From contig JANYJY010000049.1 of assembly GCA_025358295.1 (NCBI GenBank), forward strand, positions 1 to 64,000: a stretch of DNA of 64,000 nucleotides, given 5' to 3'. Positions 1 to 64,000 of this stretch are shown here, piece by piece. Both the position numbers and the translations under genes were made by a program. The notes beneath the pieces were generated by a model that had not been told where the DNA came from, did no database searches, and saw nothing but the letters and a program-made list of their open reading frames with translations. Source of the DNA: Gammaproteobacteria bacterium (GTDB lineage Bacteria > Pseudomonadota > Gammaproteobacteria > Steroidobacterales > Steroidobacteraceae). Position 1 is the stretch's first letter. Each line of letters begins with the position of its first letter.

Positions 1-356
1 TCGACGGCGATGCGTCGCTGCGCTGCGGCATCTCGATGAAGGGCATCGACATCGTGGTCGCCGGCAGCGTCGGCGATTTCGCGGCCTTCATGGCACAGGC
101 AGGCCGCCTCGTGATCTGCGGGGACGCCGGCGACGCGCTGGGCGATTCGCTTTACGAGGCGGTGATCTACGTGCGCGGCAGCGTCAAGTCGTTCGGCGCG
201 GATGCGCACGAGGAGCCGATGACCGACAACGACTACGCGGCAGTGGCGGAGCTCCTCGCGGCGGCCGGCTTCAAGCACGATCCGCGCGAGTTTCGCCGCG
301 TCGCGTCGATGCGCGGCCTCTATCACTGGAACGCCGACGCCAACCAGGAGTATTGA
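1..356 (+). CDS. Glutamate-synthase-like GXGXG-domain subunit, C-terminal part (GlxC/MgsB type)
   Basis: Partial gene: the frame is open from base 3 and the start lies left of the window. The visible residues carry the repetitive Gly-rich beta-helix pattern of the glutamate synthase C-terminal domain, e.g. IDIVVAGSVGDF and GDSLYEAVIYVRG. In stand-alone form this domain is a subunit of three-part glutamate-synthase-like enzymes (GlxBCD, or N-methylglutamate synthase MgsABC). The TGA stop overlaps the ATG of the FMN subunit downstream (TGATG), so the two are translationally coupled. The glutaminase subunit should lie just outside the window. Whether the enzyme makes glutamate, N-methylglutamate or something else cannot be read from this fragment. 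Confidence 0.8.
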   Translation, partial: DGDASLRCGISMKGIDIVVAGSVGDFAAFMAQAGRLVICGDAGDALGDSLYEAVIYVRGSVKSFGADAHEEPMTDNDYAAVAELLAAAGFKHDPREFRRVASMRGLYHWNADANQEY

Positions 357-1717
357 TGGACGAGCCGGATCGCATCGCACAGCGGCTGGCACTCGAGGAG
401 AGCGCCGGCTACGACCGCGCGACCATCGACTACATCCAGCGCGCGGCGGCGCACGGCCTCTACGAAATCCGCGGGCTCGGCGCCAAGCGCCGCGTGCCGC
501 ATTTCGACGACCTGCTGTTTCTCGCGGCATCGTTGTCGCGCTATCCGCTCGAAGGCTATCGCGAACGCTGCGCGACCAAAACGCTGCTCGGTACGCGCTT
601 TGCGAGTCGACCCATCGAACTGGCCATTCCCATCACCGTCGCGGGCATGAGTTTCGGCGCACTGTCGGCGCGGGTAAAAGACGCACTCGGACGCGCCGCG
701 ACCGAAGTGGGTACGTCGACCACCACCGGTGACGGTGGCATGACCACCGAGGAGCGGGCCTCGTCAAAAACTCTGGTCTACCAGTGTTTGCCGTCCCGCT
801 ACGGCTTCGATCCTGACGATGTACGGCGTGCTGATGCCATCGAAATCGTCATCGGCCAGGGCGCCAAGCCCGGCGGCGGTGGCATGCTGCTCGGGCAGAA
901 GGTCAATCCGCGCGTGGCGCGCATGCGCACCTTGCCGGAGGGCGTTGATCAGCGTTCAGCATCGCGGCATCCCGACTGGACCGGACCCGATGACCTGGTC
1001 ATCAAGATCAAGGAATTGCGCGAAATCACCGATTGGGAAAAGCCGATTTACGTCAAAGTCGGTGCTACGCGCGTATTCAATGACGTGAAGCTCGCCGTCC
1101 ATGCCGGTGCGGATGTCATCGTGGTCGACGGCATGCAGGGCGGCACTGCAGCCACCCAGACGGTATTCATCGAACATGTGGGAATTCCCACGCTGGCCGC
1201 TCTGCGCCAGGCCGTCGACGCGTTGGACGATCTGAATATGCGCGGCACGGTGCAGTTGGTGATTTCAGGCGGCATCCGCAGCGGCGCGGATGTGGCCAAG
1301 GCGCTGGCCATGGGCGCGGATGCGGTGGCGATCGGGCAGGGTGTGCTGGTGGCTCTGGGCTGCAACAGCGACAGCTACATCGCCGGCGGCGAGCATGTGT
1401 CCGCGCGCGAAGACTATGCGCGGCTCGGCACCGCGCCCGGCTTCTGCCATCACTGCCATACGGGCAAATGCCCGGTGGGTGTGACCACCCAGGATCCGGC
1501 GCTTGAGTTGCGGCTCGACCCCGCGGTCGGTGCGAGGCGGCTGAAGAATTATCTCAAGACCGTGAACATGGAATTGACCACCATTGCGCGCGCCTGCGGC
1601 AAGCAGGATGTGCATCACCTCGAGAAAGAGGATTTGGTGGCATTGACGGTCGAGGCGGCTGCCATGGCGGGTGTGCCCTTGGCGGGGACCTCGTGGATTC
1701 CCGGGCAATCGACGTAG
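356..1717 (+). CDS. FMN-binding glutamate synthase family protein (GlxD/MgsC type)
   Basis: A 453-residue protein matching the FMN/iron-sulfur synthase domain of glutamate synthase as a separate subunit. Visible features are the TIM-barrel FMN region (VISGGIRSGADVAKALAMG, about residues 300-320) and a Cys cluster CHHCHTGKCPVG near residues 364-374, the position of the iron-sulfur cluster in this family. The start is taken as the ATG at 356, which overlaps the preceding stop; a TTG three bases earlier is possible. Family knowledge: the subunit reduces the imine formed from 2-oxoglutarate and ammonia or an amine. Pairing with the GXGXG subunit supports a GlxBCD/MgsABC-like complex. The substrate is unassigned. 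Confidence 0.85.
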   Translation: MDEPDRIAQRLALEESAGYDRATIDYIQRAAAHGLYEIRGLGAKRRVPHFDDLLFLAASLSRYPLEGYRERCATKTLLGTRFASRPIELAIPITVAGMSFGALSARVKDALGRAATEVGTSTTTGDGGMTTEERASSKTLVYQCLPSRYGFDPDDVRRADAIEIVIGQGAKPGGGGMLLGQKVNPRVARMRTLPEGVDQRSASRHPDWTGPDDLVIKIKELREITDWEKPIYVKVGATRVFNDVKLAVHAGADVIVVDGMQGGTAATQTVFIEHVGIPTLAALRQAVDALDDLNMRGTVQLVISGGIRSGADVAKALAMGADAVAIGQGVLVALGCNSDSYIAGGEHVSAREDYARLGTAPGFCHHCHTGKCPVGVTTQDPALELRLDPAVGARRLKNYLKTVNMELTTIARACGKQDVHHLEKEDLVALTVEAAAMAGVPLAGTSWIPGQST

Positions 1718-1758
1718 GCGCGAGGCGTGCGCTTGCTCGAGCGCGGCGCCCCCGCGAT

Positions 1759-2721
1759 TCAGTGCAGTGCGTCGTAATTCGAGTGTAGGTAGATATACCC
1801 GGGGCCCGCTGCCCGCAGGTGCCCGATGCCCGGGAATGACAGGTGCGCGCCGGCGACCCAGTAGCCGTGCGCGGCCGCCTCCGCGAATATTCTCTTGCGC
1901 TCGGCAGCCGCCTTGACCGAATCCGTGTCGAAACGGATGGTCACCGACGGATCGGGGAATTGGGCAGCCGCGACGTGCATCAAATCGCCCCACAGCACCA
2001 GCGTCTGGCCCTTGCTCTCGACCATATAAACAGTATGTCCGGCGGTGTGGCCGGGAGTGGCGCGGGCCTTGATGCCCGGCACCAGTTCCATGTCGCCATC
2101 AAAGGGTTTGAATTTTCCAGCGGCCACGTAGGGCTGCAGGCTGCTCATCGCGGACTGATAGCCGCTCTTGGCCTCTGCCGGCGCCGCGTCCATGTGCGCC
2201 TTGCTCAGCCAGTAGTCGGCTTCCTGCTGGGAGGCGCGCACGATGGCATTGGGAAAGGCCGCCTTGCCATTCACCACGAGCCCGCCGATGTGATCAGGGT
2301 GCATATGAGTGATATACACCTCGTCCACTTGTTCCGGCCGATAGCCCGATGCCTTGAGATTGGCCAGCAATTTGCCCACCGTGGGTCCGAACAGAACGCC
2401 GGCGCCGGTGTCCACCAGCACCAATTTGGAGCCCGTGTTCACGAGGAAGCCGTTGACGGATGCATCCACCGGCTCCTTGAGATAGGAGCGTGCCAGCGCC
2501 GCGTCGAGCTGCTCCGGCGTGATCTGGGTGAGCAGCTTGCTCACTTCCATTGGAAAAGTGCCGTCGCAGAGTGCGGTGATCTCGACGTCGCCGAGCATCA
2601 TTCGATAGTAACCGGGGGCCTGGGTCTTCAATTGCGGTGCGCCCGCCTCGGCGGCCGTGCCGAATAACAGAGTAACCGCGAGCATTGCGGCCAGGCCGCG
2701 CAGCCGATTGTTCAAATTCAT
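1759..2721 (-). CDS. Secreted MBL-fold hydrolase of the methyl parathion hydrolase / dihydrocoumarin hydrolase family
   Basis: A 320-residue metallo-beta-lactamase-fold hydrolase. The start is the ATG at 2721, followed by a cleavable signal peptide (about residues 1-26), so it acts in the periplasm or outside. Zinc ligands are the HMHPDH motif (H139, H141, D143, H144), H225 in TPGHTAGH, D246 in GDLMH and H293 in AGAHLSFPG. The whole sequence resembles methyl parathion hydrolase as I remember it (APGYYRMMLGD, LVNTGSKLVLVDTGAG, ITHMHPDHIGG, HLSFPGIGHLRA). However, the positions that distinguish the organophosphatase from its lactonase-like relatives look ancestral here: L63, H249, I262 and F264. 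A lactone or ester hydrolase is therefore more likely than a phosphotriesterase. It is divergent from the next gene. Confidence 0.82.
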   Translation of the reverse strand: MNLNNRLRGLAAMLAVTLLFGTAAEAGAPQLKTQAPGYYRMMLGDVEITALCDGTFPMEVSKLLTQITPEQLDAALARSYLKEPVDASVNGFLVNTGSKLVLVDTGAGVLFGPTVGKLLANLKASGYRPEQVDEVYITHMHPDHIGGLVVNGKAAFPNAIVRASQQEADYWLSKAHMDAAPAEAKSGYQSAMSSLQPYVAAGKFKPFDGDMELVPGIKARATPGHTAGHTVYMVESKGQTLVLWGDLMHVAAAQFPDPSVTIRFDTDSVKAAAERKRIFAEAAAHGYWVAGAHLSFPGIGHLRAAGPGYIYLHSNYDALH

Positions 2722-2857
2722 GCAGAGTCTCCCGTGCGTGAGGTGGGCGTAAGCCAGTGCAGGCTCATTGTACGGCAAGTCAGCGGCAAGGAGCGCGCCG
2801 CCCACGCGAGGTGAATGGAGTATCGTACGGGGCGAATCGACCTTAAAGCCCTGGATC

Positions 2858-4000
2858 ATGCCAACGATACTCAGCATCGATGACTTGCGCGAGCTTGCGA
2901 AGAGGCGCATCCCCCGAGCCCTATTTGATTATGCCGCCGGCGGGTCCTACGACGAACGTACTCTGGCGCGCAACACGGCGGACTTGGATGCCATGACGTT
3001 TCGCCAGCGCGTGATGGTGGATGTTTCCAAGATTTCTTTGGCGACCACCATGGCGGGCGGCGGCGTCTCCATGCCGCTGGCCATCGGCCCGACTGGTCTC
3101 GCGGGCCTGTTTCATGCAGATGGGGAAATCCTCGCAGCCAAGGCGGCGGAGGCTTGCGGCATTCCCTACTGCATGAGCACCATGTCGATCTGCTCGATTG
3201 AAGATGTAAGGGCGGCGACTCGGCAGCCCTTCTGGTTTCAGCAATACCTCATGAAGGATCGAGGCTTCAATCAAGAGCTCATCGATCGCGCGGCCGCCTC
3301 GCAATGTTCCGCCCTGATGCTGACGCTTGATTTGCAGGTGTTGGGTGAACGGCGCCGCGATCCGCGCAACGGACTTACCATTCCACCGCGGCTGTCGATA
3401 CGCAATGCACTGGACGTGGCGACGAAGCCTGCCTGGGCCCTAAAGGTGCTGTTCGGCAAGCGGCGGACCTTCGGCAATTTGGCTGGGCGAATTGGCGGCT
3501 CTAGCGGCATCCGCACACTCGCTGAGTGGACCGCGACTCAATTCGATCCGAGCGCCAATTGGCGCGACGTGGAATGGGTAAGGAGCCGCTGGCCCGGGAA
3601 GCTGCTTCTCAAGGGCGTGCTCGATGCCGAGGACGCCCGGCTGGCGCTTGCAGCCGGCGCCGACGCCATCGTGGTGTCGAATCACGGTGGCCGTCAGCTC
3701 GACGGAGCGCCGTCGAGCATCTCGGTTTTGCGGGAGGTCGTTGAGACTATTGACGGCCGCTGCGAGGTCTTATTCGACGGTGGCATCCGCTCGGGACAGG
3801 ATATTGCGAAGGCCTTGGCCTTGGGCGCCCGAGGCACCTTGATCGGCAGGTCGTTTCTGTATGCGCTCGCTGCGGCGGGCGAGGCGGGTGTCGTCAAGGC
3901 AATCGAGATCCTGCGCAATGAATTGCGGGTCACGCTGGCATTGACGGGATCGACCAGCGTCGATGCCGTTGGTCCGCACATCCTGCGCGCGCCGGGCTAG
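2858..4000 (+). CDS. FMN-dependent alpha-hydroxy-acid dehydrogenase/oxidase (LldD-like)
   Basis: A 380-residue member of the lactate dehydrogenase / glycolate oxidase family, which oxidises L-2-hydroxy acids to 2-oxo acids. The start is the ATG at 2858 (MPTILSIDDLRELAKRR); the longer open frame upstream does not look like the family. Visible signatures are FDYAAGGSYDERTL near the N-terminus (FMN region), the active-site SNHGGRQLDGAPSS (catalytic His near residue 275) and FDGGIRSGQDIAKALALGA (FMN phosphate site). Length is normal. There is no signal peptide, so it is cytoplasmic or membrane-associated. It converges on the aldo/keto reductase with a 4-base tail overlap. The exact hydroxy acid cannot be told. 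Confidence 0.88.
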   Translation: MPTILSIDDLRELAKRRIPRALFDYAAGGSYDERTLARNTADLDAMTFRQRVMVDVSKISLATTMAGGGVSMPLAIGPTGLAGLFHADGEILAAKAAEACGIPYCMSTMSICSIEDVRAATRQPFWFQQYLMKDRGFNQELIDRAAASQCSALMLTLDLQVLGERRRDPRNGLTIPPRLSIRNALDVATKPAWALKVLFGKRRTFGNLAGRIGGSSGIRTLAEWTATQFDPSANWRDVEWVRSRWPGKLLLKGVLDAEDARLALAAGADAIVVSNHGGRQLDGAPSSISVLREVVETIDGRCEVLFDGGIRSGQDIAKALALGARGTLIGRSFLYALAAAGEAGVVKAIEILRNELRVTLALTGSTSVDAVGPHILRAPG

Positions 4001-4854
4001 ATCATCGGCAAGTTGCGGCGCGGGCGGCCGCGCGGAAAAGCGGCATCGATTCTGGCCATGTCGGCATCGCTCAGGTCAAAACCCGTTGCCCCGGCATTCT
4101 CGGCGATATGCGCGGCAGCGGATGCCTTGGGTATCACAAACACCTCGGGGTGACGTAGCAGGAATCGCAGTGCGACCTGCCGCGGAGTTGCCCGGTGGGT
4201 CGCGGCTATTTCGGCGAGCGCCTCTCCCTGCCGGGTGCGAGGGTCGAAAGCCGTCGTCGATTGGCCGAACGGCGTGTATGCCACCAGGGCGGTGCCGTGC
4301 TTGCGGCACCAGGGGAGAACCGCGTGTTCGACAGCGCGCTCTTGCAAGTGGTACAGCACCTGATTGCATACCGGATGTCCCGCGCCGGCAATCGCTGCCA
4401 CTTCATCAAGATCCGCGACGTCGAAATTGCTCACGCCCCAGGACAGGATCTTGCCGTCGCGCACCAGAGCGTCAAAGGCGGCAATGGTCTCCTCCAGCGG
4501 ATAGGCGCCGCGCCAGTGCAGCAGATAGCAATCCAAATGATCGGTTTGTAGGCGCGCCAGTGATTTCTCGCACGCCGCCACTGTGCCGCGGCGAGACGCA
4601 TTGCCCGGCAACACCTTCGACACCAGGAACACTGCCTTGCGCCGACCCGCGATCGCCTGGGCGATGAGGGTCTCGGCGGCTCCGGAGCCGTACATTTCCG
4701 CGGTATCGATGTGCGTGAGGCCGCAATCCAGGCCGCGCCGGATGGACGCAACGACGAGATCGGCCGGGGATTCCTCAATCTTCCAAGATCCCTGACCCAC
4801 GGACGCGACCAGCCGCTGAGCGGCGCCGAACTGACGTGTGCTCACCGTGCTCAC
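3997..4854 (-). CDS. Aldo/keto reductase family protein
   Basis: About 285 residues with the NADPH-dependent aldo/keto reductase signature: HIDTAEMYGSG (Asp and Tyr of the tetrad), a Lys in LVSKVLPGNA, and His in LDCYLLHWRG. The C-terminal VIPKASAAAHIAENAGA is the usual cofactor-phosphate region. The start is taken as the GTG at 4854 because GTGA couples it to the stop of apbE; a TTG at 4872 would give six more residues. The fold reduces aldehydes and ketones in the cytoplasm. No neighbour fixes its substrate, and co-transcription with apbE may be incidental. Confidence 0.85.
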   Translation of the reverse strand: MSTVSTRQFGAAQRLVASVGQGSWKIEESPADLVVASIRRGLDCGLTHIDTAEMYGSGAAETLIAQAIAGRRKAVFLVSKVLPGNASRRGTVAACEKSLARLQTDHLDCYLLHWRGAYPLEETIAAFDALVRDGKILSWGVSNFDVADLDEVAAIAGAGHPVCNQVLYHLQERAVEHAVLPWCRKHGTALVAYTPFGQSTTAFDPRTRQGEALAEIAATHRATPRQVALRFLLRHPEVFVIPKASAAAHIAENAGATGFDLSDADMARIDAAFPRGRPRRNLPMI

Positions 4855-5648
4855 ATTGGATCCTGCTCCCAAGCAAACAAGTGCGCTTGGAAAATCTCTA
4901 GCAATGCCGAACTCGCATCCCGCCCGTCAATGAGCAGACACTTGGTCAAGCCGTCCGCGATCGCCGCGCGCCGCGCACCCACCGTCACTCTGCCCCGGCA
5001 GATCGCCCGGTGATTCACGCCGTGGTAGTAACCACGGTGCTCGGCCGGCCGCGACCGCTCGCCGGCGTCGCTGGTGGCGAGGGCGCCATTCTTGAGATCG
5101 ACGAAGTCAGTGGCGGTGCTATCTGTCCGGATAACCACAGGGTGGCTGCGATTGCCGAACACTGCGAGATCGCCGCCCGCATTGACGAGCCCGCCGTGAC
5201 AACCGCTGGTACGCAGCGCTGCCAGGGCGCGGTCCACCGCGTAGCCTTTGGCGATTCCGCCGAGGTCGAGGTGCAGTGTCCTACGGGGGATCACTGAATG
5301 CGGCGCTGCGAATTCGAGATCCGTCAGTCGACCCGCGGAATCAGGCAAACAGGGATCAAAGCTTCCCTTGGACAGCTGATTCAAGCGCCGCGCCAGCGCA
5401 AGCACCTCCCAAGTCCATGCATGGATGGTCAAGGCGCGCCCGACAGCGCATTGACGCAGCGCCAGCAAATCGCTGCCGTCTCGCGTGGGATGCATGAGCG
5501 CCTCGACTTGCGCAATCGCCGCGAATGCAGCCTCGATTCCCTTCAATGCATCCGGCTCCGAGTGGGCCTGTGCATCGACCACCACAATCGTGCCCATCCC
5601 GATTCGCATCCTGGATGTTCCATAACGCCGCTCCAAAGACTGTTGCAT
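4851..5648 (-). CDS. apbE: ApbE-family FAD:protein FMN transferase
   Basis: ApbE enzymes move FMN from FAD onto a Thr/Ser of target proteins outside the cytoplasm. This 265-residue copy shows MGTIVVV near the N-terminus, SFDPCLPDS, the conserved HLDLGGIAKGYAVDRA and LVNAGGDLAVFG. It is shorter than usual and lacks a signal peptide or lipobox; the frame upstream of the ATG at 5648 stops at 5706-5708 with no start codon. Its likely target is the FMN_bind protein at 7982-8539, across the kinase gene. Because the target is exported, the missing export signal is odd: either this copy works inside the cell or the true start has been lost. Confidence 0.85.
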   Translation of the reverse strand: MQQSLERRYGTSRMRIGMGTIVVVDAQAHSEPDALKGIEAAFAAIAQVEALMHPTRDGSDLLALRQCAVGRALTIHAWTWEVLALARRLNQLSKGSFDPCLPDSAGRLTDLEFAAPHSVIPRRTLHLDLGGIAKGYAVDRALAALRTSGCHGGLVNAGGDLAVFGNRSHPVVIRTDSTATDFVDLKNGALATSDAGERSRPAEHRGYYHGVNHRAICRGRVTVGARRAAIADGLTKCLLIDGRDASSALLEIFQAHLFAWEQDPM

Positions 5649-5778
5649 AGGGGATTCACTTACGGCCGGCAGCGATCGCTGTTGTTTGATCTGTACCCAT
5701 AGATTTTACGGCGAAAATTGAGGTATACGTATAGACAGTGACGGGCGCAATGGTTCCGTGAGCAAGGAGGTCTCGAAC

Positions 5779-5799
5779 ATGGAGATGCGGCCGTGCTGA
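5779..5799 (+). other. Six-codon leader ORF with strong ribosome site, overlapping the kinase start
   Basis: A near-perfect ribosome site, AGGAGG at 5765-5770, sits 8 bases before ATG GAG ATG CGG CCG TGC TGA (5779-5799). The stop of this six-codon frame overlaps the first codons of the kinase, whose GTG start at 5793 is in another frame and has no comparable ribosome site of its own. This is the arrangement expected for translational coupling through a mini-ORF. It is seen only as sequence; the peptide itself (MEMRPC) is unlikely to matter. Confidence 0.4.
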
Positions 5800-7883
5800 G
5801 TGAAGACCGCCCTTCGCAGCTATCCTGGGACTTCATGCGCCTCGGATTCCCCGCACGAGTCATGGCGGTCCTCGTTTTTGGATTGCTCTATTCGACGCTG
5901 GTCATCCTGGGTCTCGTTTTGCGGGAGGGTTCCCAGCAGCTGACCATCATTTGGCCATCTGCCGGATTGCTATTCATGGCGCTGTGGTTCTCGCCGCGCC
6001 GCTATTGGCTTTGGATCTATGCGATTCAGGTTACGGCGGAACTGCTGGTCGCCGGTCTGCGCTCGGAGCATTTCTCCTGGCTGGCGCACGCGCCTTTCAT
6101 CCTCGCCAACTCGCTCGATGCCACGGTGGGCGCGCTGGTCGCGGGCCGCCTGATTGCAAATCCGGCGATTCCACGGGTTAGGTCCGTATTGCAATTCCTG
6201 GCGGCGGTGGCGCTCGGCGCCGCGGCAAGCGCGGTGGTCGGTGCCTACGGCTCGGCGCAAGTTTTTGGAGGGGCCAGATACCTGCGTGAGTGGCAGTTGT
6301 GGTGGGCGGGAAATTGGCTGGGTTCATTGTGCGTGGCACCTGTGGTTTTCAGCTGGTTCCTGCGGTGGCGCGCGCCCAAAATGTCCGCCCCGTCGGCGCC
6401 CGCCGCTGAGATTGCGCTGATTGCCGCCGCAGTCATCGGCATGACGGTTTGGGTGTTCTCGTTGACCCCGGGCAGCGTCACCACCATCATCGATTTGCCG
6501 TTTATACTGATGGCTTTGATGATAGTAGCGGCGTTTCGCTTACCGCCGCGCTGGTGTGCAACCATTGCGGCCGCGGCCACATTGCTGGCTGCATATTTTG
6601 CAACCCGTGACTTGGGTCCCTTCGCGGCAGACCCCAACCCTCTGGTGAGAGTGGGCGCGTTGCAACTGTATCTCGCGACTCTCGTCGCGGTAAGTTACAT
6701 GCTGACAGTTGCCTTGCTCGAGACACGCACGACAGTCGATTTGTTGCGTGCCAGCGGCGAACGCTACCAGAACTTCGTCGAGCAAAGTTCCGAGGCTGTG
6801 TGGCGTGTGGAGCTTGCCGTCCCCATGCCTGCGGGCAAATCCGCCGCCGAGGTAGCCGAGTGGCTGCGCGAGCACGCGTATGTCGCGGAATGCAATCTGG
6901 TGTATCACCGGTTGAACAAGCTGTTCGGCTTGCCGGACACGGATACAAGCGTGTGGCGCGGCGAAGTGCCCTGGTCTGCGGTTTATCTGGCACACATCGA
7001 AGCAGCCGCCCAGCAGGGATATTCGATCGACGGCCTGCAATTCACATTGGCGAGCGATTCCAGACAATTTACTTACATCACAGGGTTCCGCGGGGTGCTG
7101 GAGCGGGGCAGCCTAGTGCGGATTTGGTGTGTCGCGCGCGACATCACCGAACTCGTGGAACTCAATCTCCGGCTGAGGGAGAAACAGGACCGGCTGCAGC
7201 AGTATGCGCGGCAGCTCGTGGGCGCCGAGGAGCGCGCGCGGCGCGCGACTGCGGTGGACCTTCACGACGGCATTGGCCAACAATTGGTGGGTCTTGCCAT
7301 GACTCTTGAAGTGGCCGCCGCGCGCGCGCCGGCCGAAGTGCGACTGCTACTCGGCGAGGCGACTCATTCAGTGCGCGAGGTGCAATTGATCACCCAGCGC
7401 GTCATCGCCGATCTGAGTCCCCCGGGTCTGTATGAGCTGGGGCTGGAGCCGGCGCTCAAGTGGCTCAGCGTGTACATGCGCGGCAAGGACAATCTACAGG
7501 TGGAGTTGCACGTTGCGCCGGATGCCGCTGCCTACAATCTCGAGCTGCGCGTCCTCGTGTTTAAACTCATTCGAGAACTGCTTCGTAATGTTGTCAAGCA
7601 CTCGGGAGTGTATGTCGCCACGGTTACCGTCACTCAGACGTTCAATGAATTACGGATCATGGTCGAAGACCAGGGCGTTGGATTCGAGTGGCAGCTCAGC
7701 TTGTTCGAACCACGGTCGGGTGGCTACGGCCTATGGAGCGTAGCGGATCGGGTACGCGCCGCCGCAGGCGAAATGACCGTCGATACCGCTCCCGGCCGCG
7801 GGTGCCGCGTCTCGGTTGTGTTTCCCAGCAATGCCGTTACTGCACTGGTGCAGCAGAAGGACCCGCGCTCCGCATCCGCTTAA
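5793..7883 (+). CDS. MASE1-domain sensor histidine kinase (HisKA_3 type)
   Basis: A 696-residue membrane sensor kinase. Residues ~20-310 form a multi-helix MASE1 sensory domain (IIWPSAGLLFMALWF, WWAGNWLGSLCVAP). A PAS-like region (~320-455) follows, then a NarL-type dimerisation motif TAVDLHDGIGQQ with the phosphorylated His near residue 490. The ATPase domain shows ELLRNVVKHSG (N box), EDQGVGFEW (G1) and GGYGLWSV (G2). Such kinases normally pair with LuxR/NarL response regulators, but none is in the window, so it is an orphan here. The start is taken as GTG 5793; ATG 5835 is an alternative. It sits between apbE and its putative target, so it may respond to redox or electron-transport state, which is inference. 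Confidence 0.88.
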   Translation: MLSEDRPSQLSWDFMRLGFPARVMAVLVFGLLYSTLVILGLVLREGSQQLTIIWPSAGLLFMALWFSPRRYWLWIYAIQVTAELLVAGLRSEHFSWLAHAPFILANSLDATVGALVAGRLIANPAIPRVRSVLQFLAAVALGAAASAVVGAYGSAQVFGGARYLREWQLWWAGNWLGSLCVAPVVFSWFLRWRAPKMSAPSAPAAEIALIAAAVIGMTVWVFSLTPGSVTTIIDLPFILMALMIVAAFRLPPRWCATIAAAATLLAAYFATRDLGPFAADPNPLVRVGALQLYLATLVAVSYMLTVALLETRTTVDLLRASGERYQNFVEQSSEAVWRVELAVPMPAGKSAAEVAEWLREHAYVAECNLVYHRLNKLFGLPDTDTSVWRGEVPWSAVYLAHIEAAAQQGYSIDGLQFTLASDSRQFTYITGFRGVLERGSLVRIWCVARDITELVELNLRLREKQDRLQQYARQLVGAEERARRATAVDLHDGIGQQLVGLAMTLEVAAARAPAEVRLLLGEATHSVREVQLITQRVIADLSPPGLYELGLEPALKWLSVYMRGKDNLQVELHVAPDAAAYNLELRVLVFKLIRELLRNVVKHSGVYVATVTVTQTFNELRIMVEDQGVGFEWQLSLFEPRSGGYGLWSVADRVRAAAGEMTVDTAPGRGCRVSVVFPSNAVTALVQQKDPRSASA

Positions 7884-7939
7884 GCAGCCGATGCATTCAA
7901 ATCGCCATCCTTGGCGGCGTTGTTGCCATTGCCGCAAAA

Positions 7940-7958
7940 CTAAATGATAATTATTCCT
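7940..7958 (+). promoter_or_regulatory. Putative Fur box upstream of the FMN_bind gene
   Basis: The stretch CTAAATGATAATTATTCCT matches the 19-base Fur consensus at 12 positions, with 12 of 13 in the core AATGATAATTATT. It lies 24-42 bases before the GTG of the FMN_bind gene in a local AT-rich patch. If real, iron sufficiency would repress the FMN_bind/membrane-protein pair, as proposed for feoAB further right. Confidence 0.5.
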
Positions 7959-7981
7959 ATTCGTAATAGAGCCCCAATACC

Positions 7982-8539
7982 GTGGACCTGCGCTTTCAAT
8001 TTCCGGGCCTGATGCTCGTCGCTCTCGCACCGCTTCACGTGGCGGTCGCAGCCGATTACCTGAGTGTCGACGCGGCCCAGAAAGCGATCTTTCCCCAAGG
8101 CGACGCCTTCCAGGAAGTAATTTTGCCGCAGTCCGCGCAGCAATTGCAGTCCCTGTTGGCGATGGCTGGGCCACAGCCGCCGCACGGCATGGTGAGGATA
8201 TGGCGGGCTTCGCGCGGCGGCGTGACGCTCGGCCACTTCTTCGTCGATGAGGTGATCGGTCGGCAAAGTCTGATCACGTATGCGCTGGGCATCGACAGCA
8301 GTGGGATGCTGCTCGACTTGGAAATCATGGCGTACCGCGAGAGTCACGGCAGTGAAGTTCGCAACTCCGCTTGGCGGGGGCAATTCGTTCATCGCAACTC
8401 ACTCGATCAGTTGCGATTCCGCACCGACATCAAGAATATTTCCGGTGCCACTCTCTCCTCGGAACACGTCACTCAAGGCGTGCGCTGGCTGCTCGCTGTA
8501 TGGCAGTCGGCACTGCGGCCCGCCGGTGTCGCGGGATAG
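7982..8539 (+). CDS. Periplasmic FMN_bind-domain flavoprotein (covalent FMN carrier)
   Basis: A 185-residue exported protein with a signal peptide (about residues 1-22, ending VAVA-AD). It has the covalent-flavinylation motif DIKNISGATLSS; the acceptor Thr is near residue 156. ApbE attaches FMN to this Thr in RnfG, NqrC, NosR and related FMN_bind proteins. The start is the GTG at 7982. The gene is separated by only 7 bases from the membrane protein that follows, giving a two-gene unit: periplasmic flavin carrier plus membrane electron-transfer partner. The Fur-like box upstream suggests a link to iron limitation, for example extracytoplasmic flavin or ferric reduction. The electron acceptor is unknown. 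Confidence 0.82.
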   Translation: MDLRFQFPGLMLVALAPLHVAVAADYLSVDAAQKAIFPQGDAFQEVILPQSAQQLQSLLAMAGPQPPHGMVRIWRASRGGVTLGHFFVDEVIGRQSLITYALGIDSSGMLLDLEIMAYRESHGSEVRNSAWRGQFVHRNSLDQLRFRTDIKNISGATLSSEHVTQGVRWLLAVWQSALRPAGVAG

Positions 8540-8546
8540 TCATCGG

Positions 8547-8987
8547 ATGCCGGCCCGCAGGCGGCTGAGCATCTATCTGATATTCGGTTCGCTTTGGCTG
8601 ACCGGCTGCCTGTGGCTGGCGTTGGATTTGTTGTTCCAATCCAGGGGTCAATTCGGTCCGATACCCCATCCGTGGGAGCCGCCGCTTTTGCTGTGGCATG
8701 GAATCATCGCGATTTTAAGCATTTACCTGCTAGGTTGGGTGTCCGCGCGCCACGTTCTGAGGTGGTGGCCGGGCCGGCAGAGGCGCCTTAGCGGCGGCAT
8801 TCTCGCTGCCTTCTTCGTTCTGCTCGTGCTGAGCGGATTCGCCCTATTCTTCACGACCGACGACCGCTGGCAGCATTTCGCGGCCACGGCGCACGACGTA
8901 TTCGGGGTCGGCGTCACTTTGTTTGTAATTCAGCATTGGTTTTTCGCCAGGCGCCGCGACATACGCAGTGCTGCCTCTCGACCCTGA
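8547..8987 (+). CDS. Small four-helix membrane protein with conserved-looking His residues (cytochrome b-like candidate)
   Basis: A 146-residue integral membrane protein starting at the ATG at 8547. Four hydrophobic segments are seen near residues 7-27, 45-62, 77-98 and 110-132. His residues lie in or at the ends of segments 2 and 4 (LLLWHGI, SARHVLRWW, WQHFAATAHD, VIQHWFF), a pattern compatible with bis-His haem binding as in b-type and DUF4405-like proteins. Because it follows the FMN_bind gene directly, it is the natural candidate to pass electrons across the membrane to the flavin carrier. I do not recognise a named family with certainty. Its last 58 bases overlap the end of the oppositely oriented acetyltransferase gene. 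Confidence 0.65.
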   Translation: MPARRRLSIYLIFGSLWLTGCLWLALDLLFQSRGQFGPIPHPWEPPLLLWHGIIAILSIYLLGWVSARHVLRWWPGRQRRLSGGILAAFFVLLVLSGFALFFTTDDRWQHFAATAHDVFGVGVTLFVIQHWFFARRRDIRSAASRP

Positions 8988-9400
8988 TAGTAGCCCTGTA
9001 CGATTCCCAGCTCATCGAAGCCGAGTCCTTCGTAGAACAATCGCGCCGGCTCATTGCGGGTACGCAACTCGAGGTTGATGCGAAACACGCCCGCTTCGAC
9101 GGCGGTTTTGGTCAACCAGCTCATGAGTTGGCGTCCAATACCCTGACGGCGATGTTCTGGCGCCACGGCCAGTAAATTCAGGTGCGCAACTTCGTCTCCA
9201 AAATGCATGATCGCAAACGCCGCGATGTTCAGGTCACGCCGCGCGACCACCACCGAGGATTCCGGTCCCGTGATGAAATGTTGTACGCGCGCCGGCGTCC
9301 AGGCCCAGGTGAGCCCCTGTTCGATCAGGTCGCGGGACATTTCCGCAATTTCGCGCGCATCGGCGATGCGCGCCAGCCCCAACGTGGCGAGTTCCGACAT
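8930..9400 (-). CDS. GNAT-family N-acetyltransferase (RimI-like)
   Basis: A 156-residue GNAT acetyltransferase, start ATG at 9400. The acetyl-CoA-binding signature is LLAVAPEHRRQGIGRQLM (about residues 73-90). It is followed by the INLELRTRNEPARLFYEGLGF region typical of RimI-type protein N-terminal acetyltransferases. The start lies 2 bases after the stop of the Tricorn-like protease gene, so the two are co-transcribed. The 3' end overlaps the convergent membrane-protein gene by 58 bases. RimI itself (ribosomal protein S18) is possible, but the family is broad and the genomic context is not the usual tsaB-rimI one. Confidence 0.8.
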   Translation of the reverse strand: MSELATLGLARIADAREIAEMSRDLIEQGLTWAWTPARVQHFITGPESSVVVARRDLNIAAFAIMHFGDEVAHLNLLAVAPEHRRQGIGRQLMSWLTKTAVEAGVFRINLELRTRNEPARLFYEGLGFDELGIVQGYYQGREAALRMSRRLAKNQC

Positions 9401-9402
9401 GC

Positions 9403-12400
9403 TCAGTGAGTCTCGGTTTTCACGGGCGGGGCGGCTCTTTGCGGCAAGCCTTCGGGAATATTGGGCAAGCGATGCATCAGCTCCTGAACCGCACGTTCCA
9501 GCTGAGGATCGTGGCCATTGAGGACGCCCACGGGGTCTTGTTCGACGACGATGTCCGGGTCCACTCCGTGCCCCTCGATAATCCAATGACCGTTTTCATC
9601 CGCAGTGCCGAACTCTGGCACAAATATCGCGCCTCCGTCGAGCAGAGGCCCATGGTCGACAATACCGACTGCGCCGCCCCATGTGCGCTTGCCGATGAGC
9701 GGCCCGATGTTCCATTGACGAAATGCGTACGCGAAAATATCGCCGTCGGAGGAGGTGTCCTCGTTGATCAAGGCGGCTTTCGGCCCCGGCTGGACGCTGC
9801 GCGGGTAAGTTGCGGTGGTGTCGCGATTACGTCCGAAAGTCGTGCCGTGGAGCGTCCGCGCCAGCCTTTCAATCAGCAATTGAGAAACATTGCCGCCGCC
9901 GTTGCCGCGCACGTCAACCACCAAGGCTTCCTTGCGGATCTGCGGATACCACCATTTGATGAATTCACGGATGCCGGCCTCCTCCATGTCAGGAATGTGA
10001 ATGTAGCCGACGCGCCCCTGGCTTAGGCGATTCGTGCGCGCACGATTTTCGGCGACCCAAGCGAGATACAGGAGGCCGCTCTCGCTGGCGATCGGTTGAT
10101 AACGGATGGTTCTCGCCGACTTTCCGTTGGGCAAGGCCGAAACGCGCCATTCGACCGGCTGATTGACTGTTCCCTGCAATAATTCGTACGGGTCGGTGCC
10201 GGCTTTAAGCTCACGCCCGTTGATCGCAAGCACATAGTCTCCCACGTGGGTATCGACACCCACTTCGGTGAGCGGCGACCGATATCTCTCCTCTTCGTTC
10301 TGGCCCGCGAATATTTTTGCGATCCGGTAGCGACCGGATCCCCGATCCAGTTCGAATCGCGCTCCGGGCAGAGCAACATAGGGTCGCTTGGGCAATCCCA
10401 AGTCGCCGCCCTCGATATAAGCGTGCTGGACGGTGAGTTCAGAAATCATCTCGGCGATGACATAGTTGAGGTCCGCTCTGGACCCCACCTCACTCAGCAG
10501 CGGGGCGTACCTGTTCTTGATCTCTTGCCAGTCATAACCGTGCATGTTCTCGACATAGAAATAGTCGCGATAGCGGCGCCATACGTCGGCGAAGATTTCG
10601 CGCCACTCGGCCGCGGGAATGCGCGCGGCAACCAGACCCGCGGTTGATACCGGCTTGGCCTCATCGCTTTTTCCAACCTCGAAATACTTGATTTCCTTGG
10701 CTGAAAGCTGCGCCAGCACGTGAGTGCCGTCGATCGTCGCTGACCATTCGGTCACATCCTCTGCGACGGGTTTGGCCTCGCGATCCTTGATCGAGTAGGC
10801 CATTACCGCAGGCTTGACGCTCGAATCGCGCCCGATATAGGCCGGCCCATTGCGTTGATACAGCAAACTCTCTTCGCCGACCTCAAGATTGCTGATGTCG
10901 TCAGCCTCCAGCGGCACGCGAATCGTGCGCTGTTCGATGCCCTCGAATTCGATCTTCAGGCGCGCCTTGGGGCTTTCCTTGTTCTTGTCCTTGTCCTTGT
11001 TCATGGCTTTGCTGTTTGCATCGCCGGGTTCATCGTTGCGAATGCCGAAGGGATTTTTCACATCCTTGCGCAATGTGACGGCGAAGATTCCGGTCTGCCG
11101 ATCGGTGGCGAAATCGAACTCAACGCTGCTGAGCAGGGGTTGGTATTCGCGCTCACTCAAAAAGTACAGCAATTCGCCGTTGGGCGCCCATGCCGGAGAG
11201 TGCGCGCTGAATAATTGCGGGGTAATGCGTCGCGACTTTCCGTCGACCGCCGACCAGACGTGGACGGCGGAGAATCCGTTGGACTCGCTGAGAGAGTAGG
11301 CGAGAAATTGTCCGTCGGGGGACCATCGATAGTCAGTCGCTAGATCGCCGGGATCTCGGGCGACGGCGAGGCGACGCTGAGTCGCGATTTCGACCACGTA
11401 CAGCCGGCCGCTGTTGTCCGAGAATGCGATCCGCTTGTCGTCACCCGACCATCTGGGCGCGTAGTAGCGCGCCGTCGAGCCGGTTGTCACGGAAACCGCA
11501 GCTTCGGTGCCGTCCTGCCCTTGAATATAGACTTCCTCCTCGCCGCTGCGATCCGACACATACGCCAAGCGTTTGCCGTCGCTCGACCAGCCAGCCTCCC
11601 GCTCATGTGCCGAGGACGACTGCGTGAGATTGCGGGTGACGCCGTGCTCCACGGGCACAGAGAACACGTCGCCGCGCGCAACGATCGCCACTCGCTCGCC
11701 GCGCGGACTCAGGGCGAGGCTTTCTATGTTGTCTGCGGCATTGACCGGCTGTGGGCGTGTGTGAGTGGCGTCCAACGGCACGGTGATCGCCAATGGGCGG
11801 TCCTTGTCGACGCGCGTATCGTAGATGTGCAGCTCACCGTCCGACTCATAGACGATCTGTCCGTCGGCGTCGGCGCTGGGCCAGCGAACATCCCAGTCCC
11901 GGTAGTGGGTCAGCTGTTTCGTCTGCCTAGTCTCGATGTCGTAGCGAAAGAGATTGAACACACCGGTCCGATCGGAATTGAAATAAATCGCGGCGCCGAT
12001 CCACATGGGGTCGCGATCGGTGCGTGGGTCATCGGTGACTTGCAGCAAGGACGGATGGGCCAGATCGAATATGAAGAGGTCATTCGCCCAACCGCCCTGG
12101 TAGCGTTTCTCGCTACGGAAATCCCGCCACAGCGGCGAGTAAACAATCCTCGTTCCGTCGGGTGAAAACTGTCCCGCGCCGGACACCGGCATGGGCAACG
12201 CAGTCGCCGCTCCGCCGCCGGCCGGCACGGTGTAGAGCTTGGAGTCGGTCAGCGCGAAACCGTCACGAGACGATCTGAACAACACCGCGGCGCCGTCGGG
12301 AGTCCAACCGTACACCTGGTTGTCGTAGCCCCATCGGTCAGCGAGCGGACCCGGCGAGGGATAGAAGGTGATCTGCTTCGGTGCGCCGCCGGCCGCGGAA

Positions 12401-12681
12401 ATGACATACACCTGTTCGTCGCCGCTGTACTGTCCGGTAAACGCGATGTGTTGCCCGTCGGGCGAGAATTTGCCGAACAGCTCGAGACCCGGATTCGACG
12501 TGAGGCGGGCGGCAGTGCCCCCTTGAGTGCCCACCGTCCACAAATCTCCGGCATAGCTGAATACGATCCGGTCGTGCCAAATATTCGGAAAGCGCAGCAG
12601 CTTGGTCGCGGACGCCGGCGTCGCGAAGGACAGCAATGCCAGGCCTGCCGCAACCAGCACGGCGGATCGGATGGGACGCAT
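9403..12681 (-). CDS. Tricorn-like S41 peptidase with N-terminal beta-propellers, secreted
   Basis: A 1092-residue exported protein (signal peptide about residues 1-25, ending PASA-TK). Residues ~30-680 are WD40/PD40 (TolB-like) propeller repeats with recurring FSPDG, WTPDG and WSPDGQ motifs. A core domain, a PDZ domain (~790-880, VGDYVLAINGRELKAG) and an S41 catalytic domain follow. Catalytic candidates are the His in LTVQHAYIEGG, the Ser in EDTSSDGDIFAYAF and a Glu in WIIEGHGVDPD. The Ser that precedes the His in archaeal Tricorn is Gln here, a position I believe varies in bacteria. Tricorn-family enzymes degrade peptides; a periplasmic copy beside proline iminopeptidase suggests stepwise peptide use. 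Confidence 0.88.
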   Translation of the reverse strand: MRPIRSAVLVAAGLALLSFATPASATKLLRFPNIWHDRIVFSYAGDLWTVGTQGGTAARLTSNPGLELFGKFSPDGQHIAFTGQYSGDEQVYVISAAGGAPKQITFYPSPGPLADRWGYDNQVYGWTPDGAAVLFRSSRDGFALTDSKLYTVPAGGGAATALPMPVSGAGQFSPDGTRIVYSPLWRDFRSEKRYQGGWANDLFIFDLAHPSLLQVTDDPRTDRDPMWIGAAIYFNSDRTGVFNLFRYDIETRQTKQLTHYRDWDVRWPSADADGQIVYESDGELHIYDTRVDKDRPLAITVPLDATHTRPQPVNAADNIESLALSPRGERVAIVARGDVFSVPVEHGVTRNLTQSSSAHEREAGWSSDGKRLAYVSDRSGEEEVYIQGQDGTEAAVSVTTGSTARYYAPRWSGDDKRIAFSDNSGRLYVVEIATQRRLAVARDPGDLATDYRWSPDGQFLAYSLSESNGFSAVHVWSAVDGKSRRITPQLFSAHSPAWAPNGELLYFLSEREYQPLLSSVEFDFATDRQTGIFAVTLRKDVKNPFGIRNDEPGDANSKAMNKDKDKNKESPKARLKIEFEGIEQRTIRVPLEADDISNLEVGEESLLYQRNGPAYIGRDSSVKPAVMAYSIKDREAKPVAEDVTEWSATIDGTHVLAQLSAKEIKYFEVGKSDEAKPVSTAGLVAARIPAAEWREIFADVWRRYRDYFYVENMHGYDWQEIKNRYAPLLSEVGSRADLNYVIAEMISELTVQHAYIEGGDLGLPKRPYVALPGARFELDRGSGRYRIAKIFAGQNEEERYRSPLTEVGVDTHVGDYVLAINGRELKAGTDPYELLQGTVNQPVEWRVSALPNGKSARTIRYQPIASESGLLYLAWVAENRARTNRLSQGRVGYIHIPDMEEAGIREFIKWWYPQIRKEALVVDVRGNGGGNVSQLLIERLARTLHGTTFGRNRDTTATYPRSVQPGPKAALINEDTSSDGDIFAYAFRQWNIGPLIGKRTWGGAVGIVDHGPLLDGGAIFVPEFGTADENGHWIIEGHGVDPDIVVEQDPVGVLNGHDPQLERAVQELMHRLPNIPEGLPQRAAPPVKTETH

Positions 12682-12699
12682 GAATCTCCCCGGCTTTCC

Positions 12700-13824
12700 T
12701 TATCGGCTTCGGTACCGATCAGTAGCGAGGACCAGTTCGTGCGCGTTGCCCGCCTCGAACGCCGAGTGTCCCGCGTCCGGCACGATGCGCAGGTCCGCTT
12801 CGGGCCATGCGCGGTGCAAATCCCATGCGCTGGTTGCGGGGCAGACGATGTCGTATCGTCCCTGAACAATGGTGGTCGGAATGTGGCGGATGCGCGGCAC
12901 ATCGTCCAACAATTGGCTTTCGCTGCGCAAGAAGCCGCGGTTAACGAAGTAGTGGCATTCAATTCGCGCCACCGCCAGTGCGAATTCATCTTCACCTGAT
13001 TTTTTGATGTTGTCGCCGTTGCTGTACAAGAAGCTGGCGGAGGCTTCCCAAATCGACCAGGCGCGCGCAGCCGCCAGTGCGGCTCGCTGGTCATTGCCGG
13101 TGAGCCGCTTGTGATAGGCACTCAGGTAATCATCGCGTTCATCCAAGGGGATTGCGTCGCGGTAGGCTTCCCACGCGTCGGGAAAGATATCCGAGGCGCC
13201 GTGTTGATAGAACCAGCGGATCTCTGCGTAACGCAGCAGGAAAATTCCGCGCAACACGAGTTCGCTGACGCGCTCCGGATTTGCCTCCGCGTACGCTAGC
13301 GCCAATGTGCTTCCCCAGGATCCACCGAATACCAGCCAGCGTTCTATTCCGAGGTGCTTGCGCAATCGTTCGATGTCTGCGACCAGATGCCAGGTTGTAT
13401 TCTCGATCAGGCTCGCACTCGGGCGGCTGCGTCCGCAGCCACGCTGATCGAACACGACGATGCGATAGTGCTGCGGGTCGAAGAATTGGCGGGCGCGCTT
13501 GTCTGAGCCCGCGCCAGGCCCGCCATGCAGAAATACAGCGGGCTTGCCCGCCGGATTGCCGCATTCTTCATAGTAAATCTCGTGGACATCGGAAACCCGT
13601 AGGTAGCCATGCCGAAATGGCTCCAATGCCGGATACAACTCGCGGCGCGTCGCGCTTCGTTGACTTGGGCGGGCCGCCTCGCGGGTCGCATCGCGTGCCT
13701 TGACGAGGCGTGGCGCGGATCTCGCGGCGCTGACACTGCGGATCTTGGCGGTCAGCGCGCGCTTGGGAGCGGGTTGTCGTGGCTTGGCGCGCGATTTCGT
13801 GGGGGCGCCTTTTTTCTTCTTCAT
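12700..13824 (-). CDS. pip: Proline iminopeptidase (alpha/beta hydrolase) with a basic N-terminal extension
   Basis: A 374-residue alpha/beta-hydrolase of the prolyl aminopeptidase family, which releases N-terminal proline. It shows the oxyanion-hole motif HGGPGAGS, FDQRGCGRS, the nucleophile elbow GGSWGSTLALAYA (Ser near residue 168), the acid in QGRYDIVCPA and the catalytic His in DAGHSAFE. The family core begins near residue 63 (ELYPALEPF); before it lies a Lys/Arg/Ala-rich tail of about 60 residues starting MKKKKG. No in-frame ATG near the core offers a clear alternative start. The gene precedes the Tricorn-like gene by 18 bases on the same strand, a sensible peptide-degradation pairing. 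Confidence 0.88.
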   Translation of the reverse strand: MKKKKGAPTKSRAKPRQPAPKRALTAKIRSVSAARSAPRLVKARDATREAARPSQRSATRRELYPALEPFRHGYLRVSDVHEIYYEECGNPAGKPAVFLHGGPGAGSDKRARQFFDPQHYRIVVFDQRGCGRSRPSASLIENTTWHLVADIERLRKHLGIERWLVFGGSWGSTLALAYAEANPERVSELVLRGIFLLRYAEIRWFYQHGASDIFPDAWEAYRDAIPLDERDDYLSAYHKRLTGNDQRAALAAARAWSIWEASASFLYSNGDNIKKSGEDEFALAVARIECHYFVNRGFLRSESQLLDDVPRIRHIPTTIVQGRYDIVCPATSAWDLHRAWPEADLRIVPDAGHSAFEAGNAHELVLATDRYRSR

Positions 13825-13839
13825 CGCTATTCCTCTTCT

Positions 13840-14193
13840 CTAGGTGCTTATTCGCGAAACCATGGGTCCGAGCGGCCGCCCGCCGAGCAGATGCAAGTGC
13901 AGGTGATAGACCTCTTGTCCGCCATCAGCATTGCAATTGACGATCAATCGGTAACCGCTTTCGGCAATTCCCTGTTGTCGCGCAAGATCGCGGGCCACGA
14001 TGAACATGTGACCAATCAACGATTCATCCTCATCGGCAATATCATTGGCGGTAGGTATGGGTTTATTCGGGACGATCAGTATATGCACCGGCGCGGCCGG
14101 TCTAATGTCCAAAAAGGCGATCACGCGGGAGTCGCGATGGAGCACCGTCGCCGGTATGTCGCCCGCGATGATTTTCTCGAAAAGAGTAGGCAT
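13840..14193 (-). CDS. hinT: HIT-family nucleotide-binding protein (HinT-like)
   Basis: A 117-residue histidine-triad protein. The catalytic HLHLHLLGG motif is near residues 96-104, and FEKIIAGDIPATVLHRD, HILIVPNKP and LIVNCNADGGQEVYHLH are classic HinT blocks. These enzymes hydrolyse AMP-lysine and aminoacyl-adenylates. Length is normal and the start is the ATG at 14193. It is first in the leftward run hinT-pip-Tricorn-GNAT and is divergent from feoA, sharing a 123-base intergenic region that holds a Fur-like box. Confidence 0.93.
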   Translation of the reverse strand: MPTLFEKIIAGDIPATVLHRDSRVIAFLDIRPAAPVHILIVPNKPIPTANDIADEDESLIGHMFIVARDLARQQGIAESGYRLIVNCNADGGQEVYHLHLHLLGGRPLGPMVSRIST

Positions 14194-14286
14194 TTCAATG
14201 CCTCCAAGCCTTAAGGGGCTTCAAGATTAGCAGGAACCGAGCCACCCCTTGGGATTGCGATGCAGCATTATGGTGCGTAATAGTAA

Positions 14287-14301
14287 TGGGAACGATTCTC
14301 A
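14287..14301 (+). promoter_or_regulatory. Putative Fur box upstream of feoA
   Basis: TGGGAACGATTCTCA, read on the minus strand as TGAGAATCGTTCCCA, matches the 7-1-7 Fur operator TGATAATnATTATCA at 10 of 14 defined positions. It lies 15-29 bases before the feoA ATG and overlaps a TATAGA (14303-14308) that could be the -10. Fur repression of ferrous iron uptake under iron sufficiency is the usual scheme. Confidence 0.6.
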
Positions 14302-14316
14302 TATAGAATCGCGTTC

Positions 14317-14616
14317 ATGTTGACGCCTGCCCAGATCAGCGTTCCGGCTCCTACCGACATCCGACTGACGGAGTTAGGGATTGGAACCTGCGCGCGAGTG
14401 GTGTCGGTGGCCGCGCCCGAGGGCGGCGCCCCCGTCGAATTGGGCCGGCGCTTAGCTGAATTGGGCTTTTTGCCGGGTGAGGCCGTGCGGATTGTCGCCA
14501 AAGGCCTGATGGCGAAGGCACCGATAGCCGTGCGAATCGGCACCGGCACGTTCGCGCTGCGACTCTTCGAGGCCGCCTGCATCCGCGTTTGTCCGGAGCA
14601 GCCGCAGCCTGGGTGA
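14317..14616 (+). CDS. feoA: FeoA, ferrous iron transport accessory protein
   Basis: A 99-residue protein with an SH3-like FeoA domain (about residues 16-93): LTELGIGTCARVVSV, LGRRLAELGFLPGEAVRIVA and TFALRLFEAACIRV. FeoA is a cytoplasmic partner of the FeoB iron transporter. An N-terminal tail of about 15 residues precedes the domain. The ATG at 14317 is preceded by a Fur-like box but no obvious ribosome site. feoB starts 4 bases after the stop, forming an operon. Confidence 0.92.
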   Translation: MLTPAQISVPAPTDIRLTELGIGTCARVVSVAAPEGGAPVELGRRLAELGFLPGEAVRIVAKGLMAKAPIAVRIGTGTFALRLFEAACIRVCPEQPQPG

Positions 14617-14620
14617 GTCC

Positions 14621-16510
14621 ATGGAGGCTGTGCCAAGCGCTCCGAGTCCCCTGATCGCATTAGTTGGGAATCCCAACTGCGGCAAGACGGCTCTTTTCAA
14701 CATTCTTACCGGCAGCCGGCAAAAGGTCGCCAACTACGCGGGCGTAACAGTCGAGCGCAAGGAAGGATCGCTGCTCACCCCCTCCGGGCGGCGAGTGCGG
14801 ATCCTGGATTTGCCGGGCGCTTACAGCCTCGATCCACTGACTCCGGACGAACAAGTCACTGCTGATGTGCTACTCGGCCGCCGAACCGGTGAAACTCAAC
14901 CTGATTTCGTCGTTTGCGTCACCGATGCGACCAATCTGCGCCAGAACCTGCGCCTGGTACTGAGCCTGAAGCGGCTTGGATTGCCCATGGTGGTCGCGCT
15001 CAATATGAGCGACGTCGCGCGGCGCAAAGGTATAGCCATTGATGCGGGGCGGCTTGCCGCCGAATTGGGCGTTCCGGTGGTTGAAACGATCGGCGTCAAA
15101 TCCAGCGGCGTGCGCGAGCTGGTCAAGGTGCTCGACCGCATTGGCATGTCGGATCGCGTTGCAGGTGGTGGTCCCGTCTTATGGCGGACGCCCAGCAAGT
15201 CGGAAATCGAAGACGACCAAACCGAAGTGCGCAGAATTCTCGGGGCTGTCGGCGGTGATCGGCTCGACGGAGTGACCTTCAGCGACCGCCTCGATGCCAT
15301 CGTGCTGCATCCCGTGGTCGGCCCGTTAATTCTTGCCGCCATTCTATTCCTGGTGTTTCAGGCGGTGTTTGCCTGGGCGCAGGTGCCGATGGATGCGATC
15401 AAGCTGGGAGTCGCCACCGTCGGCAATTGGTTGGGCGCGGCGCTGCCGGCCAGCCTGCTGAAGGATTTGTTGATCAACGGAATTCTCGCCGGGGTCGGCA
15501 GTGTCCTGGTGTTTCTGCCGCAGATCATCATTCTCTTTTTCTTTATACTGATGCTCGAGGACTCGGGCTACCTGCCGCGCGCGGCGTTCTTGCTGGATCG
15601 GGTGATGGGCAGCGTCGGCTTGTCCGGTCGCGCATTCATACCCTTGCTGTCGAGTTTTGCCTGCGCGATTCCCGGCATTATGGCGACGCGCACCATCCAA
15701 AATCCCCGTGACCGCCTGACGACCATCATGATCGCTCCATTGATGACCTGTTCGGCGCGCCTGCCGGTCTATGCGCTGATCATCGGTGCTTTCATTCCCA
15801 GGCGGACCGTGTGGGGCGGCTTGGAATTGCAGGGCGTGGTGTTGTTCGCGCTGTACGTGGTGGGCGTGGTGAGCGCCATGGCGGTGGCCTTCGTGCTCAA
15901 GCGAAGCGGCCAAGGATCGAGCTTTCAGGCATTGATGCTCGAATTGCCGGTATATCACTGGCCGAACCTGCGCAATCTGGCCATTGGCCTGTGGCAGCGT
16001 GTCGAGATATTCATGAGCCGGGTCGGCACCATCATCCTCGCGCTGATGGTGATCCTGTGGGCCTTGAGTTCATTTCCCGCGCCGCCGCCCGGCGCCACCG
16101 GGCCGGCGATTCAATACAGCATCGCCGGGCATCTGGGTTCTTGGCTTGCGGTCTTGTTTGCGCCCATCGGCTTCAATTGGCAGATTTCAATTGCCCTGGT
16201 GCCGGGACTCGCCGCGCGGGAAGTCGCCGTCGGCGCCTTGGGCACCGTGTACGCCCTATCTGCCACAGGCGACGACGTCAGCGGCGCGCTGACGCCCTTG
16301 ATCGCACATTCATGGAGTTTGCCGACGGCGCTGTCGTTGCTGGCATGGTATGTGTTTGCGCCCCAATGTTTGTCGACGCTCGCCACCGTCAAACGCGAAA
16401 CGAATTCCTGGCGCTACCCGATTATCATGGCGGCCTATTTATTTGCGATGGCCTATGCCGGCTCTTGGATTACGTATCGTGTCGCCCTGGCGCTATTGGG
16501 CAACAGTTGA
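14621..16510 (+). CDS. feoB: FeoB, ferrous iron uptake GTPase/permease
   Basis: A 629-residue Fe(II) transporter. The N-terminal G domain shows GNPNCGKTALFN (G1), the TV of YAGVTVERK (G2), DLPGAYSL (G3) and LNMSD (G4). The membrane part follows from about residue 225, with Gate motifs around AFLLDRVMGSVGLSGRAFIPLLSSFACAIP (gate Cys in SFACAIPG) and a second Gate repeat (PGLAAREVAVGALGTVYA). It is somewhat shorter than the E. coli protein but typical of the compact form. It imports Fe(II) across the inner membrane and is co-transcribed with feoA and a Cys-rich third gene. Confidence 0.96.
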   Translation: MEAVPSAPSPLIALVGNPNCGKTALFNILTGSRQKVANYAGVTVERKEGSLLTPSGRRVRILDLPGAYSLDPLTPDEQVTADVLLGRRTGETQPDFVVCVTDATNLRQNLRLVLSLKRLGLPMVVALNMSDVARRKGIAIDAGRLAAELGVPVVETIGVKSSGVRELVKVLDRIGMSDRVAGGGPVLWRTPSKSEIEDDQTEVRRILGAVGGDRLDGVTFSDRLDAIVLHPVVGPLILAAILFLVFQAVFAWAQVPMDAIKLGVATVGNWLGAALPASLLKDLLINGILAGVGSVLVFLPQIIILFFFILMLEDSGYLPRAAFLLDRVMGSVGLSGRAFIPLLSSFACAIPGIMATRTIQNPRDRLTTIMIAPLMTCSARLPVYALIIGAFIPRRTVWGGLELQGVVLFALYVVGVVSAMAVAFVLKRSGQGSSFQALMLELPVYHWPNLRNLAIGLWQRVEIFMSRVGTIILALMVILWALSSFPAPPPGATGPAIQYSIAGHLGSWLAVLFAPIGFNWQISIALVPGLAAREVAVGALGTVYALSATGDDVSGALTPLIAHSWSLPTALSLLAWYVFAPQCLSTLATVKRETNSWRYPIIMAAYLFAMAYAGSWITYRVALALLGNS

Positions 16511-16520
16511 GCGGGGTCCC

Positions 16521-16835
16521 ATGAACAGCTTAATTGACGACACTCTGGTCGGCCTTGTCCTCCTAGTGAGTGCCGCATACGCCGTCGCGTCGCTCGGTCC
16601 GAGAAGCCTGCGCCAACGGGCGCTGTTGTTCTGCAGCCGATTATTGGCGCGCGTTCCTGAGTTCTTCGGCCTGCGCCGGGCCGCCGAACGGGTCGCGATT
16701 GCCGCGACGGGCAAAGCACCAGGCGCATGCGGGGGCTGCGACAATTGCGGCACCGATAAAGAGGCCACGACGCAGTCTCCCGCCGGCGAGATCAACGTGC
16801 CGGTCTCAAAAATAGGCCTTCGACGTTCGCGCTGA
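16521..16835 (+). CDS. Small FeoB-associated Cys-rich membrane-anchored protein
   Basis: A 104-residue protein, start ATG at 16521, ten bases after the feoB stop. Residues ~7-25 form a hydrophobic anchor (DDTLVGLVLLVSAAYAVASL). A Cys cluster GACGGCDNCG follows near residues 68-77. Small Cys-containing proteins after feoB (FeoC or FeoB-associated Cys-rich membrane proteins) are common in proteobacteria and may bind iron or a cluster to tune the transporter. This one is not a classic winged-helix FeoC. The function is inferred from position. Confidence 0.75.
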   Translation: MNSLIDDTLVGLVLLVSAAYAVASLGPRSLRQRALLFCSRLLARVPEFFGLRRAAERVAIAATGKAPGACGGCDNCGTDKEATTQSPAGEINVPVSKIGLRRSR

Positions 16836-16855
16836 TCGCCCCGCCCGCAACTGAC

Positions 16856-18280
16856 TCACCAAGGAGCTGAAGCCGGGACGGGCGCGAATTGCTCTGATTG
16901 CCAGCCACCGCCCAGCGCTCGGTAGAGCTGCACCGCAGACAACATGGCATTCAGGCGCGCCGCGGACAATGACAATTCGGCAGCAAATAGATCGCGATCC
17001 GCATCAATGACATTGAAGTAGGAGGCATAGCCGACGCGATAGCGCGCCAGGGCGATGGTGTTGGCGCGCCGCTGTGCGTCGACCTGCGCTTCCTGGGCGG
17101 CATGCAAATCTGCGTCTTGCCGGCACGCGATCAGCGCGTCCGATACTTCTTGAAAGGCTGTCTGTATGCTCTTCTGATATCGCAGGAGTGCCTCGCGTTT
17201 TTGCGCATCGGCCATGTCCAGCAGATAGAGATTGTGCTGCGAATTCAGCAGCGGCTGCACCGCATTGACGCCCGCCGACCACGTCCTCGCCGGCGCGCTG
17301 AACAGCGAAGACAACGCGGTGCTTGCTCGGCCGCCGAGCGCCGTCAGGGAGATGGTGGGAAATAAGTTCGCCTTGGCAACTCCCACTTGCGCATTGGCCG
17401 CCACCAGATTTTGCTCGGCTTCACGCACGTCGGGTCGCCGCTCGAGCAGGCTGGAGGGCAAACCGACGGCCGGTAGCGGAACGGATCCGCCGGCGCCGGC
17501 GCGCACGATCTGGCCGGGATTATGGCCTAGCAGCACGCTGAGAAGATCCTCTGTTTGTCCTATCTCACGCAATACAACGGGCACATTCGCCTTGGCCGTG
17601 GCGAGCTGTGCCTGCGCGGTGGCGACATCCAGCTCCGATACAGTGCCGCGATCGTGCTGCGCCTGAGTCAAGTCGACGAATTTTTGTCGGGTCTCGACGG
17701 TACGGCGAGTGATCGCAAGCTGCTCATCCAGGGTCTGCAACGTGAAGTAGGCGGTCGCGATGCTCGCGACCAATCCTGCGGCGACGCCCTGTTTGGCGTA
17801 GGAGGATTGCAGCAACTGGGCGCGGGCCGATTCAGAGGCACGGCGATACTTGCCCCAAAAATCAATTTCATACGATACGGCGCCCTCGAGCGCAAACGCA
17901 TTGCTGATCGGCGGGCGGCCTGCCGTTGATTCATACGCCGAGGTCCGTTGCCGGACCGCGCCGGCGGTGGCTGAAACCTGCGGCAACTGCTGCAGCCGGG
18001 TGGCGCCGAGAGCAGCCCTTGCTTGATCGACCCGCGCCGCGGCGATGCGCACATCCAGATTGTCGGCGAGGCCCTGTCGGATCAACGATCGCAGCACCGG
18101 GTCCTGATACACCTGCCACCAGCCCGAGTCAGCCGCTGAATCGGCAGTCACGTACTGCTCGAAACGATAGGCCGCGGGTGTGGCCGTCTCCGGCCTTCGA
18201 TAGTCCGGACCCAAGGTGCAGGCAGCGGCCAGGATGGTAGATGCGGCAGCCATCAGCGCAGGGGCGAATTTCCGCATCAT
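16856..18280 (-). CDS. RND efflux outer-membrane lipoprotein (OprM/NodT family)
   Basis: A 474-residue TolC-like channel. The start is the ATG at 18280, overlapping the pump's stop (ATGA). A lipoprotein signal with the lipobox LAAACT near residues 16-21 is followed by LGPDYRRPETATP, a hallmark of the NodT family. Two OEP repeats follow, with characteristic blocks (DNLDVRIAAARVDQARA, GVAAGLVASIATAYFTLQ, LLERRPDVREAEQNLVAANAQ, given in parts of the protein near residues 90, 190 and 310). It forms the outer-membrane exit duct for the pump and adaptor encoded just upstream. Confidence 0.93.
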   Translation of the reverse strand: MMRKFAPALMAAASTILAAACTLGPDYRRPETATPAAYRFEQYVTADSAADSGWWQVYQDPVLRSLIRQGLADNLDVRIAAARVDQARAALGATRLQQLPQVSATAGAVRQRTSAYESTAGRPPISNAFALEGAVSYEIDFWGKYRRASESARAQLLQSSYAKQGVAAGLVASIATAYFTLQTLDEQLAITRRTVETRQKFVDLTQAQHDRGTVSELDVATAQAQLATAKANVPVVLREIGQTEDLLSVLLGHNPGQIVRAGAGGSVPLPAVGLPSSLLERRPDVREAEQNLVAANAQVGVAKANLFPTISLTALGGRASTALSSLFSAPARTWSAGVNAVQPLLNSQHNLYLLDMADAQKREALLRYQKSIQTAFQEVSDALIACRQDADLHAAQEAQVDAQRRANTIALARYRVGYASYFNVIDADRDLFAAELSLSAARLNAMLSAVQLYRALGGGWQSEQFAPVPASAPW

Positions 18281-21200
18281 GGCAGCGGCGCCGCGGCGGT
18301 CGTGTGTTTGCGCCGGATGCGTCCGGCAAGCCTTTGCATCAGCACGTAAAAGACAGGAATAAGAAAAATGCCGATCAGAGTCGCAACGCTCATCCCGAAT
18401 ACCACCGCAGTGCCGAGCACGCGGCGCGCAGAGGCGCCCGCGCCGGAGGCGAGCGCCAACGGCAGCGAGCCGAAGATGAAGGCGAGCGATGTCATCAATA
18501 TTGGACGCAATCTTAAACGGGCGCCGGCTATCGCCGCATCGACCAGGGGCGTGCCGCGTTCGTACTCGAGTTGGGCGAATTCGACGATTAAAATGGCGTT
18601 CTTGGCCGCCAGGCCTATGAGCATGACGAGACCGATCTGGGCATAAATATCGTTCTGCATGCCGCGCAGCCCGAGGCCGGCGTAGGCGCCCAAAACGGCA
18701 AAGGGTATACAGAGCAACACAGCGAATGGCACCGCCCAACTTTCGTACAGAGCGGCGAGCACCAGGAACACGAATACGATGGCCATGCCGAAGATCGCGC
18801 CGCTCTGACCGCTGGATAGTTTTTCCTGATAGGTCGTCCCGGTCCAGTCATAGCCGTAGCCGCTCGGCAAGCTGCGCGCCAATTCTTCCATGGCTTGAGT
18901 TGCCTGGCCGGAACTGTAGCCCGGCGCGGGCGAACCGTTGATGGTGACGGCGCGGAACACATTGAAGCGCTCGATATATTCCGGACCCAGCTTGGATTTG
19001 ATGGTAACCAGGGTGGACAACGGCACCATGTCGCCCTGCGCCGTGCGCACGTACAGTCCATTGACCGACTCCGGCACGGCGCGTGCCTGTGCCTCGGCCT
19101 GCGCGGTGACCTTGTAGGTGCGGCCAAAAAGGTTGAAGTCGTTGATGTACGTGCCGCCGAGGAAGGTTTGCAGTCCGGCAAAGATGCTGGAGATGGACAC
19201 TCCCAAGGTCTTGGCGCGCTCGCGATCCAGCAGGAATTCTATTTGCGGAGTGCGTGTGTTGAACTGCGTGAACACGCGTGACAATTCCGGGCGTTTGTTC
19301 GCCTCAGCGAGGAAATCTCCGATTACTGCGGAGAATTTCTGAACGTCGCCGCCGCTGCGATCCTCGAGAAGGAACTCGAAACCGCCCGCCGTGCCGATTC
19401 CGGGAATGGGCGGCGGATTGAACAATGTGATATTGGCTTCCTTGATGTCGGCGGCCATGCGGTTCACCCGCGCCGCCAGCGCGAGTGCGCCGTGTTCCCC
19501 GCCGCCGCGCTTCGCCCAAGGTTTCAATTCGGCGAAAACGGTGGCGGCATAGGGCGAGTTGGTGCCGGTCAATACATTCAATCCGGTAATGGCAAAGGTA
19601 TCCTCGACTTCGGGCTGCGCCCGCAGTTTTTTAATAAAGGCATCCGTTACGGCCTCGGTGCGCTGCAAGGAAGCTCCCAGCGGCAACGACACGAGCCCGA
19701 TCAGATATCCCTGGTCTTCGTCCGGCATGAAGCCGGTCGGCCTGCTGTACACCAGCCACAGTGCGACCACAGACAAAACCAGGAACACGGTCATGGATTG
19801 CGCGGTTCGGCGGATGCGATTGCCTACCGACTCGGTGTAGCGCTCGGTGAATCGCTTGAAATAGCGGTTGAATGCGCCGAACGCGCGGCCGAGTAGGCCG
19901 GGGAAATGAGACTGATCCGTGGGTTTGAGCAGCAAAGCACACAGCGCCGGTGTCAGCGTCAAGGCAACGATCAGGGATATCGTTACGGATACCGCCAAGG
20001 TGAGGGCGAATTGCCGGTAGAACTGTCCGGTGAGGCCGCCTAAAAAAGATACGGGCACGAACACCGAAATCAGCACCATGGCGATGGCAATTACCGGTCC
20101 GGCGACATCCTTCATGGCCGCCTTGGTCGCTTCGCGAGCGGACAATTTGCGGCTGTCCATAATCTCGGTAACGGCCTCGACGACGACGATGGCGTCGTCC
20201 ACGACCAGGCCGATGGCCAGTACCAAGGCAAACAAGGTCAGAGTGTTGATCGAGAAACCGAGCGCCACGAAGGCACTGAATGTGCCGATCAGCGACACCG
20301 GCACCGCAACCATGGGTATCAACGTCGCGCGCCAGCTCTCCAAGAAGATGAATACGACGAGAAGCACCAGCAGGCCCGCACCGATCAGAGTGACGACGAC
20401 TTCGTGCATGGATTCGGCCACGAACAGCGTGGTGTCGAAGGGAATGGAGTAGCGGATGCCCTGCGGGAACGTTCGTGCCAGCTCATCCATGGCTCGGCGC
20501 ACGCCGTCGGCAACTTCCAAGGCGTTGGCGTCCGGCAGCTGATAAATGCCGATGACCGCGGTGGGTACGCCGTTGACCTTGGTGGAGCGCGAATAATCGG
20601 TCGCGGCAAGTTCGATTCGTGCAATGTCCTTGAGATGCACAATGGCACCGTCGGCCCCGGTGCGAACAACGATGTCCGCATACTCTTCCGGCTTCGATAA
20701 ACGGCCCTTGATCGATGCCACGTACTGCATCTGCTGGCCGCGCGGCGCCGGTTCGGCGCCGATCGTTCCCGCCGGGGCAACGACGTTTTGCTCATTGATG
20801 ATGCCGGACACATCCTCGGTGGTGACGCCCAAGCGCGCCATTTTCGCCGGGTCGAGCCAGATCCGCATACCGTAGTCGCGAGCGCCGAAGACGATGACCT
20901 GGCCGATGCCGCGCACACGCGCCAGTGCGTCATACACATGCAGCGTGGCGAAATTCGACAGGAACAAATAGTCGTAGCGCGGATTGTCGGAGCCGATTGC
21001 CACGGTCAGCAGAATTTGGGGCTGACGCTTGGCGACCGTAATACCTTGCTGCAACACCTGGGCAGGCAGCTGGCGCTGAGCGATCGCCACTTGATTCTGC
21101 ACATCCACCGCGGCGATGTCCTGGGCGGTGCCCACTTCGAAGGACACCGTCAAGCTGTAGCTGCCGTCGTTGGCGCTCTTGGAGTCCATGTAGAGCATGT

Positions 21201-21420
21201 GCGGCACGCCGTTGACCTGCTGCTCGATGGGCGCTGCAATGGATTGCTCGATGGTGCCGGCATCGGCGCCGGGAAAGTTTGTCGATACCACAATGGTCGG
21301 CGGCGTAATCTGCGGAAAGCGGGCGACCGGCAGGCCGGACAGCGACACGGCGCCGGCAATCGTGATGATGATGGCCAGCACGCTGGAAAAAATCGGATGA
21401 TCGATGAAATAGTCGATCAT
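18277..21420 (-). CDS. RND multidrug efflux permease (HAE-1, MexB/AcrB type)
   Basis: A 1047-residue inner-membrane proton antiporter, full length for HAE-1 pumps. It starts MIDYFIDHPIFSSVLAIII, the usual first transmembrane helix, and carries the proton-relay pair in GLVVDDAIVVVEAVTE (TM4) with LAAKNAILIVEFAQ in the second half. Two large periplasmic loops are present (e.g. FPQITPPTIVVSTNFPGA; GPEYIERFNVFRAVTING). It expels hydrophobic drugs, solvents or toxic aromatics together with the adaptor and OprM-type channel. Nine bases separate it from the adaptor gene. The C-terminal tail ends in a short basic segment. Confidence 0.96.
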   Translation of the reverse strand: MIDYFIDHPIFSSVLAIIITIAGAVSLSGLPVARFPQITPPTIVVSTNFPGADAGTIEQSIAAPIEQQVNGVPHMLYMDSKSANDGSYSLTVSFEVGTAQDIAAVDVQNQVAIAQRQLPAQVLQQGITVAKRQPQILLTVAIGSDNPRYDYLFLSNFATLHVYDALARVRGIGQVIVFGARDYGMRIWLDPAKMARLGVTTEDVSGIINEQNVVAPAGTIGAEPAPRGQQMQYVASIKGRLSKPEEYADIVVRTGADGAIVHLKDIARIELAATDYSRSTKVNGVPTAVIGIYQLPDANALEVADGVRRAMDELARTFPQGIRYSIPFDTTLFVAESMHEVVVTLIGAGLLVLLVVFIFLESWRATLIPMVAVPVSLIGTFSAFVALGFSINTLTLFALVLAIGLVVDDAIVVVEAVTEIMDSRKLSAREATKAAMKDVAGPVIAIAMVLISVFVPVSFLGGLTGQFYRQFALTLAVSVTISLIVALTLTPALCALLLKPTDQSHFPGLLGRAFGAFNRYFKRFTERYTESVGNRIRRTAQSMTVFLVLSVVALWLVYSRPTGFMPDEDQGYLIGLVSLPLGASLQRTEAVTDAFIKKLRAQPEVEDTFAITGLNVLTGTNSPYAATVFAELKPWAKRGGGEHGALALAARVNRMAADIKEANITLFNPPPIPGIGTAGGFEFLLEDRSGGDVQKFSAVIGDFLAEANKRPELSRVFTQFNTRTPQIEFLLDRERAKTLGVSISSIFAGLQTFLGGTYINDFNLFGRTYKVTAQAEAQARAVPESVNGLYVRTAQGDMVPLSTLVTIKSKLGPEYIERFNVFRAVTINGSPAPGYSSGQATQAMEELARSLPSGYGYDWTGTTYQEKLSSGQSGAIFGMAIVFVFLVLAALYESWAVPFAVLLCIPFAVLGAYAGLGLRGMQNDIYAQIGLVMLIGLAAKNAILIVEFAQLEYERGTPLVDAAIAGARLRLRPILMTSLAFIFGSLPLALASGAGASARRVLGTAVVFGMSVATLIGIFLIPVFYVLMQRLAGRIRRKHTTAAAPLP

Positions 21421-21428
21421 GCTCGGCT

Positions 21429-22571
21429 CTAGATATCCGCAGGCGCGGGCGCGACTCTTACCGGTGTCCCTGCCTTGACGTGCTGTATGCCGTCGACGAT
21501 CACCACATCGCGGGCCTTGAGGCCGGACTGGACCTGCCAGTCGGTGCCCGATCGAAGCCCCATCTGCACGTCACGCTGCTGTGCGTGCCCGGCCGCATCG
21601 ACGATCCAAACGTAATTCTTGCCCTGCAGGTCTTGGACCGCGCGTTGCGGCACCATGATGGCGTTGGCATCTTGCTGCGCCGACACTTGCACACGGGCGA
21701 ATTGGCCGGCATGCAGCAGTTGGCGCGGGTTGTCCACCTCCAGTCGCAGCGCCAGGGTCCCCGTGCGGGTGTCCACCGCCGGGTCGATGAAGTTAAGCCG
21801 CGGTGCCTCGGGGTATTCCGACCCGTCGGCCAGAAAAATGCGGAAGGGCGGTGGCGATTTTGCATCCTGGTTGGGCGCACGGCCGAGTCGGCGTTGCATG
21901 GTCAGCAGACGCTGTTCGCTGACGCTGAAATTCACGAACATCCGGTCGGTGGCGTAGATCGTGGTCAGGAGGGTGCTGTTGGCCGTGACCATGCCGCCCT
22001 GGCGCAGCAGTGCGCGGCCCATGACGCCGTCGATGGGGCTGGTGATCACCGCATAGCCCAAATTCAAATCCGCCGTCCGTACCGCCGCCTTGGCGGCGTC
22101 GATCGACGCCAGATTGGCTTGATTCTTTGCCACCGCCGCATCGAGCTCTTGCTGGCTGACCGCATCGATTTCCGACAATGACTTCGCCCGCTCCAAGTCA
22201 CGCTGCGATTGGGCCAGCGCGGCCTCATTTTGCGCCAACGCCGCTTTCGCCTGCGCCAGCGCCGCGATATACGGTTGACGATCTATGATGAAAAGCAGTT
22301 GCCCGGCTTTAACCTGCTCGCCTTCGATGGGTACCCGTTTCTCCAGCATGCCGCCGACGCGTGGCCGGATCTCGACGGCGTTGATGGCCTCGGTCTGGCC
22401 GACATAGTCTTCGGGAAAGACCATGGCATGCGGCATGACCGTGATGGCAGCGACCTCGACCGCTGCCGGCGCGGGCGTGGCGTTCTTCGAGCAGCCGTAA
22501 CTCATCGCGGCCATGGCTGCAAAGAGGGTAATCCGCAGAATGCGGCGGCCGTCGGTAGGAGGGCATGGCAT
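21429..22571 (-). CDS. RND efflux periplasmic adaptor lipoprotein (MexA/AcrA type)
   Basis: A 380-residue membrane-fusion protein. An N-terminal signal ends at the lipobox MSYGCSKN (Cys near residue 27). It is followed by the barrel-sandwich/lipoyl half motif AVEIRPRVGGMLEKR, a long alpha-helical hairpin (ALAQAKAALAQNEAALAQ) and the second lipoyl half GYAVITSPIDGVMGRALL. It links the pump to the outer-membrane channel. It is the first structural gene of the efflux operon and lies 131 bases after the MarR gene on the same strand, so MarR probably heads and controls the operon. Confidence 0.94.
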   Translation of the reverse strand: MPCPPTDGRRILRITLFAAMAAMSYGCSKNATPAPAAVEVAAITVMPHAMVFPEDYVGQTEAINAVEIRPRVGGMLEKRVPIEGEQVKAGQLLFIIDRQPYIAALAQAKAALAQNEAALAQSQRDLERAKSLSEIDAVSQQELDAAVAKNQANLASIDAAKAAVRTADLNLGYAVITSPIDGVMGRALLRQGGMVTANSTLLTTIYATDRMFVNFSVSEQRLLTMQRRLGRAPNQDAKSPPPFRIFLADGSEYPEAPRLNFIDPAVDTRTGTLALRLEVDNPRQLLHAGQFARVQVSAQQDANAIMVPQRAVQDLQGKNYVWIVDAAGHAQQRDVQMGLRSGTDWQVQSGLKARDVVIVDGIQHVKAGTPVRVAPAPADI

Positions 22572-22702
22572 GGTTGTTTTCCCTATGGCCTGCCGATGGA
22601 TCTCCTGCGCTCAAATCATCCGGCGACCGATTTCCGAGCCTAGCATAAGATAACCGGGACGACCTGCATGGACTGTCGGGAGGGTGAAACGCGGTGAGGC
22701 GC

Positions 22703-23170
22703 CTAAGTCGATAGATTCGCGAAAATGCGACGCATGAGTTCGTTCAGGGCGACAATGTCGGCCGGGGACAGCCGGTGCACGGCGCGACGGTATATTTCTC
22801 CGGCCGTACTGCGTTCCTGCTCGAGGCAGCGTTTGCCGAGCGGAGTCAAATGCACCTCGGTGACCCGGGCATCCGAGCGGCGCTTCGACAGTTTCACGAG
22901 ACTCTTCTTTTCGAGGCGCTGCACCACGCGGGTCATGGTCGACAGGCGGGTGACCGAGCGCTCGGCAATTTCGCTCACGCTGCTTGGACTCGCTTCATCG
23001 ACGATCATCAAGGCCCGCCAGCTCATCAGATCCATGCCCGAGGCGCTCAGGGCGTTCTCCAATTCCTGTGCATAACGGCCCGCCGCACGCACCATCAGAT
23101 ACAGCGGCGAGTCGACCAGCTGAAAGTCCGGGTATTCGGGATCGCCGCGGCGTTTGGCGTTTACGGCCAT
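22703..23170 (-). CDS. MarR-family transcriptional regulator of the RND efflux operon
   Basis: A 155-residue winged-helix regulator. The N-terminal half has LYLMVRAAGRYAQELENAL and MDLMSWRALMIVDE; the DNA-binding core has SSVSEIAERSVTRLSTMTRVVQRLEKKSLV with the wing RRSDARVTEVHLTPLG (about residues 60-115). MarR proteins are usually repressors released by aromatic ligands. Its position ahead of an RND operon suggests control of efflux. It is divergent from the indolepyruvate-oxidoreductase-like genes across only 85 bases, so one operator could govern both sides. Confidence 0.92.
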   Translation of the reverse strand: MAVNAKRRGDPEYPDFQLVDSPLYLMVRAAGRYAQELENALSASGMDLMSWRALMIVDEASPSSVSEIAERSVTRLSTMTRVVQRLEKKSLVKLSKRRSDARVTEVHLTPLGKRCLEQERSTAGEIYRRAVHRLSPADIVALNELMRRIFANLST

Positions 23171-23187
23171 TCGTCATCCTATAAATG

Positions 23188-23222
23188 GCAATAGTTGCAA
23201 AATCACGTAACCGGACTAGTAT
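23188..23222 (+). promoter_or_regulatory. Candidate promoter with overlapping small palindrome (MarR/iorA divergent region)
   Basis: In the 85-base divergent region, TTGCAA (23195-23200), a 16-base spacer and TAGTAT (23217-23222) form a moderate sigma-70 promoter reading toward the oxidoreductase genes. The palindrome GCAATAGTTGC (23188-23198) overlaps the -35, where a MarR dimer could bind. Both elements are weak matches and could be chance. Confidence 0.35.
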
Positions 23223-23255
23223 TGCAGGTCAATCGGGGACACTCAAGGCACAGCC

Positions 23256-25421
23256 ATGGCGGAGCGGTCGTTCGCGCGGGAAGTTCAGACGCTTAAACTC
23301 GGAGCCGGCGAGGTATTCGAGGGCGAGGCCATACTCGCCGTCACCAAGGCCTTGCTACAGGCGGGAGTCTCCTACGTAGGCGGTTATCAGGGCGCGCCGG
23401 TCTCGCATCTGATGGATGTGCTCGCCGACGCGCGCGAAATCTTGGACGAACTCGGCGTGCATTTCGAATCGAGCGCATCCGAGGCCGGTGCGGCCGCCAT
23501 GCTGGCGGCGTCGGTGAACTACCCGCTGCGCGGCGCCGTCACCTGGAAATCGACGGTGGGCACCAATGTGGCCTCCGACGCATTGTCCAATTTGGCTTCG
23601 GCAGGCGTTCAAGGCGGCGCGCTGATGATCGTCGGGGAAGACTACGGCGAGGGCGCCAGCATTATGCAGGAGCGCACCCATGCGTTCGCCATGAAGTCGC
23701 AAATGTGGCTGCTGGACCCGCGCCCGGATACCGCTGTCATCGTGGATATGGTGGAGCGCGGCTTCGAGCTGTCGGAAGCCAGCGAAACGCCCGTCATGTT
23801 GATGCTGAGAATCCGGGCCTGCCATATGCATGGCTCTTTCGTCGCCAAGGATAATGTCAGGGCCCGCTTCGGCCTCCAGGACGCACTCGAAAATCCGCAG
23901 CGCTCGGCCGCGCGAATCATTCTGCCGCCCGCAACATACGCCCAGGAGCAGGACAAGGTGCTCAACCGATGGCCTGCTGCGGTGCGCTTCATCATCGACA
24001 ATCGCCTGAACGAAATGCATGCCGGCGAGATGGATGACATCGGCATCGTCATGCAGGGCGGCCTCTACAACACGGTACTGCGTTCACTGGAAATGATGGG
24101 ACTGGCGGATGTCTTTGGAGAATCGCGGATTCCCTTGTATGTGTTGAACGTCACCTATCCGCTCGTGCCTGAGGAGTTCAGGAAATTCGCCGCGGGCAAA
24201 CGCGCATTGCTCATCGTCGAGGAAGGCCAGCCTGAATACATCGAGCAAAGCGTCAATCAATTTCTACGCAATGCGGACATTCAAACCAAGGTCGTCGGCA
24301 AGGGGCCCTTGCCCATGGCGGGTGAATACACGGGCGCGGTCGTCAGCGGCGGCATCAAGTCGTTCCTCGCGCAATGGGCGCCGCAGGTCTTGGCAACGCG
24401 CGATTCGGCCGGTTCGGCGGCATCGAATGAGCGGCCGCTGCTGCCCCTCGATGAATTGCGCAAGGCGGTTCCGTTACGGCCCCCGGGTCTGTGCACGGGG
24501 TGCCCCGAACGTCCCTTCTTTTCGGCGATGAAAATCGTGCAGAAGGAATTAGGGCGTGTGCACGTCAGTGCCGACATCGGTTGTCACTCATTCGCCACGC
24601 TGGCGCCCTTCAATATCGGCGCGAGCATCATGGGATATGGGCTGGGGCCGGCTAGTGGAGCGGCCCTGAGTGGTGGCCAGGGTGGCAAACGCTCCATATC
24701 CATCATGGGAGATGGGGGCTTTTGGCATAACGGCCTGACCAGCGGCATCGGCAACTCGGTTTTCAATCGGCACGACTCCGTCACCGTCATCGTCGACAAC
24801 GGCTATGCCGCGGCGACCGGCGGGCAATACATCCCCTCATCGCGGGCTGAAGTGAAAAATAGAAAGGGTGGAAATCCAATCGAACGAGCGGTTCGCGGCG
24901 TGGGCGTGGATTGGGTTCGAACGGTCCACACCTACAAGATGCAGGAAGGCATCGATGCGCTGCGCGAGGCGCTGACGACGGCTTACAAAGGACCCAAGGT
25001 CATCATCGCGGAAGGTGAATGCGAATTGAATCGCAAGAGGCGCGTGGCGCCCGTGCTGAAGCGGATGGCGCAAGAAGGCAAACGCGTGGTGCGCCAGCGC
25101 TTCGGCATCGATCCGGATGTGTGCACCGGCGATCACTCGTGCATTCGGCTTTCGGGATGCCCCTCTTTGACCATCAAGCCCAACCCGGATCCCTTGCGGC
25201 GCGATCCGGTGGCGTATGTCGATAATAGCTGCGTCGGATGCGGCGTATGCGGTGAAGTGGCCCATGCCGCCGTTCTGTGCCCGTCATTTTACCGGGCCGA
25301 CGTCATCACCAACCCCAGCGGTTGGGATCGCATCAAATTTCTGTTTCGCTCCTATTTCATCGGGATTCTGCAACGGCGATTCGATCGCCGGCTCGCACGA
25401 ATTGCGCAGGCGTCGCCGTGA
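23256..25421 (+). CDS. Indolepyruvate:ferredoxin oxidoreductase alpha-type subunit (TPP enzyme with ferredoxin domain)
   Basis: A 721-residue protein of the 2-oxoacid:ferredoxin oxidoreductase superfamily, closest to IorA. The N-terminal pyrimidine-binding region includes YVGGYQGAPVSHLMDVLAD. The thiamine diphosphate site is MGDGGFWHNGLTSGIGNSVF with VDNGYAAATGGQ (about residues 485-530). A ferredoxin-like tail has CTGDHSCIRLSGC and CVGCGVCGEVAHAAVLC. The family decarboxylates aryl-2-oxoacids to aryl-acyl-CoA and reduces ferredoxin. It is coupled by a GTGA overlap to the gamma/beta-type subunit. The substrate could be indolepyruvate, phenylpyruvate or a related acid; context points to aromatic degradation. 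It is longer than archaeal IorA. Confidence 0.88.
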   Translation: MAERSFAREVQTLKLGAGEVFEGEAILAVTKALLQAGVSYVGGYQGAPVSHLMDVLADAREILDELGVHFESSASEAGAAAMLAASVNYPLRGAVTWKSTVGTNVASDALSNLASAGVQGGALMIVGEDYGEGASIMQERTHAFAMKSQMWLLDPRPDTAVIVDMVERGFELSEASETPVMLMLRIRACHMHGSFVAKDNVRARFGLQDALENPQRSAARIILPPATYAQEQDKVLNRWPAAVRFIIDNRLNEMHAGEMDDIGIVMQGGLYNTVLRSLEMMGLADVFGESRIPLYVLNVTYPLVPEEFRKFAAGKRALLIVEEGQPEYIEQSVNQFLRNADIQTKVVGKGPLPMAGEYTGAVVSGGIKSFLAQWAPQVLATRDSAGSAASNERPLLPLDELRKAVPLRPPGLCTGCPERPFFSAMKIVQKELGRVHVSADIGCHSFATLAPFNIGASIMGYGLGPASGAALSGGQGGKRSISIMGDGGFWHNGLTSGIGNSVFNRHDSVTVIVDNGYAAATGGQYIPSSRAEVKNRKGGNPIERAVRGVGVDWVRTVHTYKMQEGIDALREALTTAYKGPKVIIAEGECELNRKRRVAPVLKRMAQEGKRVVRQRFGIDPDVCTGDHSCIRLSGCPSLTIKPNPDPLRRDPVAYVDNSCVGCGVCGEVAHAAVLCPSFYRADVITNPSGWDRIKFLFRSYFIGILQRRFDRRLARIAQASP

Positions 25422-26944
25422 CCCTATCCAGACCCATCACACTCAGCATTGCCGCGTTGGGTGGGCAGGGCGGCGGCGTCGTGTCGGACTGGCTCATCGA
25501 TGTCGCCCGCCGTTCGGGCTATTTGGCGCAGGCCACTTCGGTACCCGGCGTGGCGCAGCGAACCGGCGCCACCATCTATTATCTGGAGTTCTTTCCCATT
25601 GCCGGATTGCCCGCTGATAAGAGGCGGCCGATATTTGCGCTCATGCCGAATCCCGGCGACGTGGATGTATTGATCGCCTCGGAGATCATGGAAGCCGGTC
25701 GCGCAATGCAGCGCGGCCTGGTCACCGACCGCACGACGCTGATCGCATCGTCGCATCGCATTTACGCCATCCAGGAGAAATCATCCCTGGGCGACGGCCG
25801 TGCCGACGCCACTCAAGTGCGTGAGCTTGCGCGCCGGCATGCCAAACGATATATCGAATTCAACATGCAGGCCTTAGCCGAGGCCAATGGCAGCGTCATC
25901 AGCGCCGCCATGCTTGGGGCGTTGTGCGGTTCAGGAGCATTGCCCTTCCCGGTGGAACACTATGTGGAGGCGATACGGGCGAGCGGAATCGAGGCCGCGT
26001 CGAGCACGCGAGCCTTCGAGGCGGCTCGATCCGCTGCCGGCCAGCCCGGCGACGCGCCGGGCGCCGGAACGCCGGCCGCCGGAACGCCGGCCGCCGGTAC
26101 GCCGGGCGCCACATCCCAACCCTTTCCGGGCTCGATTTCCTCGTCCTTCGAGCAGCGAATTCTGGCGCGGGTGCCGGCGGGAGCCCAGGCGACAGCACGC
26201 GAGGGAGTCCGGCGCATGATCGACTACCAGGACGGTGCCTATGCGAGTTTTTACCTGGACAGGCTCGAGGCGGTGATCGCATTGGAAAGTGCGCCCTCAA
26301 GTGTATTTGCGTTGACCGAATCCGTAGCGCGCGGCCTCGCATTGTGGATGTCCTTCGAGGATACGATCCGCGTGGCGGACTTGAAAATCCGCGCGGCCCG
26401 GGCCAAGCGCGTGATAGAGGAGGTTCGCCCCTCTCAGGGCCAGTTGGTCCAAGTGACCGAATTCATGAAGCCACGAATCGAAGAGATCTGCGGCACTCTG
26501 CCGGCCGGGTTGGGCGCTTGGGTGCTGCGGTCCAGGGCGCCGCGACGCTGGTTGAATCATCTCACCGGCGGAAGGCAGATCACCACCTCCAGCATCATTG
26601 GCTTCCTGCAGCTTTACTGGCTGGCGGGGCTGCGTCGCTGGCGGCGGAAGACACTTCGCTATGCGGAAGAACAGAGTCGAATTGAGCGCTGGCTGGGAAT
26701 CATCGCGCGCGCGGCACCGGAGAACTATTCCTCGGCGGTCGAGATCGCCGAATGTCAGCAGCTGGTCAAGGGTTATGGCGAGACTCATGAGCGCGGTTGC
26801 GCGAATTTCGATGCCATCCTTGCCGACTCCGCCGACCCGCGGCCGGGCACCGGCGCGGCGGAACGAATCCGCAGGTTGAGAATCGCTGCACTGGCGGACG
26901 ATGAGGGTATCGCGCTGTCCAAGGCGTTGGCGGCCACCCACTGA
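25418..26944 (+). CDS. Indolepyruvate oxidoreductase beta-type subunit with C-terminal extension (DUF6537-like)
   Basis: A 508-residue protein starting at the GTG at 25418 (GTGA overlap with the alpha gene). Residues ~1-200 are the IorB/gamma domain: LSIAALGGQGGGVVSDWL, SVPGVAQRTGATIYYLE and a C-terminal GALCGSGALPFPVEHY. A low-complexity linker with three AGTP(A/G) repeats follows (about residues 216-230). Residues ~240-508 form a second domain seen only in the long bacterial IorB-like proteins, which I take to be DUF6537. Archaeal IorB is about 200 residues, so this is a fused form. It should form one enzyme with the upstream subunit. Confidence 0.85.
   Translation: MTLSRPITLSIAALGGQGGGVVSDWLIDVARRSGYLAQATSVPGVAQRTGATIYYLEFFPIAGLPADKRRPIFALMPNPGDVDVLIASEIMEAGRAMQRGLVTDRTTLIASSHRIYAIQEKSSLGDGRADATQVRELARRHAKRYIEFNMQALAEANGSVISAAMLGALCGSGALPFPVEHYVEAIRASGIEAASSTRAFEAARSAAGQPGDAPGAGTPAAGTPAAGTPGATSQPFPGSISSSFEQRILARVPAGAQATAREGVRRMIDYQDGAYASFYLDRLEAVIALESAPSSVFALTESVARGLALWMSFEDTIRVADLKIRAARAKRVIEEVRPSQGQLVQVTEFMKPRIEEICGTLPAGLGAWVLRSRAPRRWLNHLTGGRQITTSSIIGFLQLYWLAGLRRWRRKTLRYAEEQSRIERWLGIIARAAPENYSSAVEIAECQQLVKGYGETHERGCANFDAILADSADPRPGTGAAERIRRLRIAALADDEGIALSKALAATH
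26063..26107 (+). repeat. Three tandem 15-base repeats encoding AGTPA
   Basis: GCCGGAACGCCGGCC occurs at 26063-26077 and exactly again at 26078-26092; a third copy with two changes spans 26093-26107. The repeat is in frame within the IorB-like gene and encodes the linker between its two domains. A multiple of three keeps length variation in frame, so copy number may vary between strains. Confidence 0.85.
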
Positions 26945-26987
26945 TAATTCTGCCGTAATTCCCCGTTCCGGTGAATCGGCAATATAT

Positions 26988-27016
26988 TTGACATCTAAAG
27001 TATCTGGATCTATTGT
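26988..27016 (+). promoter_or_regulatory. Sigma-70-like promoter for the aryl-CoA monooxygenase gene, apparently leaderless
   Basis: A perfect -35 TTGACA (26988-26993), a 17-base spacer and TATTGT (27011-27016) lie in an AT-rich patch between two GC-rich genes. The -10 ends only 6 bases before the ATG at 27023, so transcription would start at or next to the start codon. There is no ribosome site before that ATG. Together these suggest a leaderless message. The MarR gene at 30099 is a plausible regulator. Confidence 0.55.
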
Positions 27017-27022
27017 TCTGGC

Positions 27023-29305
27023 ATGAAACGAGTGGTGTTCATCGGCGGCGGCCCGGCAGGGCTTTACGGCTCGATATTGCTGAAGAAGGCGCACCCGGAC
27101 CTGAAAATTGAGGTCTACGAGCGCAATCGGCCCAATGACACATTTGGTTGGGGAGTCGTATTCTCGGATCAGACCATGTCGGGCTTTCGTGCAGCCGACC
27201 CTGAGTCGCACGATGCCATTATCCGGGATTTTCATCATTGGGACGACATCGACGTCCACTTCCGCGGCGAGATGATTCGCTCGAGCGGTCATGGCTTCTG
27301 CGGCATCGGCCGGCGCCGGCTGCTGAATATATTTCAAGAGCGGGCAGATGCGCTCGGCGTGGAACAGCATTTTCAGAGCGAGATCGGCGACCTGGAGCCG
27401 TACGCCGACGCCGATCTCATCATTGCCGCCGACGGGGTGAACAGCAGGGTCAGGTCGCGCCATGCCGACGTATTCAAGCCCGACATCGCCGTCGGCAAGT
27501 GCCGCTTCATTTGGCTGGGCACGCGCCAAAAATTCGACGCGTTCACCTTTGCGTTCGAAGAAACCGAGCATGGATGGTTCCAGATCCATGCTTATCAGTT
27601 CAGCGACGATCTCTCCACGGTAATCGTTGAGACGCGCGAGGAGACGTGGCGGGCCCACGGCCTCGACGGCTACTCCACCGAGCAATCGGTCGCCTTCTGC
27701 GAATCCCTGTTTGCCAAGTATCTGGGTGGATGTGCCTTGATGAGCAACGCGAATCACTTGCGCGGCTCGGCATGGCTGAATTTCAATCGGGTGCTGTGCG
27801 CGCAATGGCATCATGGAAATATCGTCTTGATTGGCGACGCGGCGCATACGGCGCATTTCGGCATCGGCTCCGGCACCAAACTGGCGATGGAAGACGCCAT
27901 GTCGCTGGTCAGCCGGGTGGCGCAGGCGACGGATGTTCGACAAGGGCTGCAAACCTACCAGGCGGAGCGAAGCTTGGAGGCGCTACGGCTGCAAAGCGCG
28001 GCGCGCAACCGCATGGAGTGGTTCGAAAATGTCGCGCGCTACACGAATCTCGAACCGCGACAATTTGCCTATGCGTTGCTCACGGGCAGTCAGCGCATCG
28101 GCCATGCCAATCTCAAACTGCGAGACTCGGCGTTCGTGGCGGAATACGAGCGTTGGCTCGGCGCGCGCAGCGGCGTACACGGAGCGCGCCCGCCCATGTT
28201 CCTGCCGTTCAGTCTCGCGGGAATGCAGCTCGCTAATCGCGTCGTCGTGTCGCCGATGGCGCAGTACAAGGCAATCGACGGCGTTCCCGACGACTGGCAC
28301 CTGATGCACTACGGCTCGCTTGCAGTCGGCGGAGCCGGTTTGCTGTTCACCGAGATGACCTGCGTCTCCTCCACGGGCCGCATCACACCCGGATGCACGG
28401 GGTTGTGGAACGAGGTGCAGCGCGACGCATGGCGGCGAATAGTCGAGTTCGTCCACACTCAGTCGACTGCGAAGCTGTGCTTGCAGATCGGCCACTCGGG
28501 GCGCAAGGGATCGACGCAGCTCGGCTGGCATAAAATGGATTATCCCCTCAGTTCCGGCAACTGGCCGTTGCTGGCGCCCTCGGCGTTGCCGTATATGGCG
28601 GGCATCAGCCAGGTGCCGCACGCGATGACACGGGCGGACATGGATAGGGTGCGCGATGAATTCGTGACGTCCGCCAAGCTCGCCATGGAGGCGGGTTTCG
28701 ACATGTTGGAGTTGCACCTCGCGCATGGATATCTGTTGGGGAGCTTCTTGTCCCCTCTGACGAATCTGCGCGAAGACTCATATGGCGGAGACGTCACGTC
28801 GAGGCTGCGATTCCCGCTGGAGGTTCTCTCCGCGGTGCGGGCTGTTTGGCCGGCGCAGCGACCCTTGTCAGCCAGAATTTCAGCCTGCGACTGGTTCGCG
28901 GGCGGTCTGTCCGAGGAGGACTTGTTGGCGATCGCCGCTGCGCTCAAGCAGGCCGGTGCCGATATTCTCGACGTATCGACGGGTCAGACGGTGCCCGGTC
29001 AACGGCCGCTGTACGGCCGTATGTGGCAAACCCCGTTTGCGGACAGGGTGCGCAACGAGATCGGCATTCCGACCATCGCGGTCGGCAATATCTTCGAGCC
29101 AGACCACGTGAATTCCATCATCGCTGCGGGCCGGGCGGACCTCTGCGCGTTGGCGCGGCCACATCTGGCGAATCCCGCCTGGACGCTGAACGCCGCCGCG
29201 GAACAGAAATATGAGGAACAGGTTTGGCCGGATCCCTATCTTTCCGGCAAGAGCCAGCTCGAACGCAATCTCGAAAGGGCGGCACATGCCGTCGGCCCTG
29301 TCTAA
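27023..29305 (+). CDS. Fused flavin monooxygenase / OYE reductase: salicylyl-CoA 5-hydroxylase or 2-aminobenzoyl-CoA monooxygenase/reductase type
   Basis: A 760-residue two-domain flavoenzyme. Residues 1-~385 are a class A FAD monooxygenase: [20 protein letters not shown] at the start, and [18 protein letters not shown] near residue 270. Residues ~390-760 are an Old Yellow Enzyme-type FMN barrel: [30 protein letters not shown] and a C-terminal TIAVGNIF. This exact fusion is known from 2-aminobenzoyl-CoA monooxygenase/reductase and from bifunctional salicylyl-CoA 5-hydroxylases. It hydroxylates an aryl-CoA and, in the aminobenzoyl case, reduces the ring to a non-aromatic product. RidA, enoyl-CoA hydratase and acyl-CoA dehydrogenase genes follow, fitting subsequent beta-oxidation-like steps. 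The aryl-CoA ligase is not in the window. Confidence 0.88.
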
Positions 29306-29323
29306 GTCTCGGGAGAACTGCGT

Positions 29324-30097
29324 ATGAGTCCTCCACTCGGCGGTTTGCATGCCCTCGTTACCGGCGCCGGGCGCGGCATTGGCGCCGCGATTGCACGCGT
29401 TCTGGCCGATTCCGGCGCCGATGTCACGCTGCTCGGGCGCTCGCTGCCGGATCTCGAGCGCATTGCCGCAAATTTGGGCAATGTCCGGCGCTGCTGTCAG
29501 GTTGCCGACGTTGCCAATGCGGAGTCGGTGCGTGCCGCTGCGGTTGCCGCCCGCGCGGCCATGGGCCCGATCACCTTGCTGGTGAACAACGCCGGCCAGG
29601 CTATGAGCGGCCCCATCGGGAAAACCACCGACGCTCAGTGGCAGACCATGCTGGCCGTGAATCTGACGGGCACGTTTCTCTGCATGCGCGAATGTCTTCC
29701 GGACATGTTGAAGGTCGGCTTTGGGCGCATCGTCAATGTCGCAAGCACCGCCGGAATTGTCGGCTATCCGTATGTGAGCGCGTACTGTGCGTCGAAGCAC
29801 GGAGTGATCGGACTCACGCGCGCCGTCGCGCTCGAGACGGCACGCAAGAACATCACTGTCAATGCCGTGTGTCCGGGCTATACGGATACGGATATCGTGA
29901 AAGCCTCGATCGCCAACATCACCGCAAAGACCGGCCGAACGGAGGCCGAGGCGCTGGCCGAATTGGTGTCGCACAATCCCCAAGGCCGCCTGGTGACCTC
30001 CGAGGAAGTCGCCGATACGGTCCGCTGGCTATGCCTGCGAAGTACATCAAGCATCACCGGTCAAAGCATCGCCGTCGCCGGCGGCGAGGTCATGTGA
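29324..30097 (+). CDS. Short-chain dehydrogenase/reductase of the aryl-CoA cluster
   Basis: A 257-residue classical SDR. The cofactor motif is TGAGRGIGAAIARVLA near residues 14-29, NNAGQAMSGPI follows, and the catalytic Ser/Tyr/Lys lie in VNVASTAGIVGYPYVSAYCASKHG (Ser ~142, Tyr ~155, Lys ~159). PGYTDTDIV is the usual substrate loop. It probably oxidises a 3-hydroxyacyl-CoA-like intermediate or a cyclic alcohol formed after the monooxygenase step. It starts 18 bases after the fused monooxygenase, with a GGGAG ribosome site, and is followed after one base by the MarR gene. Confidence 0.88.
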   Translation: MSPPLGGLHALVTGAGRGIGAAIARVLADSGADVTLLGRSLPDLERIAANLGNVRRCCQVADVANAESVRAAAVAARAAMGPITLLVNNAGQAMSGPIGKTTDAQWQTMLAVNLTGTFLCMRECLPDMLKVGFGRIVNVASTAGIVGYPYVSAYCASKHGVIGLTRAVALETARKNITVNAVCPGYTDTDIVKASIANITAKTGRTEAEALAELVSHNPQGRLVTSEEVADTVRWLCLRSTSSITGQSIAVAGGEVM

Positions 30098-30098
30098 C

Positions 30099-30632
30099 AT
30101 GGCGAGCAGCGCAATACGCCGTTCGAAAGCCGCGGAGCCTGCTTCCGACAGCGAGACGCGCGCGCGGGACGATCACCACGACTCCCTGCGCCTGTGGCTG
30201 CGTCTGCTGAGCTGCTCAACTCTGATCGAGAACCACATTCGGCAGGGTCTGCAGGGCGAATTCTCAACGACCCTGCCGCGATTCGATCTGATGGCGCAGC
30301 TCGAGCGCTGCCCCGAAGGATTGAAAATGGGCGAATTATCGAAGCGATTGATGGTGACCGGCGGCAATGTCACCGGCATCACCGATATGCTGGAAAAGGA
30401 AGGGCTGGTGGCGCGCGTCAACGATCTGCAGGACCGGCGGGCCTTTCGCGTCCGGCTGACGCCGAGCGGCCAGCGCTTGTTCAAGAGAATGGCCGCCGAG
30501 CACGAGCGATGGATCATCGATCTATTCGAAGGCATATCGTCCAAGAGCAAGCAGCAGCTTGCCGGGCTGTTGCGCGAATTGAAGATTCATGTGCGCCAAA
30601 CTGGGCCTTCACGGGCGGAGAACAATGCATGA
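30099..30632 (+). CDS. MarR-family regulator of the aryl-CoA cluster
   Basis: A 177-residue winged-helix protein. The N-terminal tail (about 25 residues) is polar; the core shows [39 protein letters not shown], the recognition region [18 protein letters not shown] and the wing [16 protein letters not shown]. It is embedded inside the operon, one base after the SDR stop, and its own stop overlaps the enoyl-CoA hydratase ATG (ATGA). MarR proteins of this type usually repress and are released by the aryl-CoA thioester or the free aromatic acid. The obvious target is the promoter before the monooxygenase gene. Confidence 0.9.
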
Positions 30633-31438
30633 GTCTGGCCAACCACACGCCCGAGAATTTTCTTTGGCGCACCGACGGTAAGGTCGGCGTCATCACATTG
30701 AACCGACCTGACCGCAAAAATCCGCTGACCTTCGGGTCCTACGCGGAGCTGCGGGATCTGTTCCGCGCGCTCGGCGCAGAACAGGGTGTAAAGGCGATTG
30801 TCATTGCCGGCGCCGGCGGCAACTTCTGCTCCGGCGGCGACGTGCACGAAATCATCGGGCCGCTGACCGGCATGGATGCGCAAGAGTTGTTGAATTTCAC
30901 GCGGATGACGGGCGATCTCGTGCTGGCCATGCGCGAGTGCCCGCAGCCCATTATCGCGGCGGTCGATGGGGTCTGCGCCGGTGCGGGCGCCATTATCTCC
31001 ATGGCCGCCGATTTTAGATTTGCAACGCCGGAGGCGCGCACTGCGTTTCTGTTCGTTCGCGTGGGACTTGCCGGCTGCGATATGGGGGCCTGCGCCGTGT
31101 TGCCCCGGATCATAGGTCAGGGCAGGGCCGCCGAGCTGTTGTACACCGGCCGCTCGATGACTGCGGAGGAGGGACTGGCGTGGGGCTTTTTCAATCGCCT
31201 GGCTGCGCAGTCGGGATTGCTTGCCGAGGCCGTTGAATTCGCCTCCACGTTGGCCGCTGGGCCGACCTTTGCTCACGCGATGACCAAGCGCATGTTGCAT
31301 CAGGAATGGAATATGTCGATCGAGGCGGCAATAGAGGCCGAAGCACAGGCACAGGCTTTGTGCATGCAAACCGAAGATTTTCGACGCGCCTACCGCGCAT
31401 TTGCGAACAAGACCAAGCCGGTTTTCGAGGGAAACTGA
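30629..31438 (+). CDS. Enoyl-CoA hydratase/isomerase family protein (aryl-CoA cluster)
   Basis: A 269-residue crotonase-fold enzyme, start ATG at 30629 overlapping the MarR stop. Visible are [18 protein letters not shown], the oxyanion-hole segment [13 protein letters not shown] (about residues 66-78) and [18 protein letters not shown]. At the usual second catalytic Glu region it reads [19 protein letters not shown], so the classic Glu is replaced (Asp in GCDMG). It may therefore be a hydrolase, isomerase or ring-opening enzyme rather than a simple hydratase. It is flanked by MarR and acyl-CoA dehydrogenase genes in one operon. Confidence 0.88.
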
Positions 31439-31442
31439 TTCC

Positions 31443-32639
31443 ATGACAGCTTCCTCGTTCTTGAACTGGCCGTTCTTCAAGGCGCGGCATCACGAGCTGC
31501 ACGCCGGACTCGAGGCCTGGTGTATGCAAAATCTCAACGTGGCCCATGGCGAGAGCCGCGATTCCGTGGATGCGTATTGCATTGGTCTGGTAAAAAAACT
31601 CGGTGCGGCGGGGTTTCTGCGTCATTGTGTGACGTTGGATCATGGCGGCGCCGCCGCAGATTTCGACGTACGCAGCATCGCCTTGATTCGCGAGACCCTC
31701 GCGCGGTTCGATGGATTGGCGGATTTTGCGTTTGCCATGCAGGGTCTGGGCAGCGGCGCCGTGACGCTCGCGGGCACAGCCGCGCTCCAGGCAAAATACC
31801 TGCCGCGAGTCGTTCGGGGCGAGGCGCTGGCGGCGTTCGCCTTGTCCGAGGAACAGGCAGGTTCCGATGTGGCGGGGATGCAGTGCAGCGCGCGCCGCGA
31901 TGGCGAACACTACGTGCTCGATGGCACGAAGACGTGGATCTCGAACGGTGGCATCGCCGATTTTTACTGTGTATTCGCACGCACGGCTGCGGGGGTCGTG
32001 CGCTCGGACGGCACGACGTCCGCAGCCGGGATTACTGCCTTCGTGGTGGACGCCGCCACTCCAGGGTTGTCGATCGCCGCCCGCATCGACATAGTCGCGC
32101 CTCATCCGATGGGTACTCTCGCGTTTCGCGAGTGCCGGATTCCGGCGGCGAATCGCCTCGGCGATGAAGGCGAGGGATTCAAGATTGCCATGCGCACCTT
32201 GGATATATTCCGCACTTCCGTGGCGGCTGCAGCGCTCGGATTTGCGCAGCGCGCGCTCGATCAGGCCATTCTTCAGGCGCGATCGCGACGCATGTTCGGC
32301 CGGAATTTGGCCGATTTTCAGCTCACCCAGGCTGCGCTCGCCGACATGGCCACTGAAGTGGACGCGGCGCGTCTGCTGACGTACCGAGCCGCCTGGCTGC
32401 GTGACGGCGGTCATCGAGTCACGAAGGAAGCGGCCATGGCAAAAATGACCGCCACTGAAACCGCGCAGCGGGTCATCGATCGTGCCGTGCAGATGTTCGG
32501 CGCACGTGGAGTAATGCGCGGCGAGGTTGTCGAACACCTATACCGCGATATTCGTGCGCTGCGCATATACGAGGGCGCGACCGAGGTTCAAAAGCTCATT
32601 ATTGCGCGCGAACTGCTCGCACCGACGGAGTCGACATGA
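31443..32639 (+). CDS. Acyl-CoA dehydrogenase of the aryl-CoA cluster
   Basis: A 398-residue FAD-dependent acyl-CoA dehydrogenase, start ATG at 31443. Signatures are [16 protein letters not shown] and [16 protein letters not shown] (FAD/substrate region), [17 protein letters not shown], and the C-terminal [17 protein letters not shown] whose Glu is the usual catalytic base (near residue 381). It would introduce a double bond into a CoA thioester, here probably the alicyclic product of the upstream fused monooxygenase. The stop overlaps the RidA start (ATGA). The partner electron-transfer flavoprotein is not in the window. Confidence 0.92.
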
Positions 32640-33055
32640 CCGGTGACAATGCGCTGCCCAGAATTCTATTGCCCGACGGCTGGCCAAGGCCCAAGGGATA
32701 CAGTCAGGGGATGATGGCGCGCGGCCAGCAGATTTTCATCGCGGGGCAAATAGGCTGGGATGCCGACGGCAAGTTCCACAGCACCCGGTTGGCGGATCAG
32801 GTACGTCAGGCCCTGCTGAATATCATTGCCATATTGGCCGACGCCGGCGCGACGCCCGCGCATATCGTGCGCCTGACGTGGTTCGTGACCAGCCGCGATG
32901 AGTACTACGAGCAGTTGGCCGAGATTGGTGCCGCGTATCGGACAGCAATGGGGAAGCACTACCCTGCCATGTCGGTGGTGCAGGTGGTGGCGCTCATGGA
33001 AAAGGACGCGCGGGTGGAAATCGAGGCAACGGCTGTACTGCCGGACGCGGACTGA
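32636..33055 (+). CDS. RidA-family enamine/imine deaminase-like protein
   Basis: A 139-residue YjgF/YER057c/UK114 family member: [19 protein letters not shown] at the N-terminus, [18 protein letters not shown] in the middle, and the C-terminal [23 protein letters not shown]. In RidA a conserved Arg near the C-terminus binds the substrate carboxylate; here the equivalent stretch reads KDARVEIEA. RidA-type enzymes hydrolyse enamines and imines to ketones and ammonia. Inside a cluster for a 2-aminobenzoyl-CoA-type substrate, it could remove the amino group from the ring-reduced enamine. It is translationally coupled to the acyl-CoA dehydrogenase and lies 2 bases before the next gene. Confidence 0.88.
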
Positions 33056-33057
33056 CC

Positions 33058-34521
33058 ATGTGGCGTCCGCCCGAGCGCATCCGGCACGATTCCGGCCCGG
33101 CCGACTGGCCCAGTGCTCAAACGGCCGCGGCTTCCCGCTTATTCTCGCCGATTCAGGTGGGACCCCTTTTGTTGCCCCACCGGACCTGGATTCCCGCCAT
33201 GGTTCCGTGGCGCGCCACGGACGATGGATTCGTCACACAGGACGTGCTTGACTGGTACGAGCGCTTCGCTCAGGGGCGACCGGCGGTCCTCGTCGTCGAG
33301 GCGACTGGAATTCGCGATGTGCCGAGCGGCCCATTGCTACGGATCGGCGATGATCGCTTCATTCCGGGATTACGGCAACTGGTCGAGGTCGTGCGACGCG
33401 CAAGTCGCGGCGAAACTCGCCTGTTCATCCAGCTCATCGATTTTTTGTCGATACGCCGTCGCCCGGATCCGGCGCGGTACTTCGCAGACTTTCTGGTGCT
33501 GACGGATCACCATCGTCGTGCATTCGGAACTTCGGGCGCGACCGACGCACAGATACGAGCCTGGCTCGCCGGCCTTGCGCGCAGCGAGCTGGACAGCGTG
33601 CTCAGCGGTCGGGAACTGGAGGCGCTCGAGCATGGAGCGCGGGAGCGGGTTACGGATATGCACCTCGAGCACATCCGGGATTTACCGCTGCAGTTGCCGC
33701 CGCTGTTCGGTGCTGCGGCACGGCGTGCATGTAAATCCGGGTTCGACGGCGTCGAACTGCACTACGCCCATGCGTATACGATGGCCTCGTTTTTGTCGCC
33801 TCTCAACACCAGGGCGGACGGCTACGGCGGCGCAGTCGAGGGTCGGGTTCGGCTCGCGCTGGAGGTTTACGCGCGTGTCCGCGCCGACCTCGGCGCGGAC
33901 TTTCCCATCGGCTGCCGTTTTCTAGCCGACGAATGCATCGAAGGTGGGGGCTCGGTCAGCGATGCGGAGTACTTCGCCTGCGAATTCGCCATGGCCGGCA
34001 TGGATTTTCTTTCCTTGTCGCGTGGCGGCAAATTCGACGATGCGCAGCAGCCCAAGGTGGGCACGGCGGCGTATCCCTATACCGGACCCAGCGGTTACGA
34101 GTGCATGCCGTCGTACTACTCCGACGCCAAGGGTCCCTTCGGCCGCAATCTGCACGCGACCGCCCGCATTCGAGCCGCGGTACGCGCGGCGAATTGCAGC
34201 ACACCCGTGATTACTTCCGGCGGGATCCATAATTTTGCGCAGGCCGAAGCCGTGCTCGCGTCGGGACAGGCGGATGTGGTGGCCATTGCCCGGCAGGCTC
34301 TCGCGGATCCGGACTGGTTCACGAAAATATTAAGCGGACGGGGCGGGCAAGTGCGTCTGTGCATCTATACGAATTATTGCGAGGCACTCGATCAGCGACA
34401 CCGCCAGGTGACCTGCGAACTGTGGGATCGGGAAGCGCTGGACGAGCCCGGTATTTCGAAGTCGGCCGACGGTAAACGACGCCTGGTTGCGCCGCCATGG
34501 GCCGGCAGCTCAGGCGATTGA
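33058..34521 (+). CDS. Old Yellow Enzyme-like NADH:flavin oxidoreductase, second copy in the cluster
   Basis: A 487-residue FMN-barrel oxidoreductase. After a short N-terminal lead, FSPIQVGPLLLPHRTWIPAM is the usual OYE start. GFDGVELHYAHAYTMASFLS (residues ~227-247) is the active-site strand-loop, and VITSGGIHNFAQAEAVLASG with DVVAIARQALADPDW is the FMN phosphate region. A Cys-containing tail (VRLCIYTNYCEALDQ) resembles the cluster-binding edge of larger family members but has only two Cys. The family reduces activated C=C bonds. It is the last gene of the operon and lies 2 bases after RidA; the substrate is probably a later unsaturated intermediate. Confidence 0.85.
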   Translation: MWRPPERIRHDSGPADWPSAQTAAASRLFSPIQVGPLLLPHRTWIPAMVPWRATDDGFVTQDVLDWYERFAQGRPAVLVVEATGIRDVPSGPLLRIGDDRFIPGLRQLVEVVRRASRGETRLFIQLIDFLSIRRRPDPARYFADFLVLTDHHRRAFGTSGATDAQIRAWLAGLARSELDSVLSGRELEALEHGARERVTDMHLEHIRDLPLQLPPLFGAAARRACKSGFDGVELHYAHAYTMASFLSPLNTRADGYGGAVEGRVRLALEVYARVRADLGADFPIGCRFLADECIEGGGSVSDAEYFACEFAMAGMDFLSLSRGGKFDDAQQPKVGTAAYPYTGPSGYECMPSYYSDAKGPFGRNLHATARIRAAVRAANCSTPVITSGGIHNFAQAEAVLASGQADVVAIARQALADPDWFTKILSGRGGQVRLCIYTNYCEALDQRHRQVTCELWDREALDEPGISKSADGKRRLVAPPWAGSSGD

Positions 34522-34544
34522 TACAAGGGCGCTCCTGCGCCGCT

Positions 34545-35159
34545 CTATCCGCGCCAATCGGCGAACACCAACCGGACACACCTGGCGAGGCGCCGAAATA
34601 TCTCTGTGAACGCAATGTCAGGGTCCGACAGGTACATTCCAAAATGCTGATTGAAGAGAGCGAAAATTACCGCAGTGGCGTCGCCGAGCGGCAATCCGCG
34701 TTTGAGTCTGCCTGCGTCTCTGAGTTTCTTCAGTAATTCGTGAATCTGTCCCTGAGCCCGAGATTCCGCCTCGTGAATGAGTTTCGTCAACCGGCCTTCG
34801 TTGCCCATGCCCGGGAATATGGTGAGGCGCAGCAATTCGCGGCTGGCCCAGTTGCGGCCGCCCAAATTCCGATAGGCCGACAATAGCGCCACCATGGATT
34901 TGGCTGGGTCCAGGTGCGGGCGATCCACGACTCTCTGCGCTCTGGCAAACATGCCACTCAAGTCAGGTTCCAAGATGGCGATGACGATTCCCTGCTTCGT
35001 ACCGAAATACTTGTAAACCGTGGCCACGCCGACTTGTGCTTCAGCGGCGATTTCATCGAAGGTCGTGCGCTCATATCCCTGCCGCGCGAATAGGCGGGCG
35101 GCAGCGGAGAGCATGGCGGAACGGCGAATTTCCTTTTGCGACTCGCGGCGTCCGGTCAT
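34545..35159 (-). CDS. TetR-family regulator of the copper cluster
   Basis: A 204-residue TetR protein, start ATG at 35159 overlapping the SCO stop (ATGA). The HTH is in residues ~10-57: RRSAMLSAAARLFARQGYER, TTFDEIAAEAQVGVATVYKYFGTKQG. The C-terminal ligand-binding half is all-helical and unremarkable. It is the last gene of the leftward operon that starts with the cupredoxin fusion, so it probably autoregulates the operon. A candidate operator is the inverted repeat at 39084-39127. The ligand is not predictable. Confidence 0.92.
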   Translation of the reverse strand: MTGRRESQKEIRRSAMLSAAARLFARQGYERTTFDEIAAEAQVGVATVYKYFGTKQGIVIAILEPDLSGMFARAQRVVDRPHLDPAKSMVALLSAYRNLGGRNWASRELLRLTIFPGMGNEGRLTKLIHEAESRAQGQIHELLKKLRDAGRLKRGLPLGDATAVIFALFNQHFGMYLSDPDIAFTEIFRRLARCVRLVFADWRG

Positions 35160-35704
35160 GGCGGATGGTCCGCGGAGAGACGGCCGCGAATCGCCGCGAC
35201 GAGATTGTTGATGGGCTGTTGGGGATGCAACATTTGCATGACATGTCCGTCGGGGGCCACCAAGTAGAAAAGCGTGCCATGGTCGATGATACCGGGTTGC
35301 GCCGACGCGGCCCACGGAACGGAGAAGCTGCGCGCGGCGTCCGCAACGGCAGCCGGGCTCCCCGTCAGGGCCCTTATTCGCGGACTGAAATGCGCGGCGT
35401 AGGCGCGCATCACGGCCGGCGAATCGTGGCTCGGGTCGAGAGTGACGAACAGAGGATCGATGCGATCTGCGGAGGAGCCCAAGCGATTCAGCACGGCAGT
35501 CATGGCGGTCAAGGCTGCCGGGCAGATCTCCTTGCAAGATGTGTATCCGAAGTACACGAGCAGCCAACGCCCATTCAATTCGCGTGCCTCCATGGGCCGT
35601 CCGAATTGATCGATGAGGCGGGTCTCCTCAGCGCCGAACAGGGGATGAGCCAATCCGAGGATCAGGACGACGGCGACGCTCAGCGAGCGGCTCCCCGCCG
35701 TCAT
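35156..35704 (-). CDS. SCO1/SenC-type copper chaperone
   Basis: A 182-residue exported thioredoxin-fold protein, start ATG at 35704, signal peptide about residues 1-24 (LSVAVVLILGLAHPLFGA). The copper/redox motif TSCKEICPA (Cys57 and Cys61) and a downstream His in GIIDHGTLFYLVAP form the canonical Sco Cu-binding set. Sco proteins deliver copper to cupredoxin-like sites such as CuA and guard thiols. No cytochrome oxidase gene is nearby, so its client here is most likely the multicopper oxidase encoded 13 bases upstream, or the cupredoxin lipoprotein. Confidence 0.92.
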   Translation of the reverse strand: MTAGSRSLSVAVVLILGLAHPLFGAEETRLIDQFGRPMEARELNGRWLLVYFGYTSCKEICPAALTAMTAVLNRLGSSADRIDPLFVTLDPSHDSPAVMRAYAAHFSPRIRALTGSPAAVADAARSFSVPWAASAQPGIIDHGTLFYLVAPDGHVMQMLHPQQPINNLVAAIRGRLSADHPP

Positions 35705-35717
35705 AGGGCCACGACCG

Positions 35718-36734
35718 TCATATGGCGACGATCCAGCCCATGGCTCCTTGCTCCGCCATGTGACTTTGATGGGGATGAAACATGTAGCGTCCGCGGCGCG
35801 GCAAGCGGAATTCCAGGATGGCCCGCTCGGCCGGGCCAAGGCTGACGATATCGGTATGTTCACTCGGCGTGAGCGAGGTGCCGCTTCGAAACAAATCGAA
35901 CGTCTGCGCATGCAAGTGAAAGGAGGCGATCGGATCGTGCTCGAGCATGTTCAATAGGTAGATTCGCACCAATTCGCCCACCGGAACCTTGAGCGGAAAG
36001 CGGTCGTAATATCCGGCGAGCCCGTTCCAGGTGTAGATATCATTTCGACCATCGCCGGTTGTATCGAAGCCGCAAAGGCAGAGAATGAATTCATGTGCCG
36101 CGGCACGCGGCGTCACCGGATCGACGAGCATCGCGCCGAACATTCCCTTGCGCAGGTGCCTCGCATACGGCGGGACGTGGCAGTGGTAGGGATGCAGACC
36201 GGCCGGTCCCGCGTCGAACTCATACACCTGACTACTGCCTTGGCCAACCCGCTCCAATCCATCTTGCATGACGTCATGGGTGCCGTGAAAATGGATGCTG
36301 TGAGCCGTTTCTGAACGATTGCTCATGCTAATTTTGACCCGGTCCCCGACAGTGGCCCTGATGACGGGGCCGGGCACGGTTCCGCCGTACGCCCAGACCT
36401 TCACGTATTGACCGCCTGCAACCTCAAGGGTGGTTTCGATCACGGATAGATCATATTCGCGCGCACCGGCCGGGGAGGCGCTGCGCGGCGGCGGGTTGTG
36501 AAAACTGTCGCGGTCGCCGGCGAGGTAGGCTGCGGGCGCAAATTTCGCGTAATTGGGGTCCGCCACTGTAGTGGTCGGCGTGCTGGTGCAATCGATGTCC
36601 AAGGCCGGCAGGGCTGCGACGCGTGCGTCCTTCGCGGCGGAGACCTTGACTGCAGACCAGCCTGCCGCCCCGATCAATCCAATGCCGCCGCCCAGGGTTC
36701 CGAGCCGAAACAAATCGCGACGGCGCAGAGACAT
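35718..36734 (-). CDS. Tat-exported two-domain multicopper oxidase (type C-like)
   Basis: A 338-residue protein with a twin-arginine signal (SLRRRDLFRLG). Two cupredoxin domains follow. Domain 1 has HSIHFHG (H145, H148, H150) and HPYHCHVPPYARHLRKGM, giving H184, C185, H186, H193 and M198. Domain 2 has HLHAQTF (H273, H275) and MFHPHQSHMAEQGAMG (H320, H322, H325). Cys185/His193/Met198 make a type 1 site in domain 1, while paired HxH motifs in both domains suffice for a trinuclear cluster at the trimer interface, as in type C two-domain laccases. It should couple substrate oxidation to O2 reduction in the periplasm. It is not a plain nitrite reductase, which lacks the HxH pairs. The substrate is unknown. 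Confidence 0.88.
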   Translation of the reverse strand: MSLRRRDLFRLGTLGGGIGLIGAAGWSAVKVSAAKDARVAALPALDIDCTSTPTTTVADPNYAKFAPAAYLAGDRDSFHNPPPRSASPAGAREYDLSVIETTLEVAGGQYVKVWAYGGTVPGPVIRATVGDRVKISMSNRSETAHSIHFHGTHDVMQDGLERVGQGSSQVYEFDAGPAGLHPYHCHVPPYARHLRKGMFGAMLVDPVTPRAAAHEFILCLCGFDTTGDGRNDIYTWNGLAGYYDRFPLKVPVGELVRIYLLNMLEHDPIASFHLHAQTFDLFRSGTSLTPSEHTDIVSLGPAERAILEFRLPRRGRYMFHPHQSHMAEQGAMGWIVAI

Positions 36735-37043
36735 TTAGCTGATGCCACCGACGCCGGCGCCCAGAGCCAGCACCAATAGATAGGCAGCCCCGCCTCCCAG
36801 CGCCAGCAGTTTGACGCGGGCCGCAAGCCGCGAGCCGCCCAGAAATAGATAGGCAAGCGCCGCCACGAACGGCAGCGCGAAAATCAGGAATGCCCAGATC
36901 CAGACCTTGGCCGTCGTGAGATCCTCGCGCCGTGCCAGATCCCAAAGAGCCAGGGTGCTCCAAAGCACATACAGCAGCATCGGCAGCAGATATGCATAGA
37001 GTCCCAGAACCATTTGAAGGTTAGTGGGCAAAGTTACTGACAT
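36735..37043 (-). CDS. Small three-helix membrane protein A of the copper cluster (PLDc_N-like)
   Basis: A 102-residue membrane protein, start ATG at 37043, ending exactly at the base before the oxidase start. Segments LYAYLLPMLLYVLWSTLALWD, AFLIFALPFVAALAYLFLG and LLALGGGAAYLLVLALGAG are hydrophobic. The first two with the intervening DLARRE resemble the PLDc_N two-helix module found before cardiolipin synthases and as free-standing membrane proteins. It shares its plan with the neighbour at 37070-37417 (Y-LLP-LLY--W--L---DL). Its role is unknown; position suggests a membrane anchor or partner for the exported copper proteins. Confidence 0.75.
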   Translation of the reverse strand: MSVTLPTNLQMVLGLYAYLLPMLLYVLWSTLALWDLARREDLTTAKVWIWAFLIFALPFVAALAYLFLGGSRLAARVKLLALGGGAAYLLVLALGAGVGGIS

Positions 37044-37069
37044 GGCAATTCTCCACTCGATGATGCATT

Positions 37070-37417
37070 TCAGCTCAGCGCCTTCGGCCCCAGCGGTCCG
37101 CCCGCAAGCCATATTCCAATTGCCAACGGAATCAGCCAAACAACGAGTCCGGCGATCACGATGGGAATCCGCGAGGAACGTTTCAGCGTCCCGGCGGCAG
37201 TCAGCAAGTACCACGCGCCTCCCAGCAGCGGCACCAGTATGACCAGTGCGCCCCAACGCATGCGGCCGCTCACCTCGCTGCGCTCGCTCAAGTCCATGAC
37301 GGACAGAGCTGCCCAAGTTGCGTAGAGAAGAAACGGCAGCAGGTACAGATAAACTACAAACCACACTTGAAACGCGGTCATGGGGTTGGCGAGTGAAAAT
37401 GGCGACGGCATCTGCAT
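37070..37417 (-). CDS. Small three-helix membrane protein B of the copper cluster, paralogue of A
   Basis: A 115-residue membrane protein with hydrophobic segments VWFVVYLYLLPFLLYATWAA, ALVILVPLLGGAWYLLTAA and IPIVIAGLVVWLIPLAIGIW. Its first half aligns by eye with protein A: YLYLLPFLLYATWAALSVMDL against YAYLLPMLLYVLWSTLALWDL. The pair therefore looks like a tandem duplication that has diverged. The start is the ATG at 37417; another ATG lies two codons in. It is 8 bases after the cupredoxin fusion and 26 before protein A, in one operon. The function is unknown. Confidence 0.72.
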   Translation of the reverse strand: MQMPSPFSLANPMTAFQVWFVVYLYLLPFLLYATWAALSVMDLSERSEVSGRMRWGALVILVPLLGGAWYLLTAAGTLKRSSRIPIVIAGLVVWLIPLAIGIWLAGGPLGPKALS

Positions 37418-37425
37418 TCCCCTGT

Positions 37426-39072
37426 CTATAACAGCTTTGCCGGCGGCATTGGCGCGGCTTCACGCGGAGTCTTGATGGCATCGAGGTTCAATTTGCCCGC
37501 GGCAAATACGTGTACGGCCGGCGTTACTGGCGCATCCGCGCCGCCGGGCATGTTCACCTGCGGGGGCGGCGTGGGGCGCGTGCGGTAGTCGCTCAAGGTG
37601 AATTGTCCCATGCGTATCTGCGCGATGGAACCGAAGAAGGTCGTGTCGCCGGAGAGATCGGACGCCATCGGAAATCGAATTTTCCCGCAGCCGTTCAAGG
37701 CCTGCAGGCCCCACGGCAGGGAAGTGCGATGAATATTTCCGGAGAAGCAATTTCCGATGGTTCCCAAGCCGCTGGCCGCGAGATCCGCCCGTCCGGAATC
37801 GAGCACGGTGTTGTCACGAACCACGTGGCCGGTGGCCGGCCAATAGTGCCGATCCAGGATCGGGACCACGACAATGCCGTTGTTGCGGCTGCGCGCTACG
37901 TAATTTCGTTCGACGTGATTGTTGTGCGTGCCGACCAACGCGATGCCGTTGCCCGCCAAAGTCTCAGTCGCGTAGAAGCCGGCCGCCTCATTGTCCAGGC
38001 CGCTGTCGGCGATCACATTGCCGATGATGGTGGTGTCGCGTCCCGGCGGATTCAGTTCGATGTCGAACGTCGTGGTGCTGATGCCGCTGCGATTGTGCGT
38101 GAAACGCGAATTGATGACATACATGTCGCCGCTGGAGTTCGTGCCCGAATAACCCAAGCCGCTGTACTCGCCCGTCACGTCGTTCAATACCACCCTGCAA
38201 GGCGCACACTGTCCCACGTAAAACGACGAGTCCGGCGAGCCGCTCGCATAAGAATGTTCAAATAGTCCGTCCGTCGAGCCGAACGCATAAATGCCGTAAT
38301 CGCCGTTGTTGTAGGCCGTCAGATAGGACGCCCGAAAGCCGCGCACGCCGGTCCAAAAAAATCCGTTCAGCGTGTAGTGGCGGGCGGTCATGTTCTCGAC
38401 TGCCACGCCGTTGCCGCCGACCATGATGCCCGTGGCCAGTTCAAACTTACCGTCGAGAATCACGGCATTGCGGTCCACGCCGCGCAGGGTAATGCTCGGC
38501 GTCGTAACGAAGACCGCCTCGGTGTATTCACCCTTGTCGATCAGCACGAGGTCGCCGGGATTTGCCGCGTCCACGCCGTTTTGAATCGTCGGATAATCCT
38601 GTGGCACGCGCCGCGTCACGCCGGAAGCTGTTTCGACCGCGGCAAGCACGCCGCGCGTTCCGGGCGGCGTATAGTCGACATTCCCCACGACAACCACGCC
38701 GACCATCCCGGCCTTGCCGTCCGGTGTCGCGTGAAAGCTGCAGTAGAACGGGTAGATGCCTTCCTTTGTGAGCACGATTTCGCTCATGTCTTCCGGCCGC
38801 ATCTTAATGTTGCCGAAGGTTTTCTCGCTCGACCAGGACTTGTCGACCGCGATGGCGTTGTGATCGTTGCGCCCTGCGTTGATGAACACGATGGAGCCGC
38901 CGACCGGTATCCGAATGATGGCAGGCGAATAGCTGTTGTCGGCCATGGACACCAGAACCGTGCCCGTCAGCTTGGGCTCGGGTTTGCCGCAGCCGCTGAG
39001 GCCGGCGGCGACCCATAGCGTGCAGATCAGGTACTTGGTGTAGCGCCTAAAGGTAACCGCTGACCGAATCAT
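37426..39072 (-). CDS. Lipoprotein fusing a blue-copper (plastocyanin-like) domain to a NosD-like right-handed beta-helix
   Basis: A 548-residue lipoprotein (lipobox LSGC, Cys28). Residues ~35-130 are a cupredoxin: GTVLVSMADNSYSPAIIRIP at its start, His71 in NDHNAI, and Cys111, His114 and Met123 in YPFYCSFHATPDGKAGM, a complete type 1 copper set. Residues ~150-480 are a right-handed parallel beta-helix: VPQDYPTIQNGVDAANPGD is the classic entry, followed by many N/G-rich rungs with DNTVLDSG and ERNYVARSRNNGI-type repeats as in NosD/PbH1 proteins. Cys pairs (e.g. VGQCAPCRV) occur within it. NosD helps assemble the copper sites of N2O reductase, but no nos genes are here. It is the first gene of the copper operon. 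Confidence 0.85.
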   Translation of the reverse strand: MIRSAVTFRRYTKYLICTLWVAAGLSGCGKPEPKLTGTVLVSMADNSYSPAIIRIPVGGSIVFINAGRNDHNAIAVDKSWSSEKTFGNIKMRPEDMSEIVLTKEGIYPFYCSFHATPDGKAGMVGVVVVGNVDYTPPGTRGVLAAVETASGVTRRVPQDYPTIQNGVDAANPGDLVLIDKGEYTEAVFVTTPSITLRGVDRNAVILDGKFELATGIMVGGNGVAVENMTARHYTLNGFFWTGVRGFRASYLTAYNNGDYGIYAFGSTDGLFEHSYASGSPDSSFYVGQCAPCRVVLNDVTGEYSGLGYSGTNSSGDMYVINSRFTHNRSGISTTTFDIELNPPGRDTTIIGNVIADSGLDNEAAGFYATETLAGNGIALVGTHNNHVERNYVARSRNNGIVVVPILDRHYWPATGHVVRDNTVLDSGRADLAASGLGTIGNCFSGNIHRTSLPWGLQALNGCGKIRFPMASDLSGDTTFFGSIAQIRMGQFTLSDYRTRPTPPPQVNMPGGADAPVTPAVHVFAAGKLNLDAIKTPREAAPMPPAKLL

Positions 39073-39083
39073 GGCTCCCCCGT

Positions 39084-39127
39084 CGAATGTAAATATAAAT
39101 GTATAGTTTTATTCGATTTACTATTCG
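39084..39127 (-). promoter_or_regulatory. AT-rich imperfect inverted repeat before the copper operon (candidate TetR operator/promoter)
   Basis: CGAATGTAAAT (39084-39094) and ATTTACTATTCG (39116-39127) are inverted copies differing by one base and one insertion, flanking an AT-rich core with TATACAT and TATATTT that could serve as -10 elements on the minus strand. The block lies 12-55 bases before the cupredoxin-fusion ATG. Its AT content stands out sharply from the surroundings. The operon's own TetR protein is the natural candidate binder. Confidence 0.45.
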
Positions 39128-39171
39128 TTTCCAGGACCATACGCCCGGTGTTACCGGGTGTCAACGGCGGT

Positions 39172-39211
39172 GGAGGGGAAGCGGATGGAGGGGAAGCGCA
39201 ACTTCCCCTCC
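39172..39211. repeat. Direct repeat plus perfect hairpin between the TonB receptor and copper operon
   Basis: GGAGGGGAAGCG occurs twice (39172-39183 and 39187-39198). The second copy opens a perfect 10-base stem, GGAGGGGAAG / CTTCCCCTCC (39187-39196 and 39202-39211), with a 5-base loop. A smaller perfect hairpin, CCCGGT-GTT-ACCGGG, lies at 39144-39158. Neither is followed by a T run on the minus strand, on which both flanking genes lie, so neither is a standard terminator; the structures could still mark the end of the receptor message or attenuate read-through. Confidence 0.6.
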
Positions 39212-39235
39212 AACTTCGGTTTTAACTTTTAATGC

Positions 39236-41617
39236 CTAAAACGAATGCCTGAACTCAACGCCTATAGTGCGGGGCTGGTTCACGAACAGGCGCGGCCGGC
39301 CGGGAACTTCGGCTGCAATCGAGCGGTTGTCGCCGAGATTCGCGACCTCATTCGCCAGGTTTTTACCGACGAGCGCAACCTCTAGCGGTCCGCGTTGCAA
39401 CGCCAACCTGCCGTTAATAAGCCGGTAGGCGCCACGCTCGCGCGGATTGCCGGGATCGTTATTGGCGCTGAAGCTTCTACCGACATAGGAGTAGTCGGTG
39501 CCGCTGATCAGCTTCCAGCTGCTGGTCAACTGCGTGGTGTACGTCGCCGAGGCGTTCCCAGTCCAGTCGGGCACTTGATAGACCTGAGACCCCACCGCTT
39601 GCGGTGACGACTTGCTCTGCTCGGTAATCTTGGCATTTTGATAGCCGATGCCCAGAGACACCTCGAGCGGCTCCACCGGCCGTGCATGCAGTTCCATTTC
39701 GCCGCCCTTGCTCTCGGCCGCACCGGCGTTTGCGCGGTACTGGAATCCGCAGGGGAGCAGAATCTGCTGCTGGATATTGTTCCACTTGATGTAGAAAACC
39801 GCCGCGTTGAGTGTCAGGCGGTGGTCGAGCCAACCGGTCTTGGTGCCGAGTTCGTAGTTCCACAGCGAGTCGGATTTGAAGCTGCGGGTGTCGCCGATCG
39901 TGATATTCGGATCGATAGCATGCAGCCCGGCAACGCAGTCGTTGGCCCCACCCGGAGTGCCGGGAGGCACGATGGGTACGATGCCGCCAGGCCGAAATCC
40001 CTTGGCAACATTGACATAGACCATCTGCTCCGGAGTGACGTGATAGTCCGCTTCGAATTTTGGATTGACGCCGCTTTCGGTCGTTTGGATGGGCGGGCTG
40101 ACGATCGACGGACCGCCGCCGGTGGCTAATCCTTCCTCGTAGCCGTAAGAGTTGGTTTTCACTTGATACCAGCGCAGGCCGCCGGTCAGCTTCAACTTCT
40201 CCACGGGTTGATAGGAGACCTCGCCGAACACTGCGGGTTCTTTGACCTCGGTATAGAAGTCCGACGCGAAGATCAGGTTTGCGAAATCTGGATTGTTCTG
40301 GCCGCCCAAGGTGGCGTCTAGCCCGGGCACCGTGGCCGGAGGGTAATAGGCGGCAAACGGCAACCTGCCGTGGAAGTCCGAGTAAAATCCTCCGGCGACG
40401 AATTGCACCGGCCCTGGCAAATCCGAGGCGAAGCGCACTTCCTGGACGAAGCGCTGATATTTTTTCACTTCGCTGATCGGCCCCGGCTGTGGCTGCCCTC
40501 CAGGGGCGTTCGAGGTGATCGCCGCATAGACGAAATCGGATTCGTCTTCGGTTTCATACACGCGGCGGTTGAAGTAAGCGGTTGAGGAGACGAGCTCTCC
40601 GATGCCGGTCTTCCAATGCACGCCGATGGAATACAGTTGCCACGCATCGTAGCCGCCTTCCGGGATATTGAACCAGCGCGCCTGCGTGAAGGTCGTCGGA
40701 ATCATCGCAGTCGGCAGGGTATAGGCACCGGAAGGCACCGGGTAGCCGATTCCATTGTTGGGCATGGACAAAAAATCCGCCATCGGAAAGCCGTTGTACG
40801 TCGTTTTCTGCAGCATGACGCGCGGCGTGATGGTGAGAGTATCGCTGAGCTTCAATGTCAGGCTCGCGGCGCCGCCGTAGGTGTTGAGTTCACCGACGTT
40901 GTCCACAGTGGTGATGCCGGTAGTGGCCAAGGGCGTGCACGCCAGACTCATGGCCGCGGCCGGGTCGCTGCAATAGCTGCGCTTGAAAAAACCCGCTTCG
41001 GTGTCGTAGAAGCCGCTCAGTCGCAGCGCGACATGGTCTTCGACGATGGGGATGTTGACGACTCCGTCGGCGGTGTAATTGGGTTGGTTGGTGCGATCGG
41101 TCGAGGACACGCCGCCATGCACGGTCGCGTCAAAAGTGCTTAAGTTCGGTTCCTTGGTGATCAAGCGCACTACGCCGCCCATGGAGCGCGCGCCGTACAA
41201 AGTGCCCTGCGGTCCGCGCAGCACTTCGATATGGTCGATGTCCAAGACCCGGGGATCCAGGGAGTCCGGCAGCGGTATATCGTCGATATAGAACCCGGTA
41301 ACGTTGTCGCCGGAGATGCCGCGAATCGATACCGTGCGTGCGGTGCCGACGCCGTCCCCTGTGGGGGCGAAGGCAAGATTGGGTACCTTGGTGGCGTAAT
41401 CGAAAAAATTGGTAATGCTTTTTTGCTGGAGCGCGATGCTGCTGAACGTCGTCATGGACAGCGGCACGGTTTGTTCGGATTCCGAGCGCTTTTGCGCAGT
41501 CACTACGATCTGTTCCAATTCGTTTGAAGCGGCTGCGGCATCGGCCGCATACACGGGCGTCTGCCCAATTAGTGCCGCCACACCCGCCAAAACAAGGCAT
41601 TTGTTGTATATCGTCAT
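39236..41617 (-). CDS. TonB-dependent outer-membrane receptor
   Basis: About 793 residues, start ATG at 41617 with a GGGAGAATTCTA ribosome region, and a signal peptide ending VYA-AD near residue 24. The plug domain shows IVVTAQKRSESEQTVPLSMT, VSIRGISGDNVTGFYIDDIP and EVLRGPQGTLYGARSMGG. The C-terminus ends IGVEFRHSF, the terminal-Phe beta-barrel signal. Receptors with the TAQKR TonB box are abundant in bacteria that take up complex organic molecules. An exposed loop holds a Cys pair (SYCSDPAAAMSLACTP). Lying upstream of the copper operon on the same strand, it may supply copper or an organic substrate to it; that is inference. Confidence 0.92.
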   Translation of the reverse strand: MTIYNKCLVLAGVAALIGQTPVYAADAAAASNELEQIVVTAQKRSESEQTVPLSMTTFSSIALQQKSITNFFDYATKVPNLAFAPTGDGVGTARTVSIRGISGDNVTGFYIDDIPLPDSLDPRVLDIDHIEVLRGPQGTLYGARSMGGVVRLITKEPNLSTFDATVHGGVSSTDRTNQPNYTADGVVNIPIVEDHVALRLSGFYDTEAGFFKRSYCSDPAAAMSLACTPLATTGITTVDNVGELNTYGGAASLTLKLSDTLTITPRVMLQKTTYNGFPMADFLSMPNNGIGYPVPSGAYTLPTAMIPTTFTQARWFNIPEGGYDAWQLYSIGVHWKTGIGELVSSTAYFNRRVYETEDESDFVYAAITSNAPGGQPQPGPISEVKKYQRFVQEVRFASDLPGPVQFVAGGFYSDFHGRLPFAAYYPPATVPGLDATLGGQNNPDFANLIFASDFYTEVKEPAVFGEVSYQPVEKLKLTGGLRWYQVKTNSYGYEEGLATGGGPSIVSPPIQTTESGVNPKFEADYHVTPEQMVYVNVAKGFRPGGIVPIVPPGTPGGANDCVAGLHAIDPNITIGDTRSFKSDSLWNYELGTKTGWLDHRLTLNAAVFYIKWNNIQQQILLPCGFQYRANAGAAESKGGEMELHARPVEPLEVSLGIGYQNAKITEQSKSSPQAVGSQVYQVPDWTGNASATYTTQLTSSWKLISGTDYSYVGRSFSANNDPGNPRERGAYRLINGRLALQRGPLEVALVGKNLANEVANLGDNRSIAAEVPGRPRLFVNQPRTIGVEFRHSF

Positions 41618-41840
41618 TAGAATTCTCCCGGAAATCGAATACATCCCCTATCGGCTCACGCTACCGCGAGCGATCCGAAGTATCCGGCCGAACTCGATTC
41701 ATTGTCAAAAAGCAGGAAAAGCCAAGGGCGTGGTAGTCTCTGCCGGGTTGCGACACCGCTGTAAACAGTTCGGCTGTCGCGAGCGGCAGCAAGGACATGA
41801 CGCGCGTTGTTCCATGCGCCATCCCGGCTAGGAGATAGCA

Positions 41841-42458
41841 ATGACCTTACCCAGAGAACCTCGGATTCATCCCGTTCCCATCGCGGCGCTGCGGCCCACT
41901 CAGATCACGGTCGGAATGCGGGAAGTGATGGCCAAGCGCAAGAGCTGGCGCGACCATCCGGACCGCAAGAAACCGGACTTCCTCGGCAAGCACCTGATTC
42001 CCGTGGTTTGGGGCCCGAAGGAACAGTTCTACATCATCGATCATCACCACTTGGCGCTGGCCCTGCACCAGGAGGGTGTGACGAATATCGCCACCACGGT
42101 GGTGGCCGATTTGCGGCGGCTGCCGAAGGACGCCTTCTGGGTGTTTTTGGACAATCGCGGCTGGCTGCACCCTTTCGACCAGTACGGACGCCGGCGCAGT
42201 TACGACGATGTGCCGAAGCGGATTACCGCACTGGTGGACGATCCGTATCGCAGTTTGGCCGGCGAATTGCGCCAGAGCGGCGGCTTCGCGAAGGACACGA
42301 CGCCGTTCAGTGAATTTGTGTGGGCGGATTTTCTGCGCCGCCGTATCAAGCTCAAACAAGTCGAGGATAACTTTCCGGAGGCGCTGGTCCGGGCACTGAA
42401 ACTCGCCAGGAGCGGCGAGGCGGATTTTCTGCCTGGCTGGTGCGGGCCTATTGCCTGA
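41841..42458 (+). CDS. ParB-like nuclease family protein (ParBc_2 type)
   Basis: A 205-residue protein of the putative ParB-like nuclease family rather than a chromosome-partition ParB. Visible are IHPVPIAALRPTQITVGM, FLGKHLIPVVWGPKEQFYII and the DHHHLALAL motif near residues 67-75, then FWVFLDNRGWLHPFDQYG. There is no HTH domain. It is preceded by GGAGATAGCAATG, a good ribosome site. The stop lies 4 bases before the SulP transporter start, so the two are co-transcribed. No function has been shown for this family that I can recall, and pairing with an anion transporter is unexplained. Confidence 0.75.
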   Translation: MTLPREPRIHPVPIAALRPTQITVGMREVMAKRKSWRDHPDRKKPDFLGKHLIPVVWGPKEQFYIIDHHHLALALHQEGVTNIATTVVADLRRLPKDAFWVFLDNRGWLHPFDQYGRRRSYDDVPKRITALVDDPYRSLAGELRQSGGFAKDTTPFSEFVWADFLRRRIKLKQVEDNFPEALVRALKLARSGEADFLPGWCGPIA

Positions 42459-42462
42459 GCCA

Positions 42463-44067
42463 ATGAGCAGCCTGCGCGCATTTGACGGCGCCGATGTCCT
42501 GGCGGGCCTGTCGCTTGCCGGGTTGTTGCTGCCGGAGGCAGTCGCCTATTCCGGGCTGGCAAACTTACCGCCTCAGGCAGGCGTCATTGGCTTGTTCGCC
42601 GGACTCGTCTGCTACGCCCTGATCGGCCGCAGCCGGTTTGCCATCGTTTCCGCCACCTCGTCATCCGCGGCGGTACTCGCGGCGGCGACGCTGGCCCTGG
42701 GGGCTGACGCGGCGAGCCAACGCATCGCCTTCGCTTCGATTCTAGTGTGCGGCACCGGGATTGCCTTCTTGCTGGCCGGCAGCGCGCGGCTCGGCGCGAT
42801 GTCTAATCTGATCGCCCGACCGGTGCTGCGCGGCTTTTCATTCGGGCTCGCGCTGGTGATTGCGGTGAAACAGTGGCCGCATATCGCCGGCATACAGACG
42901 CACAGCACGGACTTCTTCAGCCTGCTGCTCGAGATTGTCCGCAGCGCCGGCAACTGGCAAGCGATGAGCATTGCCGCGGGCCTATGTGCGCTGCTCGGCT
43001 TGTTCTTGTTGGAGCGCGTGCGTCACCTCCCCGGCGTGCTGTTGGTCATTGTCATTGGAATCGTCGCGGCGCCGTGGCTGGCTGTGCGCGGGGTTATTCT
43101 GACCGGCCCCATTCATCTGGCTCTGGAGTTTCCAACTTTCGTCGCACCCGCGGGCGGACATTGGCTGCCGCTGGTGGAGTTCGCGCTGGCGCTGATGTTC
43201 ATCTTGTATGCGGAGTCCTACAGTTCGATCCGCACTTACGCGTTGAAGCATGACGATGCCGTGCATCCCAATCGCGACTTGATCGCGCTCGGAATAGCGA
43301 ATCTTGTCTCAGGGGCTTTTCATGGAACCCCAGTGGGCGCCGGTTATTCAGGCACATCGGCCAATGACGCCGCGGGCGCGAAATCACGTGCCGCCGGCCT
43401 GTACGCCGCCGCGACGGTTCTCGCGCTTGTATTATTGTTCTTGCCCTGGATCGAGCGGATTCCGCGCCCCGTATTGGCTGCGATAGTCATTCATGCGGTC
43501 AGTAAGTCGTTGCACATCGCCGTTTTCAGGCCGTATTTTCGCTGGCAGCGTGATCGGCTGGTGACGATGACTGCGGTCGCTGCTGTGCTCTTGTTCGGCA
43601 TGCTCGATGGGCTGCTGGCGGCGATCGCATTCAGCCTTGCCATGCTGTTGCATTCACTCTCCAGCCCGCGTCTTTCGGTCCTGGGCCGAGTGGGAGCGCA
43701 TGATTTCGTCAATCGCGAACGGTTCCCCCACGCGACTTGCCCTGCGGGGATCCTGATACTACGACCCGAGGAGCCCTTGTTTTTCGCCAATGCCGAACCG
43801 CTGCTCGCCGTTGCCCGGCAGCGCGTGCTGCAAGAGGCGGATGTGCATCTGGTCATACTCAGCCTGGAGGAGTCGCCGGATCTGGACGGCACCGCGCTCG
43901 AGAGCCTGGGAGAATTCGCGGCCTGGCTTACGGCGCGCAAGATCGAAATGCGAGTTGCACGCCTGAAGGAGTCCAGCCGCGACGCATTGACGCGCGCCGA
44001 CTTCGCCCAGCTTCCGCTGTCGGGGCTGGACTACTCCAGTGTCGACGATGCGGTGGGCGATGCTTGA
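42463..44067 (+). CDS. SulP-family anion transporter with STAS domain
   Basis: A 534-residue inner-membrane transporter, start ATG at 42463. About ten to twelve hydrophobic segments cover residues ~10-400, with SulP-like blocks (LAGLLLPEAVAYSGLANLPP near the start, ANLVSGAFHGTPVGAGYSGT around residue 285). Residues ~420-530 form a STAS domain (ILILRPEEPLFFANAEPLLA and VILSLEESPDLDGTALESL). SulP proteins move sulfate, bicarbonate or dicarboxylates, often with Na+ or H+. The specific anion is not evident. It is co-transcribed with the ParB-like gene and convergent with the enoyl-CoA hydratase gene. Confidence 0.9.
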   Translation: MSSLRAFDGADVLAGLSLAGLLLPEAVAYSGLANLPPQAGVIGLFAGLVCYALIGRSRFAIVSATSSSAAVLAAATLALGADAASQRIAFASILVCGTGIAFLLAGSARLGAMSNLIARPVLRGFSFGLALVIAVKQWPHIAGIQTHSTDFFSLLLEIVRSAGNWQAMSIAAGLCALLGLFLLERVRHLPGVLLVIVIGIVAAPWLAVRGVILTGPIHLALEFPTFVAPAGGHWLPLVEFALALMFILYAESYSSIRTYALKHDDAVHPNRDLIALGIANLVSGAFHGTPVGAGYSGTSANDAAGAKSRAAGLYAAATVLALVLLFLPWIERIPRPVLAAIVIHAVSKSLHIAVFRPYFRWQRDRLVTMTAVAAVLLFGMLDGLLAAIAFSLAMLLHSLSSPRLSVLGRVGAHDFVNRERFPHATCPAGILILRPEEPLFFANAEPLLAVARQRVLQEADVHLVILSLEESPDLDGTALESLGEFAAWLTARKIEMRVARLKESSRDALTRADFAQLPLSGLDYSSVDDAVGDA

Positions 44068-44080
44068 GCGCTCCTGAGGG

Positions 44081-44884
44081 CTACTTGCCCGTGAAATTCG
44101 GCACCCGTTTGTGGCGAAACGCCTGGACCCCTTCCGCGAAGTCCTGAGTGTCGCCAAGTTCGGATTGGGCCACTGCCTCGAGTTCAAGCTGCTCGGCGAG
44201 GGTGCCGGCCGGCTCTGTATTGAACACTGCCTTGATGCGCTGGAACGCCTGGGTGGGGCCGGCGGCAAAGCGCTGGGCAATGTCCTGAGCTTGCGTTTGC
44301 AGCACCGCGTCGTCGACGCACGCCCAAATGAGCCCCCAGCTCGCCGCGTCCGCCGCCGTCAGGGCATCGCCGAGCAAGGCCAAGCCCTTGGCACGCGCGG
44401 TACCCACCAGTCTGGGTAAATGGAAGGTGCTGCCAAGATCCGGCATGAGACCGAGCTTGGGCGCGAACAATTGTAGAAAAGTGGCCGAGCGCGCCGCCAA
44501 TACGATGTCGCCGGCCAGCGCGAGGCTCACTCCGGCTCCCGCGGCGACCCCATTGACGGCCACCACGACGGGCACGCGTAATTGATTCCAGGCGTTGACC
44601 ATGGGATTGAAATGCGCCCGCAGGCTGTGGCCTATGTTCTTGCCGAGGCTGCGTTGTTTGTCGGACAGAAGATCTTCGCCCATGAGATCGGCGCCGGAAC
44701 AAAAGGCCCGGCCGGCAGCGGCCAGCACCACGGCGCGAATCTCAGGGTCTGCGTCAATGGCCGCAGCCGCAGTACGCAAATCCGCGATCAACGCCGAATT
44801 CAGCGCATTCAATCGATCCGGACGGTTGAGTGTGACGTGGGCGATGCTGTCCCGCCGCTCGTATAACAGAGTGTCGAATTGCAT
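44081..44884 (-). CDS. Enoyl-CoA hydratase/isomerase family protein (PaaG-like)
   Basis: About 267 residues with a crotonase fold: AHVTLNRPDRLNALNSALIA, GRAFCSGADLMGEDLL for the oxyanion hole, NGVAAGAGVSLALAGDIVLA, and PKLGLMPDLGSTFHLPRLVG in the active-site region, where Asp replaces the second catalytic Glu as in PaaG-type isomerases. The C-terminal DFAEGVQAFRHKRVPNFTGK is typical. The start is taken as ATG 44884 (GGGA six bases before); ATG 44896 is also possible. It is separate from the main aryl-CoA cluster and divergent from the nitronate monooxygenase gene. Confidence 0.88.
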   Translation of the reverse strand: MQFDTLLYERRDSIAHVTLNRPDRLNALNSALIADLRTAAAAIDADPEIRAVVLAAAGRAFCSGADLMGEDLLSDKQRSLGKNIGHSLRAHFNPMVNAWNQLRVPVVVAVNGVAAGAGVSLALAGDIVLAARSATFLQLFAPKLGLMPDLGSTFHLPRLVGTARAKGLALLGDALTAADAASWGLIWACVDDAVLQTQAQDIAQRFAAGPTQAFQRIKAVFNTEPAGTLAEQLELEAVAQSELGDTQDFAEGVQAFRHKRVPNFTGK

Positions 44885-44989
44885 GGCGATTCCCATGGTG
44901 ATGAACAGTTCACAATCGTGTGCGGTGCAGCGGACTACGCCATAATGACAGAAACCCGTCAATGATCCCTCTTCGGTGCGGAGCCCTTT

Positions 44990-45952
44990 ATGCCAATTCC
45001 TGAGATGTTGAAAGGCCGCCTGCGCTTGCCGCTGATCGGCGCGCCCATGTTCATCGTCTCGACTCCGCACTTGGTGATCGCACAATGCAAGGCGGGCATT
45101 GTCGGCTCATTTCCGGCACTGAATGCGCGGCCGGCATCCCAGCTCGACGACTGGCTCGCGCAGATATCCGAGGAACTCGCGAGCTACCAGCGCTCACATC
45201 CGGAGCTCAAAGTCGCGCCGTTTGCGGTGAATCAAATCGTGCATAGCAGCAATAATCGTCTGGAGCACGATGTTGAAATGTGCGTGAAACATCGGGTACC
45301 CATCGTCATCACCAGTCTTCGACCGCCGGCGGAAGTCGTCGCGGCCGTGCATGGTTATGGCGGCATTTTGTTTCACGATGTCATCAATCTGCGCCACGCC
45401 GAAAAGGCTGCGGCTCAAGGGGTTGACGGCATCATTGCCGTGTGTGCGGGCGCCGGCGGTCATGCCGGCCTGCTGAGCCCATTCGCCCTGGTCAAACAGA
45501 TTCGTGAGATTTATCCCGGGACGATCATTTTGTCGGGCGCCATGAGCACCGGCGCAGACGTATTGGCTGCGCAGGCGCTGGGTGCGGATCTTGCCTATCT
45601 GGGGACGCGCTTCATTGCCACGGAGGAAGGCAACGCCGATGCCGATTACAAGCAGATGCTCATCGACAGTCGCGCTGAAGACATCGTTTATACAAACCTG
45701 TTCAGCGGCGTATCCGGCAATTACCTGAAAGGCAGTATTGCGCGGGCCGGCTTCGACCCCGATAAGCTGCCCGAGGCTGACAAAACGAAAATGAATTTCG
45801 GCAGCGGCGGCAAATCGGAAGTCAAGGCTTGGCGGGATATATGGAGCGCCGGGCAGAGCGTCAGCGGCATTCACGATGTCGAGACGGTGGAAGCGCTGGT
45901 GAGCGGGATGGAGGCGGAGTACGAGGCGGCGAGGACGCGGCTCGTCAAGTAA
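44990..45952 (+). CDS. Nitronate monooxygenase family protein (2-nitropropane dioxygenase-like)
   Basis: A 320-residue FMN-barrel protein: LPLIGAPMFIVSTPHLVIAQ at the start, GILFHDVINLRHAEKAAAQG, the GAGGHAGLLSPFALV phosphate/active-site loop (about residues 160-175), IILSGAMSTGADVLAAQALG and DLAYLGTRFIATEE. The family oxidises alkyl nitronates, but many members are uncharacterised, and some are trans-acting enoyl reductase-like proteins. No signal peptide is present. It is divergent from the PaaG-like gene and convergent with the decayed vapC gene. Confidence 0.88.
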   Translation: MPIPEMLKGRLRLPLIGAPMFIVSTPHLVIAQCKAGIVGSFPALNARPASQLDDWLAQISEELASYQRSHPELKVAPFAVNQIVHSSNNRLEHDVEMCVKHRVPIVITSLRPPAEVVAAVHGYGGILFHDVINLRHAEKAAAQGVDGIIAVCAGAGGHAGLLSPFALVKQIREIYPGTIILSGAMSTGADVLAAQALGADLAYLGTRFIATEEGNADADYKQMLIDSRAEDIVYTNLFSGVSGNYLKGSIARAGFDPDKLPEADKTKMNFGSGGKSEVKAWRDIWSAGQSVSGIHDVETVEALVSGMEAEYEAARTRLVK

Positions 45953-45970
45953 TTGGGCTTGCTTCTTGCG

Positions 45971-46323
45971 TTAGTTCGCGGAAAGAAGTTCAAGCGCAGA
46001 CGAGGGTAAAAGCCACAGGAAATCCCGATCGAAGGTGGTGAGTCTTGCGCCAATAACGCGAGCGGACGCGGTGATAAACGCATCTGATACATGATTGGCA
46101 ATGAGGCTTTGGTCGAGGCACAATTGTCGGTACGCATTCCATTCTTCGATACCCATCTCACGCATGCTCACTCCCGTATGGGCAAGGAGTGCATCCAGAA
46201 ATTCAATCGCGTCGGTGAGAGGCGTGTTTTTGCGAAACACTTTTGAATTGGTAACGAGATTCGATGTTGAGGATGATCGCTTCGGGAGGCAGCAACCATC
46301 ACGCTGACGTCAGGAGTGATCAT
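45971..46323 (-). pseudogene. Decayed vapC-type PIN-domain toxin gene (internal deletion and frame break)
   Basis: The minus strand from ATG 46323 reads MITPDVSVMVAASRSDHPQH, a textbook VapC N-terminus with its first acidic residue. The frame then fails. In another frame the same DNA continues as NLVTNSKVFRKNTPLTDA, the normal mid-protein segment, followed by an open stretch (45971-46240) with VSDAFITASARVIGARL and TTFDRDF, the C-terminal acidic residues of a PIN nuclease. Compared with the usual ~140 residues, the segment between the N-terminal block and VTNS is missing (roughly 100 bases), which also shifts the frame. No intact VapB antitoxin is seen. Base composition is visibly more AT-rich than its neighbours, a sign of transfer. 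Confidence 0.75.
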
Positions 46324-46341
46324 CCGCAGCCTCATTAAGTT

Positions 46342-46370
46342 TCTCAAGCATTGATACCGGTTGCTTGAGA
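46342..46370. repeat. Perfect 9-base inverted repeat beside the vapC remnant
   Basis: TCTCAAGCA (46342-46350) and TGCTTGAGA (46362-46370) are exact inverted copies with an 11-base spacer. The repeat lies just upstream of the vapC remnant on its strand and 34 bases before holA. There is no T run, so it is not a simple terminator. It could be a leftover toxin-antitoxin operator or a protein-binding site for holA. Confidence 0.6.
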
Positions 46371-46403
46371 TAATCACAGTTATTCTCATCTGAGGCGTTC
46401 TAC

Positions 46404-47426
46404 TTGCGTCTAAGCGCCGATCAACTGCCTGCCGCCCTGGCCAAGAATGTGGCGGCGATGTACCTGGTGTCCGGCGACGAACCCCTGTTGGTGGGCGAGG
46501 CCGCGGATGCGGTGCGCGCCGCTGCCCGGGCCGCCGGGTATGCGGATCGAACGGTGTTTTTCATCGATCGCAGTTTTGCTTGGGACGATCTGCGCCATTC
46601 CAGCCAGTCGCTGTCGTTGTTCGCCGAGCGTCGTCTGTTTGAATTGCGGATGCCGAGCGGCAAGCCGGATAAGGGAGCGGAACAGCTCGTGCAATTGGCC
46701 ACCAATCCGCCGCCCGATACGGTATGCCTCATTGTCACCGACAAGCTCGACAAGAAGGCGGGCGATGCGCCCTGGGTGCGCGCGGTTGAGAAACATGGCG
46801 TGTGGGTGCCGATTTGGCCGGTAGATACGCAGTCACTGCCCGCTTGGCTGCGCTCGCGCGCCAAGCAATTAAAGGTGGATATGGAACCGGCCGCGGCGCA
46901 GCTGATCATCGATCGTGTCGAGGGGAATCTGCTCGCCGCGAAGCAGGAGCTCGAGAAGCTGAGCCTCCTCGCCGACGGCGGACGCATCAATGCCGATTTA
47001 GTGATGCGATCGGTGGGTAATAGTGCCCGCTACGACGTGTTTCAACTGGCCGAAGCGGCTGCTGCCGGCGATGCCGAGCGCGCGCTGCGGGTGCTTCTCG
47101 GTCTAAAGAGCGAAGGGGCTGAGCCAACACTGATTTTGTGGGCGCTGGTGCGCGAGCTGCGCGGTCTGTGGCAGGCCCGAGAGCGGGAGCGCTTGCGATC
47201 CTCCGTTCGGGGCAGCGGCTGGAACCTGGCCGCGACGCCGTCGGAGAGAGCTTTATCGAGGCTCAAGAAGCTGCCGTTGGCGCGGCTGTTGGTACAGGCG
47301 AGCCATACCGATCGGGTCATCAAGGGCTTGGCTCCGGGCGATGCGTGGAGCGCGCTGACCGGCCTGGCCGGCGCTCTGGCCGGCGCTTTGCAAGCTCGCA
47401 CGGAATCAGGCAGGGTAGCCACATGA
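46404..47426 (+). CDS. holA: DNA polymerase III delta subunit
   Basis: A 340-residue clamp-loader delta subunit. Visible are AMYLVSGDEPLLVGEAADAV (AAA-like domain I), SLFAERRLFELRMPSGKPDK, LIVTDKLDKKAGDAPWVRAV, and the helical C-terminal collar region (GLKSEGAEPTLILWALVREL). It opens the beta clamp during DNA loading. The start is TTG at 46404. The usual leuS-lptE pair before holA is absent; a vapC remnant and a nitronate monooxygenase gene stand there instead. The stop overlaps nadD (ATGA). Confidence 0.93.
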   Translation: MRLSADQLPAALAKNVAAMYLVSGDEPLLVGEAADAVRAAARAAGYADRTVFFIDRSFAWDDLRHSSQSLSLFAERRLFELRMPSGKPDKGAEQLVQLATNPPPDTVCLIVTDKLDKKAGDAPWVRAVEKHGVWVPIWPVDTQSLPAWLRSRAKQLKVDMEPAAAQLIIDRVEGNLLAAKQELEKLSLLADGGRINADLVMRSVGNSARYDVFQLAEAAAAGDAERALRVLLGLKSEGAEPTLILWALVRELRGLWQARERERLRSSVRGSGWNLAATPSERALSRLKKLPLARLLVQASHTDRVIKGLAPGDAWSALTGLAGALAGALQARTESGRVAT

Positions 47427-48070
47427 ACCCTATGGGAATTTTCGGCGGTACTTTCGATCCGATTCACTACGCGCATTTGCGTACGGCATTCGAGCTGCAA
47501 CAGGCGCTGCGTTTGAAGGAGATTCGCTTCCTTCCCGCTGGAAATCCGCCGCATCGCGACCAACCGTTGGCCGACGCGCAGCTGCGCCTGCAGATGGTGC
47601 AGTTGGCGACCGCCGGCCAGGCCGGATTCGTGGTGGACGATCGCGAAGTTCGCAAGTCGGGGCCCTCCTATTCGGTCGAGACCCTGGGCGAGCTGCGGCA
47701 TGAATATCCTGATCGCAGCCTGTGTCTGATCGTGGGCATGGATGCGTTCTTGAGCCTGCCGAAATGGCATCAATGGCGGGAGCTCCTGCAATTGGCGCAC
47801 TTGGTGGTCGCGCATCGCCCGGGGTGGCGGGCCCCCGGGATGGGTCCGCTGGGGGAGCTTTTGGTCGATCGGGGCACCGGACGAATCGGCGATTTGCACG
47901 AAACCCGGGCCGGCTGCATTTACATCCATGCCGTGACTCAATTGGAGATCTCGTCCACCGAGGTCCGTCAATTGATCGGCATGGGGCGCGATCCGCGCTT
48001 TCTCATGCCGGATACAGTGCGTAAACTGATCCTCGATACCAACTGTTATTCCAAAACACGGACAACGTAG
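47423..48070 (+). CDS. nadD: Nicotinate-nucleotide adenylyltransferase
   Basis: A 215-residue NAD-biosynthesis enzyme, start ATG at 47423, coupled to holA by ATGA. The nucleotidyltransferase motif GIFGGTFDPIHYAHLRTA opens the protein, LPAGNPPHRDQPLADAQLR follows, and the C-terminal ISSTEVRQLIGMGRDPRFL is the second active-site motif. It converts nicotinate mononucleotide to deamido-NAD in the cytoplasm. Its TAG stop shares its last base with the GTG of rsfS. Confidence 0.95.
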   Translation: MNPMGIFGGTFDPIHYAHLRTAFELQQALRLKEIRFLPAGNPPHRDQPLADAQLRLQMVQLATAGQAGFVVDDREVRKSGPSYSVETLGELRHEYPDRSLCLIVGMDAFLSLPKWHQWRELLQLAHLVVAHRPGWRAPGMGPLGELLVDRGTGRIGDLHETRAGCIYIHAVTQLEISSTEVRQLIGMGRDPRFLMPDTVRKLILDTNCYSKTRTT

Positions 48071-48558
48071 TGCCAGTCAAGAAAAAGACCTCGATCAGCA
48101 AATCACCGGGCCGAAAAAAAGCGGTCGTTCCTCGGGCAGCCGGAAAGTCCGGCGCTGCCGGTAAATCAAAACCCGCAGACAAGACCAAAACAGACAAGAT
48201 CAAAGCAGCCAAGGCAAAGCCTTCGTTAAAGTCGGTGGTGATGGACGCGTTGGACGATATGAAAGCGCTGGAAGTCAAGCTGCTGGACGTGCGCGGCCTC
48301 ACCGACATTGCCGACTACATGGTGATCGCAAGCGGCACCTCCGATCGCCACGTGCGCTCCGTTGCGCAGCGCGTGGTCGAGAAGACCAAGGAGGCGGGCT
48401 TCCGTCCGCATGGCGTCGAGGGTCAGCAAGACGGTGACTGGGTGCTGATCGATTTGCATGAAATGATCGTGCACGTCATGTTGCCGCGCGTGCGGGAGTT
48501 CTACGGACTCGAAAAACTATGGGATATGACGGTAGCGAAGCGCGCCGGGCGCGCTTGA
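48070..48558 (+). CDS. rsfS: Ribosomal silencing factor RsfS with a Lys/Ala-rich N-terminal extension
   Basis: A 162-residue protein. The RsfS (DUF143) domain occupies residues ~55-155: VMDALDDMKALEVKLLDVR, DYMVIASGTSDRHVRSVAQ and DWVLIDLHEMIVHVMLP. RsfS binds ribosomal protein L14 and blocks subunit joining under starvation. About 52 residues of Lys/Ala/Ser-rich sequence precede the domain; most RsfS proteins are ~105-120 residues. The start is the GTG at 48070, overlapping the nadD stop. If translation instead began at the ATG at 48241, the extension would vanish but leave a 170-base gap in an otherwise tight operon. Confidence 0.92.
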   Translation: MPVKKKTSISKSPGRKKAVVPRAAGKSGAAGKSKPADKTKTDKIKAAKAKPSLKSVVMDALDDMKALEVKLLDVRGLTDIADYMVIASGTSDRHVRSVAQRVVEKTKEAGFRPHGVEGQQDGDWVLIDLHEMIVHVMLPRVREFYGLEKLWDMTVAKRAGRA

Positions 48559-48577
48559 CCGCAGGCTCGCCGCCGGC

Positions 48578-49048
48578 ATGAAGTGCCGGTTGATTGCCGC
48601 CGGCACCCGCCTGCCCGACTGGGTCAACCGGGGATTTCACGAGTATCAGAAGCGGCTGCGTACGCCCCTCCTTCTAGAGCTGCAAGAGATTTCAGTCGCG
48701 ACTCGACGTCCGGGCGAAAATCCGCAGCGCGCCATCCTCAAGGAAGGCGCAGACATGATCGCGGCAATTCGGCCGGGCGACTATGTCGTGGCTCTGGAAA
48801 TCCACGCCAAGAGCATGACTACCGAGCAACTGAGCGTGTGGCTATCCGAGCGCATGCGAGACGGCCGTTCCCTTGCGTTGCTCATCGGGGGTCCGGACGG
48901 CTTGGCGCCGCAATGCCGCGACAGGGCCGATCAGAGTTGGTCGTTGTCGCCGCTCACGCTGCCGCATGGATTGGTCCGGGTGGTGGTAGCGGAGCAGTTG
49001 TACCGCGCCGTGAGTCTGTTGTCGGGGCACCCCTATCACCGCGCTTAG
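48578..49048 (+). CDS. rlmH: 23S rRNA pseudouridine-1915 N3-methyltransferase
   Basis: A 156-residue SPOUT-family methyltransferase. LIAAGTRLPDWVNRGFHEYQ and KRLRTPLLLELQEI mark the N-terminal half; the knot shows LALLIGGPDGLAPQCRDRAD and SLSPLTLPHGLVRVVVAEQL, with the C-terminal GHPYHRA. It methylates the modified base at 1915 in helix 69. It follows rsfS by 19 bases in the conserved rsfS-rlmH order. Confidence 0.95.
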   Translation: MKCRLIAAGTRLPDWVNRGFHEYQKRLRTPLLLELQEISVATRRPGENPQRAILKEGADMIAAIRPGDYVVALEIHAKSMTTEQLSVWLSERMRDGRSLALLIGGPDGLAPQCRDRADQSWSLSPLTLPHGLVRVVVAEQLYRAVSLLSGHPYHRA

Positions 49049-49075
49049 AGGCGCGAGGTTCGGTATCCTGGCCGT

Positions 49076-49681
49076 ATGTCCCTAGATTTCGTTTTTTTGG
49101 CCTCAGGGTCGCCGCGGCGGCGCGAACTACTGCATCAGATCGGGGTCTCTTTCCGGGTGCTGGGCGCGGCCGTCGATGAGGCGGTGCTGGCCGGCGAGGA
49201 GCCGGCGGAGTATGTGATGCGGCTCGCGGCGGCCAAGGCCGAGGCGGGTTGGGAACGCAGTCGCGAACCGGGCGATTTCCCCGTCCTCGCGGCCGACACT
49301 GCCGTGGTTCTGGACGGAGCGATACTGGGCAAGCCGCTGGACCGCCAAGACGCTGAGGGCATGCTGCGGCGGCTTTCCGGCCGCACTCACGAGGTATTGA
49401 CCGCTGTCGCGCTGCGGACCGTGGACGGCCTGCAATCCCGCCTCAGTCGCAGCGAAGTCACCTTTCGTGACATTGCAGCCGAGGAGGCGCGAGCCTACTG
49501 GGAAACCGGGGAGCCGAGCGACAAGGCCGGGGCCTATGCCATCCAGGGACGCGCTGCGGTCTTCGTCGCGGATTTGCGCGGCAGTTACTCCGGCGTGATG
49601 GGCCTGCCTTTATTCGAAACGGCCCAGCTGCTGGGCAGCTCAGTTATTTTGAGCCGTCATAGCCGCGGGCCGGCGCGATGA
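49076..49681 (+). CDS. maf: Maf-family nucleotide pyrophosphatase
   Basis: A 201-residue Maf protein. ASGSPRRRELLHQIGVSF is the N-terminal nucleotide-binding motif; AADTAVVLDGAILGKP contains the catalytic Asp; DKAGAYAIQGRAAVFV and GSYSGVMGLPLFET complete the family signature. Maf enzymes hydrolyse non-canonical or canonical NTPs (dTTP/UTP or m7GTP classes) to limit misincorporation. Its stop overlaps the rng start (ATGA). The subclass is not assigned with certainty. Confidence 0.94.
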   Translation: MSLDFVFLASGSPRRRELLHQIGVSFRVLGAAVDEAVLAGEEPAEYVMRLAAAKAEAGWERSREPGDFPVLAADTAVVLDGAILGKPLDRQDAEGMLRRLSGRTHEVLTAVALRTVDGLQSRLSRSEVTFRDIAAEEARAYWETGEPSDKAGAYAIQGRAAVFVADLRGSYSGVMGLPLFETAQLLGSSVILSRHSRGPAR

Positions 49682-51147
49682 GCACCGAAATTCTGGTCAA
49701 CGCGGGCAGCCATGAGGCGCGCGCCGCGCTGGTCGAAAACGGCGTGCTTCAAGAGGTGTTTCTCGAGCGCGCCAGCCGCCGTGGACTGATCAGCAATATA
49801 TACAAGGGGCGGGTGTCGCGGGTGTTGCCGGGCATGCAGGCGGCGTTCATCGAGATCGGGATGGAACGCACAGCGTTCCTCCATGCCTCGGATATATTCG
49901 ATCCGCGTCATGCGGACACCGGTATCGAGGCGCCGCGCACCGAAAATATCAGGGCGCTGGTTGCCGAAGGCAACGACATACTGGTTCAAGTGGTCAAGGA
50001 TCCCTTGGGAACCAAAGGCGCCAGGCTCACGACCTTCATTACTCTGCCGTCTCGATACCTGGTGTACATGCCCAAGGGCCACGGGGTCGGCGTCTCGGCG
50101 AGAATCGAGAACGAGAGCGAGCGCGAGCGACTGCGTAGCGCTGTGCAAGCCGACATCAAAGCTGGTGAGAACGCGGGGTTTATCGTGCGGACTGCGGCGG
50201 AAGATGCGCCGCCCGAGGCCTTGCGGGCCGACATGGCTTATTTGCGCAAGCTGTGGGAATTCGTCCGTCAGAAGGGTTTGCGCACCCAGCCCGGCAATCT
50301 GGTGCACGCTGATTTGCCGCTGCATTTGCGCATCCTGCGCGATTTGCTGCACCCGAATGTGGACCGAGTGTTGATTGATCAAGCGAACGCGTATCGCGAG
50401 ATGTGCGAATTTGCGGCCACCTTCATGGCCGACGCATTGCCGCGCATCGAATTGTACGGCGAGGTGCGGCCGGTGTTTGAATTGCACCATGTCGAGGAGG
50501 AAATTCAGAAGGCGCTGGATCGCAAGGTGGGGCTGAAATCCGGTGGATATCTGATCATCGACCAAACGGAAGCCATGACCACCATTGACGTCAATACGGG
50601 TGCATTCGTCGGTCACAGGAATCTGGAGGAAACCATATTCCGCACCAATCTCGAGGCGGCCGTGACCATTGCAAGGCAACTGCGCCTGCGCAATCTGGGC
50701 GGCATCATCATCATCGACTTCATCGACATGGAAGAACCTGAGCATCGCCGGCAGGTCATTCAAGCGTTGGAAAAGGCGCTTGCCGACGATCACGTAAAGA
50801 CCAGCATCTCCTCGGTATCTCCCTTGGGGCTGGTGGAAATGACGCGCAAGCGCACTCGTGAGAGCCTGGAACATCTGCTGTGCCAGGCTTGTCCAACCTG
50901 CGAAGGCCGCGGTTTCGTCAAAACGGCTGAGACAGTGTGCTACGAGGTGTTTCGAGAAATCTTGCGTCAATCCCGCCAATTCGAGTGCCAGCAGCTGATG
51001 GTATTGGCTCATCAGGACGTGATCGAGCGGCTGCTGGACGAGGAGTCATCCGCGCTCGGCGAGTTGGAATTGGCCACCGGCAAGCCGATACGTCTGCAAA
51101 CCGAAGCCCTTTATTCCGTCGACCAGTACGACGTCGTGTTGATGTAA
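49678..51147 (+). CDS. rng: Ribonuclease G
   Basis: A 489-residue single-strand endoribonuclease, the same length as E. coli RNase G. The S1 domain is visible as YKGRVSRVLPGMQAAFIEIG with FLHASDI (residues ~40-70). The catalytic DNase I-like region has TTIDVNTGAFVG and IIIIDFIDMEE, with the two metal-binding Asp residues. The zinc-link motif is CPTCEGRG near residue 405. It matures the 16S rRNA 5' end and degrades some messages. It is coupled to maf and immediately followed by the yhdP-like gene. Confidence 0.96.
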   Translation: MSTEILVNAGSHEARAALVENGVLQEVFLERASRRGLISNIYKGRVSRVLPGMQAAFIEIGMERTAFLHASDIFDPRHADTGIEAPRTENIRALVAEGNDILVQVVKDPLGTKGARLTTFITLPSRYLVYMPKGHGVGVSARIENESERERLRSAVQADIKAGENAGFIVRTAAEDAPPEALRADMAYLRKLWEFVRQKGLRTQPGNLVHADLPLHLRILRDLLHPNVDRVLIDQANAYREMCEFAATFMADALPRIELYGEVRPVFELHHVEEEIQKALDRKVGLKSGGYLIIDQTEAMTTIDVNTGAFVGHRNLEETIFRTNLEAAVTIARQLRLRNLGGIIIIDFIDMEEPEHRRQVIQALEKALADDHVKTSISSVSPLGLVEMTRKRTRESLEHLLCQACPTCEGRGFVKTAETVCYEVFREILRQSRQFECQQLMVLAHQDVIERLLDEESSALGELELATGKPIRLQTEALYSVDQYDVVLM

Positions 51148-54100
51148 ATGCGCGCCCGCAAGATCGGAAAAATTCTACTGTTCTGCCTTGCGGGATTGCT
51201 CGGTCTGCTGCTTCTGTTGATGTTGGCGGTCAAGCTGGCGCTCGATCGCGCCCCTGATTACCAAGCCGAGATCAAGCAATGGGTGCATGAGCAAACTGGA
51301 TATCACATCGCATTTGCCAACGTCTCGCCGTCATTTCGCTGGTACGGTCCGGAGCTGCATTTCGAAAAATTGGAATTGCGCTCCAAGGACAATCGAAGGC
51401 TGCTGGCGCGTGCGGGCGGCGGCCGAGTTGCGGCTGATGTCTGGCAATTGATTCGCAGCGGCAAGTTGCTGGCGGGCAGGATTGAGATCGATTCGCCGAA
51501 TATTATGATCGCGCGCCTGGGTCCCACCAGCTTCGCGCTCGCCTCCGAAATCAAATTGGGCGGTGATAATTCCTCGCTCGAAACCGTGACGCTGAATGAC
51601 CTGCCGGCCGGCAAGCTGGCGATTCGCAACGCCACGGTCACCATGCAGAAGTGGAACTCCTCGCTGCCGCAACTCACCCTGCACGACGTGAATCTGGATG
51701 TGCGTCGCGGCGATGCCGGGCTTGCGATGCTCTTCAAGGGACGTCTGCCCCCGGCTCTGGGCGGAACCTTGAATATCAGCGGCACGGCCCGCGGGGCCGG
51801 CGACCTGCAGATATTGCATTGGAGCGCGTTGGCGAGAGCCCGCGACATTTCCTTTGCCGGATGGCGATTGCTGCTGCCGGAATACCTGAACCGGCTCGAC
51901 GCGGGCAGCGGCGAGTTCGAGTTGGCGGCAAGCGGCGAGGGCTTGATACTTACGCGCGCAGATCTCAATTTCACGGCGCAGGGCGTTGTTACCGAGCTTA
52001 ACGACGGCCCGGTCGCCATGTTCCAGCGGATCGGCGGTGTGTTGAGCCTCATTCATACGGGCGATCGATGGACTCTTTCGGGCAAGGGAGTTCATGCGGT
52101 GCGCGCGGGCCGTCGCGATCCCGAATCTCAATTCGAGGCCAGCTGGCGCGCAAGCGATGCGGGCTTGCTCGATTTGCGCGCCGGGGCCAGCTATTTGCGC
52201 GTGGACACGCTATTGCCGCTCGCCGGACTGCTGCCGCAAAAGGACATTCGAGACCGGCTGCGCGATATAGGGCCAACCGGTGAGTGGACCGATACGGCCA
52301 TTAACTTGGCCCGCGTCACCGTAGCCGACCCTTGGCACCTGCAAGTGCAGGCGAAATTTCACGATGTGGGTTTTGCGCCCGTAAGCAAGGCGCCGGGCGT
52401 GCGCGGTTTGAACGGGAACATCGCCGGCAATGAGCGTGGCGGAGTGGTGAATATCGACAGTCTTAAGGCCGTGTTCAATTGGCCGGTGCAGCTCTCTCAG
52501 CCCGTGGATTTGCAGAAGCTGAAGGCGACTTTGTACTGGAAGCGCACGACTGAGGAGTTGCTGGTCGCCACGCCCGACTGGGAGATGAAGAATCGAGACG
52601 GACAGGTGCACGGAAAAGTGGCCTGGCAGCTCCCGGCCGACGGCTCACCGCCGGTGCTTACCTTGTCTGCCGTCCTGGAGAACGGCAACGTTGCCAACAC
52701 ACACAATTACCTGCCGCGGGCCATCATGGCGCCATCGGCGCTCGTCTGGTTGGATCGCGCATTGGTCGCGGGCCGGTTGTCGCGCGCCGATGTGGTTTTG
52801 CGCGGACCCTTACGGCATTTTCCGTTTCGCGACGACAGCGGTTTGTTTCTGGCGCGCTGCGCACTCGAGGGAATGACGCTGGACTATGGCGAGGGTTGGC
52901 CGCGGGCGGAGGGTCTTGCCGCTCTGGCGGAATTCCGCAATGAAGGATTGACGATGCATTTTCTCTCCGGACGTGTCGCCGGCATCGCCGTGGGGTCCGC
53001 GGATGCGCGCTTCGCTGACTTCAAGACCGGCGAACTGGAGATTCATGTGGGCGTCGCCGGTGACGCCGCCGACGCCCTGGCATTTCTGCGCGCGACGCCC
53101 CTCGATGCGTCGGCAGACCATGTGTTTTCAGGCGTGGAGGCCAAGGGGCCGATGCAATCGAATGTGGATCTCTTCCTGCCTTTCAAAGATTTTGTGCATC
53201 GGCGAGTTTTGGTGCATGGGCGCCTGGACGGCGTATCCGTCAATCGGTCCGGGTCGACGCTGATGGCCAGCGACGTGAGCGGTGATTTCAATATCGACGG
53301 CGCGCAAGTAGCCCACGCCGATGTCCACGGCCGTGTCTTGGGCGGGGCCTTTCAAATGCAGGCGCGCGCGCCGCGTAACCGGCCGCTGACTCGCAGCCAG
53401 CTCGATTTTCACGGTACGTTGACCGGCGATGCGCTGCGAATGGCGCTGGCGCTGCCAGCCGGCATATCGATCGGCGGGCAGACGGATTGGCGGGGCACGC
53501 TAAAAATGGCGCCCGAGCCGAATCGGGAGCGCAGCTTGCGGATCAGCAGCAGCCTCGTCGGTCTCGACATCAAGTTGCCGGCCCCCATGGATAAAGCCGC
53601 GGACACGCCGCTGCCGTCTTGGCTCGAGGTGCAGTGGCCGGCGAGTGGCGGCGCACAGGGACGTTTGGCACTGGGTGGCATATTGAGCGGCACCTATGCA
53701 TTGGAATCCGATGCCGGCGGCACGCACCTCTCGCATGTGGCATTGGCATTCGGTGCCGCTGAATCAAGTCCGGGCGACTCGCAGATGGTCAATGTGGGTG
53801 GGTCGGTTGCGCGGCTGGATTTGGCGGGCTGGCTCAAGCTCATCCCGTCCGACAAGAATGGCAAGCCGCTGTCGGATTATCTGCGTACCGCCAAACTCAG
53901 CGTTGCCGAGATCGACTATTTGGGATTCGCCTTCCGCGATGTGTCCCTGGACTTGGCGGTCACGGAAGGCGGCTTGCGAGTCGCGGCCGGCGGACCGAAC
54001 GTGATGGGAACGATTTTCGTGCCCCGCGCCACGAATCCGCCCGAGCCGTTGAATCTGCAATTCGATCGACTGCACTTTGGGCTGTTGCCCGATTCCGAGT

Positions 54101-55005
54101 CTCGGCCGGGGGCAGCGGTGGCCGGCGCCGCGCAAGACTCGAACGAGCCGAGCGCGCTCGGCGATCCGCGCAGTGTTCCGCCGATCAATTTTCACGCCGT
54201 GGATTTGATGTGGGGCGAGCGGCAGATCGGCGACGTTCAGGCCACGCTGGTCAAGCTGGATGACGGCATCGGCTTGAAACAGATGATCATTACCGGCGCC
54301 ACCTTCAATGTGAATGCGAACGGGGACTGGCGCGGCAAAAATGCAGGAATGGGGCACATCGAGGGCAGCCTGACCAGCAGTGATGCACAGGCCACGCTGC
54401 GACAGTTGGGTTATACGCCGGTCATCGACGCCAAAACCGGACAAATGGCATTCGACCTTAATTGGGTGGGTGCGCCAACCGAAAATGCCCTCAGCATGGC
54501 CGCCGGCCATGTGCAATTGACCCTGGACAATGGCCAAATCGTCGGTCTTAATCCCGGCGCAGGCCGGGTATTAGGCCTTACCAGCGTTGCCGCGCTGCGC
54601 CGACGTCTGGCATTGGATTTCAGTGATTTGACCGACAAGGGCTTGGCGTTCGATACCGTGCACGGCGACTTCGAATTGCGCGATGGCAATGCCTTTACCG
54701 AAAACCTCTTGGTGAAGGGTCCTGCGGCCGAAATCGGCCTAATTGGCCGGGTTGGCTTGAAAAACAGGGATTACGACCAAACAGCAGTAGTTACAGGCAA
54801 TGTCGGGAATTCGCTGCCGCTGGCGGCGTTGGCCGGCGGACCGGTCGTGGCTGGGGCTGTGCTTCTTTTCACACAAGTGTTCAAACAGGAACTGAAAGGC
54901 TTGGCACGAGGGTATTATCGAATTACCGGCAGTTGGGATAATCCGATTGTCGAACGAATCAAAAGTGCAGACGCAGCCGCAGCGTCCGCGGAGGCGCAAA
55001 AATAG
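51148..55005 (+). CDS. yhdP: YhdP-family AsmA-like envelope protein
   Basis: A 1285-residue protein. One N-terminal transmembrane helix (ILLFCLAGLLGLLLLLMLAV) anchors a long periplasmic beta-groove built of repeating AsmA/DUF3971 units. GRVAADVWQLIRSGKLLAGR and IEIDSPNIMIARLG lie near the N-terminus; the conserved C-terminus has DLTDKGLAFDTVHGDFELRD, VKGPAAEIGLIGRVGLKNRD and a final YYRITGSWDNPIVERI. YhdP, TamB and YdbH are thought to bridge the periplasm and move phospholipids to the outer membrane. The ATG follows the rng stop directly. Confidence 0.93.
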   Translation: MRARKIGKILLFCLAGLLGLLLLLMLAVKLALDRAPDYQAEIKQWVHEQTGYHIAFANVSPSFRWYGPELHFEKLELRSKDNRRLLARAGGGRVAADVWQLIRSGKLLAGRIEIDSPNIMIARLGPTSFALASEIKLGGDNSSLETVTLNDLPAGKLAIRNATVTMQKWNSSLPQLTLHDVNLDVRRGDAGLAMLFKGRLPPALGGTLNISGTARGAGDLQILHWSALARARDISFAGWRLLLPEYLNRLDAGSGEFELAASGEGLILTRADLNFTAQGVVTELNDGPVAMFQRIGGVLSLIHTGDRWTLSGKGVHAVRAGRRDPESQFEASWRASDAGLLDLRAGASYLRVDTLLPLAGLLPQKDIRDRLRDIGPTGEWTDTAINLARVTVADPWHLQVQAKFHDVGFAPVSKAPGVRGLNGNIAGNERGGVVNIDSLKAVFNWPVQLSQPVDLQKLKATLYWKRTTEELLVATPDWEMKNRDGQVHGKVAWQLPADGSPPVLTLSAVLENGNVANTHNYLPRAIMAPSALVWLDRALVAGRLSRADVVLRGPLRHFPFRDDSGLFLARCALEGMTLDYGEGWPRAEGLAALAEFRNEGLTMHFLSGRVAGIAVGSADARFADFKTGELEIHVGVAGDAADALAFLRATPLDASADHVFSGVEAKGPMQSNVDLFLPFKDFVHRRVLVHGRLDGVSVNRSGSTLMASDVSGDFNIDGAQVAHADVHGRVLGGAFQMQARAPRNRPLTRSQLDFHGTLTGDALRMALALPAGISIGGQTDWRGTLKMAPEPNRERSLRISSSLVGLDIKLPAPMDKAADTPLPSWLEVQWPASGGAQGRLALGGILSGTYALESDAGGTHLSHVALAFGAAESSPGDSQMVNVGGSVARLDLAGWLKLIPSDKNGKPLSDYLRTAKLSVAEIDYLGFAFRDVSLDLAVTEGGLRVAAGGPNVMGTIFVPRATNPPEPLNLQFDRLHFGLLPDSESRPGAAVAGAAQDSNEPSALGDPRSVPPINFHAVDLMWGERQIGDVQATLVKLDDGIGLKQMIITGATFNVNANGDWRGKNAGMGHIEGSLTSSDAQATLRQLGYTPVIDAKTGQMAFDLNWVGAPTENALSMAAGHVQLTLDNGQIVGLNPGAGRVLGLTSVAALRRRLALDFSDLTDKGLAFDTVHGDFELRDGNAFTENLLVKGPAAEIGLIGRVGLKNRDYDQTAVVTGNVGNSLPLAALAGGPVVAGAVLLFTQVFKQELKGLARGYYRITGSWDNPIVERIKSADAAAASAEAQK

Positions 55006-55845
55006 ATGGGCATAGTTGCCGCAATACAAATGACTTCCGGTCACGTCGTGGTCGACAATTTGTCCGCTGCCGCGGACTTGTTGCGCAAGGCTAAGGATGC
55101 GGGCGCCGATATCGCTTGCCTGCCGGAGAATTTTTCGTTCATCGGATTGCGCGACGCCGACAAATTGGAAGTGGCCGAGCCGGACGGCGAGGGCGTCGTA
55201 CAGGACTTTCTAAGCGAGACCGCGCGAAAACTCAACATGTGGATTTTGGGCGGAACCATCGTGCTGCGCGGCGACACTGAACGCCGCGTCGCCAATGCAT
55301 CCTTGCTGATCGATGCCGCGGGCAAGCGAGTCGCACGCTACGACAAGATCCATTTGTTCGATGTCACGATCCCGGGTCGCGACGAGCAATATCGAGAATC
55401 GACTCATGTGGCGCCGGGTCGCGAGGCGGTCATTGCGGATACCCCCGTGGGCAAACTTGGGCTCTCCGTGTGCTATGACATGCGCTTTCCCGAGTTGTAC
55501 CGCGAACTCGTGTCGCGGGGCGCGCAGTGGCTGGCGATTCCGGCGGCGTTCACGGTCCCGACGGGACGTGCGCACTGGGAGACCTTGTTGCGGGCGCGGG
55601 CCATCGAGAACCTATGCTACGTCGTGGCGCCGGCGCAGGCGGGCACGCACACCAGCGGCCGCGAGACCTACGGGGATTCGCTCATCGTCGATTACTGGGG
55701 CCAGGTGCTGTCGCGCCTGGCAAAAGGTACCGGAGTGATTACAGCGGACATTGATCTTGCCAAGCAAGCAGAAACGCGCGCTCGATTTCCCGCGCTCGAT
55801 AATCGGCAGCTCGGTCTGCGAGGCATCGCTGCGGTGTTGACGTGA
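55006..55845 (+). CDS. Carbon-nitrogen hydrolase family protein (Nit1/YbeM-like amidase)
   Basis: A 279-residue nitrilase-superfamily enzyme with the Glu-Lys-Cys triad: Glu in [10 protein letters not shown], Lys in [13 protein letters not shown] and Cys in [18 protein letters not shown] (near residue 155). The late block [15 protein letters not shown] is typical of the Nit1 subgroup, whose members repair deaminated glutathione. Length is normal. It starts at the base after the yhdP stop and overlaps tldD by GTGA, a conserved placement in this operon. The substrate is inferred from the subgroup. Confidence 0.9.
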
Positions 55846-57305
55846 ACGCGCGCAGCGCCGAGATGACTGAACCCGTTTTCGCCTTGGCGGAGAGGATGAT
55901 TCTGACGCCGTCGGGTCTTGACGAGGGCCGGCTCTCGTCCGTACTCGATGCCCTCATGGGCCGCGGCGTGGACTATGCGGATTTGTATTTCCAGCTGTCG
56001 CGCGAGGAATCGTGGTCGTTGGAAGACGGCATCGTCAAAGAGGGATCCCACAGCATTGAACAGGGCGTGGGAGTCCGCGCCATCAGCGGCGATAAAACCG
56101 GCTTCGCTTACACCGATGAGGTGCTTCTGCCGGCGTTGATCGAGGCGTCGGATGCGGCGCGAGCCATCGCGCGCAGCGGCGGCCGCAATGCGGTCAAGGC
56201 CTGGCAACGTCCCCTGACGCATCGCCTGTACCTGCCCGTCGATCCGCTCGATGCGATACGCGATGAGGACAAGGTGGCGTGGTTGATGCGTATAGACGCC
56301 GACACCCGCCGCGTCGATCCGCGCGTCAAACAAGTGATGGCGTCCTTGGCCGCCGTCCACGAAGTGATTTTGATAGCGACCAGCGACGGCACGCTGACCG
56401 CGGATGTGCGGCCATTGGTGCGCATGAATGTCTCGGTGATCGTCGAACAGGATGGCCGCCGGGAAATGGGCTACAGCGGCGGCGGCGGCCGCTTCGGTCT
56501 GGACGAATTATTGTGCGGCGATGAGCCGTTTACGCACGGGCGCGAGGCCGTGCGTCAGGCGTTGGTCAATCTCGATGCGGTGGCTGCGCCTGCCGGCGCC
56601 ATGACCGTGGTACTGGGCCCAGGTTGGCCGGGAATATTGTTGCATGAGGCCATCGGCCACGGCTTGGAAGGCGATTTCAATCGCAAGGGCACCTCTGCGT
56701 TCTCGAATCGCATCGGCCAAAAAGTGGCTGCCGATGACATCACAGTGGTTGACGATGGCACGCTCGACCGGCGGCGCGGTTCGCTGAACGTGGACGATGA
56801 AGGCACGCCCACTCAGTGCACCACTTTGATTGAGAACGGCGTGCTGCGCGGCTACATCCAGGACAAGATGAACGCGCGGTTGATGGGCATGCCGGCGACC
56901 GGCAACGGCAGACGCGAATCGTTCGCGCATATGACCTTGCCGCGCATGACCAACACCTACATGCGCGCCGGTTCGCGCGCGCCCGAGGAAATCTTGGCGT
57001 CGGTCGAGAAAGGCCTGTATGCAGTGAATTTCGGCGGCGGACAGGTGGACATTACCTCGGGTAAATTCGTGTTCTCGGCCAGCGAAGCCTATTTGATCGA
57101 GAACGGCAAAATCGGGGCCCCCGTCAAGGGAGCGACCCTGATCGGCAACGGGCCCGATGTATTGCAGCGGGTCAGCATGGTCGGCAATGACATGAAGCTG
57201 GACGGCGGCGTGGGCACATGCGGCAAGGAAGGCCAGTCGGTGCCCGTCGGCGTCGGCCAACCCACGCTGCGCATCGATGGGCTGACGGTGGGCGGCACGG
57301 GCTAG
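55842..57305 (+). CDS. tldD: TldD metalloprotease
   Basis: A 487-residue member of the TldD/PmbA family. The zinc site [16 protein letters not shown] (HExxxH type) is near residues 268-283; earlier [20 protein letters not shown] and late [20 protein letters not shown] and [20 protein letters not shown] are family hallmarks. With PmbA/TldE it trims modified peptides and degrades unfolded helical peptides; pmbA is not in the window. The start is the GTG at 55842 (overlap with the nitrilase stop); ATG 55863 is possible. It is the last gene of the holA operon. Confidence 0.95.
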
Positions 57306-57400
57306 TCGCCTATCTGGTCGAATGCGCCGGGATTGCCCATGTTGCGGGGGCTGCGGCCCATGCAAAATAACTCCGCGGTAATTTCCAGGAGGACGTCCCG

Positions 57401-57502
57401 ATGAGGGATTGGCAGGATGCCGGCGCCGTGGCGTGGGCGGGACGTTTAACGCACCAGCGTTCTTGCCCGCGCCTTTTTATCGTCTCGAAGCGTGCCGCCT
57501 AA
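57401..57502 (+). CDS. Candidate small ORF (33 aa) with a strong ribosome site, spanning the terminator
   Basis: CCAGGAGG (AGGAGG at 57387-57392) lies 8 bases before ATG 57401, and the frame runs 33 codons to TAA at 57500-57502 (MRDWQDAGAVAW...). This is one of the best ribosome sites in the window, yet no larger frame uses it. The ORF reads through the terminator hairpin at 57430-57478, so translation and termination would compete. It may be a real small protein, a leader-type regulatory ORF or chance. Confidence 0.3.
   Translation: MRDWQDAGAVAWAGRLTHQRSCPRLFIVSKRAA
57430..57478 (+). terminator. Intrinsic terminator of the holA-tldD operon
   Basis: GGCGTGGGC (57430-57438) pairs with GCCCGCGCC (57465-57473) in a 9-base stem with one G-U pair and a 26-base loop, followed at once by TTTTT (57474-57478). 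It lies 125 bases after the tldD stop and is the clearest rho-independent terminator in the window. The rest of the 57306-57587 gap holds the small ORF above and the region before the acyltransferase gene. Confidence 0.75.
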
Positions 57503-57587
57503 AGGGCGCTGTTTGTGACAACCGCCGATCTTAGCGAAAAGAGCTAGCCGATTCACACGAACCGCGGGCGACGCGCTAAGGTCGGGT

Positions 57588-58709
57588 ATGGACGCCATTT
57601 CAACAACACGCAATTCGCGAATCGATTTTCTGCGCGGGACGGCGATTTTTATGGTGCTAGCGCACCACTTTTCGCTGACCTACCCCCTGGTCGAGAGTCC
57701 GTTGACGCGCATTTTCCCGCCAGTTTGGGTGGAGCGGTTGGTCGAAAACGGCAATTACGGTGTCACCATGTTCTTCGTGATCTCAGGTTTCCTGATCACG
57801 TCGAACAATCTGCTTCGCTATGGCGAGTTGCGCGGCGTCAATTTGCGGCAATTCTACGCATTCCGCTTCTCGAGAATCATTCCGCCGCGGGTGCTGGCAT
57901 TGGCCGTCATTGTTGTGCTGGGGCTATGCGGCATCCCTTCCTTCACCAACGGCGACGGTGGGCACACGCTGCCCGCGTCATTTTTCGTGATTGCCGTTTT
58001 GTCGGTACTGACCTTTTGGCACAACGTCCTCATGCAGGCAGTGGGGTACTTCAACTACTGTCTGAACATCTACTGGTCCTTGTCCGTGGAGGAGATGTTC
58101 TATCTGACGTTTCCGCTGGCTTGCTTGCTGCTGAAACGAATGACACTCATCGTCGCACTGTGTGCCGCCGCCATCGTGGTCGGGCCGCTCTACCGGGCCA
58201 TGCACCGCGACGACGAGCTTTTCTTTATGTACGGCTATGCGGCGTGTTTCGATGCGATCGCATTCGGCTGTCTCACCGCATTGTGCTTTCGGCAGATGAA
58301 TATCGGGCGGCTTGCGAGGGTCGTGATCAGATGCGTTGCGGGCCTGGGGTTGACGGCGGCGTATTTCGCGGGAATCGACGGTCATGAAGTTTTTGGCTTC
58401 TCGGCGATCGCTTTCTGTACCGCCGGCTTGCTGGTGAATGCCGCCGATTCTGCGGGCCCGAAGACCCGGGCTTCGCCTCGTCGCATGGCCGACTGGCTTG
58501 GTCGGCATAGCTACGAGCTGTATTTGTTTCACATCATCGTGTTGGCCGTGATGCGGGACTTCGTGCCGAAGGGGACGCTGTCCTATGCGTTCAAGTTGCC
58601 GTATTTCGCACTGTACCTGCTGCTGTCGGTGCTCGTTGCGGCTGCGGTATCCCGCTGCTATGCCGAGCCGATCAATACCGGTCTGCGTAGGCGGCTGGCC
58701 AGCAGCTAG
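57588..58709 (+). CDS. Acyltransferase family 3 membrane protein
   Basis: A 373-residue multi-pass protein of the OafA/NodX-type acyltransferase family. The N-terminal RIDFLRGTAIFMVLAHHFS contains the His of the family's R/H motif; VTMFFVISGFLITSNNLLRYG and YWSLSVEEMFYLTFPLACLL (the SVEE motif) are diagnostic, with about ten hydrophobic segments. These enzymes acetylate or acylate sugars of surface polysaccharides or periplasmic glucans. No polysaccharide genes are adjacent, so the acceptor is unknown. Confidence 0.92.
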   Translation: MDAISTTRNSRIDFLRGTAIFMVLAHHFSLTYPLVESPLTRIFPPVWVERLVENGNYGVTMFFVISGFLITSNNLLRYGELRGVNLRQFYAFRFSRIIPPRVLALAVIVVLGLCGIPSFTNGDGGHTLPASFFVIAVLSVLTFWHNVLMQAVGYFNYCLNIYWSLSVEEMFYLTFPLACLLLKRMTLIVALCAAAIVVGPLYRAMHRDDELFFMYGYAACFDAIAFGCLTALCFRQMNIGRLARVVIRCVAGLGLTAAYFAGIDGHEVFGFSAIAFCTAGLLVNAADSAGPKTRASPRRMADWLGRHSYELYLFHIIVLAVMRDFVPKGTLSYAFKLPYFALYLLLSVLVAAAVSRCYAEPINTGLRRRLASS

Positions 58710-58785
58710 GCAATACGGCATGGGCAATGTGCGGCGGCGGGCGAGTTGGGGTAGGCTTTGGGCTGTTCTTAAGACGGAGTGGAGC

Positions 58786-60459
58786 ATGCAATTGTTTAGG
58801 CTAACGATACTCATCTGGTGCCTTGCAACCGGGTTGGCTGCTGGTGCGTGGGCGGCGCCCGGTCCCGCCGCCGAACTCGGGCTGCCCTCCAATGTCGCCG
58901 CGGCGATGCGCAGTATCGATGCCGAACGCATACGCGCCCACGTACGTTTTCTGTCTGACGATCTGCTCGAGGGGCGCGGCACCGGCACTCGCGGCGGAGA
59001 TATCGCCGCGCAGTACATCGCCACGCAATTCGCGTTGTACGGGCTGCAGCCGGCAGGCGACGGCGGTGGCTACTTGCAGAAGGTGGGGTTCACCGGTGTG
59101 CACACCTTACCGGCGACCACGGCCTCGTTGTTGGCTGCGGACGGCAAGGCGCAAGATTTGAAGCTCGGCGAAGATTATGTGACCGGCAACCAGTGGCAGA
59201 CGGACAGCATCGACATCGACGCGCCCATCGTTTTCGTCGGTTATGGCATCGACGCGCCGGAATATCATTGGAACGACTACAAGGGCGTGGACGTCAAGGG
59301 CAAGGTCGTGCTCGTGATCGTCAACGAACCGCCGTCCACCGACCCCAAATTCTTCAACGCCGAGGCGTTGACCTACTACGGGCGCTGGACCTATAAATTC
59401 GAGGAGGCCGCGCGCAAGGGTGCGGTGGGCGCGCTCATCATTCACCGTACCGACCTGGCAAGTTACGGCTGGGCCGTTGTACGCAGTTCCTGGAGCAACG
59501 AGCAGGTCTATTTGAGCAACGACACGGATCCGAAGCTAAAGGCGGCGTCGTGGATACAACTCGATGTGGCCCGGCGTCTGTTCAGTGCCTCCTCCCTGAG
59601 CTTGGACGATATGATGAGTAGCGCCGGCAAGCGCGACTTCAAGGCGCGGGATCTGCCAGTGCGGTTCAAGGCCCATATCGTCAGCGCCGTGCGTAAGTTC
59701 GAATCCTACAATGTACTTGGCATGTTGCCTGGGACCGCCGCCGGCAAGAACAGCCAGGCCGTGGTCTATTCGGCGCACTACGACCATCTTGGAATTGATC
59801 CGGCCATGAGCGGCGACAATATCTACAACGGCGCAGTGGACAACGGCACCGGCGTCGCGGTATTGCTGGAATTGGCTCATGCCTTCGCGACGTCGGCTGC
59901 GCGGCCTCCACATCCCGTGCTGTTCGCCTCGGTGACCGCTGAGGAAAAAGGATTGCTAGGGTCCAACTATTTGGGCAAGCATTTGCCCATCCCCGCGGCT
60001 GAGGTTGCGCTCGATTTGAACTTTGACGCGATTCCCCCGATCGGTGTGCCAGAGTCGGTGAACGTAACGGGCGCGGAGCGTACCTCGTTTTATCCCACGG
60101 TCGAGAGGACCGCGAAGGCGTTTGGCTATGCGATCCAGCCGGATGCCGAGCCTGGCGCGGGTCACTACTATCGCTCCGATCATTTCAGCCTGGCGCGGGC
60201 CGGCGTGCCAGCGTTCTCGATCAATACGGGCGTGAAGTTTGCCGGCCATTCCGCGGAGTGGGGCAAGGATCAGGCGCAGGACTATACCGCCAAGCGTTAT
60301 CACAGCCCCAGGGATGAATATTCGCCCAACATGGATTTTTCGAGCAATGCGTCGCTTGCCAAATTCGGCTTTGCGCTGGGCTGGCAGGCGCTGCTCGCCC
60401 GCGGCACGGTGAATTGGCTGCCGAACGATGAGTTCGAGGCGGCCCGAACGAAACATTGA
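58786..60459 (+). CDS. Secreted M28-family metallopeptidase
   Basis: A 557-residue exported peptidase, start ATG at 58786 with GGAG upstream; signal peptide about residues 1-23 (LATGLAAGAWA-AP). A PA-domain insert covers ~130-280. The M28 zinc ligands are His in VVYSAHYDHLGID, Asp in YNGAVDNGTGVAV, the catalytic Glu pair in SVTAEEKGLLGS, an Asp in ALDLNFDAIPP and a His in KRYHSPRDEY. Family members are aminopeptidases or carboxypeptidases acting outside the cytoplasm. It may add to the peptide use suggested by the Tricorn-like and Pip genes. Confidence 0.92.
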   Translation: MQLFRLTILIWCLATGLAAGAWAAPGPAAELGLPSNVAAAMRSIDAERIRAHVRFLSDDLLEGRGTGTRGGDIAAQYIATQFALYGLQPAGDGGGYLQKVGFTGVHTLPATTASLLAADGKAQDLKLGEDYVTGNQWQTDSIDIDAPIVFVGYGIDAPEYHWNDYKGVDVKGKVVLVIVNEPPSTDPKFFNAEALTYYGRWTYKFEEAARKGAVGALIIHRTDLASYGWAVVRSSWSNEQVYLSNDTDPKLKAASWIQLDVARRLFSASSLSLDDMMSSAGKRDFKARDLPVRFKAHIVSAVRKFESYNVLGMLPGTAAGKNSQAVVYSAHYDHLGIDPAMSGDNIYNGAVDNGTGVAVLLELAHAFATSAARPPHPVLFASVTAEEKGLLGSNYLGKHLPIPAAEVALDLNFDAIPPIGVPESVNVTGAERTSFYPTVERTAKAFGYAIQPDAEPGAGHYYRSDHFSLARAGVPAFSINTGVKFAGHSAEWGKDQAQDYTAKRYHSPRDEYSPNMDFSSNASLAKFGFALGWQALLARGTVNWLPNDEFEAARTKH

Positions 60460-60480
60460 CGCGGCCTGCGCTGCCGACGG

Positions 60481-60553
60481 CGTGGCGCAATCGCCACGGC
60501 CGCTGAGGCGACATATTGCAAGAAGGATAGTCAGCGTCGCGAAGTTGCGACGC
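60481..60553. repeat. Two hairpins after the M28 peptidase gene
   Basis: CGTGGCG-CAAT-CGCCACG (60481-60498) and GCGTCGC-GAAGTT-GCGACGC (60534-60553) are perfect 7-base stems in the 208-base gap after the peptidase. Neither has a T run. They could be factor-dependent termination or message-stabilising structures. Nothing else is evident in the gap. Confidence 0.45.
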
Positions 60554-60667
60554 CGGCTACGGTGGGCCGCGAGGAAACGCGAATAACGTGCGTCGGTTCT
60601 CACCTCCGTGCCCATGGGACTCGGTACGCTGAAGTCACGTTATCAATGACCCAACGACGGAGTTTCC

Positions 60668-60832
60668 ATGATCGACAATTCAATGACCGGCACGTATCAG
60701 ATCAGCTTGCCCAAGGATCTGCTGTCGGAGGCCAAGCGTGCCCCCAAGGTCAAGAAGGACGAACTCCATGTCGAGGGTTGGCGCAATTCCTGGCTGTCAC
60801 GCATAGCCGAGAAACTGGTAGGCAAGGACTAG
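60668..60832 (+). CDS. Small unrecognised protein (54 aa)
   Basis: A 54-residue frame, start ATG at 60668 with GGAG five bases before it, stop TAG at 60832. The sequence is charged and balanced rather than random-looking: MTGTYQISLPKDLLSEAKR, then KVKKDELHVEGWRNSWL and a C-terminal amphipathic-looking RIAEKLVGKD. There is no signal peptide or membrane segment, so it is probably cytoplasmic. I recognise no family. The amino-acid composition and the ribosome site argue that it is real. Confidence 0.5.
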   Translation: MIDNSMTGTYQISLPKDLLSEAKRAPKVKKDELHVEGWRNSWLSRIAEKLVGKD

Positions 60833-60957
60833 CACGCGGGGCGGACGTCCGATCGGGCCGGTCCGTCACGGCGGGAGGCAAATTGGGGCTGTTTTAAGTC
60901 AAATTCGGCGGATTTGTCGCGCGGATTCGCATTAATATGCGTGTGGAGGTGGTACCC

Positions 60958-61197
60958 ATGCGCTTGGCCCGTCCTGTCTATGAAAGCCTACCCTACCTGT
61001 ACATGGCAATCGGTGGGCTGGCGATATTTCTCTTCTACCTTGACCCCATAGGTCCGCGCGCCGTCACGGCCTTCGTCATCGGGGTTATCGTGGAAATTGC
61101 CGCCTTGACCCTTCTCTTGCGCCGCCAGGACTGCCGCGCACTGAGCCGCGAATATTCGGGGGAGACCATCGAGCTGCCGTCCACTCTGCACGGCTAG
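60958..61197 (+). CDS. Small two-helix membrane protein, unrecognised (79 aa)
   Basis: Start ATG at 60958, chosen because GGAGGTGG ends 7 bases before it; ATG 60937 would add seven residues. Two hydrophobic segments, LPYLYMAIGGLAIFLFYLD and AVTAFVIGVIVEIAALTLLL, are joined by a short polar turn and followed by a hydrophilic tail (RRQDCRALSREYSGETIELP). I do not recognise a family. It ends 9 bases before the convergent ATPase gene; with the 54-residue gene upstream it could form a small unit. Confidence 0.6.
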   Translation: MRLARPVYESLPYLYMAIGGLAIFLFYLDPIGPRAVTAFVIGVIVEIAALTLLLRRQDCRALSREYSGETIELPSTLHG

Positions 61198-61205
61198 CGC
61201 TGCGT

Positions 61206-62471
61206 TCAACGATTGCCGGATTCCGGTTTTTCATCGCTCTCGCCGTCGTGCGAATCGGCGGGACCGCGCATGCGCGGCACCCTTTCATCGATGTACATGA
61301 TCTCATGCTGTCCGACCTGTACCACATCGCCGTCGTTCAAGTTGTAGCGCCTGACGCGCTTTGACTGCACGAAAATGCCATTGGTGCTGTTGAGATCCTC
61401 GATCAGGCAGGAATCGGCCTGGGTGACGATCTGGCAGTGATGACGGCTGATGAATTTGCTGTCGATTTGCAGGTCATTATCTGCGGTTCGGCCGATCACC
61501 AGCCGCCCCGGCCTGAGTTCCCGCTCCACCACAACTTTGCCCTCGCTCGCCAGCAGGACTCGCCCGACTGCAGGGCGAGCGGACTGCCCAGCCTCTTGTG
61601 TCGAGGACGGATCATGAGGCTTGTCGAGGGTGGGAATGTGCATTCGATTGGTGCTGGTGGCGAATTCCACCCATTGCAGTTCCTTGATCGCGGCCCAAAC
61701 ATCCTCCGCGGTCACGCTGTCCTGATCGCGTCCGAAGGCCGCCATCAAACTGGTATCGCACAGGGTGTTGATCAAGCGCGGTACGCCGCCCGTGTACTGG
61801 TAAATCGTGGCGTACGTGTCTTCCGCGAATATCCGACGACCCTGGGATCCGGCTACCTCGAGGCGGTGATCGATATAGGCGGTCGTTTCCGTCCTGTTGA
61901 GCGCTGTGAGGTGGAATCTCAGGCGCACACGTTGCGCCAGCTGCACGAGTTCGGAGGAATTGAGCTTGTCGTTCAGCTCGGGTTGGCCCGCGAGAATGAT
62001 GCGCAGGGCTTTTTCCTTGGTGGTTTCGATGCCCGACAGCATGCGCACTTCCTCGAGCACGCGGTGACTGAGGTTTTGCGCCTCATCGACAATCAGCAGC
62101 ACCTTACGTCCGCTGACGTGCTGCTCCACCAAAAATTGATTCAAGGTCGCGAGCGCCTCCGCCTTTTTCATGTTGAAAGGTGCGAAGCCGAATTGCACCA
62201 GGACGGTTTGGAGAAATGCCGTAGGCGTCAATTGGGTCTGATTGATTTGCGCCACGACCGCATCGGTCTGCAATTCGCCCAGGAAAGTTTCAATCAGCGT
62301 GGTCTTGCCGGCGCCGATTTCTCCGGTGATCACGACGAAGCCGTCGGTGAACCAGATCGTCGACTCCATGTACGCCTTGGCGCGCGCATGCTGCTTGCTC
62401 AAATATAGAAACTGGGGGTCCGGGCTTAAGCGGAACGGCAGCTCATGGAGTTTGAATAGTTCTAAATACAT
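61206..62471 (-). CDS. ExeA/GspA-type AAA ATPase fused to a C-terminal FHA domain
   Basis: A 421-residue protein. The N-terminus (YLELFKLHELPFRLSPDPQF, then LYLSKQHARAKAYM) is the ExeA/GspA entry. The Walker A GEIGAGKTTLIE (about residues 50-61), Walker B VLLIVDEAQNL and GGVPRLINTLCD complete the ATPase (~1-270). Residues ~305-395 form an FHA domain: LVIGRTADNDLQIDSKFISR, HHCQIV and DLNSTNGIFVQSKRV, the phosphothreonine-reading surface. GspA normally carries a peptidoglycan-binding domain; the FHA replacement suggests control by Ser/Thr phosphorylation. No secretion genes are nearby. It lies 49 bases after purK on the same strand. Confidence 0.9.
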   Translation of the reverse strand: MYLELFKLHELPFRLSPDPQFLYLSKQHARAKAYMESTIWFTDGFVVITGEIGAGKTTLIETFLGELQTDAVVAQINQTQLTPTAFLQTVLVQFGFAPFNMKKAEALATLNQFLVEQHVSGRKVLLIVDEAQNLSHRVLEEVRMLSGIETTKEKALRIILAGQPELNDKLNSSELVQLAQRVRLRFHLTALNRTETTAYIDHRLEVAGSQGRRIFAEDTYATIYQYTGGVPRLINTLCDTSLMAAFGRDQDSVTAEDVWAAIKELQWVEFATSTNRMHIPTLDKPHDPSSTQEAGQSARPAVGRVLLASEGKVVVERELRPGRLVIGRTADNDLQIDSKFISRHHCQIVTQADSCLIEDLNSTNGIFVQSKRVRRYNLNDGDVVQVGQHEIMYIDERVPRMRGPADSHDGESDEKPESGNR

Positions 62472-62520
62472 GACTTAAGACACTCTACGGGATCGGTCGG
62501 CTATCCGTGAAATGACCAGT

Positions 62521-63618
62521 TCAGGTCCATTTAATCCATTTTAGTGCATCCTTAAGGGCCGAGTCGCGCTCCGTTACGCGCCCTTTAAGGATGGTGCAGT
62601 GGCCAAGTTTACGGCCCGGACGTGGTTCCTTGCCATAGTCGTGATAGGCCAACCCTGTCACTCCCAATAGGCGCTCAACGTCGGGCATGGTGCCCAGGAA
62701 ATTGATCATGGCCGTGTGGCCCAAGGTGCGCGTGCTGCCCAGGGGTAGGTCGCAAATCGCGCGCAAATGGTTTTCGAACTGACTGGTCACGCACCCTTCG
62801 ATGGTCCAATGGCCAGAGTTGTGGACTCGCGGCGCCATCTCACTGGCAATCAAGCGGCCCTTCACCACAAAGAATTCGATGGTGAGCACGCCGATGTAGG
62901 AGAGTGCATTCATCACGCGCTTCAAATAGATTCGGGCAGTCCGTTCGAGTTTGGGGTTTGCAAAAGGCGCCATGCTGTAGTGCAAGATACCGCCGCCGTG
63001 GACATTGGACGAGAGCGGATAGAACACAGTCTGACCCGTCGCAGCGCGTGCGCCCACAATGGATATCTCGCGCGAGAATTCCTGAAATTTCTCGTAGATC
63101 AATCCCGGGCCGCCGATGGCCGACCAAGCCTCATCGATCTGAGCCGGGCCGCGCAGCACGAATTGGCCTTTGCCGTCGTATCCCATTCGCCGGGTCTTGA
63201 GCACGCCGGGAAGCCCCAGTTGGCGCGCGGCTTTGACCAGGTCTTCCTTGTTATCGACGCCCGCGTGCGCCGCCACGGGGATTCGCAGCCTTGAAAACAG
63301 GGCCTTTTCCGCCAGACGGTCCTGGGATACTTCGAGTGCCGCGCGCGGCGGGCGCACCTTCGTCAGTTTCTCCAGCGGCGCGAGCGCGCTTCCGGAGATG
63401 TTCTCCCAGTCGAAAGTCAGGACATCGCTGGCGGCGGCCAATGCGCTGAGCTGCACGGGATCCTCAAGTTCGCCCGTCAATATCGGCGCGACCTGGGCGG
63501 CCGGAGCGGACGCGCTGCGATCGAGAAATACACAGCGTAGACCCAGTGGATAGCCAGCCAATGCGAGCATACGGCCCAATTGACCGGCACCGACGACGCC
63601 GACGCGCGAAAGCTTCAA
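62521..63618 (-). CDS. purK: 5-(carboxyamino)imidazole ribonucleotide synthase
   Basis: A 365-residue ATP-grasp enzyme of purine synthesis, converting AIR, ATP and bicarbonate to N5-[24 protein letters not shown] opens the protein; [15 protein letters not shown] is the ATP-grasp loop; VEFFV-like [20 protein letters not shown] and [19 protein letters not shown] are the metal/active-site blocks (quoted in pieces). The start is TTG at 63618, overlapping the purE stop (TTGA). It forms the standard purEK pair. Confidence 0.95.
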
Positions 63619-64000
63619 GAGCCGCGAGGATCTGGCTTGGCGAGCACGGCCGCGGTCTGTGCTTGGCGATAGGCGTCCAAGGCAGTGCGGATCTGGGCAT
63701 TCTCATTGGCAAGAATCGCGGCTGCGAACAGCGCCGCATTTTTTGCGCCGGCGCTGCCGATGGCAAAGGTCGCGACGGGGATGCCGGTGGGCATCTGGGC
63801 GATCGACAGCAATGAATCGATGCCGTTTAAGACTTTGGATTGGACCGGTACGCCCAATACGGGAACCGAGGTTTTGGCGGCGGTCATTCCCGGCAGGTGG
63901 GCGGCGCCGCCCGCGCCGGCAATGATGGCCTTCAGGCCCCGCGCTCGGGCAGAGGCCGCATACTCGAACAATAGGTCGGGCGTGCGATGTGCCGATACCA
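63615..64000 (-). CDS. purE: N5-carboxyaminoimidazole ribonucleotide mutase, C-terminal part
   Basis: Partial gene running off the right edge. The visible 128 residues start in the conserved [14 protein letters not shown] segment, whose His is catalytic, then [40 protein letters not shown] and [20 protein letters not shown]. PurE rearranges N5-CAIR to CAIR, the step after PurK. The stop is coupled to purK. The N-terminal phosphate-binding strand lies outside the window. Confidence 0.95.

Follow-up and report, generated by a model that had tools for sequence, protein, structure and literature searches.

A Conserved Gene Set Uniting a Cupredoxin/Beta-Helix Lipoprotein, PLDc_N-Type Membrane Proteins, and a Type C Multicopper Oxidase in Two Phyla

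Gene Content of the Locus

The window, that is, the whole stretch of 64,000 nucleotides of Steroidobacteraceae DNA that was analyzed, carries at positions 34545-39072 six open genes, all on the minus strand and each with an ATG start:

37426-39072, minus strand: CupBH, 548 aa, lipoprotein-like, with a plastocyanin/amicyanin-type cupredoxin domain and a right-handed beta-helix (Pfam Copper-bind and Beta_helix, both over cut-off)
37070-37417, minus strand: PLDN1, 115 aa, PLDc_N-like membrane protein with three TM segments (PLDc_N 19.7 bits, below the cut-off of 23.3)
36735-37043, minus strand: PLDN2, 102 aa, PLDc_N protein with three TM segments, paralog of PLDN1 (PLDc_N 28.5 bits, over cut-off)
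35718-36734, minus strand: MCO, 338 aa, two-domain multicopper oxidase with the type C ligand set (Cu-oxidase_2 and Cu-oxidase_3)
35156-35704, minus strand: SCO, 182 aa (SCO1-SenC, E 9.9e-39), with the CxxxC motif CKEIC at residue 57
34545-35159, minus strand: TetR-family regulator, 204 aa (TetR_N, E 7.1e-17)

From CupBH to SCO the intergenic gaps are 8, 26, 0, and 13 bases, and SCO and TetR share a 4-base ATGA overlap. An earlier note on this DNA had described six tightly packed leftward genes, with gaps of 0-26 bases, as one transcription unit; the ORF coordinates bear out the packing, and the spacing supports the single unit. The cupredoxin/beta-helix lipoprotein named there is likewise confirmed in its domains by the two Pfam matches, although the Cupredoxin_1 score falls just under its cut-off; CupBH has a lipobox-like motif, and the N-terminus of MCO is twin-arginine-like. 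The two membrane proteins are paralogous, as had been proposed, in that each has three hydrophobic segments by hydropathy and PLDN2 as query retrieves, at 32% identity, the gene for PLDN1 in a relative. The operon also encodes its own SCO, and the genome has three SCO matches in all. Twenty-four NCBIfam models matched the TetR protein and none reached its cut-off, and there is no obvious primary dehydrogenase among the genes of the operon. The locus had been judged not to be a copper-resistance island, which is consistent with our scan: no CopA-type ATPase, Cus, or other copper-export gene occurs among the window ORFs scanned, and the RND permease encoded there is accepted by a multidrug model but scores below CusA/CzcA.

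Copper Sites of the Oxidase

To our knowledge, the two-domain multicopper oxidases described so far mostly stand alone, with no partners assigned to them. In MCO the T1 ligands lie in domain 1 (H145, C185, H193, and axial M/L198) and are accompanied by a trinuclear set of eight histidines (H148, H150, H184, H186, H273, H275, H320, and H322), whereas the domain 2 HPH motif that is the counterpart of the T1 site is without a cysteine. H145, C185, H193, and all eight trinuclear histidines are the same in all 15 aligned sets, and the axial residue varies (Met in 8, Leu in 7); this alignment leaves out G017, G802, and G1011, which are incomplete or split. Type C two-domain oxidases are defined by T1 ligands in the N-terminal cupredoxin domain only (PMC13151041, as excerpted), and the earlier assignment of MCO to this class therefore stands. 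The closest solved chain is 3gdc (E 1.4e-66), with 7rab at E 2.7e-59; both are type C oxidases that share with MCO the two cupredoxin domains, the domain 1 T1 ligands, and the trinuclear histidines.

The MCO profile also matches chains of NirK, which has a related two-domain fold and T1 loop, and 9cck, deposited as NirK, has identical Cys-to-His spacing. An assignment of MCO as NirK was rejected, since TIGR02376 scores 76.2 bits against a cut-off of 296.3 and the full eight-His trinuclear set contradicts it. NirK receives electrons from cupredoxins. In 6hbe, also deposited as NirK, an extra cupredoxin is present and the C-terminal part matches the cupredoxin of CupBH, whereas the blue-copper partner in the operon is a separate lipoprotein.

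The Cupredoxin and the Beta-Helix of CupBH

CupBH has the His-Cys-His-Met T1 set of a blue copper cupredoxin, and these ligands (H71, C111, H114, and M123) together with Cys28 are invariant across all 15 aligned sets. Past residue 150, 111 residues are invariant across the 15 sequences, none of them His or Met. The beta-helix does hold four invariant cysteines; Cys 289 and Cys 292 are absent from both haloarchaeal relatives. Many of the invariant beta-helix residues, 79 of 106 in the case of Haladaptatus, are common to stand-alone relatives without a cupredoxin, which suggests that the role of the beta-helix may predate the copper unit.

It had been suggested that the beta-helix is NosD-like and acts as a copper-site assembly factor. 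This is not upheld, given that NosD models fall below cut-off in both libraries (TIGR04247, 28.3 vs 300; PF05048, 21.1 vs 23.6) and that no His or Met is invariant in this part of the protein. The related beta-helix model TIGR03805 is below cut-off as well. CupBH shares the beta-helix fold with the NosD and TIGR03805 families, but unlike them it has a cupredoxin and PLDc_N partners and no ABC transporter in its unit: no NosF/NosY-type partners are encoded in the operon, and no ABC transporter domain was found among the window ORFs scanned. In Ruegeria pomeroyi a gene annotated as "parallel beta-helix domain-containing" stands in a row with genes for a c-type cytochrome and a cytochrome c peroxidase, and thus the company of beta-helix proteins with electron carriers recurs.

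CupBH is the best conserved of the unit's proteins among eight relatives from the phylum of the window. In Spirochaetota it is not, as MCO matches there at 54-59% and CupBH at 49-51%; the rank of the two differs by phylum, and conservation alone therefore decides little. An AlphaFold2 model of CupBH from the single sequence has a mean pLDDT of 33, too low for the model to be of use.

Recurrence in Other Genomes

The check proposed in the earlier note, a search for the ordered neighborhood across genera with variable flanks, was run and came out positive in two phyla, with flanks that differ between genera. The core consists of CupBH, two paralogous PLDc_N-type proteins, and MCO, usually with SCO next. 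In the phylum of the window the ordered core is found in nine of the nine genomes examined, which represent three genera of one family and another family. In the loci examined PLDN2 immediately precedes MCO, save that G178 has one ORF between them, and SCO follows MCO in seven of these nine genomes and in five of seven uncut Spirochaetota loci; it was not found in two Spirochaetota loci nor in G014.

In the Spirochaetota sample, CupBH and this MCO occur in the identical 8 of 198 genomes, a coincidence that argues against a chance grouping. The eight MCOs score at least 542 bits and the next-best match 103. In all eight, CupBH is fused at its C-terminus to a PLDc_N-type domain, the counterpart of PLDN1. 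In the family of the window, the MCO clade is present in 9 of 200 genomes and full-length CupBH in 8, the ninth being G1011, where a contig end falls inside PLDN1. Thus, across the two samples in which both proteins served as queries, only a contig break separates CupBH from the MCO clade. Distances for CupBH and MCO correlate with r 0.95 over 105 pairs, a value not corrected for the species tree.

An ammonium transporter lies directly beside SCO in four Spirochaetota loci (L058-L061) that are 82-91% alike, and a more distant one lies about 6 kb off in L057; the adjacency is probably shared synteny of close species.

A search of genome contigs with MCO gave one relative, on a Leptospiraceae contig. 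Among viral contigs, 26 stretches matched a pattern and none encodes a relative; among plasmids, 14 records had beta-helix matches and none covers 80% of CupBH. The plasmid search also gave MCO relatives, of which the Rubrobacter locus was examined: this homolog adjoins metal transporters and, unlike the operon, has no annotated CupBH or PLDc_N gene beside it. No paper on the gene set and no name for it was found among the top-ranked matches in full-text literature, a coverage in which subscription papers mostly do not figure.

The Upstream Region and a TonB-Dependent Receptor

Three features upstream of CupBH were absent from the earlier note, the last of them a conserved neighbor:

39103-39124, minus strand: candidate TetR operator ATAGT-N12-ACTAT, an exact match just downstream of the -10 hexamer
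39136-39164, minus strand: sigma-70-like promoter TTGACA-17-TATGGT
39236-41644, minus strand: TonB-dependent receptor (TonB plug and barrel), 163 bases upstream of CupBH

One promoter-like site was found against a mean of 0.2 in shuffles of that 261-base stretch, and G024 has a similar element. The inverted repeat, for which 0.22 occurrences are expected in the window at up to one mismatch, stands before CupBH in six genomes. It is present at all 5 loci that have TetR and in which the start of CupBH can be seen, and is absent from the G014, G1108, and G1053 loci, all three without TetR. The regulation proposed earlier is thereby strengthened, as TetR now has a candidate operator that tracks its presence. 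A second palindrome, CCCGGT-N3-ACCGGG in the promoter spacer, was rejected as an operator: no exact copy occurs within the 260 bases that precede CupBH in 13 relatives, and at up to two mismatches 4 copies were found against 4.5 expected.

The receptor is probably its own transcription unit. It adjoins the operon in six genomes (in G1073 on the TetR side), and its group is present in 9 of 9 operon-bearing genomes of the family against 12 of 191 others, by an identity cut picked after the list was seen and with the five best candidates per genome scored. The unit had been called self-contained, which is doubtful given that in this family the operon tracks with the receptor. Near the receptor, 7 of the 12 operon-less genomes carry TTQ amine dehydrogenase genes; the other five loci are without them, and some of these lie on short contigs. 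The operon loci thus share a receptor group with sibling TTQ (mau-type) loci, but encode an oxidase in place of MauA/MauB, which are absent from the operon and from the examined loci of eight operon-bearing genomes of the family. Electrons from methylamine dehydrogenase are carried by amicyanin, a cupredoxin (PMC12723479, as excerpted). The eight Spirochaetota loci have no receptor of this group by tblastn, and in G1053 and G1108 the receptor is on a contig other than that of the operon; the amine link may therefore be local, confined to part of one family.

Discussion

Several readings of this gene set have to be weighed. MCO could be an ordinary periplasmic oxidase with CupBH (as a NosD-like protein), the membrane proteins, and SCO as its copper-assembly factors. 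The usual place of SCO after MCO, the weak NosD similarity of CupBH, and the four invariant cysteines of its beta-helix fit this, but we consider it rather improbable: the NosD scores are below cut-off in both libraries, the beta-helix has no invariant His or Met and two of its cysteines are missing in the haloarchaeal relatives, and CupBH is more conserved than MCO in the phylum of the window, though not in Spirochaetota. We are similarly skeptical of a laccase-like enzyme that oxidizes phenols or amines directly, with CupBH as no more than a tether to polymer or membrane and its cupredoxin a side donor. Catabolic genes are neighbors, two-domain oxidases include laccases (PMC13151041, as excerpted), and some bacterial laccases degrade biogenic amines (an excerpt of PMC11312515). 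Against this, each of the four blue-copper ligands of CupBH is retained throughout the aligned sets, and in the two samples searched the two proteins part only at a contig break, which argues for electron transfer between CupBH and MCO.

Least probable, in our judgment, is a CueO- or IoxA-like unit that oxidizes or handles a metal or iodide (Cu, Mn, Fe, iodide) and for which the TonB receptor takes up a metal chelate. CueO has a methionine-rich copper-binding segment, and the mere 9 Met residues in the 338-aa MCO speak against one here, as does the lack of copper-export genes among the window ORFs scanned. This reading gains from the metal transporters beside the Rubrobacter homolog and from an ORF beside the receptor in G1053 and G1108 that, judged by its sequence, is probably nickel/cobalt-transporter-like. 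The iox clusters, too, bring together a multicopper oxidase, genes of the SCO family, and partner proteins whose function is unclear, but IoxA is a 62 kDa protein accompanied by three SCO homologs, whereas the operon has one SCO, and the excerpted text of PMC9415286, on which this comparison draws, mentions no cupredoxin/beta-helix or PLDc_N protein. A further possibility, which we regard as quite unlikely, is that CupBH and MCO form a quinone-free, all-copper, O2-linked dehydrogenase of amines or amine-derived aromatics, in which the beta-helix would bind and present the substrate, the fused cupredoxin would take the electrons, and MCO would burn them with O2. In that case it would take the place of the TTQ amine dehydrogenase in the same receptor-linked locus, and congeneric species would carry out one step in two unrelated ways, some by the one and some by the other.

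We tentatively favor, at somewhat less than an even chance, the hypothesis that a tethered cupredoxin feeds an O2-reducing type C oxidase and that in the lineage of the window this serves amine or aromatic catabolism. The lipid of CupBH and the adjacent PLDc_N protein, to which CupBH is fused in Spirochaetota, would anchor CupBH at the cytoplasmic membrane, and its blue-copper domain would pass single electrons to the T1 copper of MCO, whose trinuclear site would reduce O2 to water, with SCO assisting copper loading. The conserved beta-helix would bind a substrate or a partner rather than act as a copper chaperone. In the lineage of the window, a TetR repressor on ATAGT-N12-ACTAT may switch the operon, and the module may act with the TonB receptor in periplasmic amine or aromatic catabolism, where related receptor loci carry TTQ amine dehydrogenase instead; enzymes of this class reduce cupredoxins.

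A partner set conserved in two phyla, together with a natural fusion, predicts that a membrane-anchored cupredoxin and a type C oxidase are joined by a physical path, and the operon brings with it candidates for both an operator and a substrate class. Scattered annotations of "beta-helix," "PLDc_N," and "multicopper oxidase" would thus become one testable redox system, and the operon may represent an alternative to TTQ amine dehydrogenases that relies on copper only.

Gene Content and Distribution

The earlier note had read this region as a compact leftward unit of six genes, and the ORF coordinates in the window bear out the genes, their order and the minus strand. Intergenic gaps of 8, 26, 0 and 13 bases are followed by a 4-base overlap. 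Pfam and NCBIfam models identify the first protein, CupBH, as a beta-helix with a blue copper domain, assign PLDc_N to the paralogous three-TM membrane proteins PLDN1 and PLDN2 (PLDN1 scoring below cut-off), make MCO a two-domain multicopper oxidase, to which 3gdc and 7rab are the nearest solved chains, and place the remaining two genes as SCO1/SenC and TetR.

The distribution of the unit is rare and patchy. From its gene content, the window's phylum is taken to be Pseudomonadota. Within the genus, CupBH occurs in 4/23 genomes. In the family sample it is full length in 8/200, with weaker partial matches in 29 further genomes, and the MCO clade is present in 9/200 (the tenth row reaches only 157 bits), the ninth being G1011, where the contig end falls within PLDN1. 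Three of 369 genomes in the class sample match CupBH at E 1e-20 or better (the window's own genome and G178 at full length, G408 partially). In the phylum sample 2/398 match, with only the window's own genome having it at full length. The order CupBH-PLDN1-PLDN2-MCO is kept in all nine genomes examined (window, G013, G014, G017, G024, G178, G1073, G1108 and G1053), with one additional ORF before MCO in G178. SCO follows MCO in seven of the nine; it is absent in G014, and the G017 contig ends there. Flanking genes are partly common within the genus (G014) and different between genera, so that a conserved core with variable flanks, the pattern proposed earlier as support for a system, was recovered.

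The unit extends to Spirochaetota, where 8/198 sampled genomes carry full-length CupBH and the same eight carry MCO, all scoring at least 542 bits against 103 bits for the next match (Fisher p 2e-14, uncorrected for relatedness). In all eight, a single ORF joins CupBH and a PLDc_N-type domain; PLDN2 and MCO lie downstream in 7/7 uncut loci, and SCO was found in five of these. The Leptospiraceae genome G802 carries PLDN2-MCO-SCO at one contig end and CupBH on a second contig, again at its end. Judging from the CupBH/PLDc_N-type fusion, CupBH may reside at the cytoplasmic membrane, with the small membrane protein as its anchor. Beside the operon in one Spirochaetota locus (L058, 14366-16432), an ammonium transporter is fused to a guanylate-cyclase domain.

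Copper Sites and a Proposed Electron Route

CupBH and MCO were aligned across 15 genomes; the truncated G017 locus, the G802 locus divided between two contigs and G1011, where CupBH is not visible, were left out. H71, C111, H114 and M123 of CupBH are kept in 15/15, as are H145, C185 and H193 in MCO domain 1 and the eight trinuclear histidines of MCO; axial position 198 is Met in eight and Leu in seven. Inspection of MCO domain 2 found no T1 Cys. By the definition in PMC13151041, the ligand set of MCO is type C. Past residue 150 of CupBH, zero His or Met occur among the 111 residues invariant in the alignment, and a stand-alone haloarchaeal relative shares 79 of the 106 of these that can be aligned. 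A "parallel beta-helix domain-containing protein" in the company of electron carriers was also seen in Ruegeria pomeroyi (L033, 2055-6281), where the genes in its row also encode a TPR protein and, as the electron carriers, a cytochrome c peroxidase and a c-type cytochrome.

The T1 site of NirK lies in domain 1, which suits a protein electron donor, and MCO is like NirK in this respect. Since the cupredoxin of CupBH is also the only conserved candidate donor within the unit, we propose that electrons would pass from a substrate or dehydrogenase to the CupBH copper and on through MCO T1 and the trinuclear site to O2, with SCO loading copper. The earlier note had instead seen in the beta-helix a NosD-like factor assisting copper-site assembly. 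We consider this the weaker reading, given that CupBH scores below the NosD model cut-off and that its invariant beta-helix residues lack His and Met. Conservation gives mixed evidence on the assembly role: CupBH is the most conserved protein of the unit in 8/8 relatives in the window's phylum (55-88% vs 53-77% for MCO), whereas the MCO match is the higher of the two in 7/7 Spirochaetota loci.

Promoter-Like Region

Two features precede CupBH in the window:

39164-39136, minus strand: promoter-like sequence motif TTGACA-17-TATGGT
39103-39124, after the promoter-like site: exact ATAGT-N12-ACTAT repeat, a candidate operator

At up to one mismatch, 0.22 matches to this repeat are expected in the window. 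It lies upstream of CupBH in six genomes, exact in the window, G013, G017 and G1073 and with one mismatch in G024 and G178; the copy in G178 overlaps the GTG given as the start of CupBH, and the protein match starts further in. TetR is visible in five of the six, the G017 contig ending before it, and neither TetR nor the repeat was found at the G014, G1108 and G1053 loci. Spirochaetota loci show no repeat before CupBH, and three one-mismatch copies lie elsewhere (one in L047, two in L003).

Upstream of CupBH lies a TonB-dependent receptor gene. It is probably a separate transcription unit in G024, because a G+C stem and then eight T stand between it and the promoter; the element search reported this stem solely for the opposite strand. 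In the window, a hairpin with a perfect 11-bp stem (39186-39212) between receptor and CupBH is terminator-like on the plus strand only.

Receptor and Catabolic Neighbors

The receptor adjoins the unit in six genomes, lying on the opposite side in G1073. With an identity cut of 63%, 21/200 family genomes have an orthologue, comprising 9/9 with the operon and 12/191 without (Fisher p 2.5e-10, uncorrected for relatedness); this cut was placed after a gap between 63% and 57% was seen, with only the five best candidates per genome scored. Receptor loci, some on short contigs, were fetched for all 12 operon-less genomes and for G1053 and G1108, in which operon and receptor lie apart. In the latter two, an ORF that we take to be nickel/cobalt-transporter-like directly precedes the receptor (L119 8564-9406, L121 7611-8546), and the cargo might be a metal chelate.

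Genes for TTQ amine dehydrogenase lie within 10 kb of the receptor in 7/12 operon-less loci by tblastn, one of which (G1151) shows just an incomplete heavy chain where its contig ends. By HMM, G1123 has one heavy and one light chain over Pfam cut-offs and below the stricter NCBIfam methylamine-dehydrogenase cut-offs, and G002 has one MauD over its own cut-off. A decarboxylase resembling one that passes Pyridoxal_deC occurs in 3/12 operon-less loci, and HpaE with an extradiol-dioxygenase-like gene in 2/12. MauA/MauB were not found in the loci of eight operon-bearing family genomes (p 0.015; G1011 left out), and a PQQ alcohol dehydrogenase is near the receptor with and without the operon alike. 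The receptor orthologues of L113-L117, L120 and L122 are near TTQ amine dehydrogenase genes, some with decarboxylase, PQQ dehydrogenase or homoprotocatechuate-type genes and some with an ORF presumed from its sequence to be P450-like; these are possible amine uptake and oxidation loci.

Among operon-bearing genomes, G024 has a copper amine oxidase after the operon (over the Pfam cut-off; NCBIfam 623 against 651) and in G178 two Pyridoxal_deC proteins lie around it. The window itself has, by family models:

23256-34521, convergent with the operon: facing catabolic cluster

This cluster includes an indolepyruvate-oxidoreductase-like pair, whose beta-type subunit passes its cut-off, and a protein that passes the cut-off of the salicylyl-CoA 5-hydroxylase model and that we take to be a 2-aminobenzoyl-CoA monooxygenase relative. 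It further holds a RidA-like protein below cut-off, beta-oxidation-type genes, crotonase and acyl-CoA dehydrogenase, and SDR, MarR-like and OYE-like genes. Its IorA-like, monooxygenase and SDR genes recur in G014 at 82-91%; OYE was not found in the G014 counterpart.

Every part of the unit belongs to known families, and no description of its assembly and partner relations was found among the top-ranked matches of aimed full-text literature searches. We propose that it pairs a type C multicopper oxidase with its own dedicated, putatively membrane-tethered cupredoxin-beta-helix partner. Within the window's phylum, its genomic association points to amines or amine-bearing aromatics.
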